Shown: piece after piece, positions 1 through 64,000 of the stretch | How the letters are laid out: each line of letters begins with the position of its first letter | Position numbering within the stretch: position 1 is the first letter of the stretch | NCBI RefSeq assembly: GCF_026914265.1 | Contig: NC_069136.1 | Location: 31,029,201 to 31,093,200 of the forward strand | Direction: 5' to 3' | DNA from: Mya arenaria | Lineage: Eukaryota; Mollusca; Bivalvia; Myida; Myidae | DNA: 64,000 bases | The notes under the pieces: generated by a model | Seen by the model: only the letters and a program-made list of their open reading frames with translations | Database searches by the model: none | Told to the model about the DNA's origin: nothing | Made by a program: the position numbers and the translations under genes

Positions 1-1660
1 ACTAAAAATTGAAAAACGGTTGATTTACATATCTTGACTTAACTTGGTATTTAGGAAGAGTTTATGGAGTCCTTTTATTGGATTGTGTTTGAGGCCCCTG
101 TGATCAAGGCCACTGTTACTGAAAATAGAAAAACAGTTGAAACCGAATCTCACAATGAAAGCTGAAGTTCTTCTGTCAATCATGGAAAACCAGGTTTCGT
201 TGCATTGTGGCATTTCTTGTTTATTCTGTAAAGGAAGTAGCAGAACTCACATAGTTATGATGATAATAAAAATAGCTTAATCACATGTTGATCCTTGACA
301 GAGTCACATTGGATCACCCATATCAAAAAAGCCAAGGACAGACAGGAGCCCTATTCGACCTTGAAACTACAAAGATAACTACAGCACCAACCTCATGACT
401 ACAAATAGTGGCATTGTGGCATTTCAAGAATGCACTTATTGTTCATCGGACTGGAAAAAACATTGTCCCACATGAGATTTGAATCTCCAATATACACACA
501 CTAAAATGTTTGTATGCAATTATTCTTATCATGTTAACATTTTTAACTCTTTAAATATTTGCATATAATGTGGATGAAAGACTGGACAATGATAAGAACC
601 TGGGCTATCCTAGATTACAATGAATGTGTATTGTTTTTGGACTCTTTTAAATTATGTTGCATATTTCATTTTGTCATGTTAAGAAACAAATCATTTTATC
701 ATGTTTTGTATGTGTTAACAAAAATGCACGTTTTTTGTGTATTGCTGTTTTTTTTCATTTTTAAGATTAAGATAAGAATGATTTAATTGTTACAGAAATA
801 TCTATCTACCAAGCCATGCATAAAACTGTACCAAAATTGTGTAATGTTTTCCAAATACATGTATTTCAATGAATGCTATGTATCAATATTTTTAAGGTAT
901 TGTTTGTCATGTTTTTAAATAGTGCCAACAAAAGATGGAAACGTCATACAGTGTGTTCTATTCTTCAATCTTCCCTTTAGAAAATGTGAGCTACGTAATG
1001 ATTATAAAATCATAAGTATTTTGTACTAACATGCTGGTTCACTTTCCTTAACTCAATGCAGTTGTGCTGTGGACATTACTGATGTATACACATTGGGGCC
1101 GCCTTATTAACGACATAATATCGAAACATATTCGGTATAACAGATTGCGTTCAAACTGTGTTTAACTTGCAAATTAAAACACGACACAAGATGACTCAAG
1201 TGATAAGCGTAACAGTTTGTTTTGGAATAAAATAGATAAAGAGGCACCCAGCGTTACCAGAATTGACCTCCAGTATTTTTTAATCTTCATGTTGTTATGC
1301 ATTAATTTTACAGTAATGGTTCTTATACACATAACGAACTTAAACATGTTTTCATAAATGAATTAAAGTACATGTTTTTTGAAACTTACAAAAAATGACA
1401 CAAAATGAAACTACTTGGAACACAATTTCTAACAAAGATTAACTTTGTTTTAGCCAAATGGCGATCAATAAAAGACAGACTTTTGAGGCATGTCTATAAT
1501 TTAATCATTTGAATACATGGGGATTATGACACTTCGTGTCTGCTTATGCTATGAAGTTGAAGGCCAACCTTTAACTTATCAAACAATGTTGGCAGGTTTA
1601 ATTTCAATACCTTGATATGGCTTTCAAGGTAAAAACCAAACTTATAGAGACGCTAATCAA
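1..1660. other. AT-rich noncoding stretch, nothing recognised
   Basis: Low-GC sequence with short runs of T and A and no open frame bounded by convincing splice sites. I see no gene, RNA or repeat family here that I can support. Confidence 0.6.
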
Positions 1661-1666
1661 TTTCGT

Positions 1667-2275
1667 TTGCTGTCGCGGCCCATCACCTTCCCTTCCTTCA
1701 GGCTCCCGCGCCTTATCTTTCAGGCTCCCATCTCCTCATCCAGGCTCCTGTTCCCTTCCTTCTGGGCTCCTGTCCCCTACCATCCATGCTCCCGTCCTAT
1801 TCCCTCCGCGATCCCGTCGCTTCCCGGACCCGTCCCCTTCCCTCCAGGCCCCCGTACCCAACCCTCCAGGATCGGGTCTCCTCCCAAAAGCTTCCCTTCC
1901 CCTACCATCCGTGCACTCGTTCCTTTCTGAACTCGTCCCCTTCCCTCCGAACTTCCGTCCCCTACCCTCGGCTCCATGATCCGGTCCTCTTTCCCCCAGG
2001 CTTCCGTCCCGTACCATCTAGGCTGCCGTCTACTCTCCAGGGCTCCCTGCACCTGTTTCCTTACCTTCGGACCATCCCTTTCCCTCTGTGCTCCCGTCCC
2101 ATACCACCCAGGCCTCTGTCCCTACCGTCGACTCCATGCTCTTGATTGGTCTCCTTTTGGCTCCCACCCCCTTACCTCCATGCTCTCGTCCCCTTCCTAC
2201 TGGGCTCCCATCCCCTTCCCTTTGTGTTCCCGTCCCCTTCTCTCCGTGCTCCCGTCCCATTCACTACGCTACTTG
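1667..2275. repeat. pyrimidine-rich degenerate minisatellite
   Basis: About 0.6 kb of imperfect tandem copies built on variants of CTCCCGTCCCCTTCC and CTACCATCCATGCT. The + strand is nearly all C and T, the - strand is purine-rich. Copies diverge a lot, so the array is old or lightly homogenised. Open frames on both strands here are low-complexity proline/serine or glycine/arginine strings and are not believed. Confidence 0.8.
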
Positions 2276-2804
2276 ATACATTACAGTAAACGATCTGTTT
2301 ATATAAAATTTGAAATTGATTTACAACAGTTTTGTTTATTTTATTAAGATTCATGTGACTAACGATTCATTTACTTTTCTTTTTAAACCAAATATTAGGT
2401 GAAGTAGGCGTTTAATACAAACAATATGTCGTTACTATATTGAGGTCGTTTTCAATTTATGATGGTTTCAACTTTGTTTGGAAGCAATATGACACAGATA
2501 CAAGTAAATATCTAAACGCTATTTGAAACGTAAACTAAAGCTAATCTTAACGCTTTCACAAAGCCATAAATGTAAAATATATTAAATATAATTAATCATT
2601 TTAATTCACAAGACTGACTTTTTGAAGAAAAAATATACATATTCGACTAAAGTGGTTAGATCAAGTGTTTGTTTTCTCTGTGGATACACAATAAGCCAGC
2701 TATCAAAATTCGCACGTTCCGACCAAGCATTTCACGTCACGTTTAGCAGCCGAAAGGGGGTTCAATATATTGTGTTAGGCCGTCCGTCTGTCTGTTAAGG
2801 AATT

Positions 2805-2850
2805 ATGCGTGCACATGCAGGCCAGTGCGGCGTCCAGATTGGAGCTAAGG
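2805..2850 (+). pseudogene. short tubulin-like 5' coding fragment (relic)
   Basis: A 46-bp patch starts with ATG and reads M-R-x-H-A-G-Q-C-G-V-Q-I-G-A-K, close to the conserved amino terminus of alpha/beta-tubulins, but it lacks about three residues after M-R and the residues after A-K do not continue as tubulin. No further tubulin exon is seen near. Best read as a fragment of a tubulin first exon or a processed copy. Chance similarity is possible at this length. Confidence 0.4.
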
Positions 2851-4189
2851 AAGGGAAGGATACATTTGGTATCATATTAACATCTTCATTGAGAGTGTGC
2901 AGCTTACTACATAATATTGAACATGATTATACCACAAGTTATTAGTAACATCAGTGAGACCAGTGCTTTATTATTTTAAAGCGCTGCAGTCGGACAGCTA
3001 GTGCTATTCTTCCAAGTAATCGACCCGTGTTCATGAATATCCTCATTGCACAAGTGAAGGTAACACACTTTACCTATAAAGAAATATAACCGTGGACTTG
3101 TCCAATAGGTCACAGCTCACGGGTCAAAATTATTTATTCAAATAGTTTGGCCAAGCGCGAAATACATTTCTATTACGTAATGGTTAAAGATGGTGGGATG
3201 AGATTCAGTCGTATAACCATTTGTTTTGTAAACGTGGATAACCTTACTTTTTAGTGGTCAACATACTATTGTGTGATCTGCCCACCAGCTGAAGTAACGG
3301 CCGCAGTTGTGAACGACTCCTCACCTTTCCGTAACAATGTCAAATATGTTTGAATTTTACACCAGGAAAAATGTACGAAAAACATAAGTTTGTTATGAAA
3401 GATATTAAATGGTTGTTGCATAAACACCTATTTAATTCATGGCAAAAAGAAGAAAGTATACACCACTTCATACTAATGAAAAACTACAAGTAATCCGATC
3501 GTATATATTAGAATATTCGTTCATAGAGTAAGCCAAAAGCTGAAATATTGCTATCAATGAGAATTCGGCTTAAACAAAACTGGAGTGAAAATATTGATAG
3601 GACTTTGTTAATATTACAAATTTTATCATTGGTGTCAAATAAAAATATTGCAAAGGTGGATTTTTAAGAGATAAACACAGACAACCAATGACTCTTGATG
3701 TTGAATGTATAAATGCTTTCTAAGCTTGAACAAATAATACCAAAGGCATGTAATAGTGAAATATATGAGCGGAAGAATATATGAGCTGACGAATATATGA
3801 GCGGATTATTTTAATTATCAAGTCCGCTACTTCAGACGCTTGAAACGGTTTTAGTACAAGTTTTTTGTTTAACAGTTACACATGACAAAGCAGTTGGTTA
3901 TGGACAGAAGCACGAACGTAAGCACTTCAGTTCAATGTTGAGATACTTTGTGTCAAGTGAGTATCATTTGCGGAATAAAGCATAAAGCAACATACACAAA
4001 CTCTTTGAATTAGAATTGCAATGAGATTCCAAAGATATACAGGCTGTCCTAAGAATTATAATTTCTTCTTGTCAATACAGGTGTCCACTATTGCACATAG
4101 CACAAAGTCCGTGCTTATACTGCTGTGTGCTTATAGGAAGTATACATTTGACACTGAACATATGTGCTCCTTCAGACGGCATTCAGCTC
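2851..4189. other. noncoding stretch, nothing recognised
   Basis: AT-rich sequence without supportable exons or repeat arrays. A local triplicate of ATATGAGCGGA/ATATGAGCTGA-like words sits at about 3764-3805. Confidence 0.5.
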
Positions 4190-4535
4190 GACTTTCGCCT
4201 ATTGAACTTGCTCGTCTTTCCATTCACCTCTAACTGTTGAGCTGGCTCATCATTCCATATTCACCTCTAACTGTTGAGCTGGCTCGTCATACCTTTTACC
4301 TCTAACTGTTGAACTGGCTCGTCATTCCATTCACCTCTAACTGTTAAACTGACTCATCATTCCATTCACCTCTAACTGTTGAACTGGCTCATCATTTCAT
4401 TAACCCCTAACTAATGAACTGGCTCGTCATTCCAGTCACCTCTAACTGTTGAACTGGCTCATCATTCAACACACCTATAACTGTTGAACTGGCTATCATT
4501 CCATTTACCTCTAACTGTTGAAAAGGCCCGTCAAA
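4190..4535. repeat. 35-bp minisatellite
   Basis: About ten imperfect copies of a 35-bp unit containing CTAACTGTTGAACTGGCTC followed by a TCATTCCATTCACCT-like block. Copies differ by single substitutions and small gaps. Confidence 0.85.
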
Positions 4536-4764
4536 AACCAGAACTTATTTGAATAGTGGTCGGTCACACATTATATGGTATATAGATAGGCGACTGATGT
4601 ATGTTGATGAATTAATACAGCTTACTTAATTTATTTTCTGACTCACCCAACGATTTGGCTTAAGTAAATACAAGGAAATATGTATACATACAGACACCAA
4701 CCTGGCATGAAAGCTGCTTACACTTTTATTGATGGTTGTGGACAATAATAATATACGTTAAACC

Positions 4765-4855
4765 ATGGCGTGTGTCAGAATTAATGGTCGACCTGTCGTG
4801 ACTCGGACCAGGCGGGTGGCGGAGTATGAGTGTAATACACAGCTTCTGTATCTGG
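4765..4855 (+). CDS. candidate first coding exon, gene unknown
   Basis: An ATG in reasonable context opens 30 codons that are GC-richer than the surroundings and rich in Arg, Val and Thr, ending at a good splice donor (CTGG followed by gtgagg) in phase 1. No downstream partner with a matching phase could be assigned. It could be an alternative first exon of the downstream plakin gene, of another gene, or a chance frame. No family was recognised. Confidence 0.3.
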
Positions 4856-5289
4856 GTGAGGTGTCGATGTTTTTCTACGCGATGTGATATACTGCTCATG
4901 CTTATTCACGTATTTGATACTGCACACAGCATTTATCACTGGATACATTTAAAATAATACAATATTTACTATACGTAATAATAGGATACCAACATGGTGT
5001 CTTAGTACGGACAATAGCATATCCGTTATGGGATTTTAATACGTTTCGATACTTACTCGCATACACGCGTTGACGGACAATTTAACAAAGTTAAACACCT
5101 ACTTATTAATGACTTGTGACAAGCATGTGTCTGCCTATAGTGTTAATGTTGACATGAAACATTTATGAGTGTCACTTCAAATATCCACTGATTACTAAAA
5201 ATTCGGACATGCGTCGGTCACCTGACTCCTTTTTTACACTGAACTACGCATGTCTAAAATATTTACTACTCGGAAACTATTATTCCCCG

Positions 5290-5297
5290 TGACGTCA
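5290..5297. promoter_or_regulatory. full palindromic CRE (TGACGTCA)
   Basis: A perfect 8-bp cAMP-response element, the classical CREB/ATF site, lies 41 bases upstream of the ATG of the candidate exon at 5338. The position fits a promoter-proximal site, but no TATA box or start site is demonstrated. Confidence 0.4.
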
Positions 5298-5337
5298 TGT
5301 AATTAAGTGCGCATGTCAGGACAGAAGTGTGAACGAA

Positions 5338-5411
5338 ATGATGACGCTAAGATCGTCTGTGCGTACTGGAAAGTTTTCTCAACTGGTGGATGTTTTCGAC
5401 AGAACCACAGT
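5338..5411 (+). CDS. candidate first coding exon beside a CRE
   Basis: Two consecutive ATG codons open 24 codons (including L-R-S-S-V-R-T-G-K-F-S-Q-L-V-D-V-F-D) that run into a strong donor (CACAGT followed by gtaagta) in phase 2. A perfect CRE lies just upstream. Its phase differs from that of the exon at 4765, so the two would not feed the same downstream exon in the same frame. Support is splice-site quality and composition only. Confidence 0.35.
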
Positions 5412-5533
5412 GTAAGTAAACTGTAAAATAACAGAAGTATTACTTACCAAAATTGTCGGCTAGGTACCCGTGATCGACCTAAACCGTTATAGGCAGTCGT
5501 GGGTATCAAGCTGTTCATAAACAAGTTAGTTGT

Positions 5534-5856
5534 CAGTGATTTTTGGATGCAATATACTGCCTTCAAAAGGCTGTTTTCCCTAGCGAAAAAGTGCTCATTT
5601 TCCCCAAAAATTCATGATATTTTCCCAATTAATTGAATAAAGATCATTTGAATGAATTAAAAAGCAATGCATTTATTAAAAAAAATAAACAAAATCTTGA
5701 CAAGTCTAGCTCTGTTACAGCATAAAAAAAGTGAAAATATGTGTATTTGCTATTATATTTGCTATTTTAGCATGATTTTGTATTTTCCCCAAAGTTGAAA
5801 AAAAATCCCAATTTGGAAGGAACAGGCAGTGAAAGTAATTCCTAAAAAAATCACTG
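5534..5856. mobile_element. small hAT-like non-autonomous DNA element
   Basis: Terminal inverted repeats begin CAGTGATTTTT at the left and end AAAAATCACTG at the right, with a second inner match (ACTGCCT on the left, AGGCAGT on the right). The CAGTG start and 0.3-kb size fit a MITE of the hAT superfamily. The interior is A/T-rich with several TTTTCCCC words and has no transposase. I could not find an exact 8-bp target duplication, so the superfamily call is tentative. Confidence 0.45.
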
Positions 5857-6169
5857 GTTGTATGACGTCTAAAACATATTAGACTATTTTAATTTCTTTC
5901 AATATGCACTAGTAAGGGTAGTGGGAGGGGGATATTAGAGAGGATGATTAAGGATACGGGATATGAGACAAGAAAGAATAGGGCGGTATTTATTTGGGTG
6001 ACAAGAAACTAAAGAGTAGTAAAAAGAATGTTGCATGTCGGCACTGTAGACCCTGTTTTACACATACTTTTCAACCATGTATTTATTTGATTTTTCGATT
6101 TGAAAATAACTTTTTTCGTGCGAACTTAATATCAAGTCTCTATGAGGGCAGGCCTTAAAATATATATGA

Positions 6170-8392
6170 TCATAATAGGGACCAGGGAAAGTGAGAATGG
6201 AGATTAATCATAGAATTCGGAACCAGAAAAGGTGAGAATGAATGGATGGAAATCTTAGTAGGAACCAGAAAAGGTGAGAATGAATGGAGAGAAATCATAG
6301 TAGGAACCAGGTAAGGTGAGAATGAATGGAGAGAAATCATAGTAGGAACCAGAAAAGGTGAGAATGAATGGAGGGAAATCATAGTAGGAACCAGGTAAGG
6401 TGAGAATGAATGGAGGGAAATCATAGTAGGAACCAGGTAAGGTGAGAATGAATGGAGAGAAATCATAGTAGGAACCAGAAAGGTGAGAATGAATGGAGGG
6501 AAATCATAGTAGGAACCAGAAAAGGTGAGAATGAATGGAGGGAAATCATAGTAGGAACCAGGTAAGGTGAGAATGAATGGAGAGAAATCATAGCAGGAAC
6601 CAGGTAAGGTGAGAATGAATGGAGGGAAATCATAGTAGGAACCAGGAAAGGTGAGAATGAATGGAGGGAAATCATAGTAGGAACCAGGAAAGGTGAGAAT
6701 CAATGGAGAGAAATCATAGCAGGAACCAGGAAAGGTGAGAATCAATGGAGAGAAATCATAGCAGGAACCAGGTAAGGTGAGAATGAATAGGGAGAAATCA
6801 TAGCAGGAACCAGGTAAGGTGAGAATGAATAGGGAGAACTCATAGCAGGAACCAGGAAAGGTGAGAATGAATGGAGGGAAATCATAGCAGGAACAAGGAA
6901 AGGTGAGAATGAATGGAGAGAAATCATAGCAGGAACCAGGTAAGGTGAGAATGAATGGAGGGAAATCATAGCAGGAACCAGGTGAGGTGAGAATAAATGG
7001 AGAGAAATCATAGTAGGAACCAGAAAAGGTGAGAATGAATGGATGGAAATCATAGTAGGAACCAGAAAAGGTGAGAATGAATGGATGGAAATCATAGTAG
7101 GAACCAGAAAAGGTGAGAATGAATGGAGAGAAATCATAGTAGGAACCAGGTAAGGTGAGAATGAATGGAGAGAAATCATAGTAGGAACCAGAAAAGGTGA
7201 GAATGAATGGAGGGAAATCATAGTAGGAACCAGGTAAGGTGAGAATGAATGGAGAGAAATCATAGCAGGAACCAGGTAAGGTGAGAATGAATGGAGGGAA
7301 ATCATAGTAGGAACCAGAAAAGGTGAGAATGAATGGAGGGAAATCATAGTAGGAACCAGGTAAGGTGAGAATGAATGGAGAGAAATCATAGCAGGAACCA
7401 GGTAAGGTGAGAATGAATGGAGGGAAATCATAGTAGGAACCAGGTAAGGTGAGAATAAATGGAGAGAAATCATAGCAGGAACCAGGAAAGGTGAGAATGA
7501 ATGGAGGGAAATCATAGTAGGAACCAGGAAAGGTGAGAATAAATGGAGGGAAATCATAGCAGGAACCAGGAAAGGTGAGAATGAATGGAGAGAAATCATA
7601 GCAGGAACCAGGTAAGGTGAGAATGAATAGGGAGAAATCATAGCAGGAACCAGGTAAGGTGAGAATGAATAGGGAGAACTCATAGCAGGAACCAGGAAAG
7701 GTGAGAATGAATGGAGGGAAATCATAGCAGGAACCAGGAAAGGTGAGAATGAATGGAGAGAAATCATAGCAGGAACCAGGTAAGGTGAGAATGAATGGAG
7801 AGAAATCATAGCAGGAACCAGGTAAGGTGAGAATGAATGGAGAGAAATCATAGCAGGAACCAGGAAAGGTGAGAATGAATGGAGAGAAATCATAGTAGGA
7901 ACCAGGTAAGGTGAGAATGAATGGAGAGAAATCATATAAGGAACCAGGAAAGGTGAGAATGAATGGAGAGAAATCATAGTAGGAACCAGGTAAGGTGAGA
8001 ATGAATGGAGGGAAATCATAGTAGGAACCAGGAAAGGTGAGAATGAATGGAGAGAAATCATAGCAGGAACCAGGTAAGGTGAGAATGAATAGGGAGAACT
8101 CATAGCAGGAACCAGGAAAGGTGAGAATGAATGGAGAGAAATCATATAAGGAACCAGGAAAGGTGAGAATGAATGGAGAGAAATCATATAAGGAACCAGG
8201 AAAGGTGAGAATGAATAGGGAGAAATCATAGTAGGAACCAGGAAAGTTGAGAATGAATGGTGAGAAATCATGTAAGGAACCAGTAAAGGTGAGAATGAAT
8301 GGAGATAAATTATAGGAACCAGTGAAGGTGTGAACGGAGAGAAATCATAACAATGGAGGGAAGTCATAGTAGGTACCAGGAAAGGTTGAAAT
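6170..8392. repeat. 42-bp minisatellite (about 53 copies)
   Basis: Tandem copies of a 42-bp unit containing GGAACCAGGTAAGGTGAGAA then TGAATGGAGAGAAATCATAG. Variants differ mainly at CAGGTAAGG, CAGGAAAGG and CAGAAAAGG and at the position after CATAG. Because 42 is divisible by three, the - strand reads as an open frame of 541 codons with a 14-residue period; composition and perfect periodicity argue it is not a gene. Many units contain CAG/GTAAGG, which matches the splice-donor consensus on the + strand. Confidence 0.95.
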
Positions 8393-8399
8393 GAATCGA

Positions 8400-9676
8400 G
8401 AGGAATTCTCGCAATCGGAAACCTAATGAAATGCAGACGAAAAAGAAACTGTTAAAGATGGAGGAGTACGACGGAAAAGACAATGGCGGGAAAGGGCGAA
8501 AGGGAAAGTAGGTGAGGTTAATGAAGGTGAAACTATGTGAATGGGAAAGGGAGAAAAAAGAGTATAGGTACGCTAATACAATCTTAGGTGATAACAGTTA
8601 CACTAAGGGAAAGGCATAACTGATCATTTAATATGCTATACTTATCGACTGCATATTTGCAAAACACTTGATTCACAAAACAGGACAAGCGAAATATAAA
8701 AGAATGTATGTGTTATTTGACAAGCCAAACGGCAGACGTATTTAAATGCTGCTTAGCTACCATTTTGTCGTTTCATTCGCTGTCACAATGTCTACCGTCC
8801 TAGGAATTAAAAAAGAAAACATACATATATATCCTTAAACTTAAGAATAAAAAGGGTTTAACCTTCAATTGTTCGCAAATGTTATAAATCAAACCATTAT
8901 TGATATACCTTCAACCTGATGAAAATGCTCATAGACCATAGCACAAACGTAACAAAAAAGTTCAATCGTCCATAGCACCAGAGTTCAATTATGGTCCTGT
9001 CAATAGTTTCCCACCAAGTGGTTTAAATATTTTGTATACACCACTCCTCGCAAATAAATGGTTGTACGAATAATGCCATCATCAGCATCATGTTTCTCCG
9101 TCGCCCCCTCCCTCATCAATCAAATCGATCGATATTATAACGTAATACAGTTAAACTCTCCTTGTTATATTTATTATATAAGTTAAATACTTTCAGAAGA
9201 TTGAACAATAAACGTGGGTTGTCATTTCTTTAAAAAAAATACTTAACTAATATTGTACGATATATATATGACGAAACTTAACGCCGACCGAAACATGGTA
9301 GATGGGCATATACGAAACTTAACGAACGCCTTAAAGCATTTACACCACATTTATTCTTGCTTATATCAATCACAATTAGGCAAAGCATGGCGTATTTATT
9401 TATCAAACCATAATATCTTCCCTCCCGACACAGTAAAATGAAACTGTTATATAGACTGGACGCAGTTTAAGTACTTTTTACGCATTGCTGCTTTGAGATG
9501 GAAGGAATGTCGTATATCTAAATATCGAGTTGCGCTAAGTTTGATTAAAGAGGCTTTTTGCCTTTTAATTTATCGTAAGTATTCATTAAATTCACATCGG
9601 GGTAGCAAGCTTCAATCCCGCGCGCATTTGCATATTTACAGCAGGACTGTGCACTGTTAAACGTGTGTGTGTGCAG
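8400..9676. other. noncoding stretch, nothing recognised
   Basis: AT-rich sequence without a supportable exon, RNA gene or repeat array. Confidence 0.5.
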
Positions 9677-9733
9677 ATAAGGAAGGATTTAAGTATGGAG
9701 TTTAGGACACATGTTCGAGAGGAACTTAAAGAT
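9677..9733 (+). CDS. candidate 57-nt internal exon, possibly plakin
   Basis: A GT-rich tract ending in tgtgtgtgcag is followed by 19 in-frame codons (I-R-K-D-L-S-M-E-F-R-T-H-V-R-E-E-L-K-D) and a donor gtaaga. Phase 0 at both ends matches the phase-0 start of the first firm plakin exon at 21280, and the charged helical composition would suit a spectrin-repeat linker. The other two frames contain stops. The intervening 11.5 kb would be one intron filled with repeats. Without transcript support this remains a candidate. Confidence 0.35.
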
Positions 9734-12700
9734 GTAAGAGTTTTATCTATTTTGTACTTAGCACTTGTTGTAAATGTGATTTCACACAACTTTACATCGC
9801 ACTAATTGTTTTAACGAGAAACCTGCTGTATTTTATGGAACAAAATACAGACCTTAGCATTCTAAACTGTCACCTCGTCACAAAACATCCTCAATTTATT
9901 GAATAAATGTTTGCTATATATTTATGTATATTATATACAATGCACTCGTATTATAACCGTATTCGTAGTGCATATGTGAGTCTAGTGACCATGCTACTTA
10001 AATCATGTCTCTAACATCTTTAATACAACCGTACGTGTTTCGAACAATACCATTATGGAATCATGACTGGTATGTATACACGAAGTCCTGTTTTCCACCA
10101 AACAAATATGTTTATTTTTTATAAAAAGCGGAATATAATTCAAGTAAATATGTCAATGCCCGCCTTAACCATTTTAACGTATATCGTAGCTGGTAAATTC
10201 GCATATTATACTATCAATTTCATTACCTTATAATCTTATAATATAAGTTCAATTCCCTAATAAGTTGTTTAATTTTGTTGATTTTCCCCTTGTTTCTATT
10301 TAAAACCACTTCAATGGGCAAACTCCATGTGAAATCGACTTATCTTTCAACAATTGAATGCAGTTTTATGTACATCTGCCAATTTCACGAACAATTGACC
10401 ACACTGACTACCGTATAGTAAGTACGGGTGATTAAAGACTTGCACTGTCACTGAAAGGTCAATATGTTTAGGACAGGGTGATAGTGGGAACTATCATGTC
10501 ATCGGTTGTGCTCAAACGGTGTCATCTCTAGAGATGGAGTTTAAAATGGAAATAACCATTATAGATACGGTGAGATATAAAATCCATAACGCTTTGATAA
10601 TCAAATTAAAATAGCATCCTAATTATTGTATGTTTCCTACGTAAATACTTCTAGGTAAAAATCCCCAAACAGGGGATAAATTGTTTCCTGGCCCCATGTA
10701 GGCGACGTGCCACGGCAAGAACAAATCTATATAGTTAAGTTACTATTTATTAAACAATAACATGTTATACGAATAGGGCAAAAATAGGATTTCCATTCAC
10801 AAAACAAGCCTATCGCCCACAGGTGGTGTATATTGCGTTACATTTATTACAGGATCAGTATCACTTTCCCATAAATGTCACATAGTTGCAGTTCAAAGTT
10901 ATCTACGACCCGCTTACTTCTAGCGTGAATGATTTATCACTCATGTGATTTTGATTGAGGCATTTCTCGACCTTTCAGTTTTATCATACGGTTTTATACC
11001 AATACCAAATACTTTCTTTATATACAAATAAACGTACAAAATACTCAATATTATAAAGGTGAATGACATTCAAACAAATATCTGTCTCCACTGTAAGAAA
11101 GCTAGGAAGGTCACGGTGACTTATATACTCGGTATAACGTTACACGTAAAACTGTCAATCAAAACGTCACATTTAGTGTCAGGTACCATCGTTCTCATTA
11201 ATATTGTGACACCCTCGATAAAAACCATCTGTATCGTATAGAATCATCCGTATACAGGAATTAAGTAAGTTGTCTTCTTTCTTCTGATTTAAAACATACA
11301 TTCAAGTTCGTTGAGTGATTTATGAATAGGGGTGTAAACAAGGTTTAAGGTAAATCATCCATCATGAGTACAACAAATTGCTTTTGGTAAACGTTCATTT
11401 TAAAGTTAAAACAATGTTAAGTTTGAATACTTTAAACATTTTTAGCGAAAGCTTATTCGATATTGCATTTTGTTATTTAAGAAACAAATACAACTGCTTA
11501 ATAATCATATAAAACATAGAAATGTTCTCGATGTTAATATCTTAATTGCACTAACACATCTTTATACCCTAATGCTGGATGGCTTACCTTATTTACGTTT
11601 GGAATGTTATTTATTTGCCTTATTTATTTATCTATGATCAATTTTTACCTTTTATAATTTGAAATAAATCCCTAAGTCTTTATCTTTCAATTATGTTGTT
11701 TAATTATTTTTTCCCCTTCATTATTAAATTATTCAGTTTTCAATTTCTATAAAACACATGTTTAAATAATATATGAGTTCATGCTTTCCCTTGATATACG
11801 AAGCATGAATGTCAAAGTATTCTTATATTCGTGAACACATGATAAAACCGCACGAGTAGTGAAACACATTCCTTTTATGTGTGGAAGGTATCTTTAAACC
11901 TGGTGTGAATGCATGCGTAATCAATCATATTAAAAAGAAGAATTAAATCTTAATACAAGATTTGGTTATATCCCAACTATTTAAATTAACGTGGGCTGTT
12001 TTTTTAAGGATAGTGTGGGATTGTGAGTTTAAATGTTCGTTCATGAAGAGTTTAACACTTGTGACATTGTGCAAACAGAAGATCAATTAGAATAATTTGC
12101 TGATTTTGCTGATTTACAGTGAAAACCGTGTAGCCACGATATGTAACCTTGACCTTCATGTCCCAGACGCCAAGATCGTGAATTTATATTAGTGCAAATA
12201 TGCGGTTACTATGGATACAGAGTGTTTTATTAAATATCAATATAAGTCTTCAACAAATAATGTGCAAAACTACAGCAAAAACAAACACATTCAGGAGTGT
12301 CACCGAGTTTTGATTTGCATCTAAGGATATCTGAATATAGCAAATCGTTTTTATAACATTTGGGTAAAACCAGGAGAAAAAGCCGGCCATGATAACCACG
12401 ATGCACATAGCGTGGTTCTATTACCGGGACATGTGTTACTGGTTCCTGGGTAAACTTCACGTGAGACATAAGGTAATTTGGGTAGCCTGCTGTACATTTA
12501 CACGTACATGAGATATGCTTTCACCCCAACATGTCTGTGTGGGGGTATGTTTGTCTGTCAGTCTGTTAGTCTGCTGCTCTGTATGTAAGTTTATTTGTGC
12601 CCACAAGCCTGATCGTCCGATTGTTTGCGTCCACTCGCTGGTTGTCCGTCCGTCCGTCAGTAGGATTGGAGCCTGGATGCAGTAGGGTAATATCTAAAAG

Positions 12701-13860
12701 CGTTCATAACTTGTTCTATCTTTATGAGAGATGTGCTCTCTCCTTTAACGTTAAACAAGTACATGCACGTCAGTTTCCTTTAAAAGTACCTTCGAAATTT
12801 CTCCCCTAAGCCAGATCAAGGCATCAAACAATTTAATATAAACACACACAAAAACCTACGCTAGTGTGATTTCTTTTGAGATTGAATCGTTTAATGACTT
12901 CAACTATTCATTTTATAGAATTGCGCATGCCACGGTTGAAAATCATCAATGCGTTGACATTTTTGGTTGCATTTTTATACAGCTTTTATCATTCAAATGA
13001 ATTGTTTACGAATTCAAAAGCCGACTTTACGCTCTGTGGCGAAGAAATATGAGTAGTATAACAAGAATGCAGTTTATATATGTATATATTTATAACGCGT
13101 ATCGTTCAACGTACTCAAATTGTAAATCTTTCCTTATTTGGATATCCTATAAAACGTAGGCGGTGATTAAATTCAATTTCAATCTGACTTTGAACACATG
13201 CTGAATTTTATTTTGAAGAAGAAAGGTTCTGAGAGTTGTGTTTATTTGAAGTAAGAGCGAAAGAAGAACAAAAAGGTTGGATATTAATCAAATTCCCATC
13301 GTGAATATCAGTAAGTTTTACATACATTATTAAACATGGTTGCCTGCCACACGGTGTCATTGTAAGCTTGATTTATGAACAATTAGTGCTCTTATTTAAA
13401 GGTATATCAGATACTGGCTCCGGTTTTTTTTACCTTATAGCATTAAACGTCATTCATTACAACCGGTGACACACAAATCTTATATTCTTTTTACTTGAAC
13501 TGTTGATATATTTTACTTTCATTAACGTTTGTATGTCAAACAGTAATGTGAAGAAAACTAATGAAGCAATGTAAACGTTACCAGCCCTAGGGGAATATTT
13601 ACAAATTACCTAAACATCATAATATAGTGTAGCCTTGTATGTACTTAGATGTATGGCATGATCTGGTAAAGTATCTTTCATTATTTGTATTAAGTCTTTA
13701 TTGTTGACAAATGCCTGTATCGAAATCTTATTTACTTATAATACATAATTTAGTCATTTTACAATATGTGTGTAGATATATTACGTATTATTGAATGACA
13801 TAATTGGCCATTTTCTTCCGGATTGCGTTTACTGTATAGTTACTGCCTCTAAAGTGCAGT
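9734..13860. other. noncoding stretch, probable intron or intergenic
   Basis: AT-rich with no array and no supportable exon. Short open frames lack splice or start context. Confidence 0.5.
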
Positions 13861-13884
13861 TATTTCATTGTATATAGTAACTTC

Positions 13885-14410
13885 AGTGTAGTGAATGCGT
13901 CGACAGTGTAGGTACTGCGTATTAAAATACACTTAGTCGAAAGTGTAGTTACTGCGTATTAAAATACATTTCGTCGACAGTGTAGTTACTGCGTATTAAA
14001 ATACACTTTGTTGACAGATTAGTTACTGCGTCGACTGTGTAGTTACTGCGTCGACTGTGTAGTTACTGCGTCGACAGTGTAGTTACTGCGTCGACAGTGT
14101 AGTTACTGCGTCGACATGTGTAGTTACTGCGTCGACAGTGTAGTTACTGCGTCGACTGTGTAGTTACTGCGTCGACAGTGTTGTTACTGCGTCGACAGTG
14201 TAGTTACTGCGTCGACTGTGTAGTTACTGCGTCGACAGTGTAGTTACTGCGTCGACAGTGTAGTTACTGCGTCGACAGTGTAGTTACTGCATCGACAGTG
14301 TAGTTACTGCGTCGACAGTGTAGTTACTGCGTCGACAGTGTAGTTACTGCGTCGAGACTGGTTCCTACCGTTTAGTTACTTTGTCGACTGTGTAGTTACT
14401 TCGTCAGCAG
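13885..14410. repeat. 20-bp minisatellite (about 20 copies) with a longer variant unit
   Basis: Tandem copies of TGTAGTTACTGCGTCGACAG, each carrying a GTCGAC palindrome. The left edge (13885-14030) has a longer unit in which TATTAAAATACACTT is inserted between GCG and GTCGACAG, suggesting that the 20-bp unit arose from, or invaded, a longer one. Confidence 0.9.
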
Positions 14411-15275
14411 TTACTAATGTTCTGCCCATATGGATCATTGCATGACACATATTCTTGAAAACAACATATCGCTACTTAAAGCCCCTGCTATGATGCGTTA
14501 AAAGTTCCTCGCCGAATGGATACCCGATGGCGAGGGTAAATAAGCTTACATCCCTCCCCCGCGTTAAAAGAGTTGCATATACATTCGCTGTCGATAGACA
14601 ATCTATCTCAGTCAAATGTATACTTCAGGTTCTGAAGGATATCTTCCAGCAAGTGAAATGCATAGCTAATTAGTCAAAATGATTTTCCTTGTCGTTTCAA
14701 CAAAGCGGGGGCTCACATGTGTAAGAAGTTAAATGATTGTGTCAAATTCAGACAGTTTAAAATAGTATTCTTTTAAATATATGTGATGCCATTCTTAACC
14801 TTTGGGTGCCTTTTAAAGTAAAATTGATGATAAAGTAACAAATTGTATCAGGTTGTAAAAATGTAGTGCCGTACTAAAATCAGAACGGCACTGTCGCTTT
14901 AATCATAAAATATGACCCATAAACAAACACAAGATGGGGATATTGAAATGTTAAACACCGAAACTTTATAAGGATTAAATTTAGTCTTGTGAGTTTATGG
15001 GGCAAAATGGAGATACAGATATTATTCGATTTAAAGAGTTTGTTTGGGGAAGCGACCATCTCCGTATTAATAACATATAGAACAAATCACATACATATCA
15101 TAGCTCACTGGGGCAAGAGAGACAACCGTTTCATTAAAGACACACTCTCGGTTTTAGTTAATATATTTGTTTATTTTTACGAATACAGACATAATATCTT
15201 GAATGCTTCCCGTAAAACGTTAGCATAAACAATGAAAAGTTGACAACTGTCGCTGCAACGTCATGAACTTTGTAT
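14411..15275. other. noncoding stretch, nothing recognised
   Basis: AT-rich sequence. A small perfect stem (CCTCGCC near 14508 with GGCGAGG near 14530) is the only structure noted. Confidence 0.45.
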
Positions 15276-15350
15276 CGATGCCCCAGTAGTTCGGCGGTAA
15301 CCACCTCGTCTACTCGTCAGAGGTCCCGGTATCGATTCCTGCTGCCTACC
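15276..15350 (+). mobile_element. tRNA-like sequence, possible SINE head
   Basis: A 75-bp patch has a box-A-like block (TAGTTCGGCGGTAACCACC) and, about 35 bases later, a box-B-like block (GGTATCGATTCCT), the spacing of a tRNA-derived RNA polymerase III promoter. Acceptor and anticodon stems do not fold cleanly, so it is not a functional tRNA. A decayed SINE head or tRNA pseudogene is the likeliest reading. Confidence 0.35.
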
Positions 15351-15779
15351 AAAATAAATTTCTCTTTATATTACTATTTTATCTTTAAGAATATTCATAC
15401 ATGCTTTGTTCTCTTCAATTCCGCTGCTAATGGGATTCTAATGATCTTAGTTGTAACTGTAATGATTTTGGTTTAAATATTTTATTGAGCAAAAATACAC
15501 GTCATGCCAAATACATTTTCTATATCCAAGATTTTTTCAGTACAAAAAAAACTAATAATGTTCATTTCTGTGTATACAATACGCTTTTACATAAAAGGCA
15601 GACAGTAACAAAATACACGTGAAACCCGCACCAAAACATATAACACTCTATATTAAAGACATGGCCATTTGGTTCACTACCAAAACTCGTCCTTATGCGA
15701 TAAGATCCAGAAAAAATGAAAATACTGCTACTGATGGAACACAGTAGCTGGCAGCAAACAAGCGCATCAAGCGGAAAGA

Positions 15780-18700
15780 AGGGTGCCTACAAAGCACGAC
15801 CACCCGTACAAGAGATGGATTTGATAGCCTATAATGAACGACCACCCGTACAAGAGATCGCTTTGACAGCCTACATAGCAAGACCACCCGTACAAGAGAT
15901 GGATTTGATAGCGTATAATGAACGACCACCCGTACAAGAGATGGCTCTGACAACCTACATAGCACGGCCATCCGTACAAGAGATCGCTCTGAAAACCTAC
16001 AAAGCACGACCATCCGTACAAGAGATGGCTCTGACAACCTTCATAACACGACCACCCGTAAAACAGATGGCTCTGACAACCTACAAAGCACGGCCACCCG
16101 TACAAGAGATGGATTTGATAGCCTATAATAAACGACCACCCGTACAAGAGATGGCTCTGACAACCTACAAAGCACGGCCACCCGTACAAGAGATGGCTCT
16201 GACAACCTACAAAGCACGGCCATTCGTACAAGAGATGGATTTGATAGCCTATAATAAACGACCACCCGTACAAGAGATTGCTCTGACAACCTACATAGCA
16301 CGATCACCCGTACAAGAGATCGCTCTGACAACCTACATAGCACGACCATCGCTCTGACAACCTACAAAGCACGGCCATCTGTACAAGAGATCGCTCTGAC
16401 AACCTACAAAGCACGACCATCCGTACAAGAGGTCGCTCTGACAACCTACATAGCACGACCATCCGTACAAGAGATCACTCTGACAGCCTACGAAGCACGG
16501 CCATCCGTACACGAGATGGCTTTAACAACCTACATAGCACGACCATCCGTACAAGAGATCGCTCTGACAACCTACAAAGCACGACCATCCGTACAAGAGA
16601 TCGCTCTGACAACCTACATAGCACGACCGTTCGTACAAGAGATCGCTCTAACAACCTACCAAGCACGGCCATCCGTACAAGAGATGGCTCTGACAACCTA
16701 CATAGCACGTCCGTTCGTACAAGAGATCGCTCTGACAGCCTACAAAGCACGGCCATCCGTACAAGAGATCGTTCTGACAGCCTACAAAGCACGACCACCC
16801 GTACACGAGATGGCTTTGACAACCTACAAAGCACGGCCATCCGTACAAGAGATCGCTCTGACAGCCTACAAAGCACGACCACCCGTACACGAGATTGCTT
16901 TGACAACCTACATAGCACGGCCACCCGTACAAGAGATGGCTCTGACAACCTACATAGCACGACCATTCGTACAAGAGATCGCTCTGACAACCTACATAGC
17001 ACGGCCATCCGTACAAGAGATGGATTTGATGGCCTATAATGAACGACCACCCGTACAAGAGATGGCTCTGACAACCTACATAGCACGACCACCCGTACAA
17101 GAGATCGCTCTGACAACCTACATAGCACGACCATCCGTACAAGAGATGGCTCTGACAACCTACAAAGCACGGCCATCCGTACAAGAGATCGCTCTGACAA
17201 CCTACAAAGCACGACCATCCGTACAAGAGATCGCTCTGACAACCTACATAGCACGACCATCCATACATGAGATCGCTCTGACAGCCTACAAAGCACGGTC
17301 ATCCGTACACGAGATGGCTTTGACAACCTACATAGCACGACTATCCGTACAAGAGATCGCTCTGACAACCTAGAAAGCACGACCACCCGTACAAGAGATC
17401 GCTCTGACTACCTACATAGCACGACCGTCCGTACAAGAGATCGCTCTGACAACCTACAAAGCACGGCCATCCGTACAACAGATGGCTCTGACAACATACA
17501 AAGCACGACCGTCCCTACAAGAGATCGCTCTGACAACCTACAAAGCACGGCCATCCGTACAAGAGATCGTTCTGACAGCCTACAAAGCACGACCACCCGT
17601 ACACGAGGTGGCTTTGACAACCTACAAAGCACGGCCATCCGTACAAGAGATCGCTCTGACAGCCTACAAAGCACGATCACCCGTATACGAGATTGCTTTG
17701 ACAACCTACATAGCCCGGCCACCCGTACAAGAGATGGCTCTGACAACCTACATAACACGACCATCCGTACAAGAGATCGCTCTGACAACCTACATAGCAC
17801 GTCCGTTCGTACAAGAGATCGCTCTAACAACCTACCAAGCACGGCCATCCGTACAAGAGATGGGTCTGACAACCTACAAAGCACGACCGTTCGTACAAGA
17901 GATCGCTCTGACAGCCTACAAAGCACGGCCATCCATACAAGAGATCGTTCTGACAGCCTACAAAGCACGACCACCCGTACACGAGATGGATTTGACAACC
18001 TACAAAGCACGGCCATCCGTACAAGAGATCGCTCTGACAGCCTACAAAGCACGACCACCCGTACAAGAGATGGCTCTGACAACCTACACAGCACGACCAT
18101 TCGTACAAGAGATCGCTCTGACAACCTACAAAGCACGGCCATCCGTACAAGAGATGGATTTGATAGCCTTTAATGAACGACCACCCGTACAAGAGATGGC
18201 TCTGACAACCTACATAGCACGACCACCCGTACAAGAGATCGCTCTGACAACCTACATAACACGACCATCCGTACAAGAGATCGCTCTGACAACCTACAAA
18301 GCATGGCCATCCGTACAAGAGATCGCTCTGACAACCTACAAAGCACGACCATCCGTACAAGAGATCGCTCTGACAACCTACATAGCACGACCATCCATAC
18401 AAGAGATCGCTCTGACAGCCTACAAAGCACGGCCATCCGTACACGAGATGGCTTTGACAACCTACATAACACGACTATCCGTACAAGAGATCGCTCTGAC
18501 AACCTAGAAAGCACGACCACCCGTACAAGAGATCGCTCTGACAACCTACAAAGCACGACCGTCCGTACAAGAGATCGCTCTAACAACCTACAAAGCACGG
18601 CCATCCGTACAACAGATGGCTCTGACAACATACAAAGCACGACCGTCCGTACAAGAGATCGCTCTGACAACCTACAAAGCACGGCCATCCGTACAAGAGA

Positions 18701-19785
18701 TCGCTCTGACAGCCTACAAAGCACGACCACCCGTACACGAGATGGCTTTGACAACCTACAAAGCACGGCCATCCGTACAAGAGATCGCTCTGACAGCCTA
18801 CAAAGCACGATCACCCGTATACGAGATTGCTTTGACAACCTACATAGCCCGGCCACCCGTACAAGAGATGGCTCTGACAACCTACATAACACGACCATCC
18901 GTACAAGAGATTGCTCTGACAACCTACAAAGCACGAGCACCCGTACAACAGATCGCTCTGAAAGCCTACAAAGCACGACCACCCGTACACGAGATGGCTT
19001 TGACAACCTACATAGCACGACCACCCGTACAAGAGATGGCTCTGACAACCTACATAGCACGGCCATCCGTACAAGAGATGGCTCTGACAACCTACAATGC
19101 ACGGTCATCCATACAAGAGATGGCTCTGACAACCTACATAGCACGACCACCCGTACAAGAGATGGGTCTGACAACCTACATAGCACGACCATCCGTACAA
19201 GAGATGGCTCTGACAACCTATCAAAGCACGACCATCCGTACAAGAGATGGCTCTGACAACCTACATAGCACGACCAGCCGTACAAGAGATGGCTCTGACA
19301 ACCTTTCAAAGCACGACCATCCGTACAAGATATGGCTCTGACAACCTTCATAGCACGACCACCCGTAAAACAGTTTGCTCTGACAACCTACATAGCACGA
19401 CCACATATACAAAAGATGGCTCCGACAACCTACATAGCACGACCACATATACAAAAGATGGCTCCGACAACCTACATAGCACGACCACATATACAAAAGA
19501 TGGCTCTGACAACCTACATAGCACGACCACATATACAAAAGATGGATCTGACAACCTACATAGCACGACCACATATACAAAAGATGGATCTGACAACCTA
19601 CATAGCACGACCACATATACAAAAGATGGATCTGACAACCTACATATCACGACCACATATACAAAAGATGGCTCTGACAACCTACATATCACGACCACAT
19701 ATACAAAAGATGGCTCTGACAACCTTCATAGCACGACCACCCGTACAAGAGATGGTTCTGACAACATACAAAGCATGAATAGGAG
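15780..19785. repeat. 4-kb 42-bp minisatellite (about 95 copies) with higher-order repeat
   Basis: Tandem 42-bp units containing GCACGACCATCCGTACAAGA then GATCGCTCTGACAACCTACA. The unit is a codon multiple, so several frames stay open on both strands for hundreds of codons (14-residue period). Interruptions such as CCTAGAAAG occur at about 17371 and again at 18505, exactly 1134 bp or 27 units apart, and flanking variant units repeat at the same offset, showing a higher-order duplication. The right end (19390-19740) is dominated by a younger subfamily with ACCACATATACAAAAGATGG. No signal peptide or unique sequence is attached to the open frames. Confidence 0.95.
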
Positions 19786-20021
19786 CCCGTTTCAATAAAT
19801 GATTTTAGTTGTTAATCTTAAATCTGTAGAACACTGGCTCAATGTTTACTGCCATTGTTTTCTAATGTGTGTTGTCAACTCAAATCCTTCTTTATATTCA
19901 GTTGTTACAAATACAACCACAAATATCAACAATATGAGATCACGACAATTGATAATTTTCGATTACAATCGTTATTGAAGGCGACGAATTGGATTTGGCT
20001 CTGATGGCTATGGAGAAAAAT

Positions 20022-20127
20022 TAAAGAGGACTTATCTCGACCACCATGCGCGACCATGCGTACATGAGGTGGCTCTGACGGTCTTGGGGGACACTGTTTA
20101 GGAAGACTTATCTCGACCACCATGTGC
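20022..20127. repeat. orphan 42-bp-like unit between flanking direct repeats
   Basis: At 20048-20085 a single divergent copy resembles the unit of the 4-kb array (GCGCGACCATGCGTACATGA then GGTGGCTCTGACGGTC). It lies about 260 bp beyond the array and between two copies of GACTTATCTCGACCACCATG (about 20028 and 20103). It may be an outlying relic or the pre-amplification sequence. Confidence 0.6.
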
Positions 20128-21279
20128 GTCAGAACTTCTTGAGAAAATCAGATCACAAACTTTACACTTCAATGGTGTAGTCATTTTTACGCAATAGCTT
20201 GGCCTTTGTGCGTTTTACCCCTCTTTTTATGTACAATACAAGCATCTGTCCTTACCAAACAACATTCATCTAAGCTACAATGAACAAATTGTATTGACGT
20301 TGAATTTAAAATGTAATGCACTGGGTTACCATTAGATATTTTAGTAAATGGAGGAACAAAACTGTTGATTGATAAGTACGACGAATTTTAAAGACAGTTC
20401 CACTAAATAGGAGCACAAATGACAATAGATAATCTATTGTTTCCAACAATTAACGACCTGTGGTCTGTATCTCAGTGGCGTATCCGTTCTAGTATCCAAA
20501 CTTGACTCTCATAGGAATTTCTGTTTCATGCAGCCGTTAAAATCGTTTATTGTATACAACATATTAAAGTATGTGTGAAACAATGTTATTTTGACGCTAT
20601 CGAACAAGACATTCAAGAGATAATATTTTCAATGAATAGCTTATTTTGATAATAAAGCAAAAACCGTATTATAAGTCTTCAACGATCCATTATTAGCTAC
20701 GCCCCTGCTGGACATTGTGAAATATATAAAGGAAGAAAGAAAGCACCATACCCTATTCTTTAGTATTGTCTTCAGCGTTCACAAATATGATCACGTTTGA
20801 TTGCAAATTTTAAGGATTTATGACAAGTGATTTTCTCATATTTATCGACTTGGATGTGTTATAATTGATAACTTCAAAATGCGGATGTATGTTATAAAAC
20901 GGCACAGTGAAAATACCTGGTCACCCAGGAGTCACCGTATCCTATTCTACCGAAGTCTTTGCTCTGTCAACGACTATTTGGTACATACGTTTTGTAGTTA
21001 ACAATGCTTTGGTTTCGTTGATTTCTGCTAGTTAGCCTCTACACGCGCTTGTGCACGAACAAATTACAGTTTGGGGTTAAACAAATAACGTTATGCGCTT
21101 TAAGAAGGCGTTGTAATCTAATACTTTAATCATCGTCTCATAAAGTGCACAGAATTTTGAAAGTGCATTTGAAAAAGTCTGATAAATTGCCGTATTATTT
21201 ATATTGCCCTTCCCCTTTACGAAAGGTTATCTGGGTGTTTCCCTTTTTCAGATTTATGACCTGGTTTGTTTGTTTTCAG
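20128..21279. other. noncoding, upstream intron of the plakin gene
   Basis: AT-rich sequence ending in a polypyrimidine tract and the cag acceptor of the first firm plakin exon. No further exon recognised. Confidence 0.5.
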
Positions 21280-21336
21280 CGACGGATGGCGGAACAGGAA
21301 GTACAGAAATGTCTGCGGTGGCTACTTGATCAGAAG
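21280..21336 (+). CDS. plakin exon P1
   Basis: 57 nt, phase 0 at both ends, after ttttcag and before gtatat. Encodes a helix with C-L-R-W-L-L-D-Q-K, the typical Trp-containing start of a spectrin repeat. Its preceding partner exon is unknown. Confidence 0.8.
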
Positions 21337-24300
21337 GTATATCCTCGTCGTCTGGCTAGATTTACTAGAATATGGTTATCTTAGGAAGGTCGAAATAAAA
21401 TAGATTTTAATACTGCATTTGGTCATGCCGACGAAGTCTTTTATCATTGTATGGTCAAACCGTATTACTGAGTATTAAAAACTTCAACAAAATAAGGTGT
21501 GTATACCTGGTATGATTGTGAGTTCTGACTTTCCATCACACAGACATTGATTTCTTAGCTTATATTTGCACTAATACATCGAGTCCTTACGCCAACACGT
21601 GACCAATCAGTCTGTAGCCTATGTCTGCATGTGGACTATAAGTTCTCAGCTTATGAATGTACGTTGACATTAGGTTCATAGCTTAAGTCTGCACACATGC
21701 ATTAAGTTCCTAGCTGAAGTCTGCACACATACATTAAATTCATAGCTGAAGTCTGCACTCATACATTAAGTTCATAACTGAAGTCTGCACACATACATTA
21801 AGTTCATAGCTGAAGTCTGCACACATGCATTAAGTTACTAGTTGAAGTCTGCACACATACATTAAGTTCATAGCTAAAGTCTGCACACATGCATTAAGTT
21901 CCTAGCTGAAGTCTGCACACATACATTAAGTTCATAGCTGAAGTCTGCACGCATACATTAAGTTCATAGCTTAAGTCTGCGCACATACATTAAGTTCATA
22001 GCTTAAGTCTGCACACATACATTAAGTTCCTAGCTGAAGTATGCACACATACATTAAATTCATAGCTTAAGTCTGCACATATACATTAAGTTCATAGCTT
22101 AAGTCTGTACACATACATTAAGTTCATAGCTGAAGTCTGCACACATACATTAAGTTCCTTGCTGAAGTCTGCACACATACATTTAGTTCTGAGATTATGT
22201 CTGAATGTTGATCATTGTCTGTTTGGTGTTTAGGAAAACCTGGAAGGAACTCCGTATGGGGAAAACAAGGCTGCGGTTGACGCTGCTTCCGGAGCGCACG
22301 GTCGCTGGAGGGCGCAGCTGAATGATTACCGGAAGTCCATGGACAAACTTAACAATGTACATGTAAGTCCTAGTGAACAATAGTGTGAATAGTATTTATG
22401 TTAGCCGATTGCTATCTTGCAAAAAGGTTACTTTTTGTTGTTAAAAAAAGTATTTTAACATGGTTAAAATTATATGGTTACAATTACTGACCTAAATGTC
22501 TTAAAACTCTAGAAAATGAGAAAATCACACAAATAGTACCAAAACAAATATAGTGGGCTTACCTTGATCCTGTTAAAAGGGACTTAAGTTTGTTCGAGAA
22601 ACCGGGTCAAGTCAGTTTGACTGATCTTAAAATAAAAAAATGCGGCGATGTGTTGCCACAGAATGTATTAAAAAAGAACTAAAACTCGAAAGCTCATAAT
22701 AAGTAATTGAATATTGAATATGTGTAGAAGACTTTCATCTGACTAAAGTGCACTTTATTCCATGCGTGTAGAGCATGTACCAGCTGAATACCACGTATGT
22801 GTATCAGACATTGACATTTCTTTCACAGAGACTGCGAGATGACGAAGTGGAGGAGCTGTATGGAACCTACAAGGATCTCCAGGTAAACAACGCAACCATC
22901 TTGCTAGTACGGAATGCTTATAGAATATCGTCATCAACAAGAAGTGATCTTTTGAAGCTGTTTCCATATACAGGTGGTCCAAAGTGAAATGTGTTCGCCG
23001 AATTTTAAGTGAGGGAAATTGTGTGAAGCCGAATAAAATGGCGGCGTTGAAAGGAATTTCGGTGTTTCAAGGATGTATTTTCACCTGGTAAGTAAGTTAT
23101 ATCACCTTTCTCGCAATATAAATACGCCTACCCGGAGACCACACGTGTATGCGTCTCTCGGTTTTTTAACCTATGTTTCTAGAGGCCTTTACAAAAAAGT
23201 TATTGAATGTATAAGCTGAACGATTGATTGTTTACAAAGTGAAAATAGAAAATTGCGTGACTTGAAACTGTGTTTTCGGCCCAAGTTTACCATTCTTGTA
23301 CCTGCTTTAGCTATTTGTTATTGAATATTTGCATTATTTATCTTTTCGACCGCTACTGCACTTACATGGGTATTATACGGCCGATTGTTTCATGTTTAAA
23401 CACCTTTAATGTTGGGCAACGAAGTTTTATGCAGATTTTCTGTGAAGCAGAATCAGAATAAGCGTGCTTTAAAGCTGCATTTTCACAGATTAAACAGTTT
23501 GACAACTTTTTAATTTAAGTCCTGGAACGAGCCATTTTTGCAAAAATCCATGGAAACCCGCTATAAAAGACTGCCGACAAAAAATATATATTTAAATTAA
23601 AAAAATTATGTTTTATGCATTTTTTTTTTTAAATCGTTAGTAACGGTTTAAGCTATAAAACATTATTATTTTAACGGAAATATGAAAATCTGCGATCTGA
23701 TCTTTGATTAACAATCTTTTAATATCAGTTAACTATTACTTACGCAAATAATTGTTCTTACCAAGACAAAAAATAAAAAAAAAGTTGTAAAAACGGAATA
23801 TCTGTGTGAGTGCAACATTCATAGCATTCTTAAGACACATTTTAAAATCAATAATAAAAGAAAATGTGGTACCCGATAAGAACATACCACGTGCTTTTAA
23901 TGCAAAATTACACACCAGATACACCTGTGTACTATTTTAGCAAGATTGTATACTCTAAAATTCACCATTTTACACTGACCGAAGATAAATTTATCGTATG
24001 GGAAGACCCCACAGCCTCTTTTAATTCATAGACGATGTTGAGGGTATAAACACTTCACTGCGGTCAATAACTTAACTTCACTGAAATACGTGTACCAATG
24101 TTAAGGTAGTCTTAAAGGGTCTAGAATAAATAGTTGAGTGGGTTATACATTTGCGTGAAATTCCAGTATCTATAATCCTGCATTGATAAGAATACCATAT
24201 ACGCTTAACAAATTATTTTAGACCAGGTTAGACAACATAAATATCAGTACATTTCAGTGAAAGTAAGTCATTGTGCTTTATTATTATATCATAACATTTA

Positions 24301-27300
24301 TTTCATACATATATTTTGTTATTTAGCGTTGTACCCAAAGATCCATTGCAAGACAACTGCCGGGGTTGGTGGGGTTGGGTATGGGTATGGGTAGACTTAA
24401 ACTGCTTTAAAAACGTATTTTCGTTGGTAAGATAAATTAGACTGATAATATTGCATTCATTGTATTTGCCGTATTGCGGGACGTTCGTGTTACATCAAGA
24501 GTTCTTACATTTATTTACCGAGTAATAATTTGTTTTCCGAGTTCATATAGATGAATTGCTGGAAAACTATACAAGTAATTTTGCATAACAAATACACGGT
24601 ACGTTCAAATTTCCTTTTGTTATAATTATTAACATGTGTTACAGCTCATGTCTTAATTAAACTTTTATTAACGCATGTATATTCTATTTCTGCTTCACAC
24701 AAAAACTGCATAAAACTTCGTTTCCCAACATAAAAGGTGTTTAGACATGAAACAATCGGCCGTATAATACCCATGTAAGTGCAGTAGCGGTCGAAAAGAT
24801 AAATAATGCAAATATTCAATAACAAATAGCTGAAACAGGTACAAGAATGGTAAACTTGGGCCGAAAACACAGTTTCAAGTCACGCAATTTTCTATTTTCA
24901 CTTTGTAAACAATCAATCGTTCAGCTTATACATTCAATAACTTTTTTGTAAAGGCCTCTAGAAACATAGGTTAAAAAACCGAGAGACGCTTACGCGTGTG
25001 GTCTCCGGGTAGGCGTATTTATATTGCGAGAAAGGTGATATAACTTACTTACCCGGTGAAAATACATCCTTGAAACAACGGAATTCCTTTCCACGCCGCC
25101 ATTTTATTCGGCTTCACACAATTTCCCTCACTTAAAATTCGGCGAACACATTTCACGTTGGACCCCCTGCTCAGTCAATGTTTCAGCTGTGTATTCAAAC
25201 TGCAAAAATGCACACAACGACAAAAGAAAGTATCCAGTTTTATTTTTTCGATAATTTTTTATTTTCTAAATATTTTCCTACGAGAGGCAAACTCCGCAAA
25301 CGATCTTAGCGATAAAACACCATTTACAGATCCTATAAAAAGAGCCAAACTAGGACAACATTATAACGATAGTAATTCAAGCCTATTGCAGAAAAAGCAA
25401 GATGTATCGGTTGTATTTGTTGTGTAGCCAGTAAAACCATTTTTGCAATTGTCAAAATTTTAGTATTGTACTTTTTTACAATTTAGCATTGCATTTGTCA
25501 AAAAGAAACAACTTATCAACGTTAACGCTTGGCTCGAATTACTCGTTGGCTCGAACTGGATGTAAAGGACCAAATTCTTAATACTGAAGGTAAAAATTCT
25601 CGCTTGGCTCGATATTTTCGAGACTTGGGGTATTTTCGCTGGTCCCTGGGAGTTCAAGCCAAGAGGATTGGCTGTTATGCATGCTATGATGATTGTTTTG
25701 ATGATCATAATCTGTATATGCTTGTATCTAAATCAATGTTCTGTTCTGTTCTGTTCTGATAGCTAAATTACTTATTCAGCGCTATTTTAAGACCATAGAA
25801 TTCCCACTACATGGCAAATATCGGGACAAATCGAAACTGTATACCTTCTTTTCAGTGTATGTCTTGTAACTTCTACAGAAAAAAAGATTGATAATATACT
25901 GCATACTTTATTTATTTCATTAGACGTTATCTGAGAAGAAAAGCAACTGTTTCAACGTGATGTCAAACATAACAGCGCTTGAAGAGCAAATTCAGGTACA
26001 GTCAATATGAAATCCGTGTAATTTACGGGTTTTGTTGTAGCTTATGATAGTTTTGGTAGATCAGTTTGTAATGAATATTAGTGAAAATCTGATGTAAATT
26101 ATGTTAGCTTGTTCGCGGTTAAAGCCATGGCATTTAGTAGTAAATCATATGAAATATTTCTTACAGTAATTAGTAATAAAATAATTATGCAATATAGCGA
26201 TGTATTTTTAACCATATATTCTTATAAAAAGGCAGTCATCCAAATGCGAAATTAGTGTTACAATTAAGCGATGCAAGGATTTAATAAAATAATACGCAGG
26301 TGTTTTCTATTAAATCTGCACATTTGAGTCAATATATTAAAGCAGACAAATACCCCGGGATTTTGTTTTAAAGACAACTTAAAAATTATTGTCCGAGTGC
26401 CAATCGACGAATGACTCCAAATAAAACTCTTGCCGATTCCACAGAGTCTCGGGAGCGAGGTGGACGCCCGGGCCGTCCATCTGGTCAACATGGCGGCCAA
26501 CAACCGGTCACAGACGAGCGCACACCTCAACAACGAGAGTATGGCCGAAAATACACAGGTCCGATATCTCCACTGATTGAGACCATTTTTTTCCAATATC
26601 TGTCAAACAAACGTACAGCTTTCGTGCTGCTGCCAGCAAAATCGAACCAGATCATAAAAAGAATGTTTAAATAATTGTTTTATTCTGGTACCTTGTTTAC
26701 TAATTTTAAATATTATAATATATATATAATTATATAATATTATATTGGCTGATATTCACTAGTCTATTGAAATTATGAAATTGACCGATTGTTAACATTC
26801 TGTTATTTCCTTCTCAGCGGTGCCTAACTGGAGTGCGTAAGGCGTGGCGCTGGTTGGACGAGATGATGCAGTGCACACACGTTCACCTAGCTAACGCCGC
26901 GGCGTACCACGAGGTAAGTTGGACGATATCATGCAGTGCACCCAAGTTCAACTAGCTAACGCCGCGGCGTAACACGAGGTTAGTTGGACGATATCATGCG
27001 GCAGTGCACTTACGTTCACATAGCTAACGCCGCGGCGTACCACGAGGTAAGTTGGACGATATCATGCAGTGCACCCACGTTCAAAAAACTTATTCGGGAA
27101 CTTGTCTTTGGGATTTGCTTGCAATATATTGATTTATCTGTTCCGTACAATGACGTTGTTTTGACTGTTTTTCTGTACCTGACATTATTGTATAAACAAG
27201 CATATACTTGTAGTTTCTTTATGCGCCTCTTTCCGTGGTCGCGCTGCGTCTATGCAATGGTTGTGTATTTGTTTCCTTCCGTGTTACAGTTTTTCCACGA

Positions 27301-30300
27301 GGTGGAGGAGGTAGACCACTGGTTGGCGACTACCATGTCACAGATGCACCTTACCTTCGCCCGGGCTCGCATGGCCGGACACGCCGGGGACCTCAATGCC
27401 ATCAGGGTAGAAATCAAGGTCAGTGGAAAATCTTTGGGTCCTGTCATATACTCGATAAGGGAACAACAACTTCTTAACAGCGACCTAATTTTTCATCGAC
27501 CCTACATGATCACAAGGTTGTGTTCGTTTCACTGCCTAGGGCCAGTTCTGGAAGTAATCGGAACGGCGGTAACAGAACGTACTTGTTTGGAGTACAAGAA
27601 AGTGCTTGCTTATTTCATTGTATTGTTGCCCCCAATGGTTGGTGTTGACTGTTTACTCAAAACACAGATATAGTCATGTATACTTACTAATAACGTAACT
27701 TAGCTTATTTGTGCATGATAGCTTCTTCACCCACACCAAATTCCTCCGCGTTACACCAGAAACAAGTGTTGGAAACTGGATTGTTTAACTCGACAGTTGT
27801 TCCATGTGTGCAAAGCCTTCCTCACAGTTAATCAAAACGGAGCGCAATGATAAAATGTAATATTTTATTAGAAAAAAGTAAACATGAGGACATGTTTAAC
27901 TGATGTATGTGGCTTCCACGACAGGCTTGAAACCGAACACCAGCGTCCGTACAGTATGTTTGGAACTCGTAAAGATCTGTGAAATGAACACATATGGCTT
28001 TAAAAGTATGTTAACCAAACCAAACTTATCTTATCAATTTTCTCTATCTTCAAATACCGATATTATTTCAGGACACGATGTTGGCGTACCTGCGCTGGCA
28101 GAGCAAGGTTGACGGGCTTTTCACGCGCGCACGTGACATTGTGCCCGTGCATAGACGTACGACCCCGGTCATCGACCAGTGTCAGGTCACCGCCCTAGCA
28201 TCGTACAACGGACCACAGGTACTAGAAGCATGTACATGGCGTTCGCTCAGCGGCACTTTTGTTACCGGTTATATTGATGTTGTAATCTCCATAATGAGAC
28301 ACCACATTCATTCCACTCTAAACATCGATTTATTCATTCTACATAACGAATAATTGAATTCACTTTTAACGAGTCAAATTATCTATTCATATCATGTTCT
28401 GTGATCTATAAATCTAATGTATAGTAACTTGTCGTTTTTATACGCGCTTTGATTTAAAACAACAAGCGACACGTATCACTACGTTCCCTTCTGCTTTCAG
28501 ATCCAGTTCCAGGAAGGGGAGACTCTAACGCTCCTCGACAACTCCGACCGGAAGGAGTGGCGCGTGCGAAACTCACGGGATCAGGTGGGTGTGGTCCCCG
28601 CCGTAATAATCCTCATCAGCGGACCCTCGGGCGAGGCGGTAGACGCCGCCGTAAGGTAAGTTGTTAAAAGCCGCTCGGCAACTCTTATGTTTAATATTCA
28701 GCCAGCCAAATTCAATTTTAAGCGTGCCCGGCTCCCTTGGGATGAATATGGTCCTTTACTGACCTTCGGCCATACAACTTCAATATTTGGTCACCGACAT
28801 CATAAATGACCTTCGGCTACACCATTACTGCTCTTCGGCTACACCATACTGACCTTGGACTTGAGCATTACTAACCTTCGGCTACACCATACTGACCTTC
28901 GGCCTGAGCATTACTGACCTTCGGCTACACAATTACTGACCTTCGGCCTGAGCATTACTGACCTTCGGCTACACCATACTGACCTTCAGCCAGAGAATTA
29001 CTGACCTTCGGCTACACCATACTGACCTTCGGCCTGAGCATTACTGACCTTCATCTACACCATACTGACCTTCAACCACACCATACTGACCATCGGCCCG
29101 AGCATAACTGACCTTCGGCAACACCATTACTGACCTTCGGCCACGCCATTACTGACCTTCAGCTTGACCATTACTGACCTTCAGCTACACCATTACTGAC
29201 ATTTGGCTTCACTATTACTGACCTTCGTTCATACCTTAACTGACTTTTGCCCACACCATTACTGACCTTCGGTCATACCTTAACTGACTTTCGCGCATAC
29301 CATTACTGGGCTTCGGTCACACCATTACTGGCCTTCGGTCACACCGTTACTTACCTTCGATCAAACCTAAACTGACTTTCGCGCACACCATTACTGGCCT
29401 TCGGTCACACCATTACTGGCCTTTGGTCACACCATTACTGACCTTCGGTCATATCTTAACTGATTTCGTGCACACCATTACTGGCCTTCGGTCACTCAAA
29501 CACCATTTCTGACCTTCGGTCATATCTTAACTGATTTCGCGCACACTATTACTGGCCTTTGGTCATACCATTACCTTCCTTCGGTCATACTTTAACTGAC
29601 TTTCGCGCACACCATTACTGGCCTTCGGTCACTCAAACACCATTTCTGACCTTCGGTCATACCATTACTGGCCTTCGGTCACACCATTACTGGCCTTCGG
29701 TCACACCATTTCTGACCTTCGGTCACACCATTACAGGCCTTCGGTCACACCTTTACTGGCTTCGGTCACACCATTACAGGCCTTCGGCTACACCATTACA
29801 GGCCTTCGGTCACACCTTTACTGGCCTTCGGTCACACCATTACTGACATTCAGTCATACCTTAACTGACTTTCGCGCACACCATTACTTGCCTTCGGTCA
29901 CACCATTAAAGGCCTTCGGCTACACCATAACTGACCTTCGGCTAGACCATAACTGACCTTTGGCCACACCATAACTGACCTTCGGCCACACCATAACTGA
30001 CCTTCGGCCACACCATTACTGACAATTCGGTTACACCATAACTGACATTCGGCCGTACCATTACTGACCTTCGGCCGTACCATTACTGATCTTCAGATAT
30101 ACAATTACTGACCTTCGGTCGCACCATTACAGGCCTTCGGTCGCACCATTACTGACCTTCGGCAATACAATTACTGACCTTCGGTCACACCATTACTGAC
30201 ATTCAGTCATACCTTAACTGACTTTCGCGCACACCATTACTTGCCTTCGGTCACACCATTAACGGCCTTCTGTCACACCTTTACTGGCCTTCGGATATAC

Positions 30301-33300
30301 CTTAACTGACCTTCGGTCATACCTTAACTGACCTTCGGCTACACCATAACTGACGTTCGGCCACACCATAACTGACCTTCGGCCACACCATAACTGACCT
30401 TCGCTACACCATAACTGACCTTCGGGTGCACCATTACTGACCTTCGGCCGTACCATTACTGATCTTCGGCAATACAATTGCTGACCTTCGGCCATACCAG
30501 TACAAGCCTTCGGTCGCACCATTACTGACCTTCGGCAATACATTTACTGACCTTCGGCCATACCATAACTGACCTTCGGCCGTACCATTACTGACCTTCG
30601 GCCGTACCATTACTGATCTTCGGATATACAATTACTGACCTTCGGTCGCACCATTACAGGCCTTCGGTCGCACCATTACTGACCTTCGGCAATACTATTA
30701 CTGACCTTCGGTCATACCATAACTGACCTTCGGGTTACACCATAACTGACCTTCGGCCGTACCATGACTGACCTTCGGCCGTACCATTACTGATCTTCGG
30801 ATATACAATTAATGACCTTCGGTCGCACCATTACAAGCCTTCGGTCGCACCATTACTGAACTTCGGCAATACAATTACTGGCCTTCGGTCACACCATTAC
30901 TGACATTCAGTCATACCTTAACTGACTTTCGCGCACACCATTACTTGCCTTCGGTCACACCATTAATGGCCTTCGGTCACACCTTTACTGGCCTTCGGAT
31001 ATACCTTAACTGACCTTCGGTCATACCTTAACTGACCTTCGGCTACACCATAACTGACCTTCGGCCACACCATAACTGACCTTCGGCCACACCATAACTG
31101 ACCTTCGCTACACCATAACTGACCTTCGGCTGCACCATAACTGACCTTCGGCCATACCATAATTGACCTTCGGTTGCACCATAACTGACCTTCGGCCGTA
31201 CCATGACTGACCTTCGGCCGTACCATTACTGATCTTCGGCAATACAATTACTGACCTTCGGCCATACCAGTACAGGCCTTCGGTCGCACCATTACTGACC
31301 TTCGGCAATACAATTACTGACCTTCGGCCATACCATTACTGACCTTCGGCCACACCATGACTGACCTTGACCACTTCAATTTGATGTTTCGTTCTACGGA
31401 TTTACTTCACCAATCAGTGCGAAAATAAAAAATAAGTTTTAGGCGACTGCTCACAGTATTCTTTTAATTACACGGAGAAAGGTGGATAATATTGTAATTG
31501 TTCAGGATTATCATTTTAAATATTCATTATAATGGAAATAAATGTTTTCTCCTTTATCCACTTATTTATAACAAGTATTTTACCTCAACTCTAAACTCAT
31601 GTTTGACTTTTACCCTCTGTCTCCAGGTTACGCCTCCAACTTCTTGGGCTGTGGACTTCGAGCGTTAAACGTCTGGGGTACCAGATGATCGCATTCATGC
31701 AGCTCGTGTTTAAGGACTGGAATGAGGAGGAGGTATGGTTTCTATGGTTTCTCAGATGACTTTAAAGCTGGAACAAAACTATTGGTGTGGAGTTTGGTTG
31801 CAATTTCACTGAACTTGTAGGTAATGTCCAGACACAGTCACGATTAAGCCTTCAATCATTATGCCAACTTCTAACCTATAAAAACTGTGAAAGATATCAA
31901 TACATTTCATGCCTTTCTTTTAAAATACTTGTATTAGCTAGAAGTATAAATGTCAACCTATCAGGGAGTATCGTTCCTACGAGGCACATTTCATATAGAA
32001 CATGTAATTGTCTTAAATTATTTCCGAAAAGCACATTTGCTCCACATTATAGATAAAAGCGATCCAGAGGATGCCGGAAGCGGACCGGAGGCAGCTGTCA
32101 GAGACACTGTCTGTCGTGGACGAGGAGCTTGGCCGCACATGGCGCGGCTACCCGGGGTTCGAGGACCTGCAGGAGCGGATGTCGCGGCTTCAAACCATTC
32201 TGGAGGAGGCGAATTCCAACCCACCCCCGCCCTCAACCGGAAGTAATGGGGAGGTAGTCGTGCAAGCCAAGATGTTGGATGATCTGTTAAGCCAGTACAA
32301 GGTAAAGATGGCTATTAAGGAACGTAGAAAGCTGATGTGCTTTAGTTTGAGATATTTATTAAGATCATTATAAGACGGTTTAAAAGAAATGCTATGACTG
32401 GTGTCTATTATCTGTTTTCCGGCGCTCCTTTGTACATTCATTCAAATGATAATGTTCTGTATTGTATTGACTGAATATCCCATAAAATCTGTACCACTAG
32501 TATCTTTTCTGGGAATTAATGAACTCGATGTAATCTCGCCCACCCCATTTAAGCAGATTCAATTATTGAGCCTCGCTGGAAATCCTTTGCATGTCCGAAC
32601 TATTAAAATACGTGTTCCCTACGTTTTGGATAAATGCGGTTGGAGAAAAAGCATTTATCAGTAACCCTCATTTCCGCAAAACAAACATCGTACACTTGGG
32701 TTGGGATGAACCTTGCACTCTCGCCCATATGAGATACGTATAATCATGTTGCTTTGCAGGAGTTCTGGACGTACTGGGACACATACAGGTCTGTGACGGA
32801 GATGCTCCGGCAGCCCCGCTACATCCTCGTATGTGACCGCTGGGACCAGCTGAGATATACCACCACCGCGCACTACATCAGGTATACCCATGATGCAACA
32901 GTCTGCAGATTGACATATGTCAGTAGGGATCAGTTAATTTTAGCGTTGAAATAAGAATTAGGGTTCAACGATCAGGGCATGGCTATGGCCCCAGCAAGTA
33001 ATACGTTATCCACAAAGGACTCTGTTTTTGAACGGCGTCTTTGCTCAGCAGTTTAAACACAAATGACACCATTATTCAGAGTAACATTTAGAATATGACG
33101 CCGCATGCCAAATCGTTTTAGCATGGCAATTATGAAGCTTAAGTAAAACATAGTAATGCTCATTAGTCATTATATTTATTAGTTCGTCTGATTTTCGAAG
33201 ACAAATGGTTGACGCATTGTCATTGCCTTGTAGAGGTATTGTCAAAGTATTTTTGGCGTTGTCGCCGGTGGGGTCGTCGGCATGCATGGCCATTTCTCAA

Positions 33301-36300
33301 AAACTGTTAAAAGAAATTTAAATGGAACTCTGTAGACGTCTTGCCAGAGACATGACGCTCAGATAGAACAATACCCATGACTCTGACTTGGTGTCCAGTT
33401 ATGGCCCATTTTACTACTGTAACATACCAACAGACGAGCGCTGGCGTTCGCTCCACGGCGCGATTGTTTGAGCTTGTGTCGTTCTTTAAGGAACAAATAC
33501 GCGGAATGCATCTTTAGCGAAGAGTCATTGTAGAACTTCTGGATTTGATTGTATACCCCTAAACATTCCGTATGTCGGACATAATATATATCTCTGTATA
33601 TCTATATGTGTTTTCGGTGTATTGTAGTGCAGAAAACAGGAAGTACGACATTTTAGCCTTGCATGTCTTTAAGATTCAGAGTCAAACGCTCCCCTTTTCA
33701 GTTAATAAGGTTTGATATGCACGCTAAAGTGAATATTACATTGTTGGTGTAATTAAATGCAAACCTATTGTTTCGAACACACAGAATGTTTAGGTTTACT
33801 TTTAGACTCGATAGAAGTTGAGGCACTCGTCTATTTTTTATAACATTTTTACTGTACCGGCTCGCTTCGTTTTAATACTTTTTGCATTTGTCGACTCCAA
33901 ACTAAAATTCATACGGGAAGTATACTGGGGTTGTGACTGAAATCAATAACAATAGGGACTTGGTAACCCTCAGTTGGTGACTGCTTTCTTTGGAGTATCA
34001 AGGTTGGAATGATCGTTCCCCATTAAGGGGAACACCCATTGTTCATGATCATGTAGTCAGACCCACAACCGTCTTCCAACGGTGCTTTTCCGCAGGTTCT
34101 GGGACACAAACCTCGAGTTACCAAATGGGGACGGGAAGACTTACAAGGCGGAGGCGGCCCTCATCCTACAGGAGACGCCACGTGGCGGACGGCTCCAACC
34201 GGAAGTGGCGGTGGAGGAGACGATGACGTCAGAAGCGGCGGACAGAACAGACAGCACCGTCAGTGACGCAATGGCCAAACTGACCATCGGAGACGTTAGA
34301 CTTTGTTTTCGTATTTTTTTTTAATAATAACTGTTAATATGCATGCTATATTTAAAGTATATACATGGCTGTATCTTTTCCATTAATCACAGAAGGTGAA
34401 TTTTACAGTGACGGGGAATAATAGCAAATGTAATATTTCTGACCCGCAAAAGTATCGAAATAAACTTTTTGTTTATATGTTCTGTAAGTCGACACTTCGT
34501 TAAAACAATGTGCGTATGTTATTTCGCTACACGTATATTCAGGAGGACGAGGATCAGTGGACGAGCAGCACGGAAGTGACGGAAGTGAGGCGGCGGCAGC
34601 AGCTCACCACGGACGAAGTGGTTCAGTCCACAGAGGAAGTGCGTCATACATACATCATCAAGAGTGTGTACGATCCCCGGACCCAAGAGAACATCTCCCT
34701 CACGGAGGCGGTCGTTGCGGGCATCATTGACCAGGTTGCAGGTAACACATAATCTACTACCACATACTCCTCTCTGGTCGTGTACGCAATCTTATACGCA
34801 GTGATCTCCCCTAACAAGTACGGGAGAAGCGAAATCGTGTCTGCAGTGCTCCATTCGGCTTTTCTAGTTCTTACTAGGTAGCTTCTTTGATATCTGGTGT
34901 TCGTAGTATATATTCTAGGACGCCATTAAAACGGTACGGGATGAGACTTCCTCCTTATATAGGACATATAGGAAATATTATGATATTCCAGTCGACACTA
35001 AGGAGAATATCATCTTCCCGGGTATTCTTTGTGACATTTTACTACAAAACAAAACTCACGACAACGTAAAATACAAATGCAAGTATAATACATGTTCACT
35101 TGGTAGTAAAATCGGTGAAACGCCATGTTTGTGTTGTTTCAGGTCGCTACGTGGACATCGTGACAGGGACGAGCGTGTCCTACCAGGAGGCGATGGCTAA
35201 CGGTGACATCACGGTGGAGTTCAAGTCTCAGCGGAAGGTCCGAGAGGAGCGTTCGTCGTACGGCATCATCACGGTACGAACCTCCCGGGAAAGCCGCCCG
35301 TACACAGTCACCGCCGTCACCGACCCAGCCACAGACAAACAGCTCTCACCGGACGCCGCGTATGAGAAAGGTGCGTACTGTAAACATCTTGAGTGAAGTT
35401 AGCTTCAAATTAGAGGGAAGAACGTGCGGAAGATTAAGTATCATCACTGGATCTGTAGTACGAAGTACCAAGAAATTATGACGGAATCTTTCGAGAAATC
35501 ATGAGTCATTTAACTTTAAAATAACTCTTATTGTTTAAGAAGTATGCATGGCAAAATTTGTCGACGCTGATTAAAGTATTTACGAGTAGGGATCTCAAAA
35601 TGTCATTATAATACACCTTTGCATAGTTTTCATTTATTTTATTATATGGGAAACAGTAAAAATACTTTAAACTGTGGATACATTTTGCATACAGCATTAT
35701 GGTTTTGAAAGGGTCAGAAATAATGTCCAGTCGCCGTTTTGTCCGTCCTTTCATCCGTCCAGTACACTTTTGCCTGGAGCAAAACTCAAAGCAATACTGC
35801 ATGTGTTTTCTCTAAAAATTGCAACATAGACAGAGGGCAATATGCACAAATGCTGTGCTGAAGAACCACACACTTCAGTCATTGCTGAATTATCTCACCC
35901 TTCCACTTTTACAGTATGCATTAATAAGCTTATAACAATACTAAAGGGTTTAAATGAAACTTGGTATATAGATATATATTAGAGGAATTGCAGGGCGCAA
36001 GAGCTTAAACCTACTACTTTTCATGTAACTCAATTTATCATATTTTTTTTTAATTTGTGTCCGGAACGGTGTATATTAATGATGCAATCCTTGGCCGACC
36101 TTTCAGGGTCGCATCGTTCTACAAAATTCCGTCAAGTTGAAATATTTGGCCAAAAGTCATTCAAATAGAAGCAAATCCAAAATATTTCACACGTGTAGAA
36201 GCAGAAAATAGTTTCTGTCACGTAACTTACTTGCTTGTTTACATCTGTTGTGTCCCGTGGTGACCAATGTGAGGATCCCTTTGAAGTCACGTGATTCCTC

Positions 36301-38712
36301 GCCCTGTAATTCTTGTAACGACGGTTGTCACAAAGAATTGCTTAAAACACGACGGGAGCGTTACAATGCTCCTTTAATGGGTATAAAACATATGGATTAT
36401 TGGTATACGCTTAATGGAGTGATAAATCGGTTCATCATAAAATATTTGCACTATTTTAACTGGAACATTCTTCGTCGTTCACGGTTCTTTTCTGTTTCAA
36501 CAGATTTTCCGAAGACATCCTTAGGTTATTAGATTGGGCTGTAAGTTGCAATGCAAAGAAGGATGTAAAAAAAACTTAGCGCAAATGTTCTCCATGACAA
36601 GATGGTGTGTCATGTAAAACACCAAGGTTTGTACATCAAAGGTCAGGGTCACATTTTAAGGTCATTGGCCAAAATGTCTTGTTCTTTGCGTTAGGGCTTT
36701 AGCTTTGCCATGATTAGTAGGATGGTAAAATGATTTGATGATTGAACGATTTTAAAACAGCAAAGCACAAACGACTGGACAATATGGACTAAATTCCTTG
36801 AATTTTGGCTTAAATAACTTGGTACAAATGTTTGCCATGACTAGATTCATGTCTGGGATTCAAATGTTAGGGTCACACATAAGGTTTTGACTGTTAGGGT
36901 CACACATAAGGTTTTGACTTAAATGTCTTTGTATTTTTCTTGCCAATACAGTGACTTTGTCATGCAATTAGGTAATTCAAATTCTGGGTTAGCAATGGTC
37001 ACGTGCTGAGCAGCATACCAGTGAACTCTGAGTAAGCAATTGTCACGTGCCGAGCAGCATACCAGTGTACTCTGAGTAAGCAATTGTCACGTGCCGAGCA
37101 GCATACCAGTGTACTCTGAGTAAGCAATTGTCACGTGCCAAGCAGCATACCAGTGTACTCTGAGTAAGCAATTGTCACGTGCCGAGCTGCATACCAGTGA
37201 ACTCTGGGTTAGCAATTGTCACGTGCTGAGCAGCATACCAGTGTACTCTGAGTAAGCAATTGTCACATGCCGAGCAGCATACCAGTGTACTCTGAGTAAG
37301 CAATTGTCACATGCCGAGCAGCATACCAGTGTACTCTGAGTAAGCAATTGTCAGGTGCCGAGCAGCATACCAGTGAACTCTGAGTAAGCAATTGTCACGT
37401 GCCAAGCAGCATACCAGTGTACTCTGAGTAAGCAATTGTCACGTGCCGAGCAGCATATCAGTGTACTCTGAGTAAGCAATGGTCACGTGCCGAGCAGCAT
37501 ACCAGTGAACTCTGGGTAAGCAATGGTCACATGCCGAGCAGCATACCAGTGTACTCTGGGTTAGCAATGGTCACGTGCTGAGCAGCATACCAGTGAACTC
37601 TGAGTAAGCAATTGTCACGTGCCGAGCAGCATACCAGTGTACTCTGAGTTAGCAATTGTCACGTGCCGAGCAGCATACCAATGTATTGTTACAGTAGAAA
37701 TATTGTAAGCGATACTTGAACATAAAGTTTAAGTCAAGTGTGTCACAACTTAAACCAACATTTTTGAATCCTCTTGAGGTTTGAACAACAAAACCATGAC
37801 ACGATCCATGGTGTCAAGACATCTTGCCCGAGTTGTAGGGAAATTAATATTATTTTAAACATTATCAATTAGAGATATAAATCATTTATAACGATAGAAT
37901 ATTTGAATAATGCATTGTCTCTGATTGTCTGTCACTTATCGTTTGAACGTTTTATCATAATGACTCGTATTTCGCGTGTTTTACTCCGCCGATAACGCGT
38001 TATCATTTACTCTGACATTAACATATTTATAAGCCGCGCGTTAATGTGTTAAAGTAGGGTTTCAAATGACCATACAGATTGCAATCGGCAAAGTCGTGCT
38101 AGTGGTCCGCCACAAGGTGAATGGCATAAAAACACAGCCAATCTCTATTTTTTTTCCAATTATTTTGGCATTGACTTTGTCATATAACTGATTTAATTAT
38201 ATGTGAAAACTGTCTGCGTTTATTTTCCATACCCTAATCATACCAAATATAATATCCTTCCAGGAATCCTGAGCAAGACGGAGCCTATATATATTGGAGC
38301 GGGCGGGGAGAGGATGCCCCTCCTGGATGCCATATATGTGGGTCATGTGCAGGCTAATTTCCTGGGCACACCGGATGAATCAGAGGAGGAGACCATCACG
38401 TACGCCGTCAATGGCGTCATCGACCAGCGTAAACGTGACAAGCTGTCATTCCATGACGCGATCAGCCAGGGTCTGCTTGACGCAGAGGAGGGTGTTTACG
38501 TGAACAACGTAACGTGGGAACGCGTGCCAATAACTGACGCTATCATGAAGGGATTAATAAAAGCGAAGATTATTACAGACACCTCCAGTCTCGATATCGA
38601 CCCAACGAATAAGATTGTTGTTCAGAGGTTAGGGTCGGTGAAAGAGAAAATCTTGAAGGCTGTAAAAACTGCCCGGGCGTTTAAAATGAATGTGCCTGAG
38701 TTAGGCAAGTAG
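21280..38712 (+). CDS. plakin-family cytolinker gene, 3' part (16 exons)
   Basis: Sixteen exons join in one frame to 834 codons and a stop. From the N-terminal side of what is visible: spectrin-type helices (residues about 1-255), an SH3 domain (about 255-310), a further spectrin-like segment typical of plakin domains (about 318-436), a conserved linker rich in aromatics (437-543), then plectin-type repeats (about 575-800). The family (plectin, dystonin, MACF, short stop, VAB-10) anchors intermediate filaments, actin or microtubules to membranes and junctions; the SH3 embedded in a spectrin repeat followed by the motif L-W-T-S-S-V-K-R-L-G-Y-Q is diagnostic. The 5' part (actin-binding CH domains, first spectrin repeats) is not found and probably lies left of the window, or this is a CH-less isoform. 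There is no long coiled-coil rod: plakin domain leads almost directly to plectin repeats, as in epidermal-type short isoforms. Introns carry large minisatellites. The exact ortholog is not assigned. Confidence 0.9.
21640..22190. repeat. 32-bp intronic minisatellite (about 17 copies)
   Basis: Copies of a 32-bp unit containing CACACATACATTAAGTTCAT then AGCTGAAGTCTG in the intron between P1 and P2. The array stops about 45 bp before exon P2, so it sits against the branch-point and acceptor region. Confidence 0.9.
22234..22362 (+). CDS. plakin exon P2
   Basis: 129 nt, phase 0/0, acceptor ttag, donor gtaagt. Encodes E-N-L-E-G-T-P-Y-G-E-N-K-A followed by H-G-R-W-R-A-Q-L, the loop and second helix of a plakin spectrin repeat. 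Confidence 0.92.
22829..22882 (+). CDS. plakin exon P3
   Basis: 54 nt, phase 0/0, acceptor tttcacag, donor gtaaac. Encodes a short acidic helix (R-L-R-D-D-E-V-E-E-L-Y) continuing the spectrin repeat. Confidence 0.85.
22976..25164. mobile_element. 2.2-kb foldback element with about 0.5-kb inverted arms
   Basis: Two nearly identical arms in opposite orientation (about 22976-23465 and 24660-25164) begin with GGTCCAA(A/C)GTGAAATGTG at each outer end and flank about 1.2 kb of AT-rich spacer without a transposase. The element lies in the intron between plakin exons P3 and P4, about 95 bp from P3. Long inverted arms with a non-coding middle fit a foldback or non-autonomous DNA transposon. Each arm contains the same 60-odd codon open frame, which is repeat-borne. 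The element family is not identified. Confidence 0.85.
25525..25672. repeat. small dispersed repeat with TTGGCTCGA words
   Basis: Three copies of TTGGCTCGA in one orientation and an inverted partner TTCAAGCCAAG close a roughly 150-bp patch in the intron before P4. Probably a decayed dispersed repeat; open frames through it on both strands have no splice context. Confidence 0.35.
25924..25995 (+). CDS. plakin exon P4
   Basis: 72 nt, phase 0/0, acceptor ttcattag, donor gtacag. Encodes T-L-S-E-K-K-S-N-C-F-N then a helix ending L-E-E-Q-I-Q. Position between the flanking plakin exons and open phase support it. Confidence 0.8.
26445..26558 (+). CDS. plakin exon P5
   Basis: 114 nt, phase 0/0, after gattccacag and before gtccga. 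Reads S-L-G-S-E-V-D-A-R-A-V-H-L-V-N-M-A, a helical segment, in the frame that joins P4 to P6. It is GC-rich unlike its flanks. A competing - strand frame overlaps it but has no context. Donor quality is moderate, so the exon is probable rather than certain. Confidence 0.7.
26818..26913 (+). CDS. plakin exon P6
   Basis: 96 nt, phase 0/0, acceptor ttctcag, donor gtaagt. Encodes R-K-A-W-R-W-L-D-E-M-M then N-A-A-A-Y-H-E, closely like the plectin-family segment just before the SH3-bearing repeat. Its 3' 60 bases and donor are repeated three more times in the following intron. Confidence 0.92.
26919..27083 (+). repeat. tandem partial copies of plakin exon P6 with its donor
   Basis: Taking 26854-26918 (end of P6 plus gtaag) as copy 1, copies follow at 26919-26983 (65 bp), 26984-27051 (68 bp) and a truncated one at 27052-27083. 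Copy 2 has a stop (TAA in place of TAC) and donor gttagt; copy 3 has a 3-bp insertion, stays open over the exon part and keeps donor gtaagt. No acceptor-like pyrimidine tract precedes the copies, so they offer alternative 5' splice sites rather than complete exons. Confidence 0.93.
27290..27418 (+). CDS. plakin exon P7
   Basis: 129 nt, phase 0/0, acceptor gtgttacag. Encodes F-F-H-E-V-E-E-V-D-H-W-L, the first helix of the repeat that hosts the SH3 domain. Two donors are possible: after AAG (gtcagt, chosen because it adds V-E-I-K and matches the helix leading into P8) or 12 nt earlier after AGG (gtagaa). Confidence 0.88.
28072..28218 (+). CDS. plakin exon P8 (start of SH3)
   Basis: 147 nt, phase 0/0, acceptor ttatttcag, donor gtacta. 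Encodes Y-L-R-W-Q-S-K-V-D-G-L-F then V-T-A-L-A-S-Y-N, the last being the first strand of the plakin SH3 domain. Confidence 0.93.
28501..28655 (+). CDS. plakin exon P9 (SH3 core)
   Basis: 155 nt, ending in phase 2, acceptor ttcag, donor gtaagt. Encodes F-Q-E-G-E-T-L-T-L-L-D-N then W-R-V-R and V-G-V-V-P-A-V, the RT-loop, Trp and ALYDY-equivalent/VP positions of a divergent plakin SH3 domain. Plakin SH3 domains lack a canonical proline-binding groove, so a structural role is expected. Confidence 0.95.
28740..31372. repeat. 2.6-kb intronic 22-bp minisatellite (about 115 copies)
   Basis: Tandem variants of TTACTGACCTTCGGCCACAC plus CA in the intron between P9 and P10, starting about 85 bp after the P9 donor. 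A longer signature (ATTCAGTCATACCTTAACTG with following CGCGCACACC) recurs at about 29848, 30201 and 30904, spacing 353 and 703 bp, close to 16 and 32 units, so the array has a higher-order structure. Open frames here are repeat-borne. Confidence 0.95.
31627..31732 (+). CDS. plakin exon P10
   Basis: 106 nt, phase 2 in, phase 0 out, acceptor tctccag, donor gtatgg. Encodes L-R-L-Q-L-L-G-L-W-T-S-S-V-K-R-L-G-Y-Q, the strongest plakin signature in the window. Confidence 0.95.
32053..32301 (+). CDS. plakin exon P11
   Basis: 249 nt, phase 0/0, acceptor cattatag, donor gtaaag. Encodes a spectrin-like helix pair (A-D-R-R-Q-L-S-E-T-L, then G-F-E-D-L-Q-E-R-M), a proline-rich linker N-P-P-P-P-S-T-G-S and a final helix, corresponding to the last plakin-domain repeat. 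Confidence 0.93.
32760..32881 (+). CDS. plakin exon P12
   Basis: 122 nt, phase 0 in, phase 2 out, acceptor ctttgcag, donor gtatac. Encodes F-W-T-Y-W-D-T-Y-R-S-V then I-L-V-C-D-R-W-D-Q-L-R-Y, an aromatic linker between plakin domain and plectin repeats. Confidence 0.9.
32882..34095. other. intron P12-P13, no array
   Basis: 1.2 kb of AT-rich intron. At about 33256-33300 a GTCGCCGGTGGGGTCGTCGG-like patch resembles common molluscan dispersed repeats; otherwise nothing is recognised. Confidence 0.5.
34096..34294 (+). CDS. plakin exon P13
   Basis: 199 nt, phase 2 in, phase 0 out, acceptor tttccgcag. Encodes R-F-W-D-T-N-L-E-L-P then an acidic linker. The assigned donor (GAC followed by gttaga) is weak, but it is the one found that joins P14 in frame. 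Confidence 0.82.
34543..34741 (+). CDS. plakin exon P14 (plectin-type repeat)
   Basis: 199 nt, phase 0 in, phase 1 out, acceptor tattcag, donor gtaaca. Encodes an acidic stretch, then S-V-Y-D-P-R-T-Q-E-N-I-S-L-T-E-A-V and G-I-I-D, the beta-hairpin plus two-helix pattern of plectin repeats. Confidence 0.9.
35143..35370 (+). CDS. plakin exon P15 (plectin-type repeats)
   Basis: 228 nt, phase 1/1, acceptor gtttcag, donor gtgcgt. Contains G-R-Y-V-D-I-V-T-G-T-S-V-S-Y-Q-E-A and, after a basic linker, A-V-T-D-P-A-T-D-K-Q-L-S-P, two more repeat units. Confidence 0.92.
35371..36590. other. intron P15-P16, left part
   Basis: AT-rich intron with scattered patches that look like dispersed repeats (for example GTCCGTCCTTTCATCCGTCC at about 35740). 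No exon supported. Confidence 0.45.
36590..36965. repeat. dispersed repeat with local duplication
   Basis: Words such as GGTCAGGGTCACATTTTAAG and a direct duplication of GTTAGGGTCACACATAAGGT (about 36868 and 36893) mark a decayed dispersed repeat of a style common in bivalve genomes. Confidence 0.45.
36985..37685. repeat. 44-bp intronic minisatellite carrying CACGTG
   Basis: About 16 copies of a 44-bp unit containing GTCACGTGCCGAGCAGCATA then CCAGTGTACTCTGAGTAAGC. Most copies keep the CACGTG palindrome (canonical bHLH E-box); a few have CACATG or CAGGTG. The array lies in the last plakin intron, about 0.6 kb before the terminal exon. Confidence 0.92.
38264..38712 (+). CDS. plakin terminal coding exon P16
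   Basis: 449 nt, phase 1 in, acceptor ccttccag, ending in a TAG stop. Contains further plectin-type repeat units (R-M-P-L-L-D-A-I-Y-V-G-H-V-Q-A; K-L-S-F-H-D-A-I-S-Q-G-L-L; R-V-P-I-T-D-A-I-M-K-G-L-I) and a basic tail ending N-V-P-E-L-G-K. An ATTAAA at 39288 could serve as polyadenylation signal, but no canonical AATAAA was found close by. Confidence 0.93.
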
Positions 38713-39924
<1,212 letters not shown>

Positions 39925-39925
39925 G

Positions 39926-40614
39926 CCACCGGGGTACGACACGTGATCTAGGATTAATATGCTCTATACCAGGTCTTGGAAGCCACCGGGGTACGACACG
40001 TGATCTAGGATTAATATGCTCTATACCAGGTCTTGGAAGGCACCGGGGTACGACACGTGATCTAGGATTAATATGCTCTATACCAGGTCTTGGAAGTCAC
40101 CGGGGTACGACACGTGATCTAGGATTAATATGCTCTATACCAGGTCTTGGAAGTCACCGGGGTACGACACGTGATCTAGGATTAATATGCTCTATACCAG
40201 GTCTTGGAAGTCACCGGGGTACGACACGTGATCTAGGATTAATATGCTCTATACCAGGTCTTGGAAGTCACCGGGGTACGACACGTGATCTAGGATTAAT
40301 ATGCTCTATACCAGGTCTTGGAAGTCACCGGGGTACGACACGTGATCTAGGATTAATATGCTCTATAACAGGTCTTGGAAGCCACCGGGGTACGACACGT
40401 GATCTAGGATTAATATGCTCTATAACAGGTCTTGGAAGTCACCGGGGTACGACACGTGATCTAGGATTAATATGCTCTATAACAGGTCTTGGAAGTCACC
40501 GGGGTACGACACGTGATCTAGGATTAATATGCTCTATAACAGGTCTTGGAAGCCACCGGGGTACGACACGTGATCTAGGATTAATATGCTCTATAACAGG
40601 TCTTGGAAGTCCTT
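39926..40614. repeat. 57-bp highly homogeneous minisatellite (12 copies)
   Basis: Twelve nearly identical 57-bp units containing CACCGGGGTACGACACGTGA then TCTAGGATTAATATGCTCTA. The first seven units have TATACCAGG and the last five TATAACAGG, indicating block-wise growth. Each unit holds a CACGTG site. As 57 is a codon multiple, a 282-codon + strand frame (39825-40673) with a 19-residue period runs through it; homogeneity including silent positions argues against selection on protein. Confidence 0.95.
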
Positions 40615-40679
40615 CCGAGTCCCGGCTTATACGAGGGGTTAAATTAATAGATATTACAAGTTGTATGGTATAGATCCGT

Positions 40680-42400
40680 ACAATATAGTAAGGCATGTGA
40701 TAATCCTTTAAGGGATGTCAGTCTGTTTTTCAAATTGCTGTTGAGTACATAAATAGAAGCTTGGACTGCAGAAATCGTCAAGAAAGGTGACTGTAAAAGA
40801 GAAAAAGTCTTACTCCGCAACCAAGGAGAATTTTAAAGTGCTTGTTTGCGTGACTAACTCTGATAACAGTTTCATTACTGGCGGTTACGTCTTTGAAGCA
40901 CGTGGATCTATGAAACATTAATAGGATGTCGCCAAGAGGACGTGATAGTTTCTAAATCAATGCACATATCCTTACGTGGATCTTACAGAGAATCAGATAG
41001 GACAAGAAAAAAGTTGATGCATAGCATCAAGTCGGCGCAATTAAATTAGAAGAAAAACGTGCATGCAGATAACCAAAAATGGTTATTATTTCAATGAACA
41101 TATTTTGTTTTATGTTGGGTGTACATATGCTCGAAAGACATTATGGTTATTTTTTCCCAAGCTAATCCTCCGGTTAAAACTGAATAATAACAAAAATATA
41201 CATACGTTTCTTCGGATTAAATAGAGTCAATGGTCTAATACATAGATTAAAATAGCATGAAATTCACCTTTTATTTGTACCGGCATGTTCTGTGAATTCC
41301 TTGCTTTATATTTTGTACAAGTTTATGTAACACATTTCACTCATATGAGTATATAGAATGGGGATAGAAATATTATAATATCAAAGGGGAATTATATGGA
41401 GTTCATTCTTTCGAATGGCATTTTCAAAACAAACAAATAAGCTCAAGGTAAATTTTTCAAAACTCGGCATTTTTGCTATCACCAAGGGAGATTACTGCGT
41501 AGGAGGTTTACAGACATAAAGGATATTTTAATAGTACCGTGTAACCTTCATGTATATCAATCGGAACACCTCGGCCTGTATCTATGTCGGAGATGGCCGA
41601 GTTGTTATGATTGAGTTGGTATTTAAAATTAAAACGATAAGCAGGGCTATTATAATTTAAGGTTTCATGATCAATTAAAGTGTAAAGTTTTATAAAACAA
41701 ACTAAACTTCATATTTTATCATGCAACGTGGAAACTATTGAAAGCATTGTTCTGCAATTTATGAACTAGTCCCTAAGTTGGAATATTTCTAAGTAATAAT
41801 ACAGTCATACCAGGTACAACATGAATAAAGCAAAAGGTGACGAAATGAAAAAAAATAACAAAAAAAACCCCAACCTCGTTCGATTTCTCATTGAAAGGAA
41901 AATGAGAACTAAAAGTCCGTGAATATGTGAGACATGAAATGAACATTATAGCAAACTATACTGTGTTTCATGACCCTGTGTGGTCGTCTGGTTTCAATGG
42001 TGGATTTCTCTCAATGTGCTGGACTCAGTTTAGCGGAGGTTAGACAGATTAACTGACCAGATTTTCTTATATTTGACCTATGACTTATATTTACCCATAT
42101 TACAAATATTCATAAGATATAAACACACGCACTCAGATTCGATGTATTATTTGGAAGAAACAGTTGCCGCTAGACGCTAGAATATTTCCTAGAAGTATCA
42201 TGATAGTTGACCAAACATCATTGGTAGAACATGTGGCCGCTAGCTCAGACGATACAAATAACCTCGTGCTTGCCGCACTGACTTGTACTCAAGTAAACAA
42301 AAACCAACCTCTCACGTCAAATATATGTTCTGTTATAGTTGATCAGCTTTTGTCATTTGAATTTGAAACCAATTCAGCGACTGAGTTTCATCCAAGTCGG
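40680..42400. other. intergenic, nothing recognised
   Basis: AT-rich intergenic DNA between the plakin and EB-A genes. No exon or array. A short perfect palindrome TTGATGCATAGCATCAA-like motif at about 41013 is the only structure noted. Confidence 0.5.
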
Positions 42401-42411
42401 GTCATAACATC

Positions 42412-42538
42412 CTGCGCGCGCAGCCAGAAAACAGTGTTACTGCCATAGTGACTGATAGAGGCGGATGGCGATAATAAAGTGCTCGCGCAGCCAGCAGGTG
42501 CGTGGTTGTCATAGTGACTGATACAGACGGGTGGGCAG
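42412..42538 (+). promoter_or_regulatory. putative EB-A promoter region with direct duplication
   Basis: Locally GC-rich sequence with two imperfect direct copies, about 68 bp apart, of CGCGCAGCCAG...CATAGTGACTGATA...GGCGG/GACGGG. It lies immediately upstream of the likely non-coding first exon of EB-A. No TATA box is evident. Promoter role is inferred from position and composition. Confidence 0.4.
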
Positions 42539-42539
42539 A

Positions 42540-42600
42540 AGGACGCTGTGAGCTCAATTCACAGCCGCGCGGCCCACCTTCAGCATCCCGATTTGAAAAG
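42540..42600 (+). other. putative non-coding first exon of EB-A
   Basis: GC-rich sequence ends at a strong donor (GATTTGAAAAG followed by gtaagtgatg) at 42600/42601. The next acceptor that makes sense is tactttccag at 44200, 19 nt before the EB-A start codon. The 5' boundary is not defined. Confidence 0.5.
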
Positions 42601-43099
42601 GTAAGTGATGTGTTCTTTCATTGGGAATTTCAATTAGCTTATCCTGATAGCTTGTTTTTTATTCAAATTGATTAAAAAAAAATGGCCTAAAGATATGAGG
42701 TTGGTTAAATGGTGTTAATTAGGTCGAATATTAAAATATTTTCGCGTAATTAAAATTAGTTATCCAAGTGCGTTGTGTGATATTTCTATTCAGCTTAATG
42801 TCCGTTCACATGCGAAGCTGTTTTAGAACTTGATTAGGGATCTTATTTAAATTAATCTTTTAAATGTGCATGTGTTGTTTTTTTCTCTTACGTAGAGGAA
42901 TTTACACTTATGAGTTTGTTCATGTATTCTAAAAACTGACGGCATGTGGAATCAGTTCTAGGAAATAACATTTTGATAGATGAATCCGAATCGGATGTTT
43001 TTAGCGTTTATTTGAATATATTATTTGATTTAGATTGTTAACGGCATATGTTTTACAATAATCATAAACAAGATTATAAAAAAATAAGTGCTTCACCTA

Positions 43100-43134
43100 A
43101 GCACGCGCACGCACATGCACGCACGCACGCACGC

Positions 43135-43187
<53 letters not shown>

Positions 43188-43188
43188 C

Positions 43189-43219
<31 letters not shown>

Positions 43220-43222
43220 ATA
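43100..43222. repeat. compound (CA)n and (TA)n microsatellite
   Basis: GCAC/CACG-rich start, then (CA)n, then (TA)n, in the EB-A 5' intron. Simple-sequence DNA only. Confidence 0.95.
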
Positions 43223-43278
43223 AGCCAATGAGGAGGTCGATGAACTGTTATTTTGTAAGGCGAAATGTGTGTATACAG

Positions 43279-43800
43279 CACACTATTATAATACCAAACT
43301 CCGCGCAGTGTTACTTCCCTTGCAGTACAGTAATCACTGCCACCACAAGATTTTCATCCAAAATTGGATGAAAACTTTTAATGGCATTTTTTTTAATCAT
43401 ATATATTTATTCTTATATCCTTTCTTAAATAATTACTTTACGCCAGTTGATAGGCATAATATGTTTTATAAAAAAATAACAATTAAAAAAAACATTCGGA
43501 AATGTTCGGTCTTTTTTCAAATTGAAAGTAGGATTTACAAATTACAATATCAACATGGATGTGTTGTTAGCTATTCAGACATGTATCGAACGTTTTGCAT
43601 TTTTTCCTTTTATGGAATAAAATCGTTTATTTTCTAAACAAATGAAACATGTTGCTGGAATTTCTTTTAAAGGTGTTCCGTCCATTTTGTAAATTGCAAT
43701 CACGTGCCGTTTCTATCATCACGTGATATTTGTGAAGGCAGTGATTACTGTACTGCAAGGGAAGTAACACTGCGCGGAGTTTGTTATAATACACTATAAT
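43279..43800. mobile_element. 0.5-kb foldback MITE
   Basis: Inverted arms of about 60 bp (about 43281-43342 and 43737-43797) share AACTCCGCGCAGTGTTACTT and then CCCTTGCAGTACAGTAATCA on opposite strands, enclosing about 0.4 kb of AT-rich DNA. It has no coding capacity. It lies in the 5' UTR intron of EB-A. Confidence 0.8.
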
Positions 43801-44219
43801 TATTAAGTTCATTTACCTTCGTCAACTGCGTTTCTGTTTGATAGAAGACTTCCTCGCGGGAAAAGTCCGCACAAACTCGACGCACCTGGAGCCTTTTTAT
43901 AAGCTGTCGCGTTGTTGCTATCTCCTGACCCCCCCCCCCCACACACACACAAAGTAATTAAAATAAAATAAATAAATAAATATAAAAGGGAACAATTAAA
44001 TAAGATAATATGAATTGTGTATGAGTGGGAATCCTTTGTCCTTTGTACACATGTTCATTATTACACGAATCTGCCATTTTAATAAAACTTTTTCTGCGTA
44101 ATGCAGATCTATGCTTCATGAAACTATATGGTATTAATAAGAGTGTCAACCACTGTATGATTGACATTTATTTGACTGATTTAATTACATTACTTTCCAG
44201 GAAATATTCCAAGTCCGAC

Positions 44220-44418
44220 ATGTCTCGTGCTCCACTATTCTCACTGACGGTCGTGTGCCTCTTTGCACGTTCAGTGAACGCGGTGGCGCTTAATGCCGCG
44301 TGCTCAGCGACGTCAGACTGCACGGTGACGAACTCCGAGTGCTCCAAGATGATTTCCACGTGCTCAAAGGGAACGTGCACGTGCAAAAATGGCTACATGG
44401 AAGACAGTAGCACATGCA
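44220..44418 (+). CDS. EB-A coding exon 1
   Basis: Start ATG 19 nt after acceptor tactttccag; signal peptide (M-S-R-A-P-L-F-S-L-T-V-V-C-L-F) and EB module 1. Ends TGCA before gtgagt, phase 1. Confidence 0.88.
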
Positions 44419-47400
44419 GTGAGTAAATTCCTGCTGGCCAAGTATAAGAATAGCTAAGATATTGGCGCCAGATTCGTGCCACCATAATATTCTCAATCGA
44501 AGGCTTTGTCTATATGTCTTACAAAATGACTTTTTCAAAAATTATCATTACTCAAAAACTTTCTAGTCGTCAATGTTTTCCCAACTTAAGTGTAGAAGAT
44601 CATCTGAAATGAGCATTGAACCATCTTTGAGAGTGTCTACTTTTTCATCTTTAAAACATTAACTCCCATATCGGAACGGTAGCAAAAAGGCGGAGCTTAA
44701 CCGTTCAAAAACTAACGTTAAATTACAACGCTATTCACTTTTACGAACGCTCTTCAGTGAAATTTGCCCTCGTAAACATTGTACAACCCATAGTCATAAT
44801 CCATCCCATGTTACAGAACTGATGGTAGACAACGGTGGAACATGCGACGCTAACAAGTATTGTACAGGCGGTACCACGTGTCAGACCACCACATGCGCCT
44901 GTCCGACCGGGACCATCTATCACTCGGGAGTCAAAATGTGCATTACCGACGGAAAGAAACTCATCAGCGAGGTGTGCACGGCTGACTCTGACTGCTATGA
45001 GGGAACCACGGGTAAGGCGTCCACATTCTCATTATATTACGAGAGTATCATGTGTTTCAATTTCACACTGCGGTATGATCACCAACTTGAATGAACAGGA
45101 GTTTTTTTAGATTCCCTGTGACGTTCTGCAGGCGTCCAGTCTGTTATCCGATCATTAACTTAAGAAGTGTGAAATCATTATCGAAATTGGTCAGAATGTG
45201 TATAATCAAAATATCTCGGAAACCATATCGGTTGATTCGATCGAGAGTTATCGCCCCTTAAGTATATAACATTACTTAAAATATGTCCCATCAATAACTT
45301 TAGAAGCTTTTATCCGGTCATCACCAATTTTGGTCATTATGTGTATTGGCTTAATATCTTGAAAAAGATCCATAACCAGCCATATCGCGAGTTATTCGAG
45401 AGTCATCGTCCTTTATTTAAACAAATTTCCTAAAGTTGATCTTGTTCGACCAATTACTTTAGTAACCTTTGTCCGATCATCAACAAACTTAGACAATATT
45501 TTTGTTCACCGAACAACTCGGTCAGGTACGATATTAAAAAGAGAATATACCATTTATACATTTAAAACTAGCTACAAGTAACATGTATTCTTTATTTCAG
45601 AGTCCGAGTGTGTGGCGAATACTGGAACCACCACCCCCAAGTACTGCCGCTGTAAATCAGGCTACGTGCTCGATAGCACATACTTTTGCACGAAACGTAA
45701 GAATCGTACATTTAAGGTGTCCCTTACACAGCTTAGTTTGTTCGCTCCAACATTTGCGTCAGACTTTAATGTTCGAAATTATAATTTGAACAATCGGGAT
45801 GCAGTAATTTTCAAATTTTCAAATTCGCCGTACAATTATTTTGGTAATTCAGCTGATAGTTGTTATTGATTTAAACTAGGTAAAGCGGTTGTTGTTTTTT
45901 GTCAGTAGGCAAACTATAATTCGAACACTAAGCCTAGATGAATGTTTGCTATAAATATAAATTTATTAATCTTGTCTCCAAGGTTGTAACCTGACGCTAG
46001 ACATACTGTTTATCTGACGATGAACATTTACGTAATTTCCAGCTAACCTAGACACTGCCTGTACGAGCGCGGTAGGCTGCGTTTCCATGACGTCGACGTC
46101 AATGTGGACATCATCGGGCCAAGTGTCTGAGACGTGCCAGAACAACATGTGCGCCTGCCCCAGCGGATCAGACAAATTCACATACACATACAGCTCCGCT
46201 GATTTCAAGATCTGCCAGAGTAGGAAATAAAGTTTGATTCCTATGTAAAAACTCTGAATTGGACTTGTAATTAAATATAAATTGTAAAGTAAACATAATA
46301 TATCAAGCGCAGAGAATTACGTTTTACCCAATTTTCCGAATAATGTGGAATTTTGTTTTATCATTGTTACAGTGTTTGGCACATTTGTAGTGAAAAATGA
46401 TGTTGTCAAACCTGTTTCACCAATGTTAATGATTTCATATTATAATAGTTCTGTATCAACCTCAACACGACGAGGTCCATACAGGTCTTGGTGACATTTT
46501 CGCTCCCATCTTCCTATCCCAATATTTCATGCTCCAGCCACGGCCACAGGTAGTAGCAACGACAAAGCGGACGGCGCGACCTGCACGGCGTCTAACACGT
46601 GCAAGTCGAAAGTGTGTTACCAGTGCCCCGGCGATTCCACGAGCAAGTGTGTCACAATCAGTGAGTTTACCTTTAACATACCTATGTCAAAAGAACATGC
46701 GTTGATTTCGATCGAAATAATTGCAAATCATACAATACCATATTAACACAGGATTTATTATCAGTCAGGAATGATGGAAATACATTGTAAATCATCACTG
46801 AGGGATTATATATAACACACGCAATTTGACGATTTTATTAAAAATGCCCAACAAATAAATACTGTAGATTACAGAATACATTGATAACAAAATACATAGA
46901 AAACAAAACACATAGATAACGGAATACATCGAAAACAGAATACATAGCTAACATAATACAAAGAAAACAGAACACATATATAACAAAACACATAGATAAC
47001 AGAATACAAAGAAAACAGAATACATAGAAAACAGAATACATAGAAAACAAAAATCATAGATAACCGAATACGTAGAAAACAGAATACAAAGATAACGAAA
47101 TACATCGATAACAGAATACAATGATAACAAAATACATAGAAAACAAAATACATCGAAAACAAAGTACATAGATAACAGAATACATAGAAAACAGAATACA
47201 TAGATAACAGAATACATCGATAACGGAATATATCGATACCAGAATACATCAAAAACAGAATACATAGAAAGCAGAATTCATAGAAAACAGAATACATAGA
47301 TAACAGAATACATAGATAACAGAATACATTGAAAACAGAATACATAGAAAACAAAGTACATAGATAACAGAATACATAGAAAACAGAAAACATATATAAC

Positions 47401-48242
47401 AGAATAATAAATAACATAATACATAGATAACAGAATATATAGAAAACATCATTACATCGCTAACAGAATACATAGATAACAGAATATACAGAAAACAGAA
47501 TACATCAATAACAGAATATATCGAAAACAGAAGACATAGGTAACAGAATACAGAGATAACATAATACATATAAAACAGAATACATCGATAACAGAATACA
47601 TAGAAAACAGAATACATCGAAAATAGAATACATAGATAACAGAATATATAGATAACATAATACCGAGATAACAGAATACATAGATAACATAATACATAGA
47701 TAACATAATACATAATTATAAAACAGAATACATAGAAAACAGAATACATAGAAAACAGAATACATCGATAACAGAATACATCGATAACAGAATACATAGA
47801 AAACAGAATGCATAGAAAACAGAATGCATATACAACAGAATACATAGATTATATAATACATAGATACAGAATACATAGATAACAGAAAACATCGATAACA
47901 GAACACATAGACAACGGAATACATAAACAACAGAATACATAGATAACAGAATACATAGATTACAAAAAAACATAGAAAACAGAATACTTTTTTATCCTAT
48001 CACGCAGGGTAAATCGATGTTTCTACAGTCGGATCTTCGAAATGATATGACACCAATTCCCTGGTATTTATAGTAAACAATGTCATAACCAACAACATAC
48101 ATATTATAATTCATTAATGATTGAAGCTTCTCGCAATATTTACATGTCAAATACCTTTCTTTCAGCCGCTGGTAATGGCGCCGATGGTATTTCCGGTTTG
48201 GTTGTATCGCTACTGGTTCCCTGTCTTCTTCTTCTGAAGTAA
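44220..48242 (+). CDS. EB-A: secreted EB-module cysteine-rich protein, probable GPI anchor
   Basis: Six coding exons (199, 195, 96, 177, 123, 77 nt) join in frame to 288 residues plus stop; all five internal introns are phase 1. Residues about 1-21 are a hydrophobic signal peptide ending near V-N-A. Five cysteine-rich modules follow, with patterns such as C-x6-C, C-x-C and G-x-C-x-C (for example T-C-A-C-P-T-G and Y-C-R-C-K-S-G-Y), which fit the EB domain family of invertebrate extracellular proteins. The last 25 residues are small residues followed by V-V-S-L-L-V-P-C-L-L-L-L-K, a typical GPI-attachment signal, though a short membrane anchor is possible. EB-B, 4.4 kb downstream, is a paralogue with the same exon plan. 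Biological role unknown; such proteins are often annotated as prion-like or tenascin-like in molluscs because of weak similarity only. Confidence 0.85.
44817..45011 (+). CDS. EB-A coding exon 2
   Basis: 195 nt, acceptor atgttacag, donor gtaagg. Module 2 with N-K-Y-C-T-G-G-T-T-C and C-A-C-P-T-G, and the start of module 3 (D-S-D-C-Y-E-G). Same length as EB-B exon 2. Confidence 0.92.
45012..45600. repeat. dispersed repeat, about three diverged tandem modules, in EB-A intron 2
   Basis: From about 45120 to 45540, roughly 150-bp modules recur with words such as CCGATCAT, TTGGTCAGAATGTGTAT / TTGGTCATTATGTGTAT and CGAGAGTTATCG / CGAGAGTCATCG. Style resembles abundant bivalve dispersed repeats. No coding potential. 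Confidence 0.6.
45601..45696 (+). CDS. EB-A coding exon 3
   Basis: 96 nt, acceptor tttatttcag, donor gtaaga. Encodes S-E-C-V-A-N-T-G then Y-C-R-C-K-S-G-Y-V-L, the second half of module 3. Confidence 0.92.
46043..46219 (+). CDS. EB-A coding exon 4
   Basis: 177 nt, acceptor aatttccag, donor gtagga. Module 4 with S-S-G-Q-V-S-E-T-C-Q then C-A-C-P-S-G-S. Same length as EB-B exon 4. Confidence 0.92.
46538..46660 (+). CDS. EB-A coding exon 5
   Basis: 123 nt, acceptor tgctccag, donor gtgagt. Module 5: G-A-T-C-T-A-S-N-T-C-K-S then Y-Q-C-P-G-D-S-T-S-K-C. Confidence 0.92.
46860..47990. repeat. 16-bp minisatellite in EB-A intron 5 (about 70 copies)
   Basis: Copies of ATAACAGAATACATAG with A/G variants. 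As 16 is not a codon multiple, three units give a 16-residue periodic frame, and - strand frames stay open for up to about 200 codons with Phe/Tyr/Cys/Leu-rich text. Strong strand asymmetry: the + strand is purine-rich with almost no G runs. Not present in the equivalent intron of EB-B. Confidence 0.95.
48166..48242 (+). CDS. EB-A terminal coding exon 6
   Basis: 77 nt from acceptor ctttcag to TAA. Encodes the hydrophobic C-terminal tail (G-L-V-V-S-L-L-V-P-C-L-L-L-L-K). A 121-codon - strand frame overlapping this exon is a shadow. Confidence 0.85.
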
Positions 48243-48387
48243 TGTGATCAGCTGGTAACCAGCAGAAGTAGCCTCCATTCATCCGTACCATTAAACCCAT
48301 CACCTGTGTTTGGAGAACTTTCGACTTTCCTTGGAAATAAGCAACACAGGTGCACAAAATGAACAGTTACAAGTTCTACTGGACTTA

Positions 48388-48393
48388 AATAAA
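48388..48393 (+). terminator. polyadenylation signal AATAAA for EB-A
   Basis: AATAAA lies 146 bases after the EB-A stop, followed by another A-rich AATAAAAATG. A second AATAAA occurs at about 48756 and could define a longer 3' end. Confidence 0.5.
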
Positions 48394-48785
48394 ATAAAAA
48401 TGTGTAACATGTTTAAAGCAACAAATGGCACCGAAACTGTCGCCGACCGTTAACACTTTATGTTGATATTTTATAGGTATTTATTCTTGTAGTCACATAT
48501 AGTAACAATTATGTTTGTGCACGCCGCATAAAGGAAAAATCCAGCTTTTCTAGAAAACAATAATGCATGAAATTTCGACACTAAAGGAAAAAAAGTACTT
48601 AAACTATATTATAACGAGTTTTCTTTCCATCTTATTTATGTATTGTATATCACTGTGTATTTTATATTCCGTTTAGTGCTTAAACACAAAATGAAGTCAA
48701 TATTTGACCGATACAGTGTGTTCCAAGTACACTTCACTTTTATAACTTATGAAAAAATAAACCATAAACGATTTATTTGTTGTAA

Positions 48786-51700
48786 GTTAATGGAGCCGTT
48801 ATCAGGCAATGCGTTTGGATAATTTTGGGCTTCATCAACCTTTTTGGTGCTTTATGGAGCCTTTATCAGGCAATGCGTTTGAATAATCTTGGGCGCCATC
48901 AACCTTGTGGTGCTTTATGGAGTCGTTATAAGGCAATGCCTTTGGGTAATCTTGGGCGCCATCAACCTGTTGGTGCTTTATGGAGCCTTTATCAGGCAAT
49001 GCTTTAGGGTAATCTTGGGCGCCATCAACCTGTTGGTGCTTTATGGAGCCTTTATCAGGCAATGCTTTAGGGTAATCTTGGGCGCCATCAACCTGTTGGT
49101 GCTTTATGGAGCCTTTATCAGGCAATGCTTTAGGGTAATCTTTGGCGCCATCAACCTGTTGTTGCTTTATGGAGCCTTTACCAGACACTGTTTTAGGGCA
49201 ATCTTGGGCGTCATCAACCTTTTTGGTGCTTTATGGAGCCGTTATCAGGCATGCTATCGGTACATCTTGGGCGTCCAAAAACTGTTGTTGCTTATGGAAC
49301 GTTTATCAGGCATGGTATAGAGTAATCTTGGGCGTCAATAAACTGTTGTTGTTTTATGGAACGTTTATCAGGCATGTGATAGGGTAATTTTGGGCGTCAT
49401 TAAACTGTTATTGTCTTATGGAACGTTTATAAGGCATGCTATAGTGAAATCTTGGGCGTCATTAAACTGTTGTTGTCTTATGGAACGTTTATCAGGCATG
49501 CTATAGTGAAATCTTGGGCGTCATTAAACTGTTGTTCACTCGTTGAACGTTTATCAGGCATGCTATAGTGTAATCTTGGGCGTCATTAAACTGTTGTTAA
49601 CTCATTGAACGTTTATCACTCATGCTATAGTGTAATCTTGGGCGTCATTAAACTGTTGTTAACTCTTTGCAAGTTTATCACTCATGCTATAGTGTAATCT
49701 TGGGCGTCATTAAACTGTTGTTAACTCATTGAACGTTTATCACTCATGCTATAGTGTAATCTTGGGCGTCATTAAACTGTTGTTAACTCATTGAACGTTT
49801 ATCAGTCATGCTATAATGTAATCTTGGGCGTCATTAAACTGTTGTTAACTCATTGAACGTTTATCAGTCATGCTATAGTGTAATCTTGGGCGTCATTAAA
49901 CTGTTGTTAACTCATTGCACGTTTATCAGTCATGCTATAGTGTAATCTTGGGCGTCATTAAACTATTGTTAACTCATTGAACGTTTATCAGTCATGCTAT
50001 AGTGTAATCTTGGGCGTCATTAAACTGTTGTTAACTCATTGAACGTTTATCAGTCATGCTATAGTGTAATCTTGGGCGTCATTAAACTATTGTTAACTCA
50101 TTGAACGTTTATCAGTCATGCTATAGTGTAATCTTGGGCGTCATTAAACTATTGTTAACTCATTGAACGTTTATCACTCATGCTATAGTGTAATCTTGGG
50201 TGTCATTAAACTGTTGTTAACTCATTGCACGTTTATCACTCATGCTATAGTGTAATCTTGGGCGTCATTAAACTGTTGTTAACTCATTGAACGTTTATCA
50301 GTCATGCTATAGTGTAATCTTGGGCGTCATTAAACTGTTGTTAACTCTTTGCACGTTTATCACTCATGCTATAGTGTAATCTTGGGCGTCATTAAACTGT
50401 TGTTAACTCATTGAACGTTTATCAGTCATGCTATAGTGTAATCTTGGGCGTCATTAAACTGTTGTTAACTCATTGAACGTTTATCAGTCATGCTATAGTG
50501 TAATCTTGGGCGTCATTAAACTGTTGTTAACTCATTGAACGTTTATCAGTCATGCTATAGTGTAATCTTGGGCGTCATTAAACTGTTGTTAACTCATTGA
50601 ACGTTTATCACTCATGCTATAGTGTAATCTTGGGCGTCATTAAACTATTGTTAACTCATTGAACGTTTATCAGTCATGCTATAGTGTAATCTTGGGCGTC
50701 ATTAAACTGTTGTTAACTCATTGAACGTTTATCAGTCATGCTATAGTGTAATCTTGGGCGTCATTAAACGGTTGTTAACTCATTGAACGTTTATCACTCA
50801 TGCTATAGTGTAATCTTGGGCGTCATTAAACGGTTGTTAACTCATTGAACGTTTATCACTCATGCTATAGTGTAATCTTGGGCGTCATTAAACGGTTGTT
50901 AACTCATTGAACGTTTATCAGTCATGCTATAGTGTAATCTTTGGCGTTATTAAACTCTTGTTAACTCATTGAACGTTTATCAGTCATGCTATAGTGTAAT
51001 CGTGGGCGTCATTAAACTAGTGTTGCTTTATGGAACGTTTATCAGTCATGCTATAGTGTAATCTTGGGCGTCATTAAACTATTGTTGCTTTATGGAACGT
51101 TTATCAGTCATGCTATAGTGTAATCTTGGGCGTCATTAAACTGTTGTTAACTCATTGAACGTTTATCAGTCATGCTATAGGGTAATCTTGGGCGTCATTA
51201 AACTGTTGTTAACTCATTGAACGTTTATCAGTCATGCTATAGTGTAATCTTGGGCGTCATTAAACTGTTGTTAACTCATTGAACGTTTATCAGTCATGCT
51301 ATAGTGTAATCTTGGGGGTCATTAAACTGTTGTTAACGTATTGAACGTTTATCACTCATGCTATAGTGTAATCTTGGGCGTCATTAAACTGTTGTTAACG
51401 TATTGAACGTTTATCAGTCATGCTATAGGGTAATCTTGAGCGTCATTAAACTGTTGTTAACTCATTGAACGTTTATCAGGCATGCTATAGTGAAATCGTG
51501 GGCGTCATTAAACTGTTGTTAACTCATTGAACGTTTATCACTCATGCTATAGTGTAATCTTGGGCGTCATTAAACTGTTGTTAACTCATTGAACGTTTAT
51601 CACTCATGCTATAGTGTAATCTTGTGCGTCATTAAACTGTTGTTAACTCATTGAACGTTTATCACTCATGCTATAGTGTAATCTTGGGCGTCATTAAACT

Positions 51701-52130
51701 GTTGTTAACTCATTGAACGTTTATCACTCATGCTATAGTGTAATCTTGGGCGTCATTAAACTGTTGTTAAGTCATTGAACGTTTATCAAGCATGCTATAG
51801 GGTAATCTTGGGCGACCACAACCTGGTGTTGCTTTATGGAACGTTTATCAGTCATGCTATAGGGAAATCTTGGGCGTCCACAACCTGGTGTTGCTTTATG
51901 GAACATTTATCAGTCATTCTATAGGGTAATCTTGTGCGTCATTAAACTGTTTTTGCTTTATGGAACGTTTATCAGTCATTCTATAGGGAAATCTTGGGCG
52001 TCATTAAACTGTTGTTGCTTTATGGAACGTTTATCAGGGATGCTATAGGGTAATCTTGGGCGTCCACAACCTGTTTTCGCTTTATGTAGCGTTAATCTGT
52101 AGTGTTATAGGGTAATCTCGCGCATCACCA
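48786..52130. repeat. 3.3-kb 62-bp minisatellite between EB-A and EB-B (about 53 copies)
   Basis: Unit of 62 bp containing GAACGTTTATCAGTCATGCT then ATAGTGTAATCTTGGGCGTC and ATTAAACTGTTGTTAACTCA. Edges (48786-49500 and 51790-52120) keep an older form with CTTTATGGAGC/CTTTATGGAAC in place of AACTCATTGAAC; the centre is homogenised with the TTAACTCATTG form, as expected if growth happens inside. Confidence 0.95.
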
Positions 52131-52599
52131 AGATGTTGACACCAAAAAAGCAAGTTTAGCAGGCGTACTTAATGTTATATTAGGGTATTGGTTACCTTGC
52201 GCAGTAACAACCTATTGTATTCTAAAGTAGCCTTTCCGGGCTTGGTATTGGTTTTTTAGCGCTAGAACAACCTATTGATGTCTAAAGTAGCTTTATCGGG
52301 TTCATCAGATGCCTCTCATTATCCGACAAAATAAAATGTAAAACTGATCATTATACTGTGGCATAATCTTAATGAGATAAGTGACACCCATTATACTTAA
52401 TAAAGTATTTATGACTTATCATATCACATCGAAGGAATTACTTTAAATAGAATCTGATAACAAGATTGACTCTTCCTGCCCACTGCCACTTGCCGCCAAG
52501 TGATGGTAACATATAGATACTAAGGAATTTTGGACCTTCGACTGCACGTGACTATGGCCATCCGAAATGAACTAAATCCCTCGTCGGTGTCACAAACAG
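52131..52599. promoter_or_regulatory. upstream region of EB-B
   Basis: About 470 bp between the 62-bp array and the EB-B start. Two diverged direct copies of CTATTG(T/A)-TCTAAAGTAGC near 52213 and 52270 precede AT-rich DNA. The sequence acaaacag ends 18 nt before the ATG, matching the position of the EB-A acceptor, so a 5' UTR intron is possible but the pyrimidine tract is poor. No TATA box recognised. Confidence 0.35.
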
Positions 52600-52617
52600 A
52601 GACATTTTAAAGACACT

Positions 52618-52822
52618 ATGAGGCATTCCCTTGCACACTTCATTGTTTGTATGGGCAGTGCTTTGGTTGCTGTTAACGGCATAGAAGTGGGAGAACCATG
52701 TCTGAACAGCGATTATTGTCAGGTGACGACGACCAACTCTTGGTGCTATAAGCAGTTCGTCAACTGTGTTCGAGGTGTGTGCCGATGTATGGAGGACTAT
52801 TATCTGGACGGAAACGTCTGTA
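52618..52822 (+). CDS. EB-B coding exon 1
   Basis: Start codon followed by a signal peptide and module 1 (G-E-P-C-L-N-S-D-Y-C then V-C-R-C-M-E-D-Y). Ends GTCTGTA before gtaagt, phase 1, as in EB-A. Confidence 0.88.
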
Positions 52823-55800
52823 GTAAGTATACATTCCTATGCTTATCATGTCAATCATATAACATTGTCACTGCGCCACAACCCGAGTTAAACTTGATTA
52901 AATCAATCCCGATAGTCTTGTGTGACGAAATCATGTATCATGTCCCCAATGATAACGTTCAAAAACGCGTGGTTTAAGTGAATAACGTTATTTATTCGCA
53001 TGCCAATAGCCGAACTGTTTAGCTCCGCCTACTTGTTTCCATTCCGATATGGTGGTGTAAAAACAATAGAAGTATGAAAAAGTAATTTCAGCAAGAACTT
53101 AATTATGGAGTAAGCAATATTAGAAGTTTGTTAAGACCACAATGCTCGGAGAAACCAGAGCAATCACACGTTGTTCGGTAACTCAACCGAACCCAAAAAC
53201 AAACTCAAATATACGTGCTGTTATTTGTCATACGTTGATTATTATCTCCCCAGAACGAATGGTATACTCCGGGGAGCCTTGCAATGCTAACAAGTTCTGT
53301 ATGGGCGGGGCGTCGTGCACGGCAGGGACGTGTCAATGTCAGCCTAGCTACACGTGGAACACGAAACTCGACATGTGCATCCCAACAGTCCAGAAGGCAA
53401 TCGGGGATACTTGCCTCAGCAACTTCGACTGCTTTGAGGGAGCTCTAGGTAGGAATTGATACTTTGAAGGAGCTCTAAGTAGGAATTGATACTTTGAGGG
53501 AGCTCTAGGTAGGAATTGATGATTTGAGGAAGCACTAGTGATGATTTGAGGGAGCACCAGGTAGGAATGGAGGATTTTAGGAAGCACAAGTGATGATTTG
53601 AGGCAGCACCAGGTAGGAATGGAGGATTTGAAGAAGCACTAGTGATGATTTGAGGGAGCACCAGGTAGGAATTGATGATTTTAGGAAGCACTAGTGATGA
53701 TTTGAGGAAGCACCAGGTAGGAATGGAGGATTTGAGGAAGCACTAGTGATGATTTGAGGGAGCACCAGCTAGGAATGGAGGATTTGAGGAAGCACTAGTG
53801 ATGATTTGAGGGAGCACCAGGTAGGAATGGAGAATTTGAGGAAGCACTACTGATGATTTGCGGAAGCACCACGTAGGAATAGAGGATTTAAGGAAGCACT
53901 AGTGATGATTTGAGGGAGCACCAGGTAGGAATGGAGGATTTGAGCATTATGAAGGAATTGATCATTCTTCTTTCTCTTTTCATATTTTAAAATAAGGTGT
54001 TCGTGGTGGGAATAGATAAGTTGAGGAAGTAATTGGTGGGAATTGATAAGTTGAGGAAGTAATTGGTGGGAATTGATAAGTTGAGGAAGTAATTGGTGGG
54101 AATATATAAGTTGAGGAAGTAATTGGTGGAAATTGATAAGTGAGTTCCGTTATGTAATAGACTCATGAACACGTAACAATACAAATGCGTACGTAATCAA
54201 ATATGCTTATTTCGATACGTTGTGTAGCATACACATCTTGATCAACGTTCACAAGAAAGATAACGCCTTTGAATATGTTTCATTAATATCTGACTCCTCT
54301 ATTTTAAATGCGGAATGTGTAGGAATCAAGACACCGCGCTAGTGCCACTGTAGATATACGGTTTCATCTAGCGCATCTCTTTCAGAGGCAGAATGCGTGT
54401 AAGACATTGTCGCTGTAGATACGTCTACATCTGGTTCATCTCTGTTTCAGAGATGAAATGCGTGTAGGACATTGTCGCTGTAGATACGGCTACACCTAGT
54501 TCACCTGTTTCAGAGGCAGAATGCGTGTAAGACATGGTCGCTGTAGATACGGCTACATCTAGTTCACCTGTTTCAGAGGCAGAATGCGTGTAAGACACTG
54601 TCGCTGTAGATACGGCTAAACCTAGTTCACCTGTTTCAGAGGCAGAATGCGTGTAAGACACTGTCGCTGTAGATACGGCTACACCTAGTTCACCTGTTTC
54701 AGAGGCAGAATGCGTGTAAGACACTGTCGCTGTAGATACGGCTACACCTAGTTCACCTGTTTCAGAGGCAGAATGCGTGTAAGACATTGTCGCTGTAGAT
54801 ACGGCTACATCTAGTTCACCTGTTTCAGAGACAGAATGCGTGTAAGACATTGTCGCTGTAGATACGGCTACATCTAGTTCACCTGTTTCAGAGGCAGAAT
54901 GCGTGTAAGACACTGTCGCTGTAGATACGGCTACATCTAGTTCACCTGTTTCAGAGGCAGAATGCGTGTAAGACATTGTCGCTGTAGATACGGCTACATC
55001 TAGTTCACCTGTTTCAGAGGCAGAATGCGTGTAAGACATTGTCGCTGTAGATACGGCTACATCTAGTTCACCTGTTTCAGAGACAGAATGCGTGTAAGAC
55101 ACTGTCGCTGTAGATACGGCTACATCTAGTTCACCTGTTTCAGAGGCAGAATGCGTGTAAGACATTGTCGCTGTAGATACGGCTACACCTAGTTCACCTG
55201 TTTCAGAGGCAGAATGCGTGTAAGACACTGTCGCTGTAGATACGGCTACATCTAGTTCACCTGTTTCAGAGGCAGAATGCGTGTAAGACACTGTCGCTGT
55301 AGATACGGCTACACCTAGTTCACCTGTTTCAGAGGCAGAATGCGTGTAAGACATTGTCGCTGTAGATACGGCTACACCTAGTTCACCTGTTTCAGAGGCA
55401 GAATGCGTGTAAGACATTGTCGCTGTAGATACGGCTACACCTAGTTCACCTGTTTCAGAGGCAGAATGCGTGTAAGACATTGTCGCTGTAGATACGGCTA
55501 CATCTAGTTCACCTGTTTCAGAGGCAGAATGCGTGTAAGACATTGTCGCTGTAGATACGGCTACATCTAGTTCACCTGTTTCAGAAGCAGAATGCGTGTA
55601 AGACATTGTCGCTGTAGATACGGCTACATCTAGTTCACCTGTTTCAGAGGCAGAATGCGTGTAAGACATTGTCGCTGTAGATACGGCTACATCTAGTTCA
55701 CCTGTTTCAGAGGCAGAATGCGTGTAAGACATTGTCGCTGTAGATACGGCTACACCTAGTTCACCTGTTTCAGAGGCAGAATGCGTGTAAGACATTGTCG

Positions 55801-57687
55801 CTGTAGATACGGCTACACCTAGTTCACCTGTTTCAGAGGCAGAATGCGTGTAAGACACTGTCGCTGTAGATACGGCTACACCTAGTTCACCTGTTTCAGA
55901 GGCAGAATGCGTGTAAGACATTGTCGCTGTAGATACGGCTACATCTAGTTCACCTATTTCAGAGGCAGAATGCGTGTAAGACACTGTCGCTGTAGATACG
56001 GCTACACCTAGTTCACCTGTTTCAGAGGCAGAATGCGTGTAAGACATTGTCGCTGTAGATACGGCTACACCTAGTTCACCTGTTTCAGAGGCAGAATGCG
56101 TGTAAGACATTGTCGCTGTAGATACGGCTACATCTAGTTCACCTGTTTCAGAGGCAGAATGCGTGTAAGACATTGTCGCTGTAGATACGGCTACACCTAG
56201 TTCACCTGTTTCAGAGACAGAATGCGTGTAAGACATTGTCGCTGTAGATACGGCTACACCTAGTTCACCTGTTTCAGAGGCAGAATGTGTTGCAGACATC
56301 GGTACAAAGACACCCCGCTATTGTCGCTGTAGATACGGTTTCATCACACACATGCACACGTGCAGGTCACGTAAGTGAAGGGCAGCAGTGTTGTATACAA
56401 TTTGGCGAATTACCTAGGTATATGTGCATATTACAGAATTTTACTGGGATTACATCGTTTCTTTCATATTAAACATGTTAAAGGAAGAATCTTAAATGCG
56501 TTATTTGTATTAAAATATTGTCACATTAATATTTTAATTGTATAGAGAATAGTTGAAAATACGATTTGTTAGCTATTTATACATCTTTTCTAAATTCTAG
56601 TTCATGACGTAAGCTTTAACAGCCTCTAGACAACCGCAACCTTATACTGTCAATCATGGACGTCTGTACCAAGTCACGCAGACTGGCAAAATATTATCTA
56701 CGAAAATATGTGTTTGTTTTCACCCTCCAGTATGGTATGAAGCTACAGTAAATGGGGTAATCCTCGATTGTCATTGGCCCATATATATGTGTGAACACCA
56801 AATGTGGTTTCATGTGGTTAAATGACCAGTACACATCATTATCCGTTCTTGGACAACTCGACTTATCATCACACAATAACTGCATACACTCATTAAAATG
56901 GTATAGAAGAGTACGTTCTTTACAGCTCATGTTGACCAATCATGCTCTTCGATTTCCTGTGCAAGACAGATTGACGTTACCGAACTGTTAACGTCATCAG
57001 GTCAAGTGACAGAAACGTGCCAGAGCGGTACGTGCAAGTGCCCAAGCACGGCCAAAGACGTTACCATACAAGATCACGGCGAGACAAATCACATATGTCA
57101 ACGTAAGTACAGTGATATTAACAGTCAACATATTGTAAACTGTTATAACTGTTACTATTCATAGGATGATAGTGCAGTGTAAACACATGAAATTTCAGCT
57201 TACGTCTGTACTCATGTTCCAGTGCGGGATACATCTCAAGCTGGGATAGGCGACGGGGTGTGGTGTGAATCATCGAAGACGTGCAAATCCCACTTCTGTG
57301 CAAAGTGCCCCGGGGAACCAACAAGTATCTGTGTAACACAAGGTAACACAACCAACCCACTTACAAAATTCTAAAAAAAATAATCGATATCGATGAATAT
57401 GATATAGGTTATACATCATCACAATCTCTATCCACATTCAAATATACGGAATGATAAATGTTTCTACTGCTGAGCATTAGGCAATCAATGGCCATTCTCT
57501 ATACGATTTTACTAAATAATTATTTTATAGTAAAAGTCATATATTAACACAGAATGTTATGACATAAAATCGGTTAGAGAAATATTTGTAAAAATCATTA
57601 TTTTCAGTACAAAGTAAGGCAGCAAGTGCTTCCCTGCTTGTTTGGACGTGGCTGGTGCCAGTCCTCCTGTCTAGTGGACGTCTGTAA
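52618..57687 (+). CDS. EB-B: secreted EB-module cysteine-rich protein, paralogue of EB-A
   Basis: Six coding exons (205, 195, 93, 177, 120, 80 nt) join in frame to 289 residues plus stop, all introns phase 1, exon for exon like EB-A. Signal peptide M-R-H-S-L-A-H-F-I-V to about V-N-G; five cysteine-rich EB-like modules (for example C-Q-C-Q-P-S-Y, Y-C-R-C-R-Y-G-F, C-K-C-P-S, F-C-A-K-C-P-G); C-terminal tail with small residues then L-L-V-W-T-W-L-V-P-V-L-L, fitting a GPI signal. The two genes are an old tandem duplication: cysteine spacing and exon lengths are kept while most other residues differ. Introns 2 is swollen by junction-derived repeats up to exon 3. Function unknown; cell-surface or secreted extracellular role is inferred from signal and tail. 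Confidence 0.85.
53254..53448 (+). CDS. EB-B coding exon 2
   Basis: 195 nt, acceptor atctccccag, donor gtagga. Module 2 (N-K-F-C-M-G-G-A-S-C, C-Q-C-Q-P-S-Y-T-W) and start of module 3 (N-F-D-C-F-E-G-A-L). Its last 20 bases and donor are repeated downstream. Confidence 0.92.
   Translation, partial: NEWYTPGSLAMLTSSVWAGRRARQGRVNVSLATRGTRNSTCASQQSRRQSGILASATSTALREL
53449..53957 (+). repeat. minisatellite seeded by the exon 2/intron 2 junction of EB-B
   Basis: The junction TTTGAGGGAGCTCTAG/gtaggaattgat is repeated twice more at once as a 30-bp unit (about 53460-53520), then passes into about nine copies of a roughly 52-bp compound unit containing GATTTGAGGGAGCACCAG/gtaggaatgg and GATTTGAGGAAGCACTAGTG. 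Most copies keep CAG/GTAGGA, so the true donor is followed by a row of look-alike donors. Confidence 0.93.
54004..54142. repeat. 30-bp minisatellite (about 4.5 copies)
   Basis: Unit AATTGGTGGGAATTGATAAG plus TTGAGGAAGT in EB-B intron 2. GGGAATTGAT and TTGAGGAAG words resemble the neighbouring junction-derived array, so it may be a diverged offshoot. Confidence 0.88.
54305..54372 (+). pseudogene. decayed full-length-type copy of EB-B exon 3
   Basis: Words GCGGAATGTGTAGGAATCAA, GACACCGCGCTAGTGCCACT and GTAGATATACGGTTTCATC line up in order with exon 3 at 56278-56345 (GCAGAATGTGTTGCAGACAT, GACACCCCGCTATTGTCGCT, GTAGATACGGTTTCATC). It carries frame breaks and lies just before the 63-bp array, so it brackets the array on the left as the real exon does on the right. 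Confidence 0.8.
54375..56277 (+). repeat. 63-bp array derived from the acceptor and start of EB-B exon 3 (about 30 copies)
   Basis: Each 63-bp unit contains the acceptor CACCTGTTTCAG, then AGGCAGAATGCGTGTAAGAC, then TGTCGCTGTAGATACGGCTA. These are the acceptor, the first bases and an internal part of exon 3, with about 30 bases of the exon missing between. Units differ at a few positions only (C/T and A/G). The + strand exon frame has a stop in each unit (GTG-TAA). On the - strand the codon-multiple unit yields a 624-codon frame with a 21-residue period, rejected as a gene. Confidence 0.95.
56278..56370 (+). CDS. EB-B coding exon 3
   Basis: 93 nt, acceptor ctgtttcag (identical to that in the preceding array units), donor gtaagt, phase 1/1. 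Encodes A-E-C-V-A-D-I-G-T-K-T-P then Y-C-R-C-R-Y-G-F-I-T, the counterpart of EB-A exon 3. Confidence 0.9.
56926..57102 (+). CDS. EB-B coding exon 4
   Basis: 177 nt, acceptor ttctttacag, donor gtaagt. Encodes D-Q-S-C-S-S-I-S-C then S-S-G-Q-V-T-E-T-C-Q and C-K-C-P-S-T. Length and the SSGQVxETCQ motif equal EB-A exon 4. Confidence 0.9.
57223..57342 (+). CDS. EB-B coding exon 5
   Basis: 120 nt, acceptor gttccag, donor gtaaca. Encodes G-D-G-V-W-C-E-S-S-K-T-C-K-S then C-A-K-C-P-G-E-P-T-S. An upstream alternative acceptor (aatttcag, 57197) exists. Confidence 0.88.
57608..57687 (+). CDS. EB-B terminal coding exon 6
   Basis: 80 nt from acceptor attttcag to TAA. Encodes S-K-A-A-S-A-S-L-L-V-W-T-W-L-V-P-V-L-L, a plausible GPI omega site plus hydrophobic tail. 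Confidence 0.85.
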
Positions 57688-57959
57688 AGAACTGGCAGTC
57701 GTTCACCTCATAGGTTGCTGTATCTACAAGGTTTTCATCCCTTGCCAAATCAACTTGAACTTTTCAAATAATCAACACAAGGAATGGTCACTTTTGCAAT
57801 TGCTTGGATGGACACAATACAAAAATCTCTTTCGCGAAAACAGTGTTTAAAAACAGTGTATACTCAATATATATCGTGTTAATTTTTAACATAGTTAATT
57901 GTCTTCTCTCGTGTAATATTCATTAAATGTAACTGATTTTATCACCAACTCCGCCTGAT

Positions 57960-60078
57960 ACTGCCTTGTTGTATGTACACCTGATCACCAGTCTATGGTT
58001 ATATGTACAACTGATCACCAGTCTATGGTTATATGTACACTTAATCACCAGTCTATGGTTATATATACACTTCATCGCCAGTCTATGGTTATATGTACAC
58101 TTCATTACCCGTCTATGGTTATATGTACACTTCATCGCCAGTCTATAGTTATAAGTACACTTCATCGCCAGTCTATGGTTATATGTACACTTCATCGCCA
58201 GTCTATGGTTCTATGTACACTTCATCACCAGTCTATGGTTGTATGTACACTTCATCACCAGTCTATGGTTCTATGTACACTTCATCACCAGTCTATGGTT
58301 GTATGTACACTTCATTGCCAGTCTATGGTTGTATGTACACTTCATCACAAGTCTATGGTTGTATGTAGAGTGCATCATAAGTCTATGGTTATATGTACAC
58401 TTCATCACCAGTCTATAGTCATATGTACACTTCATCACAAGTCTATGGTTCATGAACACTTCATCACCAGTCTATGGTTATATGTACACTTCATCACCAG
58501 TCTATAGTGATATGAACACTGCATCACACGGCTATAGTTATATGTACACTTCATCACAAGTCTATAGATATATATACACTTCATCACAAGTCTATTGATA
58601 TATATACACTTCATCACAAGTCTATAGTTATATGTACACTTCATCACAAGTCTATAGTTATATGTACACTGCATCACAATTCTATAGATAAATATACACT
58701 TCATCACAAGTCTATTGATATATATACACTTCATCACAAGTCTATAGTTATATGTACACTTCATCACAAGTCTATAGTTATATGTACACTGCATCACAAT
58801 TCTATAGTGATATGAACACTGCATCACAAGTCTATAGATATATGTACACTGCATCACAATTCAATAGATATATATACACTTCATCACAAGTCTATAGTTA
58901 TATGTACACTTCATCACAAGTCTATAGTTATATGTACACTGCATCACAATTCTATAGATATATATACACTTCATCACAAGTCTATAGTTATATGTACACT
59001 TCATCACAAGTCTATAGTTATATGTACACTGCATCACAATTCTATAGTGATATGAACACTGCATCACAAGTCTATAGTTATAGTACACTTCATCACAAGT
59101 TTATAGTTATATGTACACTTCATCACAAGTCTATAGTTATAGTACACTTCATCACAAGTCTATAGATATATGTACACTTCATCACAAGTCTATAGTTATA
59201 GTACACTTTATCACAAGTCTATAGTTATAGTACACTTCATCACAAGTCTATAGTTATAGTATACTTCATCACAAGTCTATAGTTATATGTACACTGCATC
59301 ACAATTCTATAGTGATATGCACACTGCATCACAAGTCTATAGTTATATGTACACTTCATCACCAGTCTATAGTTGTATGTACACTTCATCACCAGTCTAT
59401 AGTTGTATGTACACCCGATCACCAGTCTATTGTTATATGTACACTTCATCACACTTATCAATCTTGAGTTGTATGTACACCCGATCACCAGTCTTTTGTT
59501 ATATGTACACTTCATCACACTTATCAGTCTTGAGTTGCATGTACACCCGATCACCAGTCTATTGTTATATGTACACTTGATCACACTTATCAATCTTGAG
59601 TTGTATGTACACCCGATCACCAGTCTTTTGTTATATGTACACTTCATCACACTTATCAATCTTGAGTTGTATGTACACCCGATCACCAGTCTATTGTTTT
59701 ATGTACACTTGATCACACTTATCAATCTTGAGTTGTATGTACACCCGATCACCAGTCTTTTGTTATATGTACACTTCATCACACTTATCAATCTTGAGTT
59801 GTATGTACACCCGATCACCAGTCTTTTGTTTTATGTACATTTCATCACACTTATCAATCTTGAGTTGTATGTACACCCGATCACCAGTCTTTTGTTTTAT
59901 GTACATTTCATCACACTTATCAATCTTGAGTTGTATGTACACCCGATCACCAGTCTTTGGTTTTATGTACTTTTCATCACACTTATCAATCTTGAGTTGT
60001 ATGTACACCCGATCACCAGTCTTTTGTTTTATGTACATTTCATCACACTTTTCAGTCTGGAGTTGTATGTACACTTCA
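57960..60078. repeat. 2.1-kb 30-bp minisatellite with 66-bp derived unit
   Basis: Left part (57960-59400): about 48 copies of a 30-bp unit, TATATGTACACTTCATCACC plus AGTCTATGGT, with ACAAG and ACAAT subfamilies grouped in blocks. Right part (59400-60060): about ten copies of a 66-bp unit made of two diverged 30-bp units plus ACTTATCAATCTTGAG. Both units are codon multiples, giving spurious frames. Confidence 0.95.
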
Positions 60079-60099
60079 TCACCATTACTCAATGTACTG

Positions 60100-60590
60100 A
60101 GTTCTGATTGTTGCATTATAAAGCAAATTATGATGAGCAAGTACCAAACTCATACAGTATTTTGAAAATAAAACAATATTCTTGATGTTTATTCCAGTAT
60201 TTTTAAAACGATGTTTACAATGTGTACTACTTATCATAGTATTATAATTGTTGGTCTGTGAACTATTATGATTTTTTTCAGTATAGTACCTGTAATAGGT
60301 GGATGGATACGGAAATGGAAAATGAAGAAACAATAACACCTATATGTATTGTTCTCAGAAATCAGTAAAAATGCTCAGAATCAACAGCTGGTGTTACAGT
60401 TGGCATTTTTGTCATCTGTTTATACATATGTAGTATCTTCCGTATTTCTGATTGCTTTGCTTACTTTGCACAATACTTTTCATATACTAGTACCATATTC
60501 CTGGTTATGGATTGAAATAATCCATTTTTAAGTAATATTTAGATGGGATAAACAGATGCAATTACGTGACGCATTTTTATTATCCTTTTG
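60100..60590. other. noncoding stretch, nothing recognised
   Basis: AT-rich sequence between two arrays; no exon or element supported. Confidence 0.5.
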
Positions 60591-60591
60591 G

Positions 60592-60962
60592 CCAATAGAG
60601 GCCCGGTAATCTTTTCGGTCGATCGTGGACTGGCTACCATTTTGGTCAATCATGGACAAGTCATCATTTTGGTCATTCGTGGACAGGTCATCATTTGGGA
60701 CAATTGTGGCCTGGTCAACATTTCGGTAAATCGTGGCCTAGTCGATATTTTGGTCAGTCGTAGACTGATCATCATTTCGGTCAATCGTGGACTCAGGTCA
60801 CCGTTTCGGTCAGTCGTGGACTCAGATCACCGTTTCGGTCAGTCGTGGACTCAGGTCACCGTTTCGGTCAGTCGTGGACTCAAGTCACCGTTTCGGTCAG
60901 TCGTGGACTCAGGTCACCGTTTCGGTCAGTCGTGGACTCAGGTCACCATTTTGGCCAATCCT
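60592..60962. repeat. degenerate 25-29-bp minisatellite
   Basis: Left copies are diverged (words such as TTTTGGTCAATCATGGAC), right copies (60780-60960) are homogeneous 29-bp units GTCACCGTTTCGGTCAGTCG plus TGGACTCAG. Confidence 0.9.
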
Positions 60963-61190
60963 GTAGGATCCTGTTGTCACTTAAACGTAACAAAAATGGC
61001 GTTATTAAACAGAAAACTATCTCGCTGTGTATTAACATTTTCTAAAATTGCATCTTTCGACTGCTGACATACGATATCTTTAAACAGTTTAAACGAAACA
61101 GAAGACAATGTTAGCCTATCGCCCTGTAATGATCGTGATCATTTTAAGGTGTGTTAATTGTCTCTCTTGTGCATTCCTTCTAATTATAGT

Positions 61191-61332
61191 TAAGGGATGA
61201 ATTGCGGGCTTGATGTCATTATCGGGGAATGAACGCAATTGAGCTGGTCTAAGTGTGTGGAGTCCGAAGGACTCCACGCGTACTTTGACCAGCCCAATTG
61301 CGTTCATATCCCACGTGAAATTCATAGACTTA
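61191..61332. mobile_element. palindromic MITE, copy 1 (diverged)
   Basis: About 142 bp; left arm TAAGGGATGAATTGCGGGCT ... GAACGCAATTGAGCTGGTCT, right arm the inverse with more changes, loop region GAGTCCGAAGGACTC. Same family as the element at 61787. Confidence 0.8.
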
Positions 61333-61786
61333 TGGCAAATATTCATTTAAAATTTAAAAAATAATACTTTCTAAAATGTTGATTTATATTTTACGGGTCC
61401 TGCTGACACAATACAGACACTAACAACAAACAATAACAATATCAACATTTTTCATGTATATTGTTATTCAATGAATTGCGATCCGAACATATCCGAAGAT
61501 GTTGTGTTCATCGATTGATAAACGCAATTGCAGAAAGGCAGTGTTAGTTTATTATATGTTAAATATATTGGTACCAGAAGTGTTTCAATTTTACGTTTTA
61601 AAGTGATTTCAATTGGTTGATCTTTTCCCGCGTGATTGTGACGTCATTTGAAAAAATGTTTCCGGTTATAGTCGGGTCGTTCTATGTACAGAATGGGTAA
61701 GAACGGATAACTGAAAGGTTTTCTTAAATGAAATGAAGTATTTTTTAACAATTCTTGAAAGAAATAATGAACTATTGGTGTAAATA
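61333..61786. other. noncoding spacer between the two MITEs
   Basis: AT-rich; nothing recognised. Confidence 0.5.
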
Positions 61787-61932
61787 TAAGGAATGAATTG
61801 CGGGGTTGATGTCATTATTGGGGATATGAACGCAATTGGGTTGGTCAAAGTACGCGTGGACTCCACACACATTGACCAACCCAATTGCGTTCATACCCCG
61901 ATAATGACATCAACCCCGCAATTCATTCCTTA
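61787..61932. mobile_element. palindromic MITE, copy 2 (near-perfect hairpin)
   Basis: 146 bp that is almost its own reverse complement: starts TAAGGAATGAATTGCGGGGT and ends with the inverse, centre ACGCGTGGACTCCACACAC. Transcripts would fold to a long hairpin. Confidence 0.88.
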
Positions 61933-63880
61933 AATGGACATTTTAAGACAAAATGGTACTCGTCTTCTAGATCAATTATATAACAAAGTGCACACTTTCT
62001 TTCATTTCTTACAATGTTATTATGTCTTCCAACTTCAATATTTCATCTATGGAACGATAGTCTTAATTTTGCAAGTACAGTACTTGTCTGTACTTAATGT
62101 TATCTAACTTATAAATATAGCTTGAGACTTCGAATGTATCTTTGAGTTCTTTATATATAAATAATGAGCTACAATTTTCCATACTCACTCTCCAGTCTGA
62201 AATATAAATATCACGTTGCCTATTTCCAATCAAATGTACAAAGGCATATTTACTGATTCTGGATAAAGCCACACGTTATAAAACCCCGAATGTTGTAAAA
62301 CATCTCGAACATTTGAGGCCTAATTTCTAACAGCACGGTTTGCATCTATCTCTCTTAATTCTTTACAGATAGTTGTCCTTAAAATACAATTATCAGTTTT
62401 GCTAGTGAATAGTTTGATAAAGTATTTTATAATCCGAACATATCGTTCGATATACAGCGGAAACCGACCTAGCTCCCTGTATAATGCGGCGTTCACACAG
62501 TGCCGATTATGGCTCCCGTTTGAGATAAGACAGCGCTACGACACGAAAAGCGAAAAAGTCGGATTACTATCCTCAATGATCTGGAATGTCCTATCATTGT
62601 CTGAACGCAGTCGTATATGTTCGTAGCAGAGTCCTACGGATCGGGAATGGTCCGGAAAGGTCGGCCAAACACTCCCGACGGTTAGGTGCGTCCCGTAACA
62701 TTCGGGAAACATAGCCGATTTTGTCTAGTCGGATTACAATCGTTACTATGTCGTGACAGATTCGGTCGTTTTTTACCATGACAAAGATACAAATCGGATC
62801 AGAATCGGATTGAGAACGGGATAATCGGGACGAATTCTGCTGGAAACGGCTGGATCGGGACGCCTCCTGAACAATATGTTGTCGTGATTAAATAAATGTT
62901 TTTACAAATTTTAATAAAAGTTTGAATTTCCAGCCACGAATCACAGGATTTTGATCCGACTTTTGACACATTTTAATCGGGAATGGTCCTATCAATGACG
63001 GCAGTAAAAATCCTGAATGTGTGACTTAGGCTTAAAGACAATGTATTTGTAGACTTTTTTACTTCAGGTATACTCCGATCCATAATTAAGTATAAATGTT
63101 ACAAACGAGCCAAACAGATTAAACATAATTTTAACTGGAATAACTGTATCTTTTATAAAACCGTTTTTTAAAACCGTCAGAGGCAATTCCATTCAAAGTA
63201 TCATGTATCCTTTGACCAATAACAAATTTAATCCTACTCCCATATGTACTTCATTGTCAACCACTTTTCTATTTTCATACCCGTTATCCTTCGGCGGTTA
63301 CTATGCTTGGAAATATATTGCCCATTCACCGGTAACGAGCTAAGGGCACATGACATTTGTACCATGTACTTCTAGATTTACATTTAAATGCTTTTAGCTT
63401 CGATTTACATACGGTACAAGTACTGTAAATGTTTCAATCGTGGAGCCGACCATCTGCTTCGAATAAATAAACTATATCTAATATGTGTTAAATAGAACTC
63501 TTTGTTATACTTAAAAACTTTTTGGACAATAATTTTGCTGTTCCACGGAACAGTATGGTACACGGTGTGTATATACTTACACAGTATAGATAATCCAAAC
63601 CTAAAGTCCTGCCCAATTGCAAAAGCGCCGTCTTGACTATAATACCGGTGTGTTGGCATAAAACGTTGGGCTAGTATTGTCCCAGGTACAGATTCCAGCC
63701 CTCAGCAGAAATATTCAGAAAAAGGTAAAGGACAGTGAAGTTAAATGTGTTTTATTTTGCATCCGATACTTTGAAGGGGTATTGAAGGAGTTGCTTTGGT
63801 TGATTTTCGCATGTCACTTTGTATACACGTAATATTTAGTGTTGTTCTATATACATTATAAATATGAAAGTTATGCACCA
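61933..63880. other. noncoding, decayed dispersed repeat in the middle
   Basis: AT-rich with a GC-richer patch at about 62480-63030 bounded by GCGTTCACACAGTG at the left and GAATGTGTGACTTAGGC at the right and containing several TCGGGA/GGAATGGTCC words; probably a diverged foldback or dispersed element. No gene supported. Confidence 0.4.
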
Positions 63881-63882
63881 GT

Positions 63883-64000
63883 CAATTGTAACCACGCCCC
63901 CCCCCCCAGGTCCGGGGGTATACCAGGAATAGGGGAGAAAATGGGCCATAGTTTTACCTTCCTGGTGACCCTGCAGTTCTGGGTGAATGTGGTGGTTTTG
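63883..64000. repeat. edge of a dispersed repeat
   Basis: GTCAATTGTAACCACGCCCC, a C-tract, and the following GTCCGGGGGTATACCAGG block look like the start of an abundant bivalve-type dispersed repeat that continues beyond the window. Recognition is by style only. Confidence 0.4.

Follow-up and report, generated by a model that had tools for sequence, protein, structure and literature searches.

Mirage-like minisatellites at both splice junctions of one intron in a predicted EB-module gene of the clam Mya arenaria

Minisatellites that span exon-intron boundaries have been described in lancelets under the name of mirages. They occur in Adh3, in the globin genes BflGb6 and BflGb9, in TnC and in PGBD5 (PMC3087553, PMC3902484) and, in the available portions of both papers, are reported not to disturb regular splicing. 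It has been considered that they may be general among cephalochordates and might offer one way for new introns to arise (PMC3087553). Human exon-intron boundaries, too, carry variable internal tandem repeats (PMC2812944). Intron gain by tandem duplication has been proposed in the Rogers model (PMC3087553), with a case in the potato RdRp gene (PMC4974935), and the first intron of earthworm metallothionein genes contains minisatellites (PMC12783039). In molluscs, the accessible part of a paper on gastropod hemocyanin introns describes no boundary-copy arrays (PMC7931591), and among the matches listed for open-licence PMC papers none reports a mollusc mirage in its title or at the start of its abstract.

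Here we consider a locus of the bivalve Mya arenaria at which both ends of one intron are arrayed with copies of their own splice junctions. The analysis covers a single stretch of 64 kb (the window). EB-B is a predicted six-exon gene for an EB-module protein. Its exons join into an open frame of 289 aa, in which EB modules are recognised in three stretches (Pfam, E 2.2e-10). The exons, together with the elements of intron 2, are given below in their order on the DNA (a slash marks a splice site).

52618 to 52822, plus strand: EB-B exon 1, signal-peptide-like start and first EB-type segment, donor A/GTAAGT; placed by similarity to EB-A exon 1 and by the intact frame into exon 2.
53254 to 53448, plus strand: EB-B exon 2, EB module, donor CTAG/GTAGGA; Pfam EB PF01683 with E 9.7e-9 for the translation of this exon alone, 195 nt in both EB-A and EB-B.
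53432 to 53944, plus strand: donor-side array, copies of the final 17 bases of exon 2 and the opening bases of intron 2, at first in the form of a 30-mer, further on in that of a 52-mer; Tandem Repeats Finder (TRF) and shuffle scores.
54004 to 54141, plus strand: second 30-bp array, weak (score 28 against a shuffle maximum of 22).
54302 to 54368, plus strand: fuller copy of exon 3 and its acceptor, now decayed, found by alignment; in-frame stop, several indels, acceptor AG lost.
54380 to 56287, plus strand: 63-bp array of exon-3 acceptor and exon body, whose 30 units all carry a TTTCAG acceptor-like site; TRF and unit alignment.
56278 to 56370, plus strand: EB-B exon 3, the live exon, TTTCAG/AGGCAGAATG ... 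GTCAC/GTAAGT; comparison with EB-A exon 3, intact.
56926 to 57102, plus strand: EB-B exon 4; comparison with EB-A.
57223 to 57342, plus strand: EB-B exon 5; comparison with EB-A.
57608 to 57687, plus strand: EB-B exon 6 as far as the stop TAA (57685-57687), encoding a hydrophobic C-terminus; comparison with EB-A.

The C-terminus of the predicted protein is probably GPI-anchor-like. A protein database search with the corrected model, among proteins 0.55 to 1.75 times the length of the query, found no annotated protein for EB-B; its sole match was MAR_013863, which is EB-A. A partial and partly misjoined EB-B model was likewise without any protein database match.

EB-A lies upstream and serves as the array-free reference for EB-B.

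44220 to 48241, plus strand: EB-A, tandem paralogue of EB-B with the same six-exon plan; protein match and comparison with EB-B.

Exon translations of EB-A retrieved a single protein in a protein search, MAR_013863 of M. arenaria. It can be laid along the window from 44157 to 48239 in six pieces, of which three are 100% identical (88, 47 and 24 residues) and three 97-98%, with the mismatches at exon ends. Exons 2 to 5 measure 195/195, 96/93, 177/177 and 123/120 nt in EB-A and EB-B, respectively, and all introns are in phase 1. The two proteins share 39% identity over 283 aligned codons, and their cysteine columns agree in 30 of 33. Third codon positions differ most (0.64, against 0.46 and 0.41); dN is 0.635, while dS is saturated and hence undefined. 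Intron 2 falls at the same codon and phase in both genes. Exon 3 of EB-A (45601-45696) matches that of EB-B, including the intron phase, and has no array. There are no local copies at either junction of EB-A intron 2 (45011 and 45601), and all 10 EB-A junctions score at background. The annotation of MAR_013863 enters EB-A exon 2 at 44870, while similarity to EB-B favours a standard acceptor at 44817, which would add about 18 residues (44817-44870). Upstream of EB-A, inverted repeats of 62 nt, 94% complementary, surround 381 nt (43287-43348 and 43730-43791); this element is possibly a small non-autonomous DNA transposon.

On the acceptor side of EB-B intron 2, TRF reports a period of 63 bp, 30.3 copies and 97% matches. 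Read in register, the array consists of one unit of 65 bp and 29 of 63 bp and directly abuts the live exon 3. The array of about 30 copies beside exon 3 that had been proposed from the letters alone is thus borne out by TRF and by the scores, at 54380-56287. Compared with the exon outside the array (56288-56400), the unit scores 41.5, as against a mean of 17.0 and a maximum of 32.0 in 300 shuffles. The longest exact blocks that the circular unit has in common with exon 3 and its acceptor are two. One is the 32 bp of ACACCTAGTTCACCTGTTTCAGAGGCAGAATG, which starts at 56256 and takes in array bases before the acceptor; the other is the 19 bp of ATTGTCGCTGTAGATACGG, from 56320. Between them, the unit has a net deletion of 22 bp relative to the exon. 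The description of the unit as a circularly permuted, internally deleted copy of acceptor and exon body was therefore correct. It had also been stated that exon 3 was itself converted into the satellite; this does not hold, since the live exon (56278-56370) is intact and EB-B is open over its 289 aa.

A 42-base unit pattern, allowing up to three mismatches, has 29 matches in the 64-kb window, all of them within the array, with a chance expectation of none; unit 2 exceeds the mismatch limit. A search for plasmid relatives gave none. The marker CTGTAGATA recurs at spacings of 65, 65 and 28 times 63 bases, with a last spacing of 85 that reaches into the live exon. The interior is homogeneous, with a mean of 1.07 differences in units 3-30. 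The upstream edge is divergent, unit 2 having 5 differences and unit 1 further changes besides its length of 65 bp; the final complete unit, next to the live exon, shows just 1 difference. The unit phylogeny that the original prediction proposed is uninformative, since the 29 units comprise 12 distinct sequences with essentially three informative sites. Units that lie side by side resemble each other no more than in shuffled order (P 0.52 and 0.22), so that local duplication of blocks has left no direct trace. Each of the three forward frames of the consensus unit contains a stop. The reverse strand of the array is spanned by an open frame of 630 aa (54425-56317). It was not taken as a gene: with a 63-bp unit the same frame recurs in every copy, and such an outcome is unsurprising (estimated at about 0.37 per frame).

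At the far end of the array stands the decayed exon copy whose presence had been predicted. It aligns to exon 3 with its acceptor (56272-56400) from the acceptor to 56345, with a score of 61.5 against a maximum of 30.5 in 300 shuffles, and retains part of the exon-3 middle block that is missing from the 63-bp units. Six of its seven exon substitutions relative to exon 3 are at third codon positions and two more lie in the acceptor, although these numbers are very small. Against the DNA of EB-A exon 3 there is no significant alignment (20.5, shuffle maximum 28).

The opposite end of the intron, which the original prediction did not mention, is arrayed as well. The donor-side repeats match the exon-2 junction with scores of 58 for the 30-mer (shuffle maximum 29) and 40 for the 52-mer (24.5). 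They contain 9 extra GTAGGA donor-like sites, 6 of them as CAG/GTAGGA. The array at 54004-54141 is probably a distant derivative of the same donor repeat, a weak match pointing that way. Taken together, 2610 of the 2829 bases of intron 2 (92%) would derive from its own two junctions, or 2472 (87%) if the weak array is left aside.

We consider it very probable that these are a pair of mirage-type minisatellites, which arose as boundary-spanning tandem duplications and expanded later. A segment of about 85 bp, comprising the acceptor and the first ~68 bp of exon 3, would have been duplicated in tandem; this length for the parent unit is read from the final 85-base spacing of CTGTAGATA. The outermost copy would then have decayed, stranded upstream of the array, while one of the middle copies was shortened by 22 bp and, in its 63-bp form, multiplied to 30 copies through slippage or unequal exchange. 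The copy adjoining the rest of the gene would have stayed a live exon under selection. The exon-2 donor junction presumably expanded likewise from the other side, making intron 2 almost wholly a product of its own splice junctions. The history first suggested for the locus was exon duplication, recombination between copies and expansion; the order duplication, deletion, expansion fits.

What might the arrays do? They are probably useless to the gene and probably harmless, as splicing is expected to remove the extra copies. If so, splicing would remain correct and the arrays neutral. Tolerance is expected on two grounds: a normal mRNA still results from the first donor and the last acceptor, and exon definition, which favours an acceptor with a true donor downstream, should single out the one acceptor that has such a donor about 90 nt on. 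Among these sites, only the combination of first donor and last acceptor yields the EB-B protein. When exon 2 is joined in its phase to any of the 30 array acceptors, a stop follows after five residues, and translation that continues beyond the exon-2 donor ends at a TGA no more than four codons on.

The same facts lend themselves to a regulatory reading, in which the 30 decoy acceptors and 9 decoy donors regulate splicing and the length of the array sets the share of productive EB-B mRNA. Over 16 nt, 27 of the 30 array acceptors match the live one exactly, and the donors of the 52-mer, CAG/GTAGGA, fit the general donor consensus better than the live TAG/GTAGGA. Unproductive site use would run into the immediate stops behind every array acceptor and behind the exon-2 donor. 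We nevertheless regard it as unlikely. The donor array and the 63-bp unit are not complementary (score 12, shuffle mean 16), and pairing between the two arrays was rejected on this ground. A structured RNA was rejected as well, as the fold of three units is unremarkable (z -0.91) and no Rfam family matches at its gathering score in 43000-60000. Recursive splice sites do not account for the array either: there is no AG/GT, the consensus unit reading TTTCAG/AGGCAG. The lancelet mirages, moreover, are those reported to have no effect on regular splicing (PMC3902484, PMC3087553, in the portions available).

It is improbable that the array, or its copy number, is an artefact of assembly. Tandem arrays are difficult to assemble, but the 12 distinct sequences among the 29 63-bp units and the divergence of the edge units argue against an artefact, and arrays are general here, 24 merged TRF blocks covering 34% of the window. 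The published M. arenaria assembly was built with PacBio long reads according to the part of its description available (PMC10663159), which also mentions RNA-seq of six tissues, and the window presumably comes from this assembly.

Could the exon be the recipient instead? In that case a pre-existing satellite would have been recruited, and the array would have supplied exon 3 with its acceptor and exon body. Identity to the unit extends over the live 3' splice site and the first 10 coding bases; the present acceptor is thus array-type sequence. This proposal is nevertheless close to refuted by EB-A, which has the homologous exon and intron position without an array. Both exon 3 and the decayed copy hold middle-block sequence that the units lack, and the middle block has a protein counterpart in EB-A (GTTTPKYC against GTKTPRYC). 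Exon 3 as the source of the array, the direction originally proposed, is therefore supported, because EB-A has the same exon and intron without an array and because part of the block missing from the units survives in the decayed copy. Least credible of all is that the units are alternative or mutually exclusive protein-coding mini-exons: an acceptor in the consensus unit is indeed followed 13 nt on by a donor-like GTAAGA, but a 13-nt exon would shift the frame, and an array of mutually exclusive exons was rejected because the units are not open exons, the consensus unit having stops in all three forward frames.

A third boundary array is found in a plakin gene of the window.

26853 to 27083, plus strand: 65-mer in which the final 60 bases of a plakin exon are joined to its donor GTAAG, 3.5 copies; TRF, score 104.5 against 32.5.

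The exon (26818-26913) aligns with plectin (3pe0, E 1.3e-11) and desmoplakin (3r6n, E 4.4e-10). Its donor at 26913 is followed by two more full copies and one partial copy of the last 60 bases with GTAAG. The live junction was placed by alignment, which is gap-free where the two exons join (AAYHE-FFHEV). An unrelated gene would here show the same boundary-array process. A 57-bp array with an open forward frame (39927-40611, 12 copies, 98% alike) follows the apparent last exon of the plakin gene at a distance of about 1.2 kb. Elsewhere in the window, a 42-bp array with a 126-bp higher-order period contains several long open frames on both strands (15786-19775), and two arms of 502 nt, 96% complementary, form an inverted repeat 1195 nt apart (22971-23472 and 24668-25169).

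How often junctions seed arrays was estimated from 41 junctions of three genes, 20 from EB-A and EB-B and 21 from the plakin gene; the set is confined to these genes of the window. The plakin exons were placed by eye from splice signals and frame, with donor p7 one base early and exon p9 entered without a donor. Local copies are found at 3 of the 41 junctions (53448, 56278 and 26913). Their scores, which in descending order are 88, 68 and 62, stand far above background; the other 38 junctions score 27 or less. For 1500 control positions outside arrays, the 95th percentile is 27, the 99th 36 and the maximum 78; about 0.3% of such ordinary positions reach the scores of the two EB-B junctions. 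In a post hoc simulation of random seeding of 25 arrays, whose repeat periods were hand-picked from the TRF output, 0.57 junctions are expected and 3 are seen (P 0.018). The excess is modest and suggestive only, because it was worked out after the cases had been seen and because two of the arrays share an intron; the two EB-B arrays may not be independent of each other. Selection presumably also shapes the survivors, coding repeats being removed while junction-spanning repeats can hide in an intron.

A more general extrapolation is doubtful, though not far-fetched. The splice junctions of this clam may be recurrent seeds of minisatellites, so that introns grow out of their own boundaries, and the process may be widespread rather than a lancelet oddity. 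Decoy sites might then vary in number between individuals and modulate splicing, and gene conversion might write a stop into exon 3, which is flanked by 32 and 19 bp identical to the units. With three clear examples within 64 kb of mollusc DNA, the phenomenon could be put to the test in animals at large; in one of them the paralogue is free of arrays, an early copy survives and the order of events can still be read. The locus opens the questions of the rate at which junctions are seeded, of how correct splicing is achieved amid some 30 near-identical acceptors, and of whether expression depends on the length of the array.

It remains to compare these arrays with the known systems. To call the 63-bp array something other than an ordinary intronic satellite, as had been done from the sequence, overstated its novelty, mirages being known in lancelets (PMC3087553, PMC3902484). 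Earthworm metallothionein genes resemble EB-B in having intronic minisatellite arrays in an invertebrate gene, but those arrays are not described as copies of an exon-intron boundary in the part of the paper available (PMC12783039). Rogers-type intron gain likewise involves tandem duplication of sequence bearing splice signals. In EB-B, however, no new intron was made, and intron gain by this route was rejected because EB-A has intron 2 at the same codon and phase. The human boundary repeats are also minisatellites at exon-intron boundaries and can change splicing; as described in the available text, they are found in recent primate segmental duplicates, average about 4 copies of 30 bp and can make novel introns (PMC2812944), whereas intron 2 of EB-B is old, being common to EB-A, and has been enlarged.

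The lancelet mirages are closest. All three clam arrays are tandem and minisatellite-like (63 bp x 30.3; the 30/52-mer; the 65-mer x 3.5), with a unit that spans the boundary of the adjoining live exon at 53448, 56278 and 26913. The exon-proximal copy is intact and the gene open for EB-B; for plakin, this is read from the aligned exon. Homogenisation of the interior with divergent units is seen at the upstream edge of the 63-bp array. A live exon that is kept, a homogenised interior and divergent edges are likewise reported for the lancelet arrays in the accessible text (PMC3087553). The clam case differs in its bivalve host, in affecting two boundaries of one intron, and in its 30 units, as against 6 and 3 in two lancelet BflGb6 haplotypes (same source). 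It also differs in the internal deletion and stops of the EB-B unit and in the preservation of a decayed fuller copy at the far end. As far as can be told, then, these are boundary arrays of the known mirage kind, in a new phylum, at both ends of one intron and with an unusually complete history.
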